A stretch of 64,000 nucleotides of DNA from Xiphophorus maculatus (taxonomy: Eukaryota; Chordata; Actinopteri; Cyprinodontiformes; Poeciliidae): assembly GCF_002775205.1 (NCBI RefSeq), contig NC_036453.1, positions 8,457,103 to 8,521,102 on the forward strand, read 5' to 3'. Position numbers and translations under genes: made by a program. The notes under the pieces are model-generated. The model was not told the DNA's origin. It saw only the letters and a list, made by a program, of their open reading frames with translations, and did no database searches. The stretch's first letter is position 1. Each line of letters opens with the position of its first letter. Shown one piece after another: positions 1-64,000 of this stretch.

Positions 1-568
1 ATGGCCAGCATTTTGTTACATGTGTCTCTTTTACAGTAATGTTTTGGTATCTTTCCCTTTGCTGCTTAATAAAGCATATTTTATAATAACCATAAATGTT
101 TTATCTCTGCTGTTTGTTTTGTTTTGCATTATTTTATCAGACTTTCAGTGATATTCTCTCCAGGCCCAGTAGATTTCAGGACGACGTCTCCAACCTGGCA
201 ACCCGACTGAAGAGCAGCTCCTCAACCCGTTTGAATGAATATGCACACTTGGCCGCTGTTGTCATGGCAACACAATAATAGCCGACCCGAGCCATATGCT
301 GCACACGCTGTTTGTCAAACGTGTTTCAAAAGGTGTTTGCTGTCTGATTGTACAAACAGACGCTGCGCTAACATTTATCTGATTTATCAGCAGATTAACA
401 GGCGGTGGATTCTGACCAACATTTCATGACCTTAGCTGCTGCACAAGTAAATAAGTCACAAATCAAGCAACCACACTCAAAAAATAATAATCCAAAAAAT
501 AATCCAAGCAGAACAGATGAACAGATTAATGTTAAATGATAAGGCTTCTTCCCAGGGCAGCACATTCA
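1..568. other. Upstream non-coding DNA, nothing recognised
   Basis: AT-rich sequence with only short open frames that lack family resemblance, splice context or codon bias. No RNA gene, transposon terminus or tandem repeat was recognised. Confidence 0.4.
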
Positions 569-670
569 GGGGGGAGGGTCGCGGTTACTGACCACGCCCC
601 CGATCGCTATTGACCTTGTCCCCAATCACTATGAACCACACCCCCAATCGCTGCTGGCCACGCCCCTATC
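569..670. repeat. Degenerate ~22-bp tandem repeat
   Basis: Three to four imperfect copies of a unit of the form ACCACGCCCCCGATCGCTAT are visible (CCACGCCCCCGATCGC, TTGTCCCCAATCAC, ACACCCCCAATCGC, CCACGCCCCTATC). The array is C-rich on the + strand and has no coding potential. Confidence 0.5.
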
Positions 671-689
671 TAAACGTTTACACTCACAG

Positions 690-960
690 TGGAAACAACT
701 GCAAACTGATGAACAATTATACAACCGTACATCTTAGATAATAGGGCGGGGCTATGCTGGGGTTGCTATGGTGATAGACGGGGCTATGCTGAGTTGGGAG
801 GCTTTTCAAACCTGATTTTCCAGGCACCAAAAAGGTTTAGTGTTTTTTTTAAGATTGAATTTCTTTTAAGTCACGTTTGATATTTATGGTGTTTGAAGGT
901 GTAGTTTGTTGACTGTGGGATTAAATGAGATCATGTAACACCGCCCCTTTAAGAAGTCCA
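690..960. repeat. Diverged interspersed repeat (relative near 25930-26240)
   Basis: The block around AACAATTATACAACCGTAC followed by a GGGGTTGCTA segment and an 'aggcaccaaaaaggtt' segment reappears in diverged form at about 25930-26240 (GCAATTATACAACTGTAC, GGGGTTGCTAGG, 'agacaccataaaacatgg'). This points to an old dispersed element. Its family and ends are not clear. Confidence 0.35.
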
Positions 961-1283
961 ACATAAATATTTAGACTGGACATCTCTGATATAAAAGCAC
1001 AAGTGTTTCTGCTCCATGTTTCTGCCGATGCTCATCATAACCTTCTGCTTCTCTAAGGGAAACGGCTGAAGGTTAAAGGTCATCGGCGTTCCTCGGTGGG
1101 ATCTGTTTTCTTGCTCCATCCAGCCGTATCTGGGACTTTCCCCCCACGTCTTTTGCTGAGTTTTACTCATCTGCTGACCTACTTGCCTTGGCTGCTGCCA
1201 TGTTGGACAGGAGATTATAAACGTTTCTGTTTATAATCAGAAACGTTTAGCATCGATGCTAACATCCAGCTGAGCTTTTAGGC

Positions 1284-1460
1284 CAGTGGGGCCCAAAGTC
1301 CTTCATCCTGCATGTTTTATTCCCTCCCTGGTTTTAGTAACAACTTCCTCAGCAGGTCAGTGATCTTCTAATGATCCATCATTGGATCCAGGTGTGTTAA
1401 ACCAGGGAGAGACTAGAACCTGCAGGATGCCGGGCCTCAGGGACCCACTGTGGGCCCCCC
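1284..1460. mobile_element. hAT-type MITE, copy 1 of 2 (other at 29771-29947)
   Basis: The left part (CATCCTGCATGTTTTATTCC) and right part (AGACTAGAACCTGCAGGATG) are inverted relative to each other, giving a fold-back of roughly 175 bp beginning CAGTGGGGCCCAAAG. A second copy at 29771-29947 is about 95% identical by eye. The short length, terminal inversions and CAGTG start fit a non-autonomous hAT element. I could not define target duplications here. Confidence 0.6.
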
Positions 1461-2250
1461 TCATTTAGACTATTAGGAAACATTTTTTAAAACATTTTCC
1501 CGCTGATGTTTGTTCTGATGGTGCGAATCATATTGATAATTCAGAAAAAAGAAATAAAAACACAAGTCTGAGAATAAATGTAACATGTTTGGATTTGTTT
1601 CATATCTAAGATTACAAGTCGACAAACAAATATATTTATTTGATTTACAACCAGTGAGGTTGAGACATGAATAAAAAGTTGTTATGGATAAATTGATTAA
1701 ATAATATCATTCCTCCAGCAGCTGCCAAAATCAGATAAATAAACGAGAATTCAGTATTTTATTCTGATTATGTACTATATTTTATTATATGATTGTGTTT
1801 GAATAAATCAACTATAGTAACAAATATATGAATAAACTGTCACAATGTTGTAGAACAGTGGAAAATGGCAGAAGGACTTTAGCAAAGCTGCAGTAACTTT
1901 TATAAAATACCTCATGTTTTACATATTTGTGACAATGCTGATTATTTTGTGGTAGGTTAAAGATGGAGCTCCTCCCAGTTCTCCCAGTTCAATCTGCAGA
2001 TAAACGTCACTCAGTCAAGAGCACCCAATCAGAGCCAGGAGGCGGGGCTTAGCACTGGCAATCACTCCCCCTATCTATTTCTATCAGCTGGTTCACCAAA
2101 CACAGGAGGCTAAGTTAGCTGGGCTAGTTAGCTAGGCTAGGTAGCTAGGCTAGTTAGAAACTATAAATATTTAGTTAGAAACTCTGACATTTATGAATGT
2201 AGGAAAGACACGGTGAAAATGAACACAGTTTTCTTTATGTCAGTCTAAAG

Positions 2251-2718
2251 CAGTGGTTCTCAAATGGGGGTACATGTACCCCTGGGGGTACGTGGAGGTA
2301 CTGCAGGGGGTACGTGAAGCTTTTCAAAATATCTTTAAAAAATCAGTAGGCTCCTCATAATAAGTCTTGGGAAAAATTATTTTGTAAAAAGTTCGATAAA
2401 ATATAAATGTGTGTTCATGCACTGAATTTTATATTCAGTATTTAGTTTCAATATCCTTTAAAATAAAACGGTTTGACTGGTTTTATACCTTCCTGGTGGT
2501 CACCGTCTTCTGTTTTTCTTTTTTGTTTAACCATGCAATGTTTGCAATATGGATGTATTTGTCAGGTTCACTGATATAAGTTGTTTGGCTTTAATAAATC
2601 AGACAGTGATTTTATTTTACAGCACTGTACCTCTTTTTAATTCCAAAAATGTTTTGCCCGTGTCAGGGGGTACTTGACTAAAAATATATTTTTAAGGGGG
2701 TACATCACTGAACCACTG
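2251..2718. mobile_element. hAT MITE with perfect 8-bp target duplication
   Basis: This 468-bp element begins CAGTGGTTCTCAAATGGGGG and ends CATCACTGAACCACTG, so the termini are inverted repeats (CAGTGGTTC). It is flanked by a perfect 8-bp duplication GTCTAAAG at 2243-2250 and 2719-2726. Both tips contain GGGGGTAC words. Eight-base duplications and a CAGTG terminus are diagnostic of hAT transposons. No transposase is encoded, so it is non-autonomous. Confidence 0.85.
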
Positions 2719-2859
2719 GTCTAAAGAAACCAAATTATTGCTGTTAATATTTTACAGTGTAAGTTGGCAAACCTCATAAATTATCGATTTCATTTTAGGT
2801 TTTTATTTATTTCAGCTCAAAATGTCTTCAGAGCGATGATGGAGTCAGGATGATCACAT

Positions 2860-2898
2860 CTCTCTCTCTCTCTCTCTTTCTTTCTCTCTCCCCCCCGC

Positions 2899-2939
<41 letters not shown>
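2860..2939. repeat. (TC)n microsatellite
   Basis: Polypyrimidine run of CT dinucleotides interrupted by a C/G-rich stretch near 2890-2902. It lies immediately upstream of the GC-rich putative first exon of KCNJ6, where polypyrimidine tracts are common in promoters. Confidence 0.9.
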
Positions 2940-2940
<1 letters not shown>

Positions 2941-3177
2941 GGTGGAGGCAGACCGCAGATCGTCTCTTTCCGTGGATGGATGCAGGCAGCGGAGGAAGGG
3001 GAGGATTGGCGGTTCTCCTCCTCGGTTCTGTTCTCAGTTCTCGGTTCTCGGTTCTCGGTTCTCGGTTCTCCTCCTCGGTCTCTGGTTGTTTTCCGGAAAC
3101 CTGCAGCATCACCAGCGGGGCTTCTGGATGCGGCGCGGCTTAAGATGAGCTGAGTGATTATTGATCCGCTGCATCAG
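2940..3177 (+). promoter_or_regulatory. kcnj6: Putative KCNJ6 promoter-proximal non-coding exon
   Basis: A GC- and CpG-rich block in an otherwise AT-rich region ends in a strong splice donor, CATCAG|GTAAGC, at 3177/3178. If this exon is joined to the acceptor at 24822/24823, the frame entering the KCNJ6 ATG has an in-frame TGA 24 bases before the junction and no other ATG. That fits a 5' UTR exon. KCNJ genes typically have non-coding first exons. The link across a 21.6-kb intron is inferred from position, orientation and phase, not shown. Four GGTTCTC-like repeats occur at about 3024-3068. Confidence 0.4.
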
Positions 3178-5214
3178 GTAAGCGTCCTCTCTAACTCTAC
3201 TGATCAGTTTGGAGAGGTGGAGGAGGACAGTTACATAACGGAGCGGCTCGGTTCGGTTCGGTTCGGTTGTTGTTTCCTGCTGCTGCCGGGAAGATGGAAG
3301 AAGGTGGAAGAAAAGCCCGGCAGGCTGCAGCCGCTCCAGGCCTTTGCTCAGACCGATAAACGGAGCGGGCGGCTGATTATGGAGGCAGCAAATGAAGGAG
3401 CTTTTATTCATCTGCGGTTTGCACCTGATTCCCAACTGAACATGCAGCTCAGCCTGAGCCGCAATAAAAGCTGCTGCGGTCATAAAGGTTTAAAATTAAC
3501 CAGTGATCGTCCATTAACCAGCTAATTATCCCCAGGAAGAGCAGAACGCTGGATTTGGTTCAAGCGGCTTAAAACGGCAACGGAACCAGAAAATACATTT
3601 AAGTGATAAATTCGCATATACCAGAAAATACAACATCTTCCCTGAATAAGATTTATGTATTAACTGTCAGCATTTAATTGAACTCATTTCATATTCAGAG
3701 ATTATTGACAATGGAAGTAAAAATGAATATAATTTATTTTTCTCTGATGATTTAGCAGAATCATCTTTGAATTCTATAAAACATTTTTACTAATTTGATG
3801 TGCTACTTTTGCAAAAAATGTTCTTAAAAATAAAGAAATCCAAAGAGAGAAATACGTATTAAATCAAATCTTGGTTAAGGGTCGTTCTCTATAAACTTTA
3901 ATTGTTCCTGTAAAGTAAAACTAGAAAGTTGAAGATAACTAATGAGATTCTCAGTCACGTTTTTACTGCGATTATTTGAAACATTCTAGTAAAGACTAAT
4001 TAAATCCTAAATTAATTTGATCAAATCTGCCAGAGAACCACATTATTATTATTAAAAACCAAATTGGTCCAAAAAAGTTAGTAGCATTTTTATAGTGAAG
4101 GATCTAAATGAAAACATAACAGCTAAAGCTAGAGTTAGCATAGCAGCACAGCTATCTGCAACAGAAAACCAGAAAAATGCAGTTTTATTCATTATTTTTA
4201 ATTAAATCTTATTTTGTTTGTTTTAAAATATATTTAAACAGAAAAATAACCCTGAACCTCTACTTCTTGTTTTGGTTCAGTACAAGCTACTGTTAGCACA
4301 GCTATATGTTACAGGAAGCTGGAACAGTGGCTAATCTAAAGCACTATATATCTCAGAGTTTCCACTTTATTTATTTCAAACTGTATCTAAATAACATGAA
4401 AACAGTAAACCTGAATATTTATTGCAGGATGTTGTTGTTGTTCCTCAAGGCTAGCATTAGCACACCGACTAGCTAACCGTTACAGGAAACTGGAAAAGGT
4501 GCATTTTTAAACTACTTTTATACTTATACACTATGGGCTGTAGAACTGCTTATGATTCTTTTTGCTTGTTTTTTATTATCTTAATAAAGTTTTATGTTGC
4601 TGAAGTGTCCAACCTGTGTTACACAAAGAGGCTAGTGTTAGCACTGCAGTACAGCTAACAGCCTACAGAAGTTTGAAATGTTCAAAACTGTAAGATTATT
4701 TAAAATAAGACAGAGAGATTATAAGAATGCTTGTAATTTATTTGTTGTTCTTCAAATGAATAAAGCTGTAAATTAAAAATCTCATGGCTAAAACTAATTG
4801 TTGCTATTAACATGCTAGCTAATTGCCTGCGGATTGTGGCGAGCTCCGCCCCTTGTGCCTGTTCTCCACCTCCGTCAGTGGAGGGTTAGAGCAGTTCGTG
4901 TGGAACGTCTCACAACTTGGAGCCTCTCAATATTTCTGGTTAATTTCAGAATGTCACAAATCTACTGTTCACTTATAAGCTAGCACTAGCATTATCATAT
5001 GCTAAAGGGTTGAAGATTACATTCAAAAATACTTATTGATCCCAAAATTAAATTAAATGATGATTAGATGTCCATAAAGGATTTTTAGGAAATGACAATT
5101 AACAAAAATGTGGTTTTAGAGATGAACAGAAAGAAATAACGTCTCAATCTAAATCTTTTCAAGTACAAGCTAGCAATAGCACCATAGTACAGCATGCTGC
5201 TCGAGAAAGTTAGA
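3178..5214 (+). other. KCNJ6 intron 1, first part: no element recognised
   Basis: AT-rich sequence with scattered GCTAGC/GTTAGC words (about 4125, 4290, 4450, 4635, 4805, 4980, 5170). No open frame longer than chance, no RNA gene and no transposon terminus was recognised. Confidence 0.4.
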
Positions 5215-8200
5215 CTTAGACTTAGACTGACTTTATTGTCATTTTGCATGCACAGGGTGAATACAGAACGAAATTTCGTTGCATACGGCTCAGGACAATG
5301 TTTTGAGCTTCCAATGTTGTGAGGTTACTCCAGAATAAAATAAAATACAGTATAAAATATGAGTATAAATATAAATATAAAATATAAAGTGCAGGAATGA
5401 CAGTAAAATAGAAGTTATTTAGCTCTGTACATGTGCAAGGTATGAAGTGGAGACCAGTTTTTGAGTGCAGTCCAGTTAAGAGTTCAGCAGTCTGATGGCA
5501 AGTGGGAAAAAGCTGTTTCAGAACCTGGTGGACCTGCACCGGATGCTGCAGAACCTCTTTCCAGAGGGCAGCAGGGAGAACAGTCCATGGTGGGGGTGTG
5601 AGGGGTCACTGTCGATGTTTCGGCCTCGGGACACGCAGCGCTGGGATGAAATGTCCTGAATGGAGGGAAGAGGGGCCCTGATGATCCTCTCTGCTGTCCG
5701 CACCACTCTCCTCACGTTCTTCCAGTCGGAGGCGCTGCAGCCTCCACACCACACAGAGAGGCAGCTGGTCAGAATGCTCTCTATGGTGCTTCTGTAGAAC
5801 GTCTTGAGGATGGGCGGGGGCAGGTGTGCTCTTCTCATCCTCCGCAGGAAATACAAGCGTTTCTGTGCCCTCTTGACCAGAGACGTGGTGTTCACAGTCC
5901 AGGTGAGGTCGTTTGTGATGTGCACCCCCAGGAATTTGGTGCTGCTGACCACCTCCACAGCCGAGCTGTTGATGAGCAGTGGAGCGTGGCTGGACCGGTT
6001 CTTCCTGAAGTCGACGATCATCTCCTTCGTCTTGTCAACGTTCAGGATCAGGCTGTTGTCTCTGCACCAGTCCACCAGCTGCTCCACCTCCTCTCTGTAG
6101 TCCAGGTCGTTGTCGTCTCTGATGAGGCCCACCACCGTTGTGTCGTCCGCGAACTTCACGATGTGGTTGGTGGCGAACCTGGGGGCGCAGTCGTGTGTCA
6201 TCAGAGTGAACAGCAGAGGGCTCAGGACGCAGCCCTGAGGGGAGCCTGTGCTGAGGGTGATGACATCGGAGGTGTGTTGTCCGATCCGGACTGACTGAGG
6301 TCTGTCGGTGAGGAAGTCTAGCAGCCAGTTGCGCAGGGGGGTGCTGAAGCCCAGGTGTCCCAGTTTTCCTGCCAGATGCTGTGGGATGATTGTGTTGAAC
6401 GCTGAGCTGAAGTCCAGGAACAACATTCGCACATGAGTGTTCTTCTCCTCCAGGTGAGCCAGGCTCAGGTGTAGGGCGGAGGAGATGGCGTCCTCAGTGG
6501 AGCGGTTTTGGCGGTAGGCAAACTGGAACGGGTCGAATGTGGAGGGGAGTCTGGAGACGATGTGTTCTTTTACCAGCCTTTCAAAGCACTTCATCATGAT
6601 GGGAGTCAGTGCCACAGGCCGGTAATCGTTGAAAGAGGTGACTTGAGGTTTCTTTGGCACCGGAATGATGGAGGCAGTTTTGAGACAGGCTGGCACTGTG
6701 GCTTGGTCCAGTGACGTGTTAAAAATGTCTGTTAGGACACCAGCCAGCTGACCTGCGCATTCCCTGAACACCCGCCCAGGTATGTTGTCGGGGCCTGGGG
6801 CCTTCCGTGGGTTGACTCTTTTCAGAGTCTTCAACACATCGACTATGTCCAGGCAGAGTGCCTCCTCTTTCTGGTGGGGAACAGTTTTCTTTGCCGGAGT
6901 ACTGTTCAGTGCCTCGAACCTCCCAAAGAAGTTATTGAGTCCATTGAGAAAGTCAGCATCAACTTCGCCCACTGGGGGGGAGGATGGATTGTAGTCTGTG
7001 ATCGCCTTTATGCCTTGCCACATACTCCTGGTGTTGCTGGTGTCGTGGAAGAACTCCTGTATTTTCTGACTGTGGGTTTGCTTTGCTAACCTGATAGCAC
7101 GGTTCAAGTTGGCTCTCGCTGTCCTCAGTGCCTCCTTGTCGCCAGACTTGAAGGCTGAGTTCCGTGCTTTTAGCATTTCCCGTACCTCCTTAGTCATCCA
7201 GGGTTGTTGGTTGGCCCGGGTGATAATGTTCGTAGTGATGCTGACGTCCTCTGTGCACTTGTTGATGTAGGCTGACACAGTCATGGCGTACTCATCGATG
7301 TTGATCTGGTCGTTGTAAGTGGCTGCTGCCTTGAACATCTCCCAGTCAGAGCACTCAAAACAGTCCTAAAGTGCCTCCATGGCCCCCTCAGTCCACACTC
7401 TCACCTGCTTCACTGTAGGTTTTGTTCTGATCAGCAGGAGCTTGTATGCAGGAATTAGCATAACAGATAGGTGGTCTGAAGAGCCAAGGTGGGGGCGGGG
7501 GGCTGCTCTGAATGCTTCTTTGATGTTGGTGTAGCCAAGTCTAGAGTATTTCCTCCCCTGGTTGGAAAATCCACATATTGGTTGAAGTGAGGGAGAACAG
7601 TCTTCATGTTGGCCTGGTTAAAATCCCCAGCAATGATGAAAACGCCCTCTGTGTGTGAGGATTGCAACTCACTGATGGTCCGGTAGAGAACACTCATAGC
7701 CTCTTTAGTGTTAGCACTGGGGGGCACATACACAGCAGTGATGCTAACAACAGTAAACTCCCTGGGCAGGTAGAATGGTCTGCAGTTAACAGTCAGAAGC
7801 TCGATGTCCGGGGAGCAGTAACTGGCGACAGTCATGTCATTTTTACACCAGTTGTTGTTGATGTAAATACACAGCCCCCCCCCTCAGGTTTTACTGCTGA
7901 GAGCGCTGCTCCTGTCTGACCGGAATGTAGCGCAGCCCCTCCAGGCTAACAACGTTGTCCGGTATGGATGAGTTGAGCCATGTCTCCGTCAGAATGAGAG
8001 CGCAGCAGTTCCTCAACTCTCTCTTTGAAGACAGTTCTAGTTGCAGATGGTCTATTTTGTTGTCCAGAGAGCGAACGTTGGAGAGGAAGATGGACGGAAG
8101 CGGCGATCTGTGGGGGTTAGCGTTTAGCTTAGCTGTTAGTCCACTTCGACAGCCGCGCTTCCGCTACCGGTCGCACCGCCTTCGCTTGCTCCTCCTCCGA

Positions 8201-8475
8201 CTAGTGCTGCTAGGAGAGTCCGCTGCGCTGTGGGCCGCTGGGTCTTGCTTCCGTAGCACTCCAAGGTCACGTAAACACTCCAGAGTAGTTCGTATTTATG
8301 AGTCCAAAATCACTTGATGGTCGTAATTCCAGCAGACGCTGGCGATCATATGCTAACTTACTGAGTGGATGCAAAGTTTGTAGCGTTTTAGGCGGCGTAT
8401 TTTGCTCAAATACTCGCAAGTTGTCGAGAGCCCATGCAGCCGCAGCCATACAGGGCGCCGCCATTTTAATAGAGT
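5215..8475 (-). mobile_element. Near-intact LINE of the L2/Rex1 (CR1-group) type
   Basis: A non-LTR retrotransposon read right to left. An APE-type endonuclease segment (7835-7455, with GDFNQ and YVDFPTRGGN) precedes a reverse transcriptase frame of 606 codons (7338-5518). RT landmarks are [33 protein letters not shown] and the catalytic [12 protein letters not shown], followed by KFLGVHI. The 3' end carries an AATGACAATAAAGTC motif and an (AGTCTA)-type tail at 5215-5235. Damage is slight: one in-frame TAG (7366-7368) and one frameshift in the endonuclease near 7510. This suggests a young element lying antisense in KCNJ6 intron 1. Assignment between L2 and Rex1 is by general resemblance only. 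Confidence 0.85.
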
Positions 8476-9650
8476 ATGAGCTTACTTTAGAAGTTAAAGC
8501 AAAACTTGTGATTTATGTTTTTTGTAACATTTTAGTACCTAAATGAAAATAAAAGAGATGAAACTGAAGCTAGCGTTAGCTTTGCTTCAAAGCTGTAATG
8601 GAGCGTTATTCCACTGGAAGTCGTTTAAAGCTCATATGACTCGCTGTTTAAAATCAGAGAGAGTGATTGATTTATTGATGTTTGGCTCTTTGTCAAACAT
8701 ATACAGTACATAATAATATTAATATTGTGGTGAATGTTTTTAGGGTTGGTGTTGCTTTCAACGTCACAGCGATGAAAATGAGACGCTTCTGGTGTTGGAG
8801 GCGAAGCAACGCTGTGGAAAGATCAGCTGAGCTTATTGACAGAATATCTCATATCTTTAACAGTCTTATTCAATTTTTCTCTTAGAAAAGTCGTACAAGG
8901 AGAATTTAACGTGGTAAATGAGTCAGTAGTGCTGAATAATTCAGGATGTAAATGATGTGGGGAAACTAATTATGTAGAATGAATCCAATAACCAACAAAT
9001 CTCTCAGGGATTGAAACTGTTTCTTCTGATCCAATCAGCGGCTGCAATGTTTCTGTCTAACAAGCTGCAGCTTTCTGAACCACATGTTGCTGAACATGTG
9101 GATTCAGAACCTGAAGTCTGACAGGCCCGAGTTTTTCTCAGGAAGTCGTTACCTGGAGGCAACATGGCTGCCAGCCGCTCACCTGGCTCAGGTTTCCTCC
9201 AGCCAGGCAGTAACTAATTACTTTTACTCAGTTACATTTTGGAAAAAAATGCACTTTTAGGAGTACTTTTACTATGCTGTACTTTTTACTTTTACTTGAG
9301 TAATATTTTTATGACTTATTCTAAATTACTGCAGGTGCTGTGAATAACTTCACTGAATGAAAAAGCGTCAGATAAAGAAAAGCTTCATGTTTTGTTTTTC
9401 TAATGATTTTTATTTGCTACCTGCTGAAAATGCTATATTATATTTACATAAGATAAATATTTTTATGATTTACTTCCTGAATTTGTTATTTTGTAATCAT
9501 GTTATTGAATTAATAAATCAGGTTTTTTACATAATATTTCAGCAACACGGCAACTCAAATTGCTTCACATCACAAAAAATATTTTAAAACTCATCATAAA
9601 TACATTGTATATTTAAGCTATGCAGGCATTATAAATAACATTGATTATTA
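8476..9650. other. Intron 1 DNA with low-grade repeat fragments
   Basis: No gene is visible. A block at about 9215-9310 is rich in TACTTTTACT words of the kind found at transposon ends, and a similar block occurs near 47410-47465. Otherwise AT-rich unique sequence. Confidence 0.35.
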
Positions 9651-9654
9651 TTAT

Positions 9655-9765
9655 TTTTTATTTCTTTTATTTAACCAGGTAAACCCCATTGAGATCTAGA
9701 TCTCATTTTCAAGACGGACCTGGGCAGAAGTCTGCAATACACAGCAACCCAGTTACAAAATTAAT
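9655..9765 (-). repeat. SINE/LINE-type 3' tail (shared with 29702-29770)
   Basis: On the - strand this reads GGTCCGTCTTGAAAATGAG, then an AGATCTAGATCT palindrome, then TTTACCTGGTTAAATAAA. The same tail lies directly behind the tRNA-Asp-like sequence at 29614. The block is therefore a retroelement 3' end, here without a tRNA head. Confidence 0.6.
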
Positions 9766-9794
9766 CATTATTATTATATTTATTATTATTATTG

Positions 9795-11384
9795 TCCATC
9801 CATCCGTCCGTCCGTCCGTCCGTCCGTCCGTCCATTTTCTTCTGCTTATCCTGGGTCGGGTCGCAGCTTCAGAAGGGAGGCCCAGACTTCCCTCTCCAGC
9901 CACTTGTTCCAGTTCCTCCGGGGGAATCCCAAGGTGTTCCCAGGCCAGCCAAGAGACATCGTCCCTCCAGCGTGTCCTGGGTCTTCCCCTCCTTCTGGTG
10001 GGACATGAACTCCTCACCAGGGAGGCGTCCAGGAGGCATCCTGGCCAGATGCCTGAGCCTCAACTGGCTCCTCTCGATGTGAAGGAGCAGTGGCTCTACT
10101 CTGAGTCCCTGCTGGATGGCTGAGCTTCTCTCTCTAAGGGAGAACCCAGACACCCTACAGAGAAAACCCATTTCGGCCGCTTGTATCCGCGATCTCGTTC
10201 TTTCGGACATGACCCAAAGCTCATGACCATAGATGAGGGTGGGAACGTAGATCGACCGGTAAATCGAGAGCTTCGCTTTTTGGCTCAGCTCTCTCTTCAC
10301 CACGACGGACCGGTACAACGCCGCTTGACAGCAGACGCTGCGCCAATCCGCCTGTCGATCTCCCGCTCCCTTCTTCCCTCATTCGTGAACAAGATCCCGA
10401 GATACTTGAACTCCTCCACTTGGGGCAGGACACCCCCCCTGACCCTGAGAAGGCACTCTACCCTTTTCTGGCTCAAGACCATGGCCTCGGATTTGGAGGC
10501 TCTGATCGTCATGCGATCCTAAGGCCACCAAATCGGATCCCCTCAACACCTTGGCTGGTCTAGAAATTCTGTCCATGAAAGTGATGAACAGAATCGGTGA
10601 CAAAGGGCAGCCCTGGCGGAGTCCAACTCTCACCGGAAACGAGCCCGACTTACTGCCGGCAATGCGGACCAGACTCTGACTGGTTGATACGGACCAGACA
10701 GCCCGTATCAAAGGGCCCGGTACCCCATACTCCCGGAGAACCCCACCGAGCTCCCCGAGGGACACGGTCAAACGCCTTCTCCAAGCCCACAAAACACATG
10801 TAGACTGGTTGAGCGAACTCCCAGAACCCTCCAGGACCCTGCCGAGGGTGTAGAGCTGGTCCAGAGTTCCACGACCAGAACCAGAACCACCCTGCTCTTC
10901 CTGAATCCGAGGTTCGACTATCCGACGGACCCTCCTCTCCAGGACCCCTGAATAGACCTTGCCAGGGAGGCTTAAGAGTGTGACCCCTCTATAATTGGAG
11001 CACACCCTCCGGTCCCCCTTTTTGAACAGGGGGACCACCACCCCAGTCTGCCAATCCAGGGGAACTGCCCCCGATGTCCATGCGATATTGCAGAGTCGCG
11101 TCAACCAACACAACCCTACAACATCCAGAGCCTTAAGGAGCTCCGGGCGGATCTCATCCACCCCCGGGGCCCTGCCACCGAGGAGCTTTTTAACCACCTC
11201 GGCGACCTCGTCCCCAGAGATTGGAGAGCCCAACCCAGAGTCCCCAGGCTCAGCTTCCTCAGTGGAAGGCATGTTGGTGGGATTGAGGAGGTCTTCGAAG
11301 TACTCTGCCCACCGGCCCACAACGTCCCGAGTAGAGGTCAGCAGCACACCATCCCCACTATAAACAGTGTTGGTGCTGCACTGC
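9795..11384 (-). mobile_element. Rex3/RTE-type LINE fragment, copy A, catalytic box deleted
   Basis: On the - strand the copy encodes RTE-type reverse transcriptase: GGRAPGVDEIRPELL, VVPLFKKGDRRVCSNYRG, LLSLPGKVYSGVLERR, GLRQGCPLSPILFITFMDRI, then a C-terminal part with EFKYLGILFTNEG and SIYVPTLIYGHELWVM. Between FMDRI and EFKYLG the usual (F/Y)ADD box is absent: the sequence jumps across a junction near 10511-10514. The 3' end finishes in a CCGT/CCAT tetranucleotide tail at 9795-9833, typical of Rex3-like elements. TTATTATTATT occurs at both ends and may be the target duplication, but the site is a simple repeat. It is nearly identical to copy B at 21486-23098. Confidence 0.88.
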
Positions 11385-11399
11385 TTATTATTATTACTA

Positions 11400-13285
11400 T
11401 TATTATAGGGTATTGTTAGGGTTGACATTTTGTCAAATTAAATATTTAGAATAATCAATACGTATATTGGTCAATGTTCCAGTTATTTTTAATTAATATT
11501 CTCTTTCTGTCATGTTGTTGTTTGTTGAAGGTGAACCCAAATTCAGAGAAGCAGCAGCAGCTACTGAGTCTTTAGACGATTTAATGATGAATGGTAGAAA
11601 TAAAGATGGGCACTTACAAAAATCCAAAATCCAAAAGAACATCAAATCAGGAGACACATGGAGAAAACAAGGAAGCACAGAGGACTGAGGTAAATGAAGA
11701 TGAGGATCTGATGGGGAATGGAGACGAATGAGAGGCTAAAATACTGGGAGGAAGAGAGAGAAACCAGGCTGAAGGGCGGGGAGAAGATCTGCTGGGGAAC
11801 TGGAAGGAGAGGAAACAGGGAACTGAAAAATACTTCTGATAAAACACTAAGAGTCAAGAAAGTCTAATGAACTAGGAGAGAAAGACATGAGGGAAACAGA
11901 AACAAGGCTGATCTAACAACAATAAGAACTAAGGGACATAGAGCTAGAGAAACTAGAAGATCTGAACAATGAAATAACCTATCTAGACTAACTAAACCTA
12001 AAGTGACAAAATAAGAAAACACTACCGGGGAACTAGAAGGACTTAACTTAACTGAAACCACTAAAAAAGTGAACCTGAACTCACACATGTAAGAATAACT
12101 GAACCCAGACTGAGGAAAAAACTAAGAAATCAACTTTACTAGAGTCACTACAGGGAGGCTGAAACAAGGATAAAATACAAAATAAACTATAATCACTAAA
12201 GAAAACTCGACATGGACTCAGACATACAAGGAAACAGAACCGAAGGAACTAAAGAATAAACCCAACTAGAAACACGATGAAGGAGGAAAATAATGAAAAC
12301 GACAACAAGACAATAACCACTAAATAACCTCAAGCAATAAAACTGAAAGTGAGCTAAAAACATAATGGCACTTTCCAGCTGCTTTCAGCTCACATTATTA
12401 ATATATAATTTATGAATATATTTGTTGTTTCGGCTGATTTGCAGTTTTTTGGATGTTTGTTCCAGATTAAAGAGAATAGAATATGCTTTATTTGTATTTT
12501 TGTTATTTTCAATTTTGTGTGTAAAACTCCAGAAATTGGAAATAATTTACGTTGTTGTGTGATGACATCATTAAATATGAAATCAGAGGATCTGACCTGT
12601 TAAACTCTTATTCTGGTCATTTCTTTTTTTTCTACTTTTGACCGAGGAAACGTTAGTTAGTTCCTCTGACTTAGCAGGATGTTTGGTTTCTGCTAATTGC
12701 AGCAGCGGTTTAGCTTCTTGAAAATGGCGGCGATGGTTTGTCCCAGAGGAAATTATGCGCGATGGCTTCAGGGTGTATTTTCCGGTGGGACCGGAGCGAC
12801 ATGCCCCTCTGTCTTTATCAGACTATTTTTGTCCTCCTCACTTTCCCAGCTGATTCTCTGGCGGCTCTTTAAATCAGACGCTCCACCGTCTGATCTGAGC
12901 TTCACTTTGACTCCCAGCAGCTTCACTGCGATCCTCTGAGCAGCTAAACGAGGCTTCAAGAAACGCTTTGCAGAAACTCTGAAGAGCTGAGAACGATTCT
13001 GACGTTGGTGGAGCTCAGCTGTTCAGAACCATAAATAGCTCCGGTTTCCTCCTGATTCGGACCACATCTGGTTCTGCCTCAGCAGACCGACCTGAATCAA
13101 ACCGCTGAAGCTCTTCGGCCCACATCCTGCTGCAGGACAAACTCAGCAGCACAAGAGCAGAACCTCTGCTGGTTCTGACAGACCTGATGAGGAGATTTAA
13201 TGTGTTAGCAGTTCAGCCAGCTGAAGCTCAGACAGATTTTATTTTCTGGTTGAAATAATCAAAGTAAAAGATGAAAATGTTTGAC
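11400..13285. other. Intron 1 DNA with a purine-biased repeat-like block
   Basis: Between about 11560 and 12340 the + strand is strikingly rich in A and G (runs such as GAAACAAGGAAGC, GGAAGGAGAGGAAACAGGG) and poor in T. This looks like a degraded dispersed repeat but I cannot name it. The rest, to 13285, shows no gene; short frames such as the one from 12697 are not supported. Confidence 0.35.
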
Positions 13286-13289
13286 TTTA

Positions 13290-14547
13290 GTTGATGGATG
13301 GATGGATGGATGGATGATGGAAGGATGGATGGATGGATGGATTGATGATGGATGGATGGATGGATGATGGAAGGATGGATGGATGGATGGATGATGGAAG
13401 GATGGATGGATGGATGATGGAAGGATGGATGGATGGATGGATGGATGGATGATGGATGGATGGATGGATGGATGGATGGATGGATGGATGATGGATGGAT
13501 GGATGGATGGATGGATGGATGGATGGATGGATGTGTTAACCTTTCCTGCCCAGTCTTCTGACCGGAGGACGGTTGCCACTCACCTGCACTCAACATACAC
13601 ACCACTTACTGAGCTATCATCACATACAGTGGAGGCACTTTCCGTAACAGATGGATGGATGGATGGATGGATGGATGGATGGATGATGGAAGGATGGATG
13701 GATGGATGATGGATGGATGGATGGATGGATGGATGGATGATGGAAGGATGGATGGATGGATGGATGATGGATGGATGGATGGATGATGGATGGATGATGG
13801 AAGGATGGATGGATGGATGGATGGATGATGGATGGATGATGGAAGGATGGATGATGGAAGGATGGATGATAGATGGATGATGGAAGGATGGATGGATGGA
13901 TGATGGAAGGATGGATGATAGATGGATGATGGATGGATGATGGATGGATGGATGGATGGATGATGGATGGATGGATGGATGGATGATGGAAGGATGGATG
14001 GATGGATGGATGGATGGATGGATGATGGATGGATGGATGGATGGATGATGGATGGATGGATGATGGATGATGGAAGGATGGATGATAGATGGATGATGGA
14101 TGGATGGATGGATGGATTATGGATGGATGGATGGATGGATGGATGGATGGATGGATGGATGATGGATGGATGGATGGATGATGGATGGATGATGGATGGA
14201 TGGATGATGGATGGATGGATGATGGATGGATGGATGGATGATGGATGGATGGATGATGGATGGATGGATGATGGATGGATGGATGGATGATGGAAGGATG
14301 GATGGATGGATGATGGATGGATGATGGATGGATGGATGGATGGATGGATGATGGATGGATGGATGATAGATGGATGATGGATGGATGGATGGATGATAGA
14401 TGGATGATGGAAGGATGGATGGATGGATGATGGATGGATGATGGATGGATGGATGGATGGATGATGGATGGATGGATGGATGATGGAAGGATGGATGATA
14501 GATGGATGGCAGGATGATGGATGGGTGGATGGATGATGGATGGATGA
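13290..14547. repeat. Compound (GGAT)n satellite, ~1.25 kb
   Basis: GGAT tetramers dominate, regularly punctuated by GATGATGG and GATGGAAGG variants. The array is split once by about 110 bp of unique sequence (13535-13648). The frames through it translate as WMDG or HPSI repeats on the two strands and are not genes. The GATG motif is also the usual 3' tail motif of Rex3-type LINEs, so a retroelement tail could have seeded the array. Confidence 0.95.
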
Positions 14548-14759
14548 AGTAAATGTCTCACTGATTCTCCATTTAATCTGGTCTGTTTATGTAAAAGGTA
14601 GCGATAGCATAGTAGTACAGCTTGCTGCAACAGAAGATTAGTAAAGCAGCTTAAAATGTTTTAAATTAAGTCAAGAACCTGAATTTCTTTGTAACATAAC
14701 AGATTATATTGAATATCCTCTTAGTTTTTGCACAAGCTAGCATTAGCTATCAGTGACTA

Positions 14760-16128
14760 CAGGGCCGGCCCAAGGCATAAGCAAACTAAGCAGCCGCTTA
14801 GGGCCACCAAGGGGCCCCCTCAATGGAGCTGATTTTTTTTTTTTAGTAATAATTTCTATGTCATTATAATGTCAAAAACACACAATTTGAAGGATCTGTT
14901 TTTACAATAATATATATTTGATAATGAATGTAGAAATCTTTATTTTATGGATAAAAGAAAAAATAAATAAATTGCTCTTGGGGCCCCCTGGTGGCCGCGG
15001 TAGGTACCGCACGCTTCGCCGGTAACGAGCTGCTGTTCAGAACATCCAAAGGTCCAAAGGTCCAAAGCTCCGGTCAGAAGTTAAGTTAGTTAAACTACAG
15101 TATGTCTCAGAAAAGGACTGATCCTTCAGGGAGGGAGAAAAGAAAGAGGAAGAATAGAAAAAGCCAAGATAAAGGTTTTAATGAGTCTTGCTAATGTAAT
15201 GTAAAGATTAGTAAAGCTGCTAACAGAACATTAGCTTGATAGCGACCTGGACCGGTCCAGTTCAGCAGTAAACATTTATGCTAGAGTTTAAACTTTAAAT
15301 GAGTTGATTCTCATGGTGGCTCTGGATATTTCTGAGCTATTTTGGCTTCAAACCGTCTTTAATAAGAATAATTAAAACTTGTCAATGTTTGACATTGTTA
15401 GCTAAATGTTTGTCCTTCAGGCTACAAGCTGCTACATGATGAGCTGCTCTATGTTGTTTGCTGCTGAGCAAAATCATTTAGTGGCTAAAACATTATTTTT
15501 ACATCAACTTCTAAGTTATGAGAAACTTCTGTTAAAATCATTTGAAGGCTCAGAATCAGTCCGGTACCGGTACCGGTCCATATTCTCAGGGGAGAAAGTC
15601 TCACCTGGTATAAATTACATTTTAGCTGTTGGAGTAACGCTTAAGAGAAATGAATTTAATCAAAGGATGTCATGAATATGTGTAGAGCTGCACCGATTGC
15701 AGTTTTCTGGCCGATCCCTGGTTACCGATCTTTAAAAGCCTGACCTGCTGATTTTGATTTTGGCTGATATGAATTTTTTTTTTGTCTGAAATGTAGCAAG
15801 AAAGTCACTGAGTTGGTAACAATGGGGTGAATATTGTTAGCTGTAAACGTTCAGACCTGGTGGGCCGGTCTGTCAGTCAAACGTCTCACTGCAGAGCAGA
15901 AGAGGACAGAGATGATTTATAAACCTTTGCTGATGAAGATCAGATCAGCTTCACATGTAAGAATCAGCTGATCACGACGCCCCAAAATTAAGGAAATCAG
16001 CTCCCAGAAATCAACTGGTCGATAAACCAGTTGGCCAGTAAAAGTATCTTATATTATACATGTATATAATGTAAACAGCTAGAGATGCAATAAGTTTATA
16101 CGTAGCAGGTGTGTGAATGATCTAATGA
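14760..16128 (+). mobile_element. hAT transposon relic with transposase start (copy A)
   Basis: It starts with the inverted-repeat tip CAGGGCCGGCCC at 14760. Blocks 14760-14985 and 15868-16128 match the short copy at 43558-44181. The interval between them, missing from that copy, carries at 15102 an ATG frame MSQKRTDPSGREKRKRKNRK that resembles the basic start of zinc-finger (ZMYM/BED-like) hAT transposases and stops after about 28 codons. A separate repeat (15684-15860, also at 54828) lies in the interval. The 3' terminus is lost near 16128. This is a decayed, truncated copy. Confidence 0.65.
15684..15860. repeat. Dispersed repeat nested in the hAT relic
   Basis: The segment AGAGCTGCACCGATTGCAG, then a TTTTCTGG(C/T)CGAT segment and 'taccgatctttaaaa', recurs at 54828-54990. 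The two copies sit in unrelated surroundings, so this is an independent repeat. I could not identify a family or ends. Confidence 0.55.
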
Positions 16129-17369
16129 TTTGACGACATTCAGTTATTTAGACCAAGAAGCATCAAACCCGATGTTTTTTCATGGTTTTAATATTTTGTT
16201 TAATCGTAAATGATGAAACTGAACCGCATTTATCCTCAGACAATAAGCTAACACGCAGACAAAATAAAGAAAATCAAAATAAAAGTATGTGAAAACCTCA
16301 CTAAAATGTAAATAGTACTTTTCCTCAGTTTGTGTCTCATAAAGATGTAACTCATTGGTCCGAGAGCTGAAGCGCCGAAATGCATCTATGGGTCATTTCA
16401 TTGTCACTAAAATTGGATCAGCAGATTAACTCCAACCTGCTGATTAAAAATAATCAACAGGTTTGATTGATTGAAGGTGATCAGGTGTGAATGCAATCCC
16501 AGGTATATCAGTAGCTGCACCAAGGTGAGCCGCTACCTGAGGAGCTTTGGCTCTGATGGAGAACATGGAGCCATTGATCAGAGATCAGATTGATCTGCTG
16601 GTTTCTGAGCGTTTAGATTCATCCAGACTGATCATCCTGGAGCTCTGAGCAGAACTTAAAGCAGGTACCGGTACCGGTACCGGTCCAGCTGCAGCCGCCC
16701 GCTATGTGAATGCTCCTTCTGGACATGAAGCATCTAGTATTTACAATAATCGTCCACATTCCCACTCAGAGACTCTCTGCCTGTCTTTAAATCCGGCTGA
16801 ACGCTCTGCTGCTCTAACAGCCATTTACAGGATCTCTTTATTTTTCATTTTTTTAATTTGGATTTTTTTCTTTAAAATGTATTTTTATTTTTGTGAGGTG
16901 ACATTATGTGTCCTCAAAGCACCTTTTAAATAAAAAATATAATTATTATAAACACTTTTACAGCTTCGAACAAGGACGTTGCCATGGTTACTGCTTCACG
17001 CGGCGGCAGACTTCCGGGTATTTATACCAATTTACATTAAGATGCATTTATGGAGGCGACAGGCGGAGCAGCAGCTGCTCTGCTTCCGCAAATTAGGATT
17101 TATAAAGGAAAGGTGCGCGGCCACGGCTTTATGCATCCGATTTTTATTTTGTTCGCCGCACTTTCCTAAATTTTTCCATGCGCCAAGTTTTAGTGTGAAA
17201 ACTGCAAACTGTTTTATGCACGAGGCCCCTGACCTTTATTCGTTTTTGAGTTTTTCCTTTCTATTATTTTGTTAAAGTGTATATGTGTTTATAAAATGCT
17301 TTCATTATATTGACATTATAAACAGAAACAATAGAAAAACAAATAATTTTTTTTTCTGCATTGTTTTCT
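16129..17369. other. Intron 1 DNA, GGTACC repeats only
   Basis: No gene recognised. Short GGTACC/ACCGGT tandem runs occur at 16664-16685 (three units), with a similar run at 15561-15578. Each run is self-complementary and could form a hairpin. Confidence 0.4.
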
Positions 17370-18780
17370 AAATAGGCCTGTCATGATAGCAAATTTTGCT
17401 CAACGATTAATTGTCTCAAAAATTATTGCGATAAACGATAATATTGTTTGAAGACCTTTTTACACTGATTTAATGGAAATGATGTAATAATGCATGTGAT
17501 TTCCTGCCCAAGATAGATACACTTTATTTTCAAAAGAATATTTAACACTGGAACTGATAAACAAAACAAACAAAAACAAAATGGATTCTCAGTCTCCATT
17601 AACAAAAAATGTACTTGATAAAAACTAAACATAAAGCCAAAGTGGAAATAAATACTGCATTCAACCAAAAGATTATGAAGTCTGTATATTATGTTGCCCT
17701 TCAGTAATAATTAGATTTAAATAGAGAAGATGGCCACATCGACTACCTGATGCAATAATTCACACTACAGGATTTTTGCTCCTATTTTTCTCCTTACAAC
17801 AATCTTAGATCGTTGGTCTTTCTAAGATTGTGTGGTGTGTTACGGTAGATCGTCTTTGCCCCTCTGATCTAAATCAGGAGTTTTTCCCCACTGGGAGCTT
17901 TAACTACACCTGTTGAATGTGACAGGTAGCCAATCAGAAAGCCAGGATTCTCCTCCTGTTTTCTGAGGGGAAATTATGGAGGGGAATCCCAAACAGCTGA
18001 CACGGAGCAACAGCGGACATTGGAGATGATATGTGGAAACAACATTAATGTTTATTCAACATGCAAAGAATATAGAAATGACAAGAGGAGGAGTTGGAGC
18101 CAAATTGCTACCGCAGTTGATAAACCCGGTAACTTTTCAGCTGTTCTTCGTTAACGTGACATAAATAGGTTCTAATGATTTTCATTCAGTCAGGACTTTA
18201 CTCTGACACTAGCCACATGCATTGCAGGTAGATTGTAGTAAAGCATTGATTAATGCCTGGTTTTAAAATTAGTTCACTGAACTTGTAGCCATTCTTTTGT
18301 GCCCATTGTTGGACACCACACGGCAGGACCGAACCCGATGGAACCGTTATACCTAGGATTTCTGTCGGCTAATGTTTGGTCTGTCAGGGTTTAAAAATGG
18401 GTCGACAATCGGCCGACAGCTCTAAGATCGGGTCGTCTGCTCTGGGCTTTACACTACGGAAATGAGGTCAGAGGTCAGTGGAGAGCACCGGAGTTGAGCC
18501 TTTTTTCATTCAGTGTCATCAACAGAAAGAGGAAAAGGCCGGAAGAGACGATAATGCAGATAATTAAAATGACGTCGATAGTTTTAATTTATCGTATGAG
18601 TAATTGATTTACCGTAAACAAAGTGCATAAGTTATTATTTGTGAGCAAATCTATGCAAAAATCTTTTTTACTTTAGAGTTGAGAATCTACAATAGAAAAG
18701 TAAAATAAAATTTTAAGAGGGATTCTGAAATGAACGTTTCAGTCTTATCATGTTCCATTACTGATATCGACTCGATATTT
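17370..18780. repeat. Probable nested DNA-transposon-derived repeats
   Basis: The left part around 17375-17455 (CCTGTCATGATAGCAAATTT, ATTGCGATAAACGATAA) and the right part around 18570-18605 (TTTAATTTATCGTATGAG) carry the CGATAA/TTATCG words of a common fish MITE type in opposite orientation. Between them, 'cacactacagg' at 17762 and 'acactacgga' near 18455 may bound a second insertion. Terminal repeats and target duplications were not resolved. Confidence 0.4.
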
Positions 18781-18785
18781 TGGCT

Positions 18786-19805
18786 TGATGCAGAGATTTA
18801 GTACTGGCTCTCCACAGGGCTGTGTGCTGAGCCCCCTGCTCTATTGTCTGTACACATACGACTGCACCTCTGCCCACCACAGCAACACCATCATCAAGTT
18901 TGCTGATGACACCACAGTGGTGGGGCTCATCTCAGGAGGCGACGAGTCCGCCTACAGGGGAGAGGTGGAGCGGCTGGTGGTGTGGTGCAGGGAGAACAAT
19001 CTGCTCCTCAACAACTCAAAGACAAAAGAACTCATAATAGATTACAGGAGGAATAAAACGGACATTACACCACTAACCATTGGGGGAAAATGTGTGGAGA
19101 GGGTAGCTGATTTCCGTTTCCTGGGGGTCCACATTGAGCAGGGCCTCACATGGAACATGAACACCTTGGAGCTGATAAAAAAGGCCCAGCAAAGACTGAA
19201 CTTCCTGAGGGTTCTCAGGAGGAACAGCATCAAGGAGAAGCTGCTGGTGTCCTTCTACAAGTGCTCCATAGAGAGCATACTGACCTACTGTATCTGCGTC
19301 TGGTATAACAGCAGCACTACGGCTCAAAGGAAAGCTCTCCAAAGGGTTGTGAATACAGCCCAAAAAATCATTGGCTGCCCTCTCCCCTCACTGGAGGACC
19401 TGCACAGCGACCGCTGTCTAAGAAAAGCACAACACATCACAAAGGACACTTCTCACCCCGGACCTTCTCTGTTCACACTGCTGCCTTCAGGCAGAAGATA
19501 CAGAGCAACCAGAACCAGAACCAACGTCTCAGGGACAGTTTCTACCCGATAGCAATAACAAAACTAAATGCAATCAAAAACAACCATTAATCATCATAAA
19601 TGATGGATGTGAGAATGTGGCTGTTCTTATTTATTAGATTTTTTGTTGTTGTTTTTACCACTTATTTGTTATTTCTTACATTGTGTGTGAATTGTGAGAC
19701 AGTTATTTTTTGTTTTTAAGCATATTCACTGACTGATGGCACCTTTTGAATTTCGTTGTCCTTGTGACAATGACAATAAAGATTTATCTTATCTTATCTA
19801 TCTCT
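18786..19805 (+). mobile_element. 5'-truncated LINE (L2/Rex1 type)
   Basis: The copy begins inside the reverse transcriptase at [20 protein letters not shown], keeps the catalytic [14 protein letters not shown] box, then FRFLGVHIEQGLTWNMNTLE and the C-terminal [17 protein letters not shown]. Its frame ends at 19552. The 3' UTR ends with GTGACAATGACAATAAAG and a (TTATC)n tail to about 19805. It is the same general family as 5215-8475, but diverged. Strong 5' truncation and a short tandem tail are typical of target-primed retrotransposition. Confidence 0.85.
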
Positions 19806-21473
19806 TGCACCGCACACTGTAGAACCAAACCTCTTATATTTATGACTTTTTTAAATTGTCGGATCTGTTAGGTTTTGAAAATCTTGCCATGTAAACCAAA
19901 CATAACGTCAAACTCCAACCCACAATAAATGTACATTTCTAAATGATTTTATTGTAAATGTGTGCATGTTGGTGTCTGCAGTAGTACTAGCAGTGTAATT
20001 AGTTCCCAGTGTTCCCAGTCCTTTGTTGTATCTTTGGAGCGAACCTCTTCCCAACAGGCCTGTATTGTTGGTTTATTTTTATTTATTTATTGTTTTATTC
20101 AGAATATTGCGAGCGACAAAAAAACAGATGTTAGATGAATGGCAGCTCCCAGGACATTGTTCTGCCCAAACGAGATGAAACAGGCTAGGGCTGCCCAGCG
20201 CCACGGCCTCATCCAGCTTTTACATTCCTGCTGCACTCCGCGCGCCGTGGAGCCGAGCCGCGAGTTGCCATGGAAACCAGCGCTGCTCGCGCTCCCATAT
20301 TCCCCCGGCGAGCGCGAGAAGCTTCAGCAGAGAGGAGAGATTTACTGTCTCTATTTCTGCTGCTTTTCCTGCTTCCTCCTGCTAGCAGAGCTGCGCAGCA
20401 TCAATAGCTTCAGCTCTGATATGAGAGTTATCATGTTTGGATGTTACATAAATGGAGTCTGAGAGGTTTAAAATGGGAAAAGTGTTGAACACATGTAAAG
20501 GCTGACAGCATTTTAATCCAGGAGTGTGATCACACGTTTTACAAGCATCCAAAAGTTTATTTTATAAGTGTTTTTTAGGCCTACTGCTTTATGTTTAGCT
20601 GGCTGCTAAAGCTGCAGTAACTAATAAAATGTTTTTGTGAAATTGTCACCATGTTGAGACAGATAATCTGAACAGATCCATCTCCTTCTCAACTGATAGG
20701 TCAATTTTAACAAATATGAAAAAGAATATAGTCCTTATAAACAAATTGCAGCTTTAACAGCTGCTCGTTTATTTTCTATAATTTCTATAATACAGGAGGT
20801 TTGGGATAAAGGCAACCTAGAGTCTGAGGTTAACAATTAAGCAGAAAACTATTTAAAAAGTTTAAAAAAAAAACTGAAAAGTTGATTTTAAGAAAAATAT
20901 CAAAGGCAATTAGCTTATATTTTATAATTTATATTTAAAGGTTTAGTTTGAATTGTGTTGATAGATTTCAAGCAAAATCCCTAATACAGCCAAGTCTCAG
21001 TAAATAATGTTTTTCTGTAACTCAATTAAGTGAAAGTCATTATATAATTAATAACATATATTGTTGTTTTCAGGTGTTTATTTCTGTTAATTAATAACAC
21101 TAACCCACTGAAAGCTAATGTAAACGTGACATTTAAGATTAAAAAATTACATCAAACCAATTAAAAACATTTTTATTACATTGTGGACTTAATGAAAAGT
21201 ACGTTAAACATCTACATCAATCTGACAGACATTTTTAATTTATTGACATGTACTTGGACATCTAGTATTTACTCATTTTCAATCCCGTTTTTCTGCAGCA
21301 CAGACAAAATACTAGTTTCATGTGAAATAAAATATCTTTAAAACCGTAAAGAGAGCAGCACTAATTTAAAATACATAATGTGTGGGCATTGGAGAAAAAG
21401 CTGCGCTGGATGTTTGCTGAACTCTGAACTTTGCTTTAGACAGGCTCGATTGTGAAAAATATTTATTTTCGAC
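19806..21473 (+). other. Intron 1 DNA with a CpG-rich block at 20190-20345
   Basis: Mostly AT-rich. The block 20190-20345 is rich in CpG and in GCGCGCC/GAGCGCGAG words, unlike its surroundings. It could be an alternative promoter or exon of KCNJ6, but no donor-joined open frame links it to the channel-coding exon. Confidence 0.3.
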
Positions 21474-23110
21474 AGTTTCTCTCATCGAGGCGATTCTGGT
21501 CCACCACCCGGCGTCTCAGGGGGGGGGAAGCAGTACGGCACCAACACTGTTTATAGTGGGGATGGTGTGCTGCTGACCTCTACTCGGGACGTTGTGGGCC
21601 GGTGGGCAGAGTACTTCGAAGACCTCCTCAATCCCACCAACATGCCTTCCACTGAGGAAGCGGAGCCTGGGGACTCTGGGTTGGGCTCTCCAATCTCTGG
21701 GGACGAGGTCGCCGAGGTGGTTAAAAAGCTCCTCGGTGGCAGGGCCCCGGGGGTGGATGAGATCCGCCCGGAGCTCCTTAAGGCTCTGGATGTTGTAGGG
21801 TTGTGTTGGTTGACGCGACTCTGCAATATTGCATGGACATCGGGGGCAGTTCCCCTGGATTGGCAGACTGGGGTGGTGGTCCCCCTGTTCAAAAAGGGGG
21901 ACCGGAGGGTGTGCTCCAATTATAGAGGGGTCACACTCTTAAGCCTCCCTGGCAAGGTCTATTCAGGGGTCCTGGAGAGGAGGGTCCGTCGGATAGTCGA
22001 ACCTCGGATTCAGGAAGAGCAGGGTGGTTCTGGTTCTGGTCGTGGAACTCTGGACCAGCTCTACACCCTCGGCAGGGTCCTGGAGGGTTCTGGGAGTTCG
22101 CTCAACCAGTCTACATGTGTTTTGTGGGCTTGGAGAAGGCGTTTGACCATGTCCCTCGGGGAGCTCGGTGGGGTTCTCCGGGAGTATGGGGTACCGGGCC
22201 CTTTGATACGGGCTGTCTGGTCCGTATCAACCAGTCAGAGTCTGGTCCGCATTGCCGGCAGTAAGTCGGGCTCGTTTCCGGTGAGAGTTGGACTCCGCCA
22301 GGGCTGCCCTTTGTCACCGATTCTGTTCATCACTTTCATGGACAGAATTTCTAGACCAGCCAAGGTGTTGAGGGGATCCGATTTGGTGGCCTTAGGATCG
22401 CATGACGATCAGAGCCTCCAAATCCGAGGCCATGGTCTTGAGCCAGAAAAGGGTAGAGTGCCTTCTCAGGGTCAGGGGGGGTGTCCTGCCCCAAGTGGAG
22501 GAGTTCAAGTATCTCGGGATCTTGTTCACGAATGAGGGAAGAAGGGAGCGGGAGATCGACAGGCGGATTGGCGCAGCGTCTGCTGTCAAGCGGCGTTGTA
22601 CCGGTCCGTCGTGGTGAAGAGAGAGCTGAGCCAAAAAGCGAAGCTCTCGATTTACCGGTCGATCTACGTTCCCACCCTCATCTATGGTCATGAGCTTTGG
22701 GTCATGTCCGAAAGAACGAGATCGCGGATACAAGCGGCCGAAATGGGTTTTCTCTGTAGGGTGTCTGGGTTCTCCCTTAGAGAGAGAAGCTCAGCCATCC
22801 AGCAGGGACTCAGAGTAGAGCCACTGCTCCTTCACATCGAGAGGAGCCAGTTGAGGCTCAGGCATCTGGCCAGGATGCCTCCTGGACGCCTCCCTGGTGA
22901 GGAGTTCATGTCCCACCAGAAGGAGGGGAAGACCCAGGACACGCTGGAGGGACGATGTCTCTTGGCTGGCCTGGGAACACCTTGGGATTCCCCCGGAGGA
23001 ACTGGAACAAGTGGCTGGAGAGGGAAGTCTGGGCCTCCCTTCTGAAGCTGCGACCCGACCCAGGATAAGCAGAAGAAAATGGACGGACGGACAGACGGAG
23101 TTTCTCTCAT
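21474..23110 (+). mobile_element. Rex3/RTE-type LINE fragment, copy B, with 12-bp target duplication
   Basis: The element body is 21486-23098, flanked by perfect direct repeats AGTTTCTCTCAT (21474-21485 and 23099-23110). The coding content is that of copy A at 9795-11384: PGVDEIRPELL, VVPLFKKGDRRVCSNYRG, RQGCPLSPILFITFMDRI and the C-terminal YGHELWVM region. The catalytic ADD box is deleted at the same junction (about 22400-22403). Over 1.5 kb the encoded proteins differ from copy A at only about two or three residues. The 3' tail is GGACGGACGGACAGACGG. The target duplication shows that this copy arrived by its own retrotransposition event. Confidence 0.92.
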
Positions 23111-23639
23111 AACAGCAGGAGATAAAACTTGCCGGCCGGTTTGAACTCGTTACTGCGGATCGTTTCTCCTGCTAGCAGTGAAACGTTTCCTCTGTGGCTG
23201 TGGGACATGACGCGTTTTGCTGAATCTTCACTCTGGACTTTAAACCAAGGAGAGCCGGAGCATTTTGATTTGCCACATAGGAAACGTCCCATCAGGTGGC
23301 TCAGACTGGTCCGATGGGTCCACTGGGTCGTACTGGAAACAGGGTGCATTGTGTTTCCATGTGATTTATTTCATATAAACATAACATCACCACGTTTCAT
23401 AAAAACTAAACAGGAGTTCATTACATGATCTGATTTATTTAACTTAAAAAGGAAAGCAACAATTACTGTAATAGTTAAGATAATTCTTTCTAACTTTTAG
23501 TTCCTGCTCAGATATTGATGCAACTCAATGAAATCACAGAATTGATATCTGCTGCTGTTTTCAAATGCATAATGTTTAACTTAATCTACTAAAAATGTAA
23601 AATATTACAAAGATTTCTCCTGCTAGGCGGCCGAGGGAA

Positions 23640-23835
23640 GGATTCAAACCGAACCCTGAGGCTGCATTCGCACCAGACCTGTTTGGTCCACTTTAACCTG
23701 ACTCCGGTCCGTTTGCCTAAGTGTGAACACTAACCGACCTCTGACCCCTGACCTCTGGTCCTCCAAACCTCGGTCTGGGTTCGGTTGAAGTGAACTCTGG
23801 TTGGTTTGAATAAGAACACCAAGTGGAGCAAAGCC
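23640..23835. repeat. Possible dispersed repeat
   Basis: The run from 'gattcaaaccgaaccctg' to 'ggtttgaataagaacacc' has loosely inverted ends (GATTCAAACCGAACC against GGTTTGAAT) and GGTCCACTTTAAC-type words common in fish MITEs. No target duplication is resolved. Confidence 0.35.
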
Positions 23836-24334
23836 CGCTCCAAAAGCAGGAAGTGGACTACAGCGCAGGGCATTCTGGGTAAATACAACCAAAGCTAACG
23901 TGCTAGCCTAGCGCTAGCAGCAGAATTGGCTCCTGGTCTTTAGCCAAAGACTAAAGAGAAATCCTCCAACACTAAAATCTGTCGCCTCCATCTTGTTTCC
24001 ATCTGGTGAAGAAGGAAGTTGCTCTCAGTGTCTTCAGAGGTTTTTGTGTGTTTTCCTTCAGTGGTTCTTGGTGCAGCGCCCCCACAGGCCAGGAGGGGAA
24101 CAGGTTGGTTTGGGTCAGAACCACAGCAGCTGGAGGTGGAGCAGATGTTCTGGTTCCAGTAGAACCGGGTCGACCGGACTGAAGAAGGACTCAGCTGAAT
24201 ATAACTGGATTATACAAAACTGAAGGTTTTTTGTGAACTAGTGCCATTTAAAAATGATGAATTGTAAACAAAGCAGCAATAAAATGTTAAATTAGACTCA
24301 ATAATTTATTGCTTTCATTGCAATATGATATTTA

Positions 24335-24700
24335 AGGGGGCAGTATTATGTAAAATTGACTTTTTTATCTTTATATCATGTTATAATGGAGTGTTGCTTT
24401 GATTCTTTCATATTTGAGAAGCCCATTAATCTCTATGGCAACCATCCAGGTGTTAAAACACCTGGATGAACCTACCCCTGCCTTCGAGGCTTAGCTCCTC
24501 CCCCATTCAGCTCCTTTAGACAAGCCAGCAGCAAATAGCTGAGCTCATTATAGGAGCTGCTGCTCAGAGTGACGCTGGTAAAAACGTTAAAGGGTTAATA
24601 GAGGAGCCATGTTAGGACGACTTCCTGGAGGCGGAGCTTCAGAAACAGCAGGAGCTTCTTAAAGAGACAGAGAGACAATTTCAAGGCGTTAATTCAGGAA
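24335..24700. repeat. Possible MITE upstream of KCNJ6 coding exon
   Basis: The segment beginning AAGGGGGCAGTATTATGTAA and containing ATCCAGGTGTTAAAACACCT (a perfect short palindrome, GTGTTAAAACAC) resembles common AT-rich fish repeats. It ends about 120 bases before the KCNJ6 splice acceptor at 24822. Its ends are uncertain. Confidence 0.35.
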
Positions 24701-24844
24701 GTAAAATGTATTAAGTCATATTTGATATGTAGCATTTTGTAACAGCTAGTGGTAACATAGAAAGGACAATCAGACCTGCAGCTGCCATCTGACTCTTAAC
24801 AGTTTCCATGTTTGTCTTGTAGGCTTGAATCCCCCGGAGGCCAA

Positions 24845-27800
24845 ATGGAGCAGGATGTGGAGAGTCCGGCCGCCGTCAGGAAACCCAAACTGCCCAAGCA
24901 GGCCCGGGAGGACCTGCCCAAGCAGCTGGCAGAGATAGACAGAGCAAAGAAGATCCAGCGCTACGTCCAGAAAGACGGGAAGTGCAACGTCCACCACGGG
25001 AATGTCCGCGAGACCTACCGCTACCTGACAGACATTTTCACCACGCTGGTGGACCTGAAGTGGCGGTTCAACCTGTTCATCTTCGTGCTGGTGTACACGG
25101 TGACATGGCTGTTCTTCGGCCTGATGTGGTGGCTCATCGCTTACCTCCGCGGCGACCTGGACCATATAACTGATGGTCAGTGGACTCCGTGCGTCAACAA
25201 CCTCAACGGCTTCGTATCTGCCTTCCTGTTCTCCATAGAGACGGAGACCACCATCGGCTATGGATACAGAGTTATCACGGACAAATGCCCCGAGGGAATC
25301 GTTCTGCTTCTGGTCCAGTCAGTGCTGGGATCCATCGTCAACGCCTTCATGGTGGGCTGCATGTTTGTTAAGATCTCGCAGCCCAAGAAGCGAGCGGAGA
25401 CTCTTGTGTTTTCCACCAACGCCGTCATCTCCATGAGAGACGGACGGCTGTGCCTGATGTTCAGAGTCGGAGACCTCCGAAACTCGCACATCGTAGAGGC
25501 TTCGATCAGAGCCAAGCTCATCAAGTCCAAGCAGACCAAGGAGGGGGAGTTCATTCCTCTCAACCAGACGGACATTAACGTAGGCTACAACACCGGAGAC
25601 GACCGGCTGTTCCTGGTGTCACCGCTCATCATCTGCCACGAGATAAACCAGCACAGTCCCTTCTGGGAGATCTCCCAGGCTCACCTGGCCAAGGAAGAGC
25701 TGGAGATTGTTGTGATCCTGGAGGGAATGGTGGAGGCCACAGGTCAGTTCACACTCAGGAATTAACAACCTTCCTGCACAATATTTAATTCAATTTAAGA
25801 TTTCTAAAGGTGACCAGCTTCCTGGAATAGATTAGGATCGGTCAATGGCCTATACAAAACATGTTCATTATTTATCACTAAATCATTCTTAGATGATGAG
25901 ATTTCAGTCTGATTAGTTCTGCCTATTTGGAGTGAAAATAGCTGCAAACAGACGAGCAATTATACAACTGTACAACTTTGAAAAGCATCAGTGGAGCCTC
26001 CTGTTCAACCAGCCAGAATGCAGCAAGTCAACAACTAAACTCTTGTCTTTTCCAGCAACGCATAAAAACCAGCTGACCAAACGCTGGAGGTCAGCCGGGG
26101 TTGCTAGGTAACGGTATAATACATGTCGATTGTGACTCAATGATCGGGACATTTTTTAACGGCTCATTTTTCAGACACCATAAAACATGGAAACATGAAC
26201 TTATTGCCAAAAATGTCTGGGTGTTTTTAAGCGCATGGTCTGATTTAAAAGCAGCAAAACCAAAACGGAAGAAGAAAAATGCGCAAATTGTAAATTTTGC
26301 ATAATCGGTTCCCTTTGAAACTGATTATAGAAACATGAAAGGTATTTTTATGTTTCAGTTCCACAAAGACTCAAATTCTTATGATGCACATTTTGTTTTA
26401 ATTCATCAAAAATATGAGCAGTCGTTTATTTTGGTCGCTGTAATTGAAACATGATTGAGTCATTTTTACATTTTGGACTCGAACAGAGTGAGAGTTATTA
26501 GGTTTTAGAGAAGATTATTATTATTTAATATAATTACTGCTGCAACTAATCGATTAATACGATGAAAACAGGCAGAATCTGGAGAGCGGATGTTTTCTAC
26601 AGTTAGTTATTAATCACATTCTAAATTAGTTGATGATTATGTCAACAAATGATTAATCAGATTAACCTGATTAATCATTCAGCCCTAGATATAATAAACA
26701 TGTTCAACTCTAAAAGATTTGATGAGGCATAATATTTCTACATGTCAAAACCATTTTTCTACCTCTACATATTTGTTTTACATGTAAATATGAATCTTTC
26801 TGCGTGAACAAAACAAAAATAGACGACCTGGAAATATTTTCCCTTTGTTTAGGAAATGAGGATTTTTATTAGCTTCATTTTAGTAAGTTGAATTTTGAAA
26901 TAAGCTCCACTCAGACCTGTTAACAAACAACAGATGTTGGAAAGTTGGACAGTTTAAGATTCTTTAATTTTTTACTGTAAAAACAATCAAAAATATAAAA
27001 TCCTTTTGTTTTCACAGACATTTTTCCACTTCAGTGAAATTTATGTGTCAATACTGAACAAGCTGCTTTTGATAAAAACAAAAATCCAATTTGATCTGTA
27101 CAGAAAGTTTCAGCAGCTTTTCTTTACATCATAGAAACACAAAGTCATGAAACAGAATCAACAATCAATCGGGACATTAAGTCGAGTTCCATCGTTAAAT
27201 TGATTATTGATTACGTTTCAAGTAAAACTCTAACCAGCTGCTTTTAGTCTGGATTTAAAGGATCTCAGTGTTTCTGATGCAGAACCAGAACCAGAACCTG
27301 ATGGGTCTGGAAGGTTGATCCAGCAGCAGCAGCAGATCTTTAATGTGTTGTGGTTCTGATCCGTTCAGTGGTTTATAAACTAACAGGATTTAAAGTTTAT
27401 CCTCTGAGCTACAGGGAGCCAGTGGAGGTTCTGGAGAACTGGGTTTATGTCTCTATCCTCCTGGTTCTGGTCAGAACTCCAGCAGCAGCGTTCTGGATCA
27501 GCTGCAGCTGGAGGATTGATTTGTTGGGCAGACGCTGCTGCAGGAATCAAAGCGACTGGATGAGTTTCTCTAGATCTCACTGAGATATTAGTCATCTAGA
27601 TGTTGTTCAGCTGATAGAAGGCGACTTTGTGACCGTCTTTATGTGGCTCTGGAGGGTCAGGTCAGAGGTCAGAGGTCATCACTACTCCAGGTTTCAGGAT
27701 GATCGCTGGTTTGAGTTGTAATAACTGCAGCTGTACATTGACTCTAGATCTGTAACTCTAGATCTATAACTATAGATGTATAACTAGATCTACAACTATA

Positions 27801-30800
27801 GATGTATAACTCTAGATCAGGGGTCTCAAACTCCAGTCCTCGAGGGCCGCAGTCCTGTAACTTCTAGATGTGCCTCTGCTGCACCTGAACAGAATAATGA
27901 GGTCATTAAGGTTCTGGAGAACCGAGCTACACCAGCAGGAGGTAATGAAGCCGTTTCATTCCTGTGTTTTGTACCTGAGGCTCATCTAAAAACTGCAGGA
28001 CTGCGGCCCTCCAGGCCTGGAGTTTGAGACCTGTGCTCTAGATCTGTAACTCTAGATCTATAGCTCTAGATCTATAACTCTAGATCAGGGGTGGGCAACT
28101 CCAGGCCTCGAGGGCCGGCCTCCTGCAACTTTTAGATGTATCTCTACTTCAACACACCTGGGTCAAATAATGAGGTCATTAGCAGGACTCTGGAGAACTT
28201 GACTGCACTGAGGAGGAGATTCAGCTGTTGGATTCAATGTGATGGACCAGGGAGACGTCTAAGAGTTGCAGGACACCGGCCCTCGAGGACCAGGATTGCC
28301 CACCCCTGCTCTAGATCTATAGCTCTAGATCTATAACTCTAGATCTGTAACTCTAGATCTATAGGTCTAGATCTATAACTCTAAATCTAGAACTATAACT
28401 CTAGATCTGTAACTCTAGAGCTATAGATCTATAACTCTAGATCTATTACTCTAAATCTAGAACTATAACTCTAGATCTGTAACTCTAGATCTAGAGCTAT
28501 AGATCTATAACTCTAGATCTATTACTCTAGATCTACAACTCTAGATCTATTACTCTAGATCTACAACTCTAGATTGCTCCTCTTTAGGTCCAGAAATTAT
28601 AACTTCAGTTTGATGAATTTGGACAGAAAATGATTATATTTCTAAATTTATTCTTGTCATCATCTAATAATTCAGACTTTCATCCTCAGAAATCATAAAC
28701 AGTTTTAAGCTGAAATGATTTGATTGTCCTTTTAGCAGAACTCCTCCCTGAAAACAGATTATAGTTTTATAAATAAAGTGTTTTGTTGACGCCCAGCGCA
28801 ATAATTAATAATATGGAAAATGATTTAACGGTGGAACAAACTCCAGTCAGAGTTTTGTTTGCTCCTTCTAAGCCCATAAACTCAAACTCTTTCATATTCG
28901 GTTCTCCTTTTTCTGCTTTTTCCTCTCCAATGCAGCAGGAAGAGTAAAAACCTGGAACTGGATATTAAAATTGAGATTTATGTGCAGATTAACCCACGGT
29001 GTCCAAAATGACTGAAAATGTTTTTTAGGGAAAAGATTCAGAGTTTAGAATCTGTTTTCAGATTATCCCTTAATCCCTGTTTATGTGTCAAATAATCCAT
29101 ATTAGGGATTTTTATTATTTTAGTGATTAATTGGATAAAAATGACTCATTCTGGAGATTTTACATTTAACACTCCTTGTATAATGTTGAAAATATGCAAA
29201 AAATATAAATAAACAAATAATTTAATTCCTTTCTTAAATATTTTATTATTTAAATATTTTTAAAACAGTTTCTTAACAGCTTTCCTTCACTGAATGCTTG
29301 ATCATTTTCTGCAGGTAAAAATACTAAAATGATTAATTTGTCACTGACAGCATCAACACAGCAGGGCTGAGAAATGAACAGATTAATAACTGGATCATTT
29401 TACACATTTTAAATCAGATGAAATTAAATATCCCATTTAAAGAGTTCTGGGTAAAACTCATTCTGAGTTTTATGTTGCTGCATTTTTTCCTCCCATCACC
29501 TGAACTCTGCTGCTTTTAACTTGCAGCAAGTTTTGCTAAATTAATGAGTTTTTGCCCAGAAACTGGAGGTTCTGCAGCGGGTTGGTTCCAGGGGGTCCAA
29601 AGTGACGGGTGACTCCTTGTTAGTATAGTGGTGAGTATCCCCGCCTGTCATGCGGGAGACCGGGGTTCGATTCCCTGACGGGGAGTGAAGTTTGTTTCAG
29701 GTCCCTCTTGAAAATGAGATCTAGATCTCAACGGGATTTACCTGATTAAATAAAGGAATTAAAATAAAAAAGTGGGTCCTGGAGGCCCGGCATCCTGCAT
29801 GTTTTATTCCCTCCCTGGTTTTAGTAACAACCTCCTCAGCAGGTCAGTGACCTTCTAATGATCCATCATTGGATCCAGGTGTGTTAAACCAGGGAGAGAC
29901 TAGAACATGCAGGATGCCGGGCCTCAGGGACCCACTGTGGGCCCCCCTGGGTTAGACGGAGCTGAAGCAGCCGCACACTTTACTGCTTTAATAAAGTCAA
30001 ACTCTTTAATATTTAGTTATCATCTTACTGCTTTTTACTCTCTAATGCAGCAGAGATCTTCATAACTCTGACTCCATTTCTGACAGCAATTTTACCAATG
30101 ATAGTAGCTCAATAGATGATCAATAATAAAAATACAAGCTCACTAATTAAAAGGAAAGCAAAAAAACTCCAAACCAACTTAATAAACAAGTGAAACGATC
30201 AGGAAAAATTATCACATCTGAGTGAAGCTGACAGTCAGACATTAACCAACGTTACATGGAAACTATATTCTGCATTTTATGCCTCAAATATTTGATGCTT
30301 TCAATCATTTATTCTGCTAATCAACCTGATGATGTCATTTTTAAATTCCATAACATTTTAGAGAATTTTTGCTTCTTTATTGTTCAAATGTTTGATTTTG
30401 TAAATAATGTTTACATTTATGTGAGTTATGGATGGGCAGCAAACCTGCTGCCTTGCAGCCAGAAGGTTCTGGGTTCGATTCCCGGCCCGCGTCTTTCTGC
30501 ATGGAGTTAGCATGTTCTCCCTGTGCATGGTGGGTTCTCCGGGTTCTCCAGGTTCTCCAGGTTCCTCCCACAGTCCAGAAACATGACTGTTGGGTTAATT
30601 GGTCTGTATAAGTTAGGTGCGAGTGTGTGTGGTTGTCTGTCTCTGTGTTTCCCTGAGATGGACTGGTGACCCGTCCAGGTGACCCCTCCTCTCGCCCTTT
30701 GACCTCTGGAGAGACACCAGCGCCTCCTGACCCCAATGGGATAAGGATGGAAGAAAATGGATGTATGGATGGGCAGTAGTTGCTAATGATGCTAATGTCC

Positions 30801-32857
30801 TGCACACTTCTGCAGGAGGCTCCACTTCTGCTTTTCAAAGACGTACGGTTTTAGAATAGAATAGCATAGAATTCAACTTTATTGTCATTGCACTGTCACA
30901 AGTACAAGCAACGAGATGTAGGTTGCATCTATCCAGAAGTGCTCTACGAGATATAGATATTTATTTACAGATGTACAAGACTATGTATGTATGGACTATA
31001 AGGGGTTATAGCAAGAGATATAGATATTGTGTATAAATATAAATATGGGAGCTATATGCACAGATTATACAGAATATATAAGAATGTTAGGGAATGGATT
31101 ATAGATAAATAATGGCAGATAAAATTTACAGGTTGTATATGTGTGTGAAGAAAACAGTCCGTGATGTGTGTGTGTGTGTGAGGATAGTCCATGTGTTATT
31201 GTTGTATGAGAGGATAGGGGAGTACAGTCCTTATAGTTTATGTTTTATATCAGGAGACGTTCAAAAGCGTGACAGCTGTGGGAAAGAAGCTGTTCCGGTG
31301 CCTGGTGGTTCTGGTCCGTAGGCTTCTGTAGCGCCTCCCAGAGGGCAGGAGGGAAAAGAGTGTGTGTGCTGGGTGAGTGGAGTCCTTTGTGATTTTCCCG
31401 GCCCTTTTCAAACACGGCTTCCTGTAGATGTCCTTGATGGCAGGGAGCGTTGCCCCGGCGATATACTGGGCAGTTTTCACCACCCTCTGCAGCGCCTGCC
31501 GGTCGGAGACAGAGCAGTTCCCGTACCAAGCTGTAATACAGTTGGTGAGGATGCTGTCAATGGTGCAGCGGTAGAAGTTCGTGAGGATCTCTGAGGACAG
31601 GTGGTTCTTCCTCAGGGTCCTCATGAAGAAGAGGCGCTGATGCGCCTTCTTAATGAGTTTGGAGCAGCTGGTCGTCCAAGTCAGGTCCTCGGAGATGTGG
31701 ACTCCCAGGAACTTAAAGGTGTCCACACGCTCCACCACTGTCCCCTTAATGTGGATGGGTGGATGTGGGTCAGCGTTCCTCCTGAAGTCCACGATAAGCT
31801 CCTTGGTCTTCTCGGTGTTCAGCTGCAGGTTGTTTTTGTCGCACCACTCAGCCAGACGGTCTACCTCCTCCCTGTAAGCGGCCTCGTCATTATCTCTGAT
31901 GACGATCACCGTGGTGTCGTCTGCGAACTTGATGATGGCGTTAGAGCCGTGGACAGGTCTGCAGTCGTAGGTGCCGATGTGGTGTTAGCTTTAGCCTAGC
32001 TCGCACCCCTCCACACTTACCCCGCCTTTGTTTACGTTCTCGTCGCGGCCTGCGTACACTTCCACCCGGCCGGGAGAAGTGAGCAGCCTCCGGTGTTCTG
32101 GAGATCTCTGGGATGAGTCGGAGATCGGAGATCATAGAGTCAAAATTGTAGCTCCAAAGGTCCAGAAGTTCGTGTCTGCTGTAGCGCAGCAACACTGCAA
32201 TTCTGAAAAAAAAGTCCAGTCATGAATAGATAAAAAACCATTAAAGAGCAGATTCTGGAGAGAGCTGAGCCTCGCGTTGTTCACGCGCCGCCATCTTGGT
32301 CATGGGCGGGTTGGTTTCAGGGGGACCAAATTGCACATCTGATTTTTTACAGTGAAAACGTCGATCAGACTGAAATCTGATTGTCTGAGATTAATTTAGT
32401 GCAGAAATGTCGTTTAGGCCATAGATTTATGCTAATGTCACCTTTCCTTTGATTTCTACCATGTCAGCGGTGATATATGACGTGTTGTCGGTAGTGTCTG
32501 ATCCTGGCTATGTCTGCAGGGATGACGTGTCAGGCCAGGAGTTCCTACGTCAGCAGCGAGATCAAGTGGGGTTACCGCTTCATGCCCGTCCTGACGCTGG
32601 AGGACGGCTTCTACGAGGTCGACTACAACAGCTTCCACGAGATCTACGAGACCAACACGCCCGCCTGTAGCGCCAAAGAGCTGGCCGACACGGCCGCCCG
32701 TGCCCGGCTGCCCCTCACCTGGTCGCTGGCCAGCAAGCTGAGCCAGCAGGGGCTGGCCGAGTCGGAGCAGGACAGCGAGGCCGAACCGGAGAGCCAGGAA
32801 AAGGTGGCCGAGAGGAACGGGGAGATAGCCAACCTGGAGAGCGAGTCCAAAGTGTAG
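24845..32857 (+). CDS. kcnj6: G-protein-gated inward rectifier K+ channel Kir3.2 (GIRK2)
   Basis: Two coding exons, 24845-25742 and 32520-32857, are spliced G|GG in phase 1 (acceptor ...CTGCAG at 32519) and give 411 aa. KCNJ6 subunits form tetrameric plasma-membrane channels opened by G-beta-gamma, PIP2 and Na+, and hyperpolarise neurons and endocrine cells. Visible parts: cytoplasmic N-terminus; [20 protein letters not shown] (residues 50-69); M1 at about 74-100; pore helix and selectivity filter TIGYG at 136-140; M2 at about 150-176 with pore-lining Asn166; the large cytoplasmic domain; C-terminal ESKV, a class I PDZ ligand. The start ATG follows the acceptor at 24822 by 22 bases and matches the internal Met of mammalian GIRK2 (MDQDVESP there, MEQDVESP here), so the short mammalian N-terminal extension is absent or lies in an unseen exon. 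Near-identity to GIRK2 throughout excludes other Kir3 members. Confidence 0.95.
25743..27730 (+). other. KCNJ6 intron 2, first part
   Basis: AT-rich intron DNA opening with donor GTCAGT. It includes the diverged repeat at about 25930-26240 and short ATTAATC/GATTAAT-rich stretches near 26540-26690. No gene recognised. Confidence 0.4.
27818..28035. mobile_element. hAT MITE in minisatellite, 218 bp
   Basis: It begins CAGGGGTCTCAAACTCCAG and ends CTGGAGTTTGAGACCTGTG, giving inverted repeats of about 40 bp (GAGGGCCGCAGTCCTG inside both arms). It is flanked by CTCTAGAT at 27810-27817 and 28036-28043, an 8-bp duplication as expected for hAT, although the host array itself repeats this word. No coding capacity. 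Confidence 0.85.
28086..28308. mobile_element. Second, different hAT MITE in the same minisatellite, 223 bp
   Basis: It begins CAGGGGTGGGCAACTCCAGG and ends CAGGATTGCCCACCCCTG, with inverted arms continuing through CCTCGAGG(A/G)CC. It is flanked by CTCTAGAT at 28078-28085 and 28309-28316. The tips share CAGGGGT with the neighbour but the interiors differ, so this is a separate insertion of a related family. Confidence 0.85.
28600..29590 (+). other. KCNJ6 intron 2, AT-rich, nothing recognised
   Basis: No gene, tandem array or transposon end was recognised in this AT-rich stretch. Confidence 0.35.
29614..29685 (+). tRNA. tRNA-Asp(GTC)-like sequence, probably a SINE head or pseudogene
   Basis: The 72-nt sequence folds as a full cloverleaf with a TGTC-containing anticodon loop (anticodon GTC at 29647-29649; stem CCCGC/GCGGG), an intact A box (TAGTATAGTGG) and a B box (GGTTCGATTCC). 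It differs from the vertebrate tRNA-Asp consensus I recall at three places, all C-to-T changes in CpG context (acceptor stem, anticodon loop, T stem), which weaken pairing by wobble. There is no TTTT Pol III terminator directly downstream. Instead a retroelement 3' tail follows after 16 nt. It may be an isolated tRNA relic or the head of a tRNA-Asp SINE. Confidence 0.7.
29614..29772 (+). mobile_element. Candidate tRNA-Asp-headed SINE
   Basis: The unit is head (72-nt tRNA-Asp-like), short linker, then GGTCCCTCTTGAAAATGAG, the AGATCTAGATCT palindrome, TTTACCTGATTAAATAAAGG and an A-rich end. The tail occurs by itself at 9655-9765 on the opposite strand. A tRNA-like promoter fused to a dispersed 3' tail with no terminator between them is SINE architecture. 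Whether the tail simply landed next to a tRNA relic cannot be decided from one copy. Confidence 0.5.
29771..29947. mobile_element. hAT-type MITE, copy 2 of 2
   Basis: Matches 1284-1460 over nearly its whole length. Inverted arms are GGCCCGGCATCCTGCATGTT and AACATGCAGGATGCCGGGCC, a near-perfect 20-bp fold-back. The extreme left tip differs from copy 1 and may be truncated by the adjacent tail repeat. Confidence 0.65.
30425..30775 (+). mobile_element. tRNA-derived SINE with a Rex3-like tail
   Basis: A Pol III B box GGTTCGATTCC (30472-30482) sits in a tRNA-like head. It is followed by the body GCATGTTCTCCCTGTGCATG...GTTAATTGGTCTGTAT...GATGGACTGGTGACC, a layout common in teleost SINEs. The 3' end GGGATAAGGATGGAAGAAAA then (TGGATG)n closely resembles the 3' end of the Rex3-type LINE copies here (GGATAAGCAGAAGAAAATGG then GGAC repeats). 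Confidence 0.75.
30848..32300 (-). mobile_element. Internally deleted LINE (L2/Rex1 type)
   Basis: Read right to left, the 5' end begins near GCGCCGCCATCTT (32285-32297), followed by an ORF start [20 protein letters not shown] (32195 leftward). The sequence then jumps at about 31985 directly into the RT catalytic region ([18 protein letters not shown], then [17 protein letters not shown]) and runs to the C-terminus [16 protein letters not shown]. The 3' UTR ends in AATGACAATAAAGTTG plus ATTCTATTCTA at 30850-30880. The endonuclease and most of the RT fingers are deleted, and the two halves are not in one frame. It lies antisense in KCNJ6 intron 2. Confidence 0.85.
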
Positions 32858-33551
32858 CGAGAACCAAGCGGCTCAGCGAGCGCACTGCGGGAGGGAGAAC
32901 TGTAGAAATCCTTCACTAGATCCGCTTTTCAGATTCCCACCTGGAGAACCAGAACATGTAGACATGAGGCCACAGCTGGACTGAGAATCCTCTGCATGTT
33001 TCAGCTGTCATGTGACGACTCCTCAGATCCCTGTTATTTTTTCTAACCAGATATTCCTAGGGGCATTTGCAGAAGTATTTTTGTACATATTATAAGCAGT
33101 TTTGGATTCTTTGTTTTGTTTCTGTGTGATTATCTACAGGATGTTTGATACTACTACCTTTAGGTTAGTTCTGTATATATTTTATGCCTTACTGTATGTA
33201 TAAAGCTTTCAATAACCTTTTTTCAGAAATATATCTAAGCATGTAACAGTTCATTTATCTGGTATTCTGCACAAACTGAACGACATTAACGCTCTGAGAC
33301 AAACATGGATGGATGCAAGCTCTAGTGAAACCAATGAGGAGTTCTTCCCCGGATGAAAAGTGTGTGTTTATGATTGAACTAGACCAAGCCATGACTCGCT
33401 GCTTACAGCTGATCCACTTCAGACAACGGCCCTTTAAAAATGCATCTTGTCACTTTTTTGCACACTGGAGACTTCCTGTCAGGTGCAGGATGTTAACTGA
33501 TGTTCTCCATATTTTCTTCACGTGTTACCTAAAATCATAGACAATAATAAA
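32858..33551 (+). other. kcnj6: KCNJ6 3' UTR and candidate poly(A) signal
   Basis: Sequence after the TAG stop continues without other features. The first canonical AATAAA is at 33546-33551, a reasonable poly(A) signal. Earlier AATAAC/ATATAAG variants also occur. The true end is unknown. Confidence 0.4.
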
Positions 33552-33639
33552 CAGTAAGCTCCTTATTATGCACATATTTTGCTTGTTTTCATTTTCACAA
33601 ATCGTTCTGGTTAGTAGACTTCATATGATTTACTCTTTG

Positions 33640-33722
33640 AAGCTTAAAGCTAAAGCACTTTGAAATGCCTTGCTGCTGAAATGTGCTATACAAATAAAAT
33701 TTGATTTGATTTTTTGATTTTA
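33640..33722 (+). repeat. Retroelement 3' tail fragment
   Basis: GCACTTTGAAATGCC...GTGCTATACAAATAAAATTTGATTTGATTTTTTGATTTT has the look of a fish SINE/LINE 3' end with a (TTTGAT)n tail. Confidence 0.5.
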
Positions 33723-33729
33723 AAGTTCA

Positions 33730-35380
33730 AGCTAATAGACTGTAAACAATTAATAGACTCACAATTAATTGCAGACTAATGGATTATTAGATTAAGATGA
33801 GTTCCAATAGATTAACTAATGTCCGCTGTTAGACCTTGTTTCAGTGCTGTACTTTGGCCGCCATCCAGCAGAGGGCGCCGCTGGTCGTCCTTAAAGCGAG
33901 ACGTTAATGCAGCAGTAAAGATGGCGGACTGTCCCGGAACCGGAAAGAGAAACTTTCCGAACAGAGTTCGGTGTTGGATGGAAGTGAACTTTATTCGGTT
34001 CTGTTTCTTTAAGCTGCTGCAGTTTCAGCTTCGTGTCGCTCATTCAGACGAACAGCGGAAACTTTTCAACCAGCAGCTGCGAAGACGGAAAGTTTAAATT
34101 ATTTCATTTTTCTATTCAGCAAAAGCTAGGAGGTTGCTGTTTATTTATACGTGTTTAAGTTGTCTAATAATGTGAGAAAACAACGATTTTCTGTTTATTC
34201 AGTCAGTAAATTAAAATTTTATGTTTTAATTTATGCATATTGTGAAAAATGTAACCCTTTGTGTTATGGAGAGACGGTCGGCCGTTTTGATACAAGAGAA
34301 AATTACAATTTTTAAGAAAATGGCCGTTTGTCAGTTAAACATTAATCGATCGATAAGCTGAATCAACTTTAGATTAACTCAATCAATAACTTGCATCCAT
34401 AAAACGAAGATAACAGTAAATACAATGACACAGCTCTTAAACAAACTTGTCTTAAATGAAATACAATATTCTTGAGCTACCCTGAAAGAGGGAGCCTTGT
34501 TTTTAGTTTTTTTATTATTATTATTTAAATTGAGGACAAAAGGCTCGACTGATGGACTTCAAAACATCCACAGGTGCGATGAGGATAAAAGATGGCGGAG
34601 CCGGAAACAGCCGGGAGAGGTCAGAGGTGACAGAATCAAGGGTTTGAGATGGACTTTAGAAATAGCTGGAGTGCCTCAAAAATTATACATGCATGTAGCC
34701 ACAGCTAAGCTGTGAAATAAACTTAAAGTCAACATCTCAGTTTTTGAAACTGTTTTAAACATTTTGTTTGTTTTACAAAATTCTATTTTTGCAATTTTTA
34801 TAAAATAAATTCACCTTAAGCGTTTTTCAATTTAGATTCAAAAACATTTTGTTTATTCAAAAGGAAATTAAATGTTGTCTCATTTAAGTCAAATATCTTA
34901 TATAATATCTGTGGCGGTGATGCTGTTGGCAGGACGGATCTCTGGTAGCAGTCAGTCTTACAGCGACTCTGAAGAGGCCTCTGACTGAAGCTGCTGTTGC
35001 AGGATTCCTGATGCTAACAGCTCATTTCTCACCAACTAGACGACACTCTGCGTTTATGCTACAGATTTGGGCAAAATTTTATGATATTCCACTAATGTTA
35101 AAAAAAAACTATTTTGTAATTGCAGAGTTTATGCAAGTTATAAAATTACATGCGAATAAGATTATTAACACAATAAGTCATTAAAAAACAGCAGCCCCAT
35201 CCTCCTCCTCCCACTTCCTGTTGTTTTCTTCCTCGTAGTTTCCATCAGTAGTAACGTCCAGTTGCTGGTCATGTGACTCGTGATGCGAACAAACTTTCCA
35301 TTGCAGTTTAGCAGAATACGCCAATTCTGATCACAGTCGGAAAATAAAACTAAACATCTTTTATTTTTAAAAGATCAAAA
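33730..35380. other. Intergenic DNA with a small GC-rich block
   Basis: The GC-rich block 33840-33960 contains AAGATGGCGG at 33918, opening a 58-codon frame (33921-34097, starting MADCPGTGKRNFPNRVRCWM). It has no recognisable relatives or splice context, so I do not call it a gene. The remainder is AT-rich. Confidence 0.35.
33865..33878 (+). promoter_or_regulatory. CTCF-like core motif (forward)
   Basis: CCAGCAGAGGGCGC matches the degenerate CTCF core CCASYAGRKGGCRS at every position. It lies between the convergent genes KCNJ6 and RABGEF1, inside a small GC-rich block (33840-33960). Binding is inferred from sequence only. Confidence 0.5.
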
Positions 35381-35388
35381 CTTTGATC

Positions 35389-35490
35389 TTTGTTACGCGT
35401 TAGCGCGGTGTCGTCACGGTTACGCGTGAGCGCGGTGTCGTCACGGTTACTTGTGTGCGCGGTGTCGTCATGGTTACGTGTGATCACTGT
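35389..35490. repeat. 27-bp CpG-rich tandem repeat, ~3.5 copies
   Basis: Units of the form GCGCGGTGTCGTCACGGTTA plus CGCGTTA/CGCGTGA repeat every 27 bases, with some CpG decay in the third copy (TTGTGTG, CATGG). The length is divisible by three and the - strand reads as TRNRDDTAL-type repeats, but there is no gene context. Confidence 0.75.
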
Positions 35491-35659
35491 CTGACAGTTT
35501 GGAGTTAAATCCCTCCAGCATCTAAACCGGTCGGGATTTTTATCCAAATGTGCAGAAGAATTTTTATTTGAACAATTCCTTGACATAGTCCACACTTATG
35601 TATTTTTACATTGCAAAATAATTACACATACAACTTTCAAATATGCGTAGTCCAGATCC

Positions 35660-36180
35660 CTCCTCCCCCTACAGAGAATCAGGGCCGATTTTCCAGGTAT
35701 AGATTTACGGAGGACCATCTTTTATTCTAAATGTCTTTCTGTAGTCTCAGAGTTGCTGTTAGTTCTTCCATCAAGTTGCCAGTCCTCAGTCTCTGGACCC
35801 ATTGCTCTAGGGTCGGTGGATGTGGTTTCAGCCAGTTTGCAGTGAGCTAACCCTAACACCAGGACTCGCAGCATATATTTTGTATTGGTATCTTCCGCCA
35901 GAAGTTTAGCATCGTCTAGGACCAATCTGTGGATTTTAAAAGGTTGTATTCAAGTTTAATATTTTTCCTATTTCCCTTTTTATCGTTTCCCAGTATCATT
36001 TCACCTTAGGACATTCCCAAAATATATGGGAAAAATCTCCTCTCTGTCTGCACTTCCGCCAGCAGAGGTCGCTGGCCTTACTATCATTATCGGGGTTCTA
36101 AAAAATCTCATTCTTATTTACTCAGACATTTATGCCATTTACCCTATGCAGAAGAATTTTGACCAAAATAATTAACAGAA
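35660..36180 (-). pseudogene. L1-type LINE ORF2 C-terminal relic
   Basis: On the - strand, fragments in shifting frames read CWRKCRQRGDFSHIFWECPK, YWETIKREIGKILNLNTTF and LDDAKLLAEDTNTKYMLRVL. A Cys-Cys-His-Cys knuckle followed by WECPK is the signature of the L1 ORF2 C-terminus. Stops and frameshifts show that it is long dead. It lies antisense to KCNJ6, downstream of RABGEF1. Confidence 0.75.
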
Positions 36181-37283
36181 ATTTGCTTTGATGGCAGCAG
36201 GAGTAAAATCAGTTTATGCCTTTTTACAGTGAATAGTTTCATGTAACTTCTTTTAACAAACAAAAACTTTAACTTACTGCAGCATGTTTAGCTGGACATT
36301 ATGAGGCAAAGTTAATCTTGACAAAGTTTTTGCATTAATAATCTTTATTTCACCAAAACGAAAATGTTTTGACCATTTGTGAAATATTAAACTAACCCTT
36401 TCATGTTAACCATCCTTTTAAAGAAAAGTCATTTAGTTCTTACTTCTAAACACATTTTCATTTTAACATTTCAATTAAACGGTTTCTGTTACAGTTAGTG
36501 ACATAAATTTCAAGCTTATTGCCCCACTAAACATATTTAACACTTAAGTCACAAATGCAGAAATTATGTTTTTATTTTTAGAAATTTCTAAAACAATTCA
36601 CAATAATTCAACAGGAAATCTGCTCTATTGTCAGCTTTGGTTTTAATACATTTATTTTATTTGCTTCCAAAGAAAAGGTTATGTGGCACACAAATTAAAA
36701 ATAACGAAATGGGAAACTCATTTGCAAATTCTGTAATTTCTCATCAAACAAAAGTAAAAATCAGTTAAAATCCCTCTATTCACAAGCTAAAAACAAAAAT
36801 GTACCATAAATAAAAGTGAATGTTTTAAAGGTGTTTTTATGTTCAGTTTGAAATAAAACAAAAATCAGAATCATTTTATTAAGACAAAGTGATTCTGAAA
36901 TGAACCAAAACAGATTCAGTCACATAGATTTAAACTGAATGTATATTAATGCAGAAATATTTGAACTAATCAAATATTCACAGATTCACTTTATTGGACT
37001 TTAACAAAGTGCTAAATGTTTACCCCGGATCAGTGATGTCATCTGGGCGCGATGACATCACTGATCTACAGAAGGAGATCATCGGCAAAAGAAAAATAGA
37101 TTTCCCAAAAATTAAATCTTTTAAAACCCCAAATTTGATTAATCAATGAAATGGATTGATCGCCAGCTGTGTGACGATCTGCTGATAAATCAATGAAACT
37201 GAATCAGTTTTCAGGTGTTGCTTCCAGTTGCAGGTCCGCCTCCTCGGCGCCGAGGTCGGATCTAAAGTTTTCAAGTTTCCTCT
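36181..37283. other. AT-rich 3' flank of RABGEF1 with a perfect hairpin
   Basis: Mostly AT-rich. A perfect inverted repeat with 16-bp arms (37028-37043 and 37051-37066) and a 7-base loop contains TGATGTCA and TGACATCA. A diverged relative of this stretch occurs at about 40655-40760 inside RABGEF1. Confidence 0.45.
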
Positions 37284-40200
37284 CTAGCCGACGAACATGC
37301 GGGGCTTGATCGGCGCCGGCAGGTTCTCGCCGTCCACGCTGTTGGCGTCGATGGCGGAAGCCTTGGAGGCCTTGGTGTCCAGAGGATACCTGTCCAGGAT
37401 GTGGCGGACGTCCCGCCGAACGCCGTCGGTCCAGGTCAGGAGGTCGGCCCGCAGGCCGAGCGCTGCCGCCGTCACGGCCTCCTGCCGGGCGCTCAGACCC
37501 GACAGCATCTGCAGGTTGTGGCTGAGCCGGGCCAGGACCGGACCGGCGGCACCGCTGACTCTGGGACCGCCGTCGGGCCGTCCGTCCTCTGAGCCGCTGC
37601 GTCGGGGCGAGGCGTGACCCGACATGTGGCGCTCAAACTCATCTTGGGAGAGGTTGAGAGACTGAGCGTCCAGCTTCTCGATGAAGGCCACGGCGCAGCA
37701 CTGCAACACAGACACAACCGTTAGCGCTGAGCCGTCCGCCCGCAGCTAGCTTCAGCCGCTAACTAGCTGCAAAGGCGCTAACTAGCTACTGTGCTAACTA
37801 GCTGCAATTGCTAACCAGCCTTCTGATGCAGAGTTTTCTCTGGTCTGAACAGGAAGTGATGGGCGCCATCTTGGTAGGTAAAGCATGGTTTCCTGACCGA
37901 CTGGTAGAAAATCTGCTGACACGTTTAAATTTGTCTAAACAGCAAACTTGAATTTAATTTGACTTTATTTACAGTTTCACTGGATCCTGTTCTGTTCTGG
38001 GTGAATCTGAACTGTAACTTATGAACTCAGTTCCAGTTCACTGAACCGAACAGATTCAGTTTCTCTTTTGATAAACGAGTGAGGAGTGAAGCGGACCAGG
38101 TTGGTGAAGTAGTATCCGTCCTCTCCAGTCATCAGCCGGCTCGGGTTGCAGAAGCGGGTGATGTACTGGATGTTGGACTGCAGCCGCGGCGGGTTTGCCT
38201 TCAGCACGATGTAGATGAGCGCCGGCAGGAAGTCGTCGGCGGACGCCGGCTCGTTCTTGGTGATCCTGATGGCGCTGAAGATGTGTTTGCTGCAGCGAGT
38301 GATGCAGGCCAGCTTGTCCCGCGGAACGCGCTTCGAGTCCATCTCGATGATGTCTGCAACCAGACCACAGGTTTCCCTGCCTTCAGTAGCAACGCTGTCG
38401 CCATGGTTACCGCTTATTAAAACTGATCATTATGATTTACAGCCATTTAACAAACAGCCCCATCGCATTAAACTGGAACAGGGAGGAAACGTTTACAAAT
38501 GTAAATCATAATATCTGCAAAGCGAGCTGTAAAGTTCTAGAAATAATCCTAATTATTTAACTGGCTGATGGAATCGTTGTTTCTCACCTGTTATGGCTCT
38601 GACCACGTTTTCTGACACTTCGGCCGTTTCTTCCTCCACGGACACACACAGCATCTGGACGGTGACCCAGTGCAGCGCCCTGCAGACACACGAGGCTAAC
38701 CGCGTCAGGCTAACGGCTCAGTGCAGCGCCCCCTGGGGGATAACAAGGCTCAGCACGGTGCGTGAAGTGCCACCTAGGGGACGCTGACATGCAGTGTGCA
38801 GCTGTTCTCGCGTAGAAACACGGAGCTGAGCTTTAAATGCTGCTGGGTAACAAAATGCAGACAGAAACTTTCAGACGGAGTTTCCTGAGACGAACACGAG
38901 TTACACAGGAAGTGATGAAGGTGATGCTGAGAGCGATGAAGAGCTGACCTGATCCGGTCCTGGGTTGCCAGGTCCTTCTTCTCATCGTCCGTGGTTTCTG
39001 GACAGAAGACGCTCTTGTACAGGCGGGTCATGATGTATTTCTCCACCTGGTCCATCACCTGATCCACCGACTCTGACGACCCTGATGAGAAACCCGGTGA
39101 GACGCTGCTGCCACCTGGTGGCTGGCTTAGGTCACGCTGAGTCATTCATCTAGAATAATTACCAGGTAGCGTTGCTGCGCTCACCTTTAAAATGGCTCAT
39201 GAGGCGGTCGGCCAAACTCTGGTAGAAATCCTGAACGCACTCCGACAGCTCGTCTGCTCCCAGGTCCTGTCCAGAGCAAACACAACGGCTAGTGGCTAAC
39301 GCAGCTAACTGCTAACACTGAACACACAGAACTACAGTAATGCTAACAGCTAGCGGCTAATGTTAAGCACACACAGTCATGCTAATAGCTAGCGGCTAAC
39401 GTTAAGCACACACAGTCACGCTAATAGCTAGCGGCTAACGTTAAGCACACACAGTCATGCTAATAGCTAGCGGCTAACGTTAAGCACACACAGTCACGCT
39501 AACAGCTAGCGGCTAACGTTAAGCACACACAGTCATGCTAACAGCTAGCGGCTAACGTTAAGCACACACAGTCAAGCTAACAGCTAGCGGCTAACGTTAA
39601 GCACACACAGTCATGCTAATAGCTAGCGGCTAACGTTAAGCACACACAGTCACACTAATAGCTAGCGGCTAACGTTAAGCACACACAGTCAAGCTAACAG
39701 CTAGCGGCTAACGTTAAGCACACACAGTCACACTAATAGCTAGCGGCTAACGTTAAGCACACATAGTCACACTAATAGCTAGCGGCTAACGTTAAGCTGT
39801 CTCTTTAAAAGAACCCTAAACTTTTCATTAAACTCATTTTTATTTTTAAAGTTTTTTATTGATCTGATCAGATTTGAACGTATTAATTGGATTAGTAGTA
39901 ATAATCACAATTATTCGTGGTTAATAATTATTCAAAGAATCGTGAACTAACTTAGTAATCATAGCTGGTTAGTAAAATAATTTGTAGCCATTATAATAAT
40001 TGGGTTAGATGTAATATTGTTTTAATTGTCAGTGAAATAATAACCAGAAATAACGACTTTCAAACAACCATTTGTGTGAAATTTCCTGAAATAAATGTCC
40101 AATTCTGACTAACTGGTTGGTTGGTTGGTTGGTTGGTTGGTTGGTTGGTTGGTTGGTTGGCGGCTCAACGATCCGTCCTCACCTTCTTGCTGGACATGCT

Positions 40201-41357
40201 GACCAGGAAGGCCCGGCACTGCTTGTGGATCTCTCTGCCGGGTTTGTGAAGGTTCTTCAAGAACTCCACGAAGTCTTTGGACACCTGGTCGGAGTCGAAG
40301 CTGGCGCGGCGGCTGATGGACGGAGACGCCGACTTTCCCTCCGGAGGCTCTGATCAGAAAAAGGGATTATCATTCGGACTTTCTCTCCTTCAGAGTTTCC
40401 TGTAAATGGCTGAAACAATTAATAGCATTAGTCGCGATTAGTCTTAATACATCAATTATTAAAATCAACTAATTTAGTCATAGATTAATTAACTGTAGAA
40501 TAAAAGAGAAATAAAAACAAACACAACTGAACCAGAAAAGAAAAGAATTATGAAAAATATTCACCATCAGATGGAAATTATTCTGCTAATTTTAATTTAT
40601 CATTGATTAATTGCTTATTGCAGCAGGTTTAGCTGTAAAACACAGGTATCAAACAAGATGGCCGCCTCGGGTGATGACATCACCCTGAACTACAGAAACC
40701 CAAAGAGTTCATGGTGGAAAATAAATCCAGATTTTCCAGGAATTAAATCTTTCTAAACCAATTTACTACCTAAACTGTGATCAATTGACAAAACTGATTT
40801 ATTGCCCCGTTTGTATCACGCTGTGAAAATAAAAAGTTTAAAAATGGAGCCGATCCAATCAGCAGCTGAGTTCAGACGCAGACAGGCGAAGCGGGACAAA
40901 GCGAGCAGCACCTTTCTTAGTGGCGGTTCGAGACGAAGGGCTGAAGAACTTCTTCACCGTTGTCACTTTGCGAGTTTTCTCGTTGGTTTTCTTCTCCTCA
41001 AACTTTGAGAACGGGGTCAGCGCGGTGTGACCCGCAGCGTGACCCGGTGCAGCCGCGCCGTGCGCCACGTGGCTGCTGGCGTACGCCTCCTCCTCCTCTC
41101 TCTGTAACCTGCGGCGGGGAAACGTTGAGCCGGGCGCACTGATCTGAAACGGCGGCCATGTTCGGCGGCTGCTCTTACTTTTCCGCCAAGGCCCAGTCGT
41201 CCTGGATCTGCTTCTGCCGGACCCGCTGGTACTCTTCCCGCCAGCACTTGGAGCACAGGCCCTGCCATGCGGCGTTGCCATAGTAACCGCATCCTTTTTT
41301 GCACAGCAGGTCCGACTGGTCGACGTGGATGCCCCGCCGCTCCGTCCGCTGACTCAT
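37284..41357 (-). CDS. rabgef1: Rab5 guanine nucleotide exchange factor Rabex-5
   Basis: Eight coding exons, in order: 41357-41179, 41108-40912, 40349-40183, 39266-39185, 39081-38949, 38679-38588, 38353-38097, 37700-37284. All phases agree and give 507 aa, close to mammalian RABGEF1 (about 490). Rabex-5 activates Rab5 on early endosomes, partners Rabaptin-5 and binds ubiquitin. Visible: A20-type zinc finger with Cys19, 23, 35 and 38; helical ubiquitin-binding region [30 protein letters not shown]; the helical bundle ([20 protein letters not shown]); the VPS9 domain ([50 protein letters not shown]) with the conserved Asp and Tyr-Thr catalytic residues; a variable C-terminus. The ATG sits in a perfect GCCACCATG context six bases inside its exon. 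The donor after 38097 is weak (CTG|GTCCGC). Teleosts may have a paralogue, so rabgef1-like is possible. Confidence 0.95.
39108..39121 (-). promoter_or_regulatory. CTCF-like core motif (reverse)
   Basis: CTGCCACCTGGTGG is the reverse form of the CTCF core with all positions matched. It lies in the RABGEF1 intron between 39082 and 39184 and faces the forward motif at 33865. Binding is untested. Confidence 0.45.
39310..39798. repeat. 39-bp minisatellite in RABGEF1 intron
   Basis: About eleven near-identical units contain AGCTAGCGGCTAACGTTAAG then CACACACAGTCA. They differ mainly at one spot (CACG, CATG, CAAG or CACA before CTAA) and at T/C in CTAATAGC/CTAACAGC. Low divergence implies recent expansion, and copy number is likely to vary between individuals. 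Confidence 0.95.
40112..40160. repeat. (GGTT)n microsatellite
   Basis: About twelve uninterrupted GGTT units lie about 20 bases downstream (in RABGEF1 sense) of the splice donor at 40182. Confidence 0.95.
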
Positions 41358-41363
41358 GGTGGC

Positions 41364-43053
41364 CTGGAGAGGAAAACGCTCCGCTTGTTTGGCTGGTTTG
41401 TGTCTCAGTTTGAACTAAAATGTTCTTTAATAACTTCCTCTGCTGGAAATAAACACAAACACTGAAACTCATCAATAAATGACTGAACTTCCCTTCACAG
41501 AGCTTCAATCTGAACTTTAGGCAGTAGAGTCTGGTGTTTAACGTCTGTCTATTCTACTCATTCAGGTTATCTTAGACATTTTGAAGAAAAATAATACTAT
41601 GGTAATAGTATAGGGTAATACTATCTATTATTACTATGATAATAGTATCTAAATGTATTTAATTTGAAACACTTGCTCCTTTTATTTGCGTTTAGTGTTT
41701 CTGTGCTTTTCTTTCACCTTGATGCTCTGGTTTTATTCCACTACATGATACTGAATGTTCATTAATTTATCAAATGAATGAAATGAGGAGAGTGTTGCTT
41801 TACTGCCATCTAGCGGTGAACGTGTAGATAGCGGCTTGTTCCAACCATCTTTAGGACAAAATCTAGTTTTTATTCTCTTCCTTCCTCTTTTGCCAAGTTG
41901 ACATTGGAAAACGTTGACGGAAATGAAAAAATGAAAAAGTAAGTTCCTCAAGTTGTGAACAGTTTTAGTCTATAATGCCTGTTTTGTTTTAGGAAGTGAC
42001 GAACTGAGGAGGAAATGGAAATGTCTCCGAATCTACTAAGGTCACCGAAATGATCAACTATTTCTTTAAATTTCTGCTTAATCGGCTGTTTATCATCCCG
42101 GTTCCACTGAGTTCAGAAGATTTAGTTTAATTTGATTAACTATGTAGCTGAATTGGCTTCTCAGATTTCTTTGCTTTTATTGAAATTATGTCTCTAAATT
42201 ACTTTATTTGTTTTAAATAAATACTTTGTAGTTAATTTCCTCTGTTATGTTATAGACATAGTACACAGTATGAATGAAATGATTCTTAACATTTATCTAA
42301 AATAACTGTTATTGATCAAGTCCAGCACCACTGATGTTGTACTAATTTAGTAATTTTAAGCTCCTGCAACATAAAAGGTTTATTTTAAAGCTGAAAATGA
42401 ATAAAGTTCACATAAATAACATCACTTTGTCAAAAACGGTCCGGATGATTGAGGCTTTGTTATTCTTCTATCAACCCGGCAGAGACTTTCAAAAGTGACA
42501 TAAAATGATGTTTATTCTTCTGCTCTCTATAATAAGAGTTAGGATGGAAAACATGTAACATCAACTAAAGCAATGCTAGTCAGAAGAAATAAAAGAAGGT
42601 TAAACCCTCCAAAAATCCGCCTGTTTGCTCCCAGAAGGGTAATTAATGAAAATGTTATTAAAGCACTTAACGATTTATAATCGCATGATTTAGTCAATAA
42701 ATGATCCATTTAAATCATTTAGAGATCTGCATTTACAGCTTTTCAGCATTAGCTGCGATCTGCTGGACTTTAAGGACTTCTGTTGTAATTGAGTTAACTT
42801 TATTACACTTTATAGATAACCTATGATTTGTCGCTCGGTGAATAAACGTATATCCTTCATATATTTGTGTCTTCATTAATTTGCTCATGTCTGGGACATA
42901 TTTCCTACAAAGTAAGGGTGTTTAGGCGGCTAACAGATTTAGCTCTGATTTAGCAGCTAGTAACGAGTCCTACCGGCCTCCCCTTTAAGGCCGAATACTT
43001 ACATTTTGTCGGATTAAAATGTTATAAACCCGTTGATCCGCTTGGCTACTCAC
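41364..43053 (-). other. rabgef1: RABGEF1 intron 1
   Basis: Bounded by donor CATTACAG|GTGAGT (exon edge 43054) and the acceptor before 41363. AT-rich; no transposon or RNA gene recognised. CTGCCATCTAGCGG at 41803-41816 is one mismatch from a reverse CTCF core. Confidence 0.5.
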
Positions 43054-43200
43054 CTGTAATGTTTTCACCGAGAGAAACTGAACGAACCAACTCCCCCTCT
43101 GCGTCCCCGACCGATGACGGGGCACGCTTCGAAGAGGCGCGCAATGACGTAATCGCGTTGAGCGAAGCGCGTCCGATGGGTTGTGGCCCAGAAACGTCTG
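43054..43200 (-). promoter_or_regulatory. rabgef1: RABGEF1 promoter and non-coding exon 1
   Basis: The donor ACATTACAG|GTGAGTAG at 43054 ends an exon on the - strand whose upstream sequence is CpG-dense (43095-43180: CGTCCCCGACCGATGACGGG, GACGTAATCGCG). This is the only CpG-island-like block upstream of the gene. The transcription start is not resolved. Confidence 0.55.
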
Positions 43201-43557
43201 TTTATCGGTCAGAGCAGCTTCACCAATACGAGTTTTAAAACTAACCAGTGTTTCGTGGCTGCGATTGTTGGTGATTTCCTTGTGTTTGCGGTCCAATTTT
43301 TAAACGTTTGGTCAGTGACGTCACGAAACCCAAGCAAATGATTCCGTGACGTATAGACCGAGAAACGAAACATCAGGATATTATGCCGGAAGTATGGCAG
43401 AATTATTTCTTCTGTTTTTACTTGCAAGTAAAATATTAACAGAATTCTTTGAAATTAATTAAAATTGGGTATTAGTATTTAAAGTAACCTTGTCATAATG
43501 CAATAAGTTTCATGCTAGAGTCACAGGAGAACCGTTACGCCTTTTTAAAGGAAACCT

Positions 43558-44181
43558 CAGGGCCGGCCCAAGGCATAAGCAAACTAAGCAGCTGCTTAGA
43601 GCCACCAAGGGGCCCCCTCAGTGGAGCTGATTTTTTTTTTTTTTTAGTATTAACTTCTATGTCATTATAATATCAAAAACACACAATTTCACTATGAAGG
43701 ATTTGTTTTTACAATAATATATATTTGATAATGAATGTAGAAATCTTTATTTTATGGATAAAAAGAAAAAATAAATAAATTGCTCTTGGGTCTGTCAGTC
43801 AAACGTCTCACTGCAGAGCAGAAGAGGACAGAGATGATTTTTAAACCTTTGCTGATGAAGATCAGATCAGCTTCACATGTAAGAATCAGCCGATCACGAT
43901 GCCCCAAAATGAAGGAAATGGGCTCCCAGAAATCAAGGACTTGATTTCTGGGAGCCCTAACCCTAACCCTAACCCTTACTTTTAATATAAGTAAAAGTAT
44001 CTTATATTATACATGTATATAATGTAAACAGCACTGCTAGAGATGCAATAAGTTTATAGCAGGTGTGTGAATGACCTAATGATCAGACTGCTGACTGCAG
44101 CTGGTCCACACTGTTAGCAGAACTAGAGGGCCCCAAAACCACATTTGGCTTAGGGCCCCATGGAGGCTAGGGCCGGCCCTG
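43558..44181. mobile_element. hAT MITE (copy B) with fold-back and telomere-like insert
   Basis: Terminal inverted repeats CAGGGCCGGCCC and GGGCCGGCCCTG, flanked by 8-bp near-duplications GGAAACCT (43550-43557) and GGAGACTT (44182-44189), 6 of 8 matching. It is an internally deleted version of 14760-16128: sequence equal to 14760-14985 is followed directly by that of 15868-16128. At the position corresponding to about 16008 it carries an extra segment: an 18-bp perfect inverted repeat with a 2-bp spacer (43920-43957), then (CCCTAA)3CCC at 43955-43975. The right end repeats GGGGCCC-type words. Confidence 0.8.
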
Positions 44182-44586
44182 GGAGACTTATTAGGTAAAA
44201 TTTATATTTTGCACGTTTTTGTTCTTCCATTTGGGACTCCGCTGCTTCTAAAAACAACCCAAGTGTTTAAAAAATGGTTTTGTGGCAATAACTTAATGTG
44301 TTGGTGTCTGGAAAGTGAGCCATTTCAAAAACCTGAAATCTCATTATCTAAGATTGAAATTAAAAATGTGATAAACATGTTTTGCATGGGCCATAGAAAT
44401 GTCCTAACCTGTTCAACCTTTAATAAATCCTCAGTTCTAGGTTCAGGCTGTCTAATAAACGAATCGCTCTTCAGCAGACTGGGCTATCTGTGACAGATCT
44501 CTGGACTGGAGCCGATAAACTCGCCTGCCTGGGTCAAATAAACACAGATAAGCCTCATATCTCTGAGCTGGAGCTCAGTGTCTGCC

Positions 44587-47500
44587 ATGATCCTGACGGC
44601 TCCGTCTCCGTGCCTTCCTTCTGCCGCCACCGTCCAGCAGCTGTTCTCTGTGGCCCGAGACGCCGACATCGTCCCGGATATCTCCCTGGATCCGGTGCTC
44701 ACCACCTTCCTGTCCCTGGACTCTGCCGCTGCCCTGCAGCATCGGTACGGCTTCCTGCAGCGTGGCATGAGCGGCGAGCAGCAGGCGGCCTTCCACCTGA
44801 ATCTCACCGCACAGCTGAGCGGCTGCAGGGTGGCGAACGGAGGCGTAGGGGTCGTCGCCTTGGCCCTGTCCCTGCTGTTTGACCAGGTGGCCCAACATGT
44901 ACGTCAAATATTTCATTTTTCAGTTTAAATTCTTTGTTTTAGCAACAGAGTATTAAGGACAAAGGAATAATGGATAAATGTCAGAAATAAAGTTAGTAAT
45001 ATTATGAGGAGAATAAAGTCATAAGTCATTGTATTATGATGTTATTCTTCTGTGACTTTATTCTCATAATTTTCTGTAATTTTCTTAGTGTGGCCTGGGA
45101 CAGATTTTAGTTTACAGTTTCGGTAGCCCAGGGCTCCAAAGATTACTTTTATTCAATTTTTTAATGAATTCATGCTTTACATGGTGTCTTATATAAAACT
45201 GGTTCATCAGATGAACTCCATGAATCTTTGGAGCTTTACAGCTGCAGGATCACCTACAGTAATCAGTAGGAGAGATTTTGTGCAGCGGACTGGGCACCAA
45301 ACCGGCTCCAGCCCAGGGCCACGACCGGGTGAGTCTGGCCCTGCTGCTCTGCTGTAATGTCCATAAAGCTAAACTTTTAAAGCTGCCATCAGGTCCGCGC
45401 TGCAGCTTCGCCGCAGGGATCCGAAGTTCCGAGGGTGTTCGGCGTCAGCGCCTCGTCCAGAATCGGATCGATGATCCACGGCTACCTGCGCCTGGTCCCC
45501 GCCGTCGCCAACGACGAGGAGAAGATGGCGGAGGCCGCCGAGCTGTACGACGCCTGGCTCAACCTGGAGCTGATCGACCATTATGAGAGGATGACCACCA
45601 AGAAGAGGATGAGCACAGAAGCCATGCGGCAGTGGCTGGCCGGCGCCGCGTTTCACCTGCACCTGAGGATCCACCAGGTGAGCCGAACCAGGAAACCATG
45701 GAGGATCAAACTTCTACAAAACTCTGCATTCAAACTGACACCATGTTTGTAATGAGATAAATAATCTGAACAAAGATCGACCTGCTGCTGCTGTCTGGAG
45801 GCGGGGCATAGCGCTGTCAATCAACCTCATGTACTCGCTTGGCATTGAGCATGATTGACAGTGCTAAGCCCCGCCTCCTGACTCTGATTGGTTGTTTCTG
45901 ACTGACTGGTGTATTTCTGCAGTTTAGAATAGAAAAGAATAGAATAGAAGTACTTTATTCATCCCAGCAGGGAAATTACTTCGCATTTACAGCATAGAGA
46001 CAAGACACAATAACAACTACCACTGAGTAGTAGTTGTAGATAAAATAAAAATAAAAAATAAAATGCTATAAATTGTAAAAATATAACATGCTGTTAATAT
46101 AAAAAGCAGCTTAGAGCAGTTCTTGCAAAGATTCAAAAAATGCAGATATGTATATGTAAATATATGTACAGCAGTGTGCCACAGTGCAGTTGTGCGAAAT
46201 CGGACTGATTAGTGCAGAACAATGATTTAGCTTTTATTGTACAGTGAGATGGCCTGTGGCAGGAAGGATTTCCTGTATCTGTCCCTACGACAGCGGAGCT
46301 GGAGCAGCCTATTTTATTGTCCATCATAGACAGAACCTTCTTCAGTGTCCTCCTCTCCACCACAGTTTCCAGGGACTCCAGCCTTAGTCCCAGTACAGAG
46401 CCAGCTTTCCTGATGATGTTGTCCAGTCTATTAGAGTCGCTGGCTCTGATGCTGCTTCCCCAACACTGGAAATCAGTGGGTGTACAAGGTGAAGAGAAAG
46501 GGAGAAAGCACAGTTCCCTGTGGAGCTCCTACGTCACTGACCACCACATCAGACAGGACACTGCCCAGACGGACAAACTGTGGCCTGCCTGTCAAGTAGT
46601 CAGTCACCCAGGAGATCACTGAGTCGTTGACACCCATCCTCCGCAGCTTCTCACCCAGCAGCAGAGGCTGGATGGTGTTGAAGGCACTGGAGAAATCAAA
46701 GAATGTGATTCTCACAGTGTCTCCTCCACCATCCAGGTGTGACAGCGCTCGTTGCAGCAGGAAGATGACGGCATCGTCAACTGCTAAGTGGGGCTGGTAG
46801 GCAAATTGCAGGGGGTCTAGAAACGTCCTCACCTGAGGCCTCAGCTGGGCCAGGACCAGTCTCTCCATGACCTTCATCACATGAGATGTGAGAGCGACTG
46901 GTCTGTAGTCCTCTGGGTCGGATGGCCTTGGCTTCTTGGGAACAGGAACCACATGTGATGTCTTCCACCGCAGCGGGACTCTCTCCAGCCTCAAGCTCAG
47001 GTTGTACATGTGTGCCAGTACAGGGGCCAGCTGGATGGAGCAGGTCTTCAGGATCCGTGGTGTAATGCCATCAGGTCCTGCAGCCTTCCCCTGGTGTAAT
47101 CGCTCCAACTGTCTCTCAACCTGGCCTGTAGTCACCGTTAGCTGGGGGTAGGTGTTGTTGTCTGCAGTGGAGATGGGGGGAGGATGGGGGGGTGTGGGGG
47201 GGCTGAAGGAGAGGTGGTGTGCACTGTACTGGGAGCAGTGGGAGGAGGCAGACGAGCTCGATCTGTTTTGTCCCAGATTATCTGTGTCATAGAGTCAGTG
47301 CATAATAATTTTAACAAATTTGTAAAATCTGTTTTTCTAAAAGCTTCAGGTGAAAGAAGAAATAAACAGACAAATGTACTCTAAAAGCAAAACCACCTGA
47401 GGAAAAGGAAGTACCTCGCTTTTAAAAGTACTTAAAATATTTAAGTAAAAGTACTTTCTCAATGTATTTTTTTATGCAGGAGTGTCCAAACTGCGGTCCA

Positions 47501-48775
47501 GGGGCCTTTATTGGCCCTATGCTGACTGCGTGTGGCCCCTGACATCAGTTAAAGATTAAAACAGTACAGACGTCTGATGTAGACAAGGACTTTCTATATT
47601 TAGTTTGGAAGAAATTATCACAAAGTAATATCTCACAGCAGAAAATATTGGCAAAAACACAAATGATTTGTCTTTAAATAATCATGTGATGTTTATGCAA
47701 ACGCTAATTTTGCTGCACACAAATCTGCTTTTAATTAATTCATAAAACTTGGCTAAATTCGGCAAGCATTCTAAAGAAACAGTGACCTGAATCTGGATTT
47801 TATTGCTCAGAAATTACATTTTCTTCCAATTTCCTAGAAAATTTAGAAAATTTCTTTTAACAAGAAAAACTTACCAAACTTTTTAAGGTTTGTTTCTATA
47901 GTCATGTACACATCCCTCTCCAATGACAGATCTATTTGTTTGGTTGAAGTGGATAATCATGCCGTATTATTTTGTATCTTCCTGTATTTTGCCATATATT
48001 GCATGTTATGAGTTTTAGGAGACTTCAGGCCTGGCAGACATTGAACCAGAACTTTGATGTTTATCCCAGTTAATTAATAATAAACAAGGAATGGTAATAG
48101 AAAGCTGCTTTTTCTTCCAGTTCTGCTTGTTTTTGGATTCAAACCTGTTGGAGATGAAAGCAGGAACAGAGTAAATCTGAATTTATTCTCCAACAGGTTC
48201 GCCTTCACTCTGTGCCGTCTGGGTCCATCGAGTCTCTGCGTCTGTCCTATAAGACGGGGTTAGATCGCCTCATTAGAGGCTACTTCGCCTATTTACGTAA
48301 AACCATTTTGGAGACTGAAGCTGGAGGAACATTGGAGCCAAAACGCAGCAGCGTGGAAAACAGCAACGCCTCCAGCATGGGGAATGTGACGGCTCACCCA
48401 GCTGATGCCAAAGCCAACTCGACGGCAGGCGACCAGAGGAGCTGCGGGCAGCTTGTGGAAAGAAATGCTTCAGCAGCGCCGTGTTTCAGCCAACCGGGTC
48501 TGCTGGTCATCGAGCCGCAGAAGGAAGTCAGTCACGGCGTCCGGCATCGGCCCTGTGAGTCCGCGGCCATCCAGGAGGCCCTGGTGACGCGCATCATGAA
48601 GGCGCAGGACCTGGAGCGCAACAGGAACTTCTTCCTGTATCCGGAGAAAGTTCTGCGAGGCCTGCTGAGGCAGAGGCAGCACTTTGAGCTGCGGGCGAAC
48701 CGGACCCAGAGAAACGGCCCGTCCGGATTGCAGCCGCGGAGCGAAAACAACAAACTGCAAATTATGGAAGCTTAA
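44587..48775 (+). CDS. Conserved-looking protein of unknown function, 4 exons
   Basis: I do not recognise this gene. Exons 44587-44898, 45286-45328, 45406-45677 and 48197-48775 join in consistent phase (0, 1, 0) with GT/AG at every junction, giving 401 aa. There is an in-frame TAA upstream of the ATG, which has a GTCTGCCATG context. The N-terminal third is leucine- and alanine-rich with a short hydrophobic run (GVGVVALALSLLF); there is no clear signal peptide. Exon 3 is strongly gene-like (GSMIHGYLRLVPAVANDEEK, AELYDAWLNLELIDHYERMT). Exon 4 continues LRLSYKTGLDRLIRGYFAYL, then a low-complexity Ser/Asn-rich stretch and a basic C-terminal helix (LYPEKVLRGLLRQRQHFELR). Exon 2 (43 nt) and the acceptor of exon 3 are the least certain parts. 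Intron 3 holds an L2 element. AATAAA at 48811-48816 is a likely poly(A) signal. Confidence 0.7.
45924..47270 (-). mobile_element. L2-type LINE, copy 1, catalytic box deleted
   Basis: Read right to left. It is 5' truncated near 47270, then the RT part begins ([74 protein letters not shown]). It then jumps at about 46462-46475 straight to the C-terminal CWGSSIRASDSNRLDNIIRK region, skipping the FxDD catalytic segment. A further gap of roughly 60 bases near 46312 is private to this copy. The 3' end has AATAAAGTACTTCTATTC and an (ATTCT)n tail (45924-45950). It lies antisense in intron 3 of the unknown gene. Confidence 0.88.
47480..47545. repeat. MITE end fragment
   Basis: CAGGAGTGTCCAAACTGCGG followed by CCAGGGGCC resembles the tips of the hAT MITEs elsewhere in the window, but no matching right end was found nearby. 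Confidence 0.4.
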
Positions 48776-49769
48776 GACGACGGAGGAACATAAAACAATA
48801 CAATCAAGAGAATAAAGTCATAAAATTACAACTTTACTCTTGTAAGATTATGATTTAATCATCACACTATTACAACACTTTATTCTTGCAATTACAATTT
48901 TTAATTCTTAATTTTTCTTAGTGTGGCCCTAACACTCCGCCATATTTTAAAGACTAAAATTACAAAAACCTTTTAAATAACATGATAACAAAATAGAAAA
49001 TTAAGGCAGAAGAAATTCCTTTCAAATGATTATTTTTTGCTACAAACTCATGAAACAAATGCTTACATTCAATCAATCAATGAATAAAGTTTATTAGTAT
49101 TGTACATTCCAGCAACAAGGCTTTAAATCATAAAAACACAAACATACAAAGCCATAGAAGAAGCGTCATAAATAGTGACATATTTAGTGTTTCTTATTGA
49201 TCTATAAATGCCTCACCATGCTCAGCAGATGGAAAATAACACGAAAACAGAAAACATTGTGCACAAACAAGAGCTCTCACTTAAACATAAACTCTAAGTT
49301 TGTCTCTGTGTCTCAAGTACTTTGGTTAAAATATTTCATTTTTTTACTCAGTGAAGTTATTTGCACTGGATTGAGAATCCAAAAGACTTTCTCAAATAGA
49401 ACTAGCGATACTTCATAATAATTTTACTCAAACAAAAGAAAATGTATTCTGCAGTAAAACTACTCCTGAAATGATTTTCCCCAAAAGGTCAGTGAGAAAA
49501 TGTAATGTAATGGATGCTCTTTGCGACTTATTAAAATTCCTTTGAGATCAAGAAAGTATTTTTGAAAACTTACAGTTGGGGGTTTATTTTTAATATATTC
49601 ATCCTGTATTGATTAGTAAGATCAATCTTGCGTCACAGTTTGAAGGACACAGCTCTTATTTTGTTGTTTATCCAACATTTGTGATGAAATGTCCACACCT
49701 TCTCTCCGGTGACTCGGGAACAAAGTGTAAAGGTTACAGACTTCCGATTTAAATAAAGCCAGCTGGGGG
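48776..49769. other. Intergenic DNA between unknown gene and TTC3
   Basis: AT-rich, with a candidate poly(A) signal at 48811-48816. No further gene or element recognised. CCAGCTGGGGGCGC at about 49760 is one mismatch from the CTCF core and abuts the putative TTC3 promoter. Confidence 0.35.
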
Positions 49770-49930
49770 CGCTGTTCGCTTAGGCTGCAAAACGGCGCCG
49801 GAGAAGAAGAAAATCCTTTTCATGCGTGTAGCTACTTGCTTTTACGAAGCGCCTGAAAACAATTCAACACATTATGATCTGAGGAGGGCAGAATATCACC
49901 GTGAATCCTTCTATCAGCAGTTTTCATAAG
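49770..49930 (+). promoter_or_regulatory. ttc3: Putative TTC3 promoter and 5' UTR exon
   Basis: A CpG-containing block (AACGGCGCCGGAGAAGAAG) is followed by sequence ending in TTTTCATAAG|GTATGT, a plausible donor at 49930/49931. It is the nearest such block upstream of the first TTC3 coding exon, whose acceptor GGACAG lies at 54202. The joining is inferred. Confidence 0.4.
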
Positions 49931-50646
49931 GTATGTTGTGTCTGACTCTGTTTTCAATCGCTTTAAAACATTTCGATTACATTTTGAATCGCTAGTTTTT
50001 GCTAACGGTCTAAGGCGCTAAAACAAAAGGCTGATAATGGATTGAAACGTGACGAACATCTGCGAAAATCTAGAACAGTTTTGGAATAGCTTGAACTCTG
50101 AAAGGAAATGCACTTAATAACTTTGAAAGGCTTTAGTTTATGTCCTTGTTAGGATGTTGGCCCTGTAAGGAAGTCAGTAAGTGAGCTAAAATGCTAATGT
50201 TGCTTCAATGGGTGGTGAGTTGTTTCAGGCATTAGGTTACTCTGACTATTGGTTGTTGTTTCCTTGTTGCCTTTTAATGTCAGTCTTGCCTGGTTATTGC
50301 TCAGCCTTTCTGTAAGTAGTGGACATATTGAGCAGTTGTGGCTGTTTGGGAACCGAAGCCAGACAGGTTTGGCCCCCGCCACACCCACACGTGGTTCCTT
50401 AAAAGTGGCGGAGCCGCATTTTTTTGGGAAAAGAAACTGGCGCAGAAAACACACCGACTCGATGCCACGTGTTTCAGGTCTGTTCCTGTGTGTCTTCTAG
50501 TTTACAACAGGAGGACGTGCAGTCCGGTGCTTTGCTTTCCAAGGGAGGGGCAGATATTGGTTTACGATCTTATAACCCCGGGGCAAAATAGTGCGGAAGC
50601 ATAAAGGGTATTTACTCAGTTCGTTTCTCTTGTAATGACTGATTGT

Positions 50647-52788
50647 CCAATATGCAGTGTTGGGTAAGTTACTTTAAAAATGTAATCCGTTACAGTTACA
50701 AGTTACCTTGTTTAAAATGTAATTGTAGTGTAACTTTTTCTATTACTTTTAAAAAGTAATGTAACTAATTACTTTTGATTACTTTTTGATTACTTTGAGG
50801 TTTTAATGAGTATTGACCCATGTTCAACATTTAATTTTTGAGAACTGAGTGGGAACCTTAAAAGAGCACTAAGCTGAGAGGGAATTGCTGACAGGCAATC
50901 ACAGGAGGTCCACAAGAAGAGATGCCAGCACCAGGCATGTAAGATTTTCTCAGACTCCTCTCATCGGGCCATACTCTTTCCTGCTCCTCCCCCAGGCTCT
51001 ACCATTTACGCAGTTTGCAGACTAACACAAGCAGGTTCAGAAACCACTTCTTTCCTACAGCGGTCACCTTATTGAACTCTTCCCAAAGACCAGTCTTTCT
51101 TTCCCCTCTATCCATACCTTACTGTACCATCCCAACATTTGTACAGTGTTCCTCTTCAATTCGCACCTGTATAGCCCTATCTACAGTGGCTCTGCACATG
51201 CATTTCCCTAGGGGTAATTTATTTATTCTGCTGCACATATCGATCAACCATCTTTCCTTACCCTAGCTGTGAATAACTGCATTTTATCTCTAAATACTGC
51301 ATGCTGTACAATCTGCACACGTTGCACTTGATTAGATGCCAAACTGCATTTCATTACTTCATACATGTGCAATGACAATGAAGTGCTCTAGTTTAGTAAT
51401 AAATAAGCAAAGTAAGACTTTATGTCACATTTTATTTTTCTTGATTTTTTCTTTGCACACCCTTGCTTGTAAAATTAAACACGGCACAATACAGTGCATC
51501 AAGAATTAAGATGGACGATGGGTAGTCAAGTTAGTCATTGAACATTTAACAGTCAATGGAATGTTGACAAAAACAGAAGTGTTTGCAACATATCATTCAA
51601 AATCAAAACGGGAAAAACAATAGTTTTCCAAAATCACACAATCACTATGTTAGACAAGCAAAACAACTGTGGACACTACAACGTGGTGTCAAGAGTTAAG
51701 TCACTTAACATTTGCATTTAAACACTCAATGCAATTAAACAATTGAGTAGCTGCTGGGGTAGAACTGCCTGCCAGGAAATCTTCCCGAGTATCAGATGGA
51801 CTAAACGTGCCTTTCAGAAGAACGCCTGGATGCTTCCTCTGAAAAGAGAGAGAGAAAAAAAGATAGAAGAAAAATATACTATAATTAATAATTATATGTT
51901 CAAAGTAGCATTAATTGGGGCCTGCCCATAGCAATGCATAAGGAGAGTAGTGACTGACTTGCGAAGCAAGTTATAAAATTCCACAAGCTAGTGACTACTA
52001 TTTAGCTAAGCTTAGCATTGATGCTAATTTTTAGCATCAGAACGCTGGGTCCAAACCGACGGGGACACTTTGGCAGGCCCCAGTTAAATTTCTTCTGGAA
52101 TTTCTAGTTTACTTTATGTTCATCATGAAAACCATAACACTAGCACATTGCATACAATGTCTCATGGGAAAGAATAGATTCCAACGTTTGTCATGCATCA
52201 ACACCAAACAGTCAAATATTCGTAAAACAACACGCTTCGTCTATCAGTGAGTTGCACTTACCTCTAAATGTTTCCTCAGGTTTGACATAGAGCTTCGACG
52301 TGGACAAGTTCTTGATAGCCGGCAAACACTTCTTGCACTGCACGGTTAAATTTGAGCCATTTTCACATGTGTAAATGAAATGCTCCTTATATTTCCAGAG
52401 CTGGAAGGCTGTCATTTTTGATGCGCTGCTTGAGCTGAAATGGAACCGTCTGCTGCTTGCTGTTCCTCCAGGAGGCTCCGCCAGCACAGGATGGACCATC
52501 AGTGGCATTGCGGCTGGCAAATATGATAGAGACAAGGAGCCGTAGCGGGAAACGGCTATATAGGGCGCAAAGCAATAAAAATGTCATTACATATTTCGCA
52601 AAGGTTTTTGTTCATATTTTTTAAAAAATGTAACTAAATTTGTAATTCTTAATATTTTCAGAAGTAACTGTAACTGAATTACATATTTTCTCATTGTAAC
52701 TGTAACGAATTACAGTTACTCTTTTTTTGTAATTAAATTACGTAACGTCGTTACATGTAATCCGTTACTACCCAACACTGCCGATATG
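50647..52788. mobile_element. hAT element with BED-finger remnant and nested LINE fragment
   Basis: The body 50655-52780 begins CAGTGTTGGGTAAGTTACTT and ends in the inverse ACTACCCAACACTG. Flanks CCAATATG (50647-50654) and CCGATATG (52781-52788) are 8-bp duplications with one mismatch. Subterminal regions are packed with GTAACTNNTTAC words on both sides. On the - strand at 52503-52270 a frame reads MTAFQLWKYKEHFIYTCENG, then VQCKKC, like the BED zinc finger at the start of hAT transposases; the rest of the transposase is missing. An L2/Rex1-type LINE 3' end lies at about 50934-51395. The element sits in the putative first intron of TTC3. Confidence 0.8.
50934..51395 (+). mobile_element. LINE 3' fragment nested in hAT element
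   Basis: The sequence encodes [18 protein letters not shown], matching the C-terminal end [14 protein letters not shown] of the LINE at 30848-32300. It runs to a 3' UTR ending GTGCAATGACAATGAAG. It is heavily 5' truncated. Confidence 0.65.
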
Positions 52789-54202
52789 AACATTTGTAAA
52801 TATCCACTATTAATATGCTGTAGTCCTAATATGGCCGATATCATCTCTACCTTCATAATACAGTGGAGAAATGACCGCAGCGATGCTGCGCAGAAACGCC
52901 GATAAAGGGCAATACGATGGGAATAAATGATGAATATCGACCGGTATTCCTTGTGGGTACCGGTGGCAAAATCGCTGTATTGTGCATCGTTGATGGAAAT
53001 GAGTCAATATTTCAGCTGAACAGTCAAATATCCCTGGCATAAATCAAAGTAATAATAATGAACAGATCAGCAGAAAAGTCTGAGCTTTCCACATGTTGAT
53101 GTTAGAAATCTATATTTTTTGCTACAAATGATCAAGTTATGCTGCATTGTAGGCAATAAAATGTTTTATTTGAAATAAATTACTTGCATCTTGTCGGATT
53201 TTTAATATTGTATAAAAGGCTTAAATTCTTAATCAGCCTCTTTTATTTGATTAATTAGAATAATTGATGATTAATATAATCATTTGTTGCAGTTCTGATG
53301 TTTGATACTGATAAATATCGCTTATCTTTAATATGGACAATATTTATATCAACTATCAACGTCGGCCCAAATATTCATGTTGGTGTCTTCCTAATGTTCT
53401 ATCATAAAGTTATAAAACTGTAGAACTAAATGACAATATTCCATGATTAAAGACGTAAAGTTTATATTATGTTTCCAACATAACATAAAGCTTATGTTAT
53501 GTTGGAAACATAAACAGACAAACTTTAAAATTCTTTGACATTTTAAAGTAAGATTTTAATGAAAAACTATCGTGTTATAAAATGAGACATTTGAGCGGCG
53601 GCAGAGTCGTCGGTCCTGCGGAGCGTTTTTACTTTTATCGGAGGATTTATTTAAACCAGAGGAGGAAATGTTTTCCTGGCAGCAGCCCGTCTCTGATTTC
53701 AGGCCGACTCCACTTTCAGTTTCTGTTTCATTAAATGTTTTACCTAATGTTGGTGTGCACATCTGTCTGTCATTTTCTATGTTTTGTTCCGCCATCACAG
53801 GACAGGAAAACGTCCAGTTCACATAAATACAGTGAATGTTAGGAAATCTGCACCACCGTCAAAATGCCAGGTTATTATTTAGAAAAAGAAAAATGCGTTC
53901 AGAAATGTTCCCGCCTCATTATATGGTATATTAGGTCCAATATAATGATTGGAAACATTAAATAATAATGTGGATTTGCTGTTATTTTCCCCTTATTGAT
54001 GATTTATATTTATTTGCTTTCCTCATGACTTTAAATTTTCCTGCCAAGATTTAATGTTAATGAGCAACTCGTTGCAACAAATGACGGTCTGAAACTAGAA
54101 TTAGTCAAAATGCCAGTCAAAGGAGTTTGGATATTATTGTAAAATAACATTTATTGAGAGTAGAAGGTAAAACCTGTAATGCTGTAAACTTTGTTTGGAC
54201 AG
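52789..54202. other. Intron DNA with a perfect 22-bp-arm palindrome
   Basis: AT-rich. A perfect inverted repeat occupies 53467-53488 and 53492-53513 with a 3-base loop. The segment 52790-53040 shows ATATGG/GATATC-type words that suggest an older repeat into which the hAT element inserted. Confidence 0.45.
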
Positions 54203-54213
54203 ACTTGAGCAAA

Positions 54214-57200
54214 ATGTCGGATTCAGACTCGGACAGCGATTGGGGTTTCCACCGCAACAGGAAGTTTCTGGTAAAAATCCAACAAACATTTTCCATGTTT
54301 GTTTTGTTCTTCATCTAAACCAGTTTTTCTTTTGGTGTCGTAGAAATCTCACGGGGACATCAAAATAAACCTTTCAGGTAAGAAAGATTTAAAACTTTGA
54401 TAGGTAATGTGTTTCTTAGGATTGACTTAAAATGAAATATTATGAAAGTTTTCTACCATTTTTTCTTTAAATTGTGACTCGTGAGGAATGTTTTCATTTT
54501 TGAAGCTTCTCAAGTTTAATTTATGTTTAATCAACAGGAAAGTTCAAAAAGCCTAAATGATAAAAACATGAACAGAAAATGAGATGGAACAGAGTTGGGC
54601 ATTTACTGTATTGTGAAAAATTATCACCATAAGTTTTGATAAATAATTTTAGAAAAATGGCAGTTTGATTGGAAATGTTATTTTCTCCACTTTTCGTTCC
54701 ACGAGGCTACGAGTAAATGTAACTTATTGCCAAGAATGTGTTCAGTTTTAGTAGTTAAGTTTTTCCTGTAGAAATCAATTTCAGATGAGAATATTCTTGA
54801 AGAATAAACTTTGTGTTTGTGTGAATTAGAGCTGCACCGTTTGCAGTTTTCTGGTCGATTGTCGACTACCGATCTTTAAAAAACCTAACTTACCGATTCC
54901 GATTTTGGCCGAAACCAGTGTTTTGTCTGAAATGTTGCTCAATATATCAAGAAAGTTGCTGGATTGGCTGAAGGGGCAACTGATGGAAGAACTGGCGCTG
55001 TGATAAGTCTAGATCTATAATTCTAGGTATATAGCTCTAGATTTATAACTCTAGATTGTTCCTCTTCAAAAACTTCAGTTTCTGTTCAGAAAGTTTTGGC
55101 ACATCCATGCATTGATCTGTTCTCAGCATCTGTTCAGTGGCTGGATGGGGTCAAAGGTGACGTGGAACTGCGTCTCCTCGGCGTAACTATGGTAGCTAAT
55201 CTCATACGAATATGTCCAGTTAAAAGCGACATTTTGCCTCCTGCTCCTCCAGAGAGAGTGTTCAGCCAGTGGGGCTCCATCCCCCTACAGACCAAGAAGG
55301 AAGGCGCTCAGCGGATGAGAGTTTGCGTCTTCTGGTTTCCCACGCTGCTGCAGCCCGACATCTCCAAGACCTTCACTTGGGCCGCAGAAGTTGGCTTAAT
55401 CAACGAAGAGTGAGCGCAGCTCGGCCCGCCGCTACAGATCAGACGGGAATCGTCGCAAAGTGCTGAGATTTTATTCTGTCTGCAGGACAAGTGAAATGCT
55501 GGATGTGGAGAACCTCCGCAGGATTCAGGTGGTTGAAATGATTCTGCTGCACCTGGAAGTGGCAAGTGTAAGTCCCACCTCCAGCTAGCTGGGTTAGCCT
55601 CTGTCAGCCAGCTGGGTTAGCCTCTGTCAGCCTGCTGGGTTAGCCTCTATCAGCTAGCTGGGTTAGCCTCTATCAGCTAGCTGGGTTAGCCTCTATCGGC
55701 CGGCTGGGTTAGCCTCTATCGGCCGGCTGGGTTAGCCTCCGTCGGCCAGCTGGGTTAGCCTCCGTCGGCCAGCTGGGTTAGCCTCTATCAGCCAGCTGGG
55801 TTAGCCTCTATCGGCTAGCTGGGTTAGCCTCTGTCGGCCAGCTGGGTTAGCCTCCGTCGGCCAGCTGGGTTAGCCTCCGTCGGCCAGCTGGGTTAGCCGA
55901 GCTGATGGGTTAGCCTCTATCAGCTAGCTGCTCATAGTCATTGATTTGATGACATATCAGATGTTCAGATATTTTTGCTAAATTTTCCGGGTTGATTCGT
56001 TCTGTAGCTGTTTTGTTCCAAACATGATGCGTTTCCCTTCCTGATGTTTAGTTGTTCTGAATGTTTTCTGTTTCTCCTGCAGTTGGACAGGGATTCCTCC
56101 AGACACGTTTTCATTTTTTGCAACATGTTGCATCAGGTAAGCTGCACCTGATTGGCTCACAGATTCCCATCTTATTGTCGACATTTTTTCATTCATAAAA
56201 CAACTTGATTTAAGTCGGGCTGTGAGGAAATAAAAACCTTCTGCTGATTATGTATATGTTGATTAGCCAGTACTGGTGCGTTCAGTAACATGGAGACTTT
56301 CCGCTGCAGCACTGCTCTCCAGAGATCCTGGAGGAAGCGGTGCGCTGGCTGGAGACGCTGGGCGATGGGTTCAGACGGGAGCAGCTGCTCTGCCTGGGAG
56401 GATTCCCCAACTGCTACACAACATTCGGCTTCATCTTCTCAGAGTGTGAGGCGCCAAGTTAAATTGAAAAATCTCAAGAGTGTGAGGTTTTTAGAGTGCA
56501 AGGTTTTCTGTTTGATTAAAAACAAATAATTTCTAAAATGTGAATTGTTTTTTGTTTAGATGCCAAGTTTATGCGGGAGATGAGCAACAACCTGGACGCT
56601 ACGATGAGGGCCCTGAAGGCACCGCCTGATGAGTCGTCTGCAATGGTAACAATCAAATCCTCTACACTGTAAAAACTGTAAAAGCACTAAATCCTAACAA
56701 GTTATTTGGTCTGATCTATGGAAAAAAAGATCTATATAAAACAAAACTAACTAATAAGTAACTATTAAGCAAAATATTTTGTTTTAAGTCAATAAATCTA
56801 ATATTCATTCAACAGATTAGCTTCCTTAACGAGACATTTTCATGTTTTAAGTGAAATTCACTCCTGCTGAAACTAGAACTTTCATCAATACTAAGGAATA
56901 TCAAGCTCTTATATTAAACTGAAAAATGATTTAAAGTTTATTTCAAGTGAACTGAATCAACCTGGTAAGATTTTTTTGCAGTGTAGGACATTTTAATGCA
57001 TTTTCTTCAGTTTTTTTTATTTTTAATGACATAAAAACCAAACATTTATACACAGTAAAAACTTCTGGGTTAAAAATTAACCAATTCGTAATCCAGTGCT
57101 GGGTCTTATATTGACCCAACATATTGGGTTATGGCAACTAACCAAAGGTTGGGTTAAATTGGTTAAATTGACCCAAAATTGGGTTGAAACTCATGACCCA

Positions 57201-60200
57201 ACACAAGGGTTATTATATCACTATATTTGGGTAAAAAAAAGATTTATTTATTTAAAATTTCACCACATAAAAACAGGATTAAAAACAATCTGAATTCAAA
57301 GCTTCTTTTATTTCCATGTGATAAATATATAGTCAGCAGAATTCATTTACAAAAGTTACAAAACATAAGTTGTTTCAACAGTATATAATGAAGTCACTTC
57401 AAGTCATTATTTGACTACAACTCCAGAAGTATCTGTTACTGCATTAGAAAACATTTCATGTAAAAAGTCTGTTTTAAAACAAACTACAAGTAAAACTTGT
57501 AGAAACTGCGGCTTCTATGTTGTCACATTTTGTAGATGATCCACCAGGTTTGTCCCAACCTGATGGAGAGAGAAGACAGAAAAAACAGGCCAGTAGTGAT
57601 GAACTTGTTTAAACAGCAAACAATTTGAGCATGACTCAGAGATGAAGGTGGACGTACAGCCTGGATATCAATAAAACCACCCGAACTTCCAGGTTGATGG
57701 GACTGAAAATCTTCTCCCAAATGTGTAAGGTGGAGCAGCTGCAGGGCTACATCACCTTCTCTATCAATCAGAAACTAGTGTTAAAATGTTACAGTAACTA
57801 AAAGCATGAAACCAGTTTAGAAAACATTTCTTCTTGGCTTCAATGCCTTGGGGGAGCAAACTCATGTTCTTGGCCATACAGAAGGTCTTTGTTGAGAACA
57901 AGGAGTTCGGGTTTCGCTTAATTCTCCTGAAGATCCTGGATGTAAAATTATAACTTCCATCAGAAAAGACAAAAACACAAATCAAACTTTAAGAATGATT
58001 GAATTCAACCTTCTAGCCAATAATTTGTAATTAACCAGCAATTTCAAAATTGGAGTAATTTTTATGGTCCTAGAAATAAATATAGCACTCAGTAAAATAA
58101 AATGACACATCATTAAATTTACAAGTAAAAGTTAACTTAAACACTAACTTAGTGCTGAAGTTACTTCTTTGATGGACTATTTGGTTTTTGCCACTTATAA
58201 AGAAAAGAGAATCAAGTTTGCTGGGGAGACAAGATCAGGATTCCAGATGTAAAAATAAAGAGTTCTTTCTATTCAAATTATTTTTGCTTTTAAGTCGTTT
58301 CTTAACCAGCCGCTCCGCCCAGTCATCTGACAGAACGGCTGCAGTGGGAGTGGATAAAAGTCCGATCCCGTTTGTAATTAAGCACATAATTCAGGTTTAC
58401 ACTACTAATTTATCGCCTAATAATGTTGTGAAAGTTATTTTATTTTCCAAAAAACATAATATACCCACTTTATTAACAGCTCTGCTTGCTCTCCAGCGCC
58501 TTTACCGCATATCGCCCCCTGCTGGTGAACTAAGCCCACTATCTTTTCTTTTAAAACTAAATCGATTTTTAAAAATTTTGACTACGATAAGTTACGAACA
58601 AATATGGTTGAAGTTATATTAAACAATTGAATTTAATTTACTTGACAAATTGTGCCCTCTTCCTTCCCCTTCATCTTTTTATTTTTAATTTTTCAACAGC
58701 CGTGTTGCAGCAAAACCAAAGCTCTTTGTCAGAGCAACCCACTTTAATAAACATTTTAAATAACCATAAAAATAAATATCAAACATGTTGTAAATAAATT
58801 CCATTTATTAATTCACGTTGAAACTTTATCTTCTTTTTACTTACCATGTCTTATTTCAAAGTAGAGGAGCAACGTTCACAGTCTTGTTGAACATGGAGGC
58901 TTGTGAAAAGGGGCGTGGCTTCTTCCACGTTTCGTCTGTAACCCACCGACTGGGTAAATGTACCCAACCTCTGACCCAACAGAATATTCAACCCGTAGAG
59001 TTCTGGTAAATTTCTGACCCAACTCTTGAGTTATGAATTTTGACCCAATATTTGGTCAAACTGACCCAACAGCTTCTACCCAGAAATTGGGTTATGAAAA
59101 TAACCCAACATTTTTTACTGTTTTACTACCAATAATTTTAAAATGTAGTCGGTAAATGCCTGCATATGAATGAAGGAGTGAATGAGTGAATGAATGAGTC
59201 CAGCTCTCTAACAGATGTTTTCCGTTATTGATGATCAATACGTTGATCAAAACGTCAGCCGATCTATTTCTGTCTTTAGACTGAAGTATTGTTTGTTACA
59301 GTTTGAAAAATAAAATAAATTTGTGATAAACGTTTCGTTAAGTTTGTATAGCACAAGTTTGTTTCTGTACTGTGAAAACATCCCAGATTCTTTTGTTTCA
59401 GGAAAGTGAAGCGATGAAGATCCTTGGGAACGAGAAGTTTCAGGCCCAGCAGTACGCAGAAGCTCTGAAGTTTTACACCAACGCCATCAAATGCTAGTGA
59501 GTTTCTGTCAACGATGAAACGATGTTTCTAAACCGCTAATGTCACAATGTTTTCTCTCAATACTTCCAATAAAAGTTGTTCATAAAGTAAAAGTTTCATT
59601 AGTATCCATGTTTTTTGTTTTATGAGAAGTTTTTATGTGCTGAGTCAATCTGAAGTCACTTTCAGTCATTTTGTGATTTCAGTTTTAAACCAGAAAATAT
59701 AAAAATGCAGCAAACATTTCTGCTGGTGATAAAAACAGTTTGAACTGCATTTTGTGTCCTTAATGTGATAATTTTGTGCTCCTTGCTTTAGTCCTGATAA
59801 TCACATCCTGTATGGGAACAGAGCGCTGTGCTACATCAAGCAGAAGGAATATCTGTGAGTAAAATCAACCTTCGCTGCAAAAACGTTGGATTTATGCAAA
59901 ATTATAAATTTTTTTGTTTCATCTTGTCATTATTTTACATGATCTGCATGTAATATGTGTTTTTTTTGGCGCCGGCACAGCTGGCTGCCTGCAGACGCAG
60001 CTCCCGTCGTGTGTGTTAATCTGTGTATATTTGCTGTAACCGATTAAGGATCCGTGCTTAAAGAACCCATGGATCATCAGTTAAGCTTTCCACAATGGCT
60101 GGATGTGGTTCTGTCGGTTCTGTCGCTGTTCTCTACGGAGTAGAGGCATTGATTGTTGCGGAGAACCTCGCCGAGCGGAGTAGCGGCATTGTTTATGTGC

Positions 60201-63200
60201 GTGAACAGCTGATTGCGCTGTGTGGGCCTCTGCTGCTGCCCGGAGACGGGCCTGTGGTCCGGAGGAGTTACGGAGGAGACGACGGGGCTGCAGGTCTGGA
60301 GTTAAACGGAGGGAGAAGAAGAGACGGCACAAACCAGCGATACCGGCGATTATTGTGGGGAACGTGAGGTCTTTGGGAAATAGGACAGACGAACTCACGG
60401 CGCTGGTTAGGACCCAGAAGGAGTACTGGGAGTGCAGTATCTTCTGCTTCACGGAAACCTGGCTGCACTCGCTTATTCCGGACTACAGCATGGAGGTTCC
60501 TGGATTTTCCTTGGTGCAGGGACAGGGACTTTTCCAACAGTCGGAAGAAGAGGGGCGGCGGGATTGCACTTTATGTGAGTGAGAGGTGGTGTAATCCCGG
60601 TCATGTTAACGTGAAGGAACAGATTTGTAGCCCGGACATTGAACTTCTGGCTGTGGGAATGCGGCCGTATTATTGACCAAGGGAGTTTACGTCCGCCATT
60701 TTGATCGCTGTTTACATTCCCCCATCAGCTGATGCAGCGGTGGCCTGTGACGTCATCAGCGCTACCGCAACCAAACTACAGACTCAACACCCGGACGCCT
60801 TCATGGTCATCACAGGTGACTTTAACCATGCCTCATTGGACAAAACTCTACACAACTTCCAGCTGTATGTTGACTGTCCCACCAGGGAAAACAAAATGCT
60901 GGATCTCCTGTATGCTAATGCCAAAGATGCATACAGCGCCACAGCCCTGCCCCCCCTCGGCAGGTCGGACCACATCTTGGTAAGGATGACTCCCAAGTAT
61001 GTCCCTCTAGTGAGCAGGCAGCCTGTGCGCATCAGGACGGTGAGGAGGTGGACACAGGAGGCAGCTGAGGCACTGCAGGACTGCTTTGGGTCGACAGACT
61101 GGGATGTGCTCTGTGGGCCTCATGGGGAGGACATCGACAACATGTCTGACTGCATCACGGAATACATCAGATTCTGTGAGGACACTGTCATGCCAGCCTG
61201 GACCGTGCGCTGCTTCTCCAACAACAAACCCTGGATTACCAGCGACCTGAAGGCACTTCTAAACAAAAAGAAGATGGCTTTCAGGTCTGGAGATAAGGAG
61301 GAGCAGAGGAGAGTCCAGCGTGAACTCAGAGAGACACTGAGGACATGCAAGGACAACTACAGGAGGAAGCTTGAGTCCAAACTCGAGCAGAACAGTGTGA
61401 GAGATGTGTGGAAAGGAATGAAGAACATCACTGGAATGAAGGGAAAAGACACACAGAGATCTGGGAGCCTGGATAGAGCAAACCAGTTCAACCAGTTTTT
61501 CAACAGGTTTAGCTCACCTCCTGCTACTCCCCTACCACCACCAGCCCCCCACACATCCACACTGCCCCAAGTCGTTCAATCCACCTACCTGCATTCTCCT
61601 GCACACCACCTCTTCTTCAGCCCCCCCTCTCCTCCCCCCATCTCCACTGCAGACAACAACACCTACCCCCAGCTAACGGTGACTACAGGCCAGGTTAAGA
61701 GACAGTTGGAGCGATTACACCAGGGGAAGGCTGCAGGACCTGATGGCATTACACCACGGATCCTGAAGACCTGCTCCATCCAGCTGGCCCCTGTACTGGC
61801 ACACATGTACAACCTGAGCTTGAGGCTGGAGAGAGTCCCGCTGCGGTGGAAGACATCACATGTGGTTCCTGTTCCCAAGAAGCCAAGGCCATCCGACCCA
61901 GAGGACTACAGACCAGTCGCTCTCACATCTCATGTGATGAAGGTCATGGAGAGACTGGTCCTGGCCCAGCTGAGGCCTCGGGTGAGGACGTTTCTAGACC
62001 CCCTGCAATTTGCCTACCACCCCCACTTAGGAGTTGACGATGCCGTCATCTTCCTGCTGCAACGAGCGCTGTCACACCTGGATGGTGGAGGAGACACTGT
62101 GAGAATCACATTCTTTGATTTCTCCAGTGCCTTCAACACCATCCAGCCTCTGCTGCTGGGTGAGAAGCTGCGGAGGATGGGTGTCAACGACTCAGTGATC
62201 TCCTGGGTGACTGACTACTTGACAGGCAGGCCACAGTTTGTCCGTCTGGGCAGTGTCCTGTCTGATGTGGTGGTCAGTGACGTAGGAGCTCCACAGGGAA
62301 CTGTGCTTTCTCCCTTTCTCTTCACCTTGTACACCCACTGATTTCCAGTGTTGGGGAAGCAGCATCAGAGCCAGCGACTCTAATAGACTGGACAACATCA
62401 TCAGGAAAGCTGGCTCTGTACTGGGACTAAGGCTGGAGTCCCTGGAAACTGTGGTGGAGAGGAGAACACTGAAGAAGGTTCTGTCTATTATGGACAATAA
62501 ACAGCCCCCTCTCCACCACATAGTGGACAGACAGCGGAGCACCTTCTCACATAGGCTGCTCCAGCTCTGCTGTCGTAGGGACAGATACAGGAAATCCTTC
62601 CTGCCACAGGCCATCTCACTGTACAATAAAAGCTAAATCATTGTTCTGCACTAATCAGTCCGATTTCGCACAACTGCACTGTGGCACACTGCTGTATATA
62701 TATTTACATATACATATCTGCATTTTTTGAATCTTTGCAAGAACTGCTCTAAGCTGCTTTTTATATTAACAGCATGTTATATTTTTACAATTTATAGCAT
62801 TTTATTTTTTATTTTTATTTTATCTACAACTACTACTCAGTGGTGGTTGTTATTGTGTCTTGTCTCTATGCTGTAAATGCGAAGTAATTTCCCTGCTGGG
62901 ATGAATAAAGTACTTCTATTCTATTCTATATAAAAACCTTAAGTTTAAAAGTTAAACTTTGTATAAATGGACAGAAATGTGTATATTTTTGTATTTAATA
63001 TTATTTTCCTGTTGCAGAAAAGCAGCAGGGGATGGAAAACGTGCCGTTCTGATCGACCCGCTCTGGGCGAAGGTACAATCCGGCTGAACTAATAACTGCT
63101 TAGGGTTTCCTAATTAATAATTCATATTATTTAAATATGCTTTAATATGTTTTGCATGTTTTTTGGCGATGTTTTATCGGTTGGATTATTATTTTTTTCT

Positions 63201-64000
63201 TCAGGGTTTCTGTGCGGTAGTAAAAGGTAGTAAATTAAATTAGCTCAAATTAAGGCCAGTAAAAGGACACATTCAGTCCTCAACAGTTTCCTGTTTCCAG
63301 GCTGGATGTTTTTTTAGATTGTAAGATGATCTGAACTCAGCGCTGGTTGATCGGCTCATTTAAACTGCTGCTCTAATGGTGGCCATGATCTGACACTGTG
63401 TGTGTCGGTCGCCTCGCTGCACATGGACATTTGTTTATTAAACTGTTCAATGACCTGTGAAATATGACACCTTGAACCTTGTTATCGAGTTGTCCTAGTT
63501 TGACGATTAGTAGCAAACTAATATTCTGAGAATAAAACATCAGCTTGTGAAATTAGAATGTCGTTGCATTTTACTGATATTCTTTAAAAGAACAAATATC
63601 CTGAGTCTTATGGATTTAGGATAAGCACTAAAAATAGTGCTTCTGTTTTTGACATGTGAGGTTTTGGTCTAGTTAAAGTCACAGTAAAAATATTGTAGAG
63701 GTAGAAAATTCAACTGAGAATCCTGTATAGAACCGTTTTTTTTAATTTTTGTTTTTTTTAAATTAAATGTTTTTTTCATTTCTTTAGCGAGGTTTTATTA
63801 TCAGGTTTTTTTGGGGGGGGTCGGTGATCATTTATCGGTTGGATTTAGTTGTTTTTTTTCTCGGGTTTTTTAGAGATGTTTTATGGGTTGGATTTTGGAT
63901 TTTTGGCGACATTTTTGCTGGACTATGCTGTAGTGTTTTTTTCTCTCCTGAGGTTTTTGTTGCTGCCCCCTACAGGGCCACTACCGGTATTGCGAGGCGC
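54214..64000 (+). CDS. ttc3: TPR-containing E3 ubiquitin ligase TTC3, N-terminal part
   Basis: Partial gene, cut at the window edge. Coding exons: 54214-54270, 54344-54377, 55253-55409, 55486-55567, 56083-56136, 56310-56445, 56560-56645, 59402-59496, 59792-59854, 63018-63072 and 63976-64000+. All junctions are GT-AG with matching phases, giving 281 codons so far. TTC3 is a large E3 ligase known to target Akt, with N-terminal TPRs and a C-terminal RING that lies outside this window. The protein starts with an acidic Ser-Asp run (MSDSDSDSDWGF). It continues through the conserved TTC3 N-terminal region (MRVCVFWFPTLLQ; HCSPEILEEAVRWLETLG; FIFSEYAKFMREMSNN), then TPR motifs AMKILGNEKFQAQQYAEALK, YPDNHILYGNRALCYIKQKE and DGKRAVLIDPLWAKGHYRYC, which align well with human TTC3. 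A 3-kb L2 insertion splits the TPR exons in the intron 59855-63017. Confidence 0.92.
54828..55072. repeat. Dispersed repeat plus short TCTAGA minisatellite
   Basis: The left part (54828-54990) matches 15684-15860. The right part (55003-55062) is a four-unit version of the CTCTAGATCTATAA array of 27735-28577, with the same right flank (CTAGATTGTTCCTCTTC, ACTTCAGTTT). It lies in the TTC3 intron just upstream of exon 55253. Confidence 0.6.
55574..55935. repeat. 23-bp minisatellite in TTC3 intron
   Basis: About fifteen units of AGCTGGGTTAGCCTCTGTCG plus GCC, with variation CTCTATC/CTCCGTC/CTCTGTC and GGCC/AGCC/AGCT. It starts seven bases after the exon end at 55567, so the array abuts the splice donor. 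Confidence 0.95.
57053..59120. mobile_element. DNA transposon with GGGTT-rich subterminal regions
   Basis: Termini CAGTAAAA and TTTTACTG are inverted. Both ends carry dense TGGGTTA/TAACCCA words (57075-57230 and 58940-59110), so the tips can pair. The interior has no intact transposase. Around 57520-57960 the - strand has two short open stretches (FLIDREGDVALQLLHLTHLG; RIFRRIKRNPNSLFSTKTFC) that could be captured exons, but I cannot name them. No convincing target duplication was found, so the superfamily is undecided. It fills TTC3 intron 56646-59401. Confidence 0.6.
58512..58525 (-). promoter_or_regulatory. CTCF-like motif inside the DNA transposon
   Basis: TCGCCCCCTGCTGG matches the reverse CTCF core at 13 of 14 positions. 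It is carried by the transposon at 57053-59120, so if bound it would be a transposon-supplied site. Confidence 0.4.
59969..62935 (+). mobile_element. L2-type LINE, copy 2, near full length, catalytic box deleted
   Basis: The 5' UTR starts near GGCGCCGGCACAGCTGGCTG. Endonuclease pieces follow in broken frames (PAIIVGNVRSLGNRTDELTA; then ITGDFNHASLDKTLHNFQLY and LGRSDHILVRMTP in the 546-codon frame 60701-62341). RT motifs are [57 protein letters not shown] and GAPQGTVLSPFLFTLYT. The frame ends at TGA (62339-62341), where the sequence jumps to CWGSSIRASDSNRLDNIIRK, omitting the catalytic FxDD segment, exactly as in copy 1 at 45924-47270. The 3' end is AATAAAGTACTTCTATTCTA with an ATTCT tail. It sits sense in a TTC3 intron. 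Confidence 0.9.
63073..63975 (+). other. TTC3 intron, low-complexity T-rich end
   Basis: No gene or complete transposon recognised. The 3' half is T-rich with a G8 run (63812-63819). The acceptor is CCCCCTACAG at 63966-63975. Confidence 0.45.

Follow-up and report, generated by a model that had tools for sequence, protein, structure and literature searches.

Two 5′-truncated LINE copies of the Rex3 type with a dead reverse transcriptase (RT), here named A and B, share a deletion and many further lesions in a 64,000-nucleotide stretch of Xiphophorus maculatus DNA (hereafter the window), and the junction of this deletion was found in Rex3 sequence nowhere else in the genome assembly. We propose that A and B were independent insertions that were subsequently homogenised by local gene conversion, a reading to which we give a probability of about 0.6. 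Since no third junction copy was found in the genome, the likeness of the two copies probably stems from DNA exchange between neighbours. A second LINE family in the same region offers a parallel, as its copies C, D and E locally share an inactivating deletion of their own.

Copy B was delimited by alignment, by its match to the RVT_1 profile and by its target-site duplication (TSD) at 21486..23098 on the forward strand, and copy A was placed at 9794..11386 on the reverse strand, where it starts 42 bp further in than B and carries a longer tail. The alignment of A (11386..9815, reverse strand) with B (21528..23099, forward strand) extended over 1572 bp without a gap and contained 6 mismatches, of which 1 fell within the tail, in agreement with the preliminary description, which had reported two Rex3-type copies with few differences. 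The five full-length copies of the same genome that were aligned all end in TAA-GCG-(GAA)2-(GATG)n. A figure legend in PMC6274825 gives the Rex3 tail likewise as stop codon, GCG, (GAA)2 and (GATG)n, and one text passage of that paper has GATC in place of GATG. In A and B, the 3′ end reads TAA-GCA-(GAA)2-AATG and is followed mainly by GACG units. By this 3′ end and by their RT domain, both copies belong to Rex3. The window also contains a 1.25-kb (GATG)n array at 13293-14546, alongside which no Rex3 body was found.

The deletion junction lies at 22392..22414 (forward strand) in B and, identical in sequence, at 10500..10522 (reverse strand) in A. When up to 3 mismatches were tolerated, this 23-bp sequence was found at two places in the window and in none of 100 shuffles. 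Comparison with long relatives from the same genome revealed that A and B had lost 100 bp net, including the ADD-coding stretch of motif C, and the RVT_1 profile was matched only at positions 2-142 of 205 in both copies (E-values of 1.1e-10 for A and 2.4e-10 for B). The RT-catalytic deletion that had been claimed for the pair is thus real. In the other LINE open reading frame (ORF) of the window, at 5521-7365 on the reverse strand, the RVT_1 match spans positions 2-205. A search of the PDB matched the 5′ piece of B to LINE-1 ORF2p chains (E-value of 2.5e-13) up to ORF2p residue 682, whereas no LINE was hit there by a frame-1 piece or by either of two 3′ pieces. Motifs A and C are parts of reverse transcriptases with established roles. 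The Asp codon of motif A, read in an alternative frame, has changed from GAC to GGC in A and B, a change that the 38 other copies compared do not show. Frameshifts common to A and B, also asserted previously, were confirmed by the alignment. Compared with five full-length copies (L006-L010) and a third related copy, L043 (also labelled L005; C9:30365864-30367480), 35 substitutions and several indels were restricted to A and B; 15 further substitutions were common to A, B and L043, some of which may represent older states of the family.

L043 has lost the same ADD stretch through a different, 88-bp deletion, which means that this region can be lost repeatedly. The identical junctions of A and B might accordingly have arisen once in each copy from intact sources, through RNA splicing or recurrent template switching. 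We regard such a double origin as extremely improbable and rejected it in view of the other lesions common to A and B, as neither the five full-length copies nor L043 have the 35 substitutions and several indels that accompany the deletion.

A and B appear to have inserted separately, as the preliminary description had held: their 5′ ends, tails and flanks are all unlike. B is flanked by the perfect 12-bp TSD noticed at the outset, AGTTTCTCTCAT, at 21474..21485 and 23099..23110 (forward strand), and none of 4000 random draws of 40 × 20 bp reached a 12-bp match, draws lying too close together being skipped and scored as misses. B is therefore an insertion of its own. The best candidate for A was (TAA)4, at 11385..11396 on the 5′ side and 9780..9791 on the 3′ side (reverse strand), which carries little information within its AAT-rich surroundings; A was probably also inserted independently. 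The tail of A begins with proximal GACG units as in B and continues with distal GATG units as in ordinary Rex3, and the tail of B consists of GACG-type units only, one of them altered.

A duplication at the DNA level, in which one copy derived from the other by segmental duplication or templated repair, would fit a pair of only two copies lying inverted and 11.7 kb apart, and another repeat is found nearby: window positions 16128-17231 and C11:8253472-8254575, separated by about 220 kb, are 99.9% identical over 1104 bp. Self-BLAST, however, detected no homology between the flanks of A and B. In local alignments of the 1-kb flanks against 20 shuffles, the 5′ side scored 21, at the shuffled level (maximum 24), and the 3′ side 22, slightly above the shuffled maximum of 18. 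Both copies, moreover, end in Rex3-type tails of unequal length, and B has its TSD. Segmental duplication was rejected on the missing flank homology, and local duplication in general appears very doubtful to us. The preliminary description had named two findings that together would speak against its own account; of these, a restriction to two copies was indeed observed, and a segmental duplication at A was not, no flank homology being seen.

The genome of the fish itself (704 Mb in 101 contigs) was searched with B as the query, and 40 copies out of 2553 first-look candidates were scored, namely A, B, L043 and 37 others. The 37 others match the first 918 bases of B at 95.4-96.3% identity and resume after about 103 bp that are missing from B; the deletion of A and B was absent from all 37 of these long copies. 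The ADD motif is spelled GCAGACGAT in 33 of the 40 copies, and one further copy has GTAGACGAT, in which the first residue is changed. Neither spelling occurs in six copies, comprising A, B and L043, which carry deletions, and L028, L034 and L032, which are undeleted at this place. In 26 of the 40 copies, the compared stretch contains an open frame of 500 aa or longer. At least 20 copies reach one 5′ limit together with L048, approximately 1.37-1.38 kb upstream of the start of B, from which a full element of about 3.1 kb follows. The 40 copies are not all independent, since L017, L029 and L030 (on C36 and C13) represent one duplicated block with common flanks and tandem repeats. In trees of 38 copies, from which L029 and L030 were left out, A, B and L043 were grouped with a support of 100 for the whole alignment and 98 for its 5′ part, and were not grouped for the 3′ part, a pattern compatible with a mosaic history of these sequences.

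Searches beyond this genome and for other features inside A and B added little. Relatives sought in viral contigs, phages and plasmids yielded nothing useful, a screen of 257 Gb of genome contigs returned two bacterial 19-mer matches (by estimate about the chance level), and the Rex3 piece had no match in PHROGs. Neither A nor B contains a tRNA or Rfam match at gathering score, so that no SINE head of tRNA, 7SL or 5S origin was seen, a result that says little in copies that are both 5′-truncated; the sole hit of either kind in the window was a tRNA at 29613-29686. The window further contains an inward rectifier potassium channel ORF at 24800-25765 (forward strand) and a VPS9-domain ORF at 38019-38426 (reverse strand), both consistent with a vertebrate genome.

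When the whole 704-Mb assembly was scanned for the junction with up to 2 mismatches, exact matches were obtained at A and B only, so that the claim of one junction in both copies stands, and there was no third site in Rex3. Three more sites, each with 2 mismatches, hold no Rex3, and a reversed control pattern matched 2 sites. The junctions of A and B are inverted and 11.7 kb apart. Two random sites would fall within 12 kb of each other with a probability of 3.4e-5, and a Rex3 copy has another of the 2552 candidates within 12 kb with a probability of about 0.08; these values favour a local process among neighbours. As the Rex3 sites of the junction are A and B alone, a dispersed dead family is unsupported in this assembly and was rejected. 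A TSD of its own, as expected for each member of such a family, was seen in B, and A offers its AAT-repeat candidate. The main proposal of the preliminary description, that a dead LINE had spread in the manner of a SINE, was thus not supported, because its junction was found in Rex3 only at these two adjoining, inverted copies.

Copying in trans might nevertheless have operated on a smaller scale, if an intact Rex3 had supplied the enzyme that reverse-transcribed the transcripts of one dead Rex3 element extending further 5′, with two insertions as the outcome. This dead element would then have been the ancestor of B or a copy since lost, and the closeness of A and B would reflect chance or a local insertion preference. 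The unlike 5′ ends, tails and flanks and the perfect TSD of B accord with such events, and the 26 copies with a long open frame could have served as helpers. In addition, A and B share 57 minority states and differ at 5 of the 1549 compared sites, from which it follows that their shared body had decayed before they parted. On the other side, the census makes the copying of a dead element in trans less likely, with no third junction copy in 704 Mb and only 11.7 kb between A and B, and three of the five differences are not new mutations but alleles that other members of the family also carry. We hold the trans route to be possible, if rather unlikely.

The distribution of the A/B differences modestly hints at conversion tracts, as far as site patterns can tell. 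The first 135 bp of the shared sequence contain 3 differences and 1 shared minority state, and the remaining 1414 bp contain 2 differences and 56 shared minority states. The 135-bp boundary was picked after looking at the data; at least 3 of 5 differences fell into one terminal 135 bp with a simulated P of 0.011, and the longest mismatch-free run, with its place not fixed, had a P of 0.063. Both alleles at each of the 3 sites in the first 135 bp are present in other copies; the majority state belongs to A at two of them and to B at the third, and L043 shows the minority state throughout. The other 2 differences stem from CpG-type changes in B, and one of these changes is also present in 1 of the 37 other copies. 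A gene-converted pair should show tract edges at which older differences persist, and the edge signals observed were modest and partly post hoc.

A compound frameshift patch, consisting of one substitution and one lost base, was present in 7 of the 40 copies, and its 22-bp allele, CTGGAGGGTTCTGGGAGTTCGC, which A, B and L043 carry, had 41 exact sites in the genome. So many sites would suit the spread of frameshifted copies in trans, but the sites are themselves clustered: 30 pairs lie within 500 kb of each other, against a mean of 1.2 under random placement. The positions of the 37 long copies served as a second control and gave 2 such pairs, one of them the L017/L029/L030 block. The allele sites lie mostly close to the ends of chromosomes: within 4 Mb of a contig end lay 33 of the 41 and 15 of 35 in the control, the high end being known for some contigs only. 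The clustering may simply mark the places in which old copies have persisted. Another compound frameshift patch was seen in A and B and in the otherwise ordinary Rex3 copies L046, L014 and L016, suggesting mosaicism, template switching or a polishing error; polishing errors in young repeats are a possible source of small mosaic lesions.

The parallel comes from a family that we take to be CR1/L2-like. Its long copy D (59967..62929, forward strand) aligns with the intact LINE ORF at 5521-7365 and, relative to it, skips from residue ~391 to residue ~538, with motif C gone. The 5′-truncated copy C (45936..47223, reverse strand) has the motif-C deletion of D together with a 49-bp deletion that it shares with copy E, which lies outside the window at C11:8248188-8251072 and starts at the first element base of D. 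The RVT_1 match ends at position 134 of 205 in both C and D. The 25-bp junction lies at 62331..62355 (forward strand) in D and at 46459..46483 (reverse strand) in C. A genome-wide search that tolerated up to 2 mismatches located it at 3 sites, each of them exact and all within 270 kb on C11 (8250548, 8503561 and 8519433). By inspection, the flanks of C, D and E are unlike one another, and no TSD of at least 8 bp was found for C or D. In all 3 pairs, the longest mismatch-free run covers the junction (D-E, 419 of 2885 sites; C-D, 433 of 1279; C-E, 702 of 1250), with P values of 0.021, 0.069 and 0.001, respectively, for pairs that are not independent and with gaps ignored. With the place of the run not fixed, the values were 0.108, 0.126 and 0.001. 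The 702-site run of C and E spans a 25-bp gap in E that the test leaves out of account, and after this run E diverges from C in its last ~110 bp.

Across the two LINE families, junction sites are therefore local, 2 of 2 lying within 12 kb and 3 of 3 within 270 kb. RT-dead LINEs copied in trans and landing near their source, through a local insertion preference of LINE RNPs, would likewise leave each dead lesion private to one chromosomal neighbourhood, though such a process seems quite improbable to us. If the locality were RNA-mediated after all, it would suggest that LINEs insert preferentially nearby.

Local gene conversion accounts for the confinement of the junctions, the differences at the edges and the recurrence in two families, on statistics that are modest. 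Inverted repeats that lie close together lend themselves well to conversion. In the history that we envisage, A and B would have begun as two Rex3 insertions made by target-primed reverse transcription; near Rex3 neighbours are not rare, as the genome has up to 2553 first-look candidate places. One copy, most likely the body of B, would then have decayed in place, acquiring the deletion over motif C, the change of the motif-A Asp, the frameshifts and the 35 substitutions. A recent ectopic gene conversion would have copied the decayed body onto the inverted neighbour 10 kb away, and A would retain older states in about the initial 135 bp of the shared sequence and in its distal tail. We infer conversion as the copying step, as well as its direction and its date. 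Several observations stand against it. Long identity between A and B is already present from about 10 bp inside the 5′ end of A, and the proposed 5′ edge consequently rests on three sites and an after-the-fact boundary. The place-free tests of the longest run are weak for A/B, D/E and C/D, and the perfect TSD of B is slightly easier to reconcile with a young insertion than with an old, decayed one.

Inactivating lesions shared by LINE copies tempt one to read them as a dead family mobilised in trans. In the two families analysed here, each such lesion is kept to one chromosomal neighbourhood of the assembly, and local gene conversion could mimic non-autonomous spread by passing the dead state to a neighbouring copy. 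Rex3, an RTE-clade LINE of teleosts, is matched by A and B in the pattern of the 3′ end, in the RT domain and, for B, in the TSD, but the two copies differ from it in being 5′-truncated and RT-dead and in having a GCA/AATG end and a tail unit that is largely GACG. HAL1, or half-L1, is described in the relevant passages of PMC5753468 as a named repeat family encoding ORF1p only; it resembles A and B as a non-autonomous LINE derivative, whereas here the junction is restricted to one locus pair. SpIREs, according to the sections of PMC5860796 that deal with them, arise by splicing within the 5′ UTR or between the 5′ UTR and ORF1, and some need ORF1p in trans. They are likewise LINE copies made defective by an internal deletion, but in A and B the deletion affects the RT region, the pair has many other lesions in common, and no more than two sites were found. 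A likeness in mechanism would be offered by palindrome P6 of the human Y chromosome, for which PMC3723533 reports gene conversion between near-identical inverted arms; in the present case, two LINE copies of about 1.5 kb take the place of the arms, their flanks are unrelated, and conversion is deduced from site patterns.
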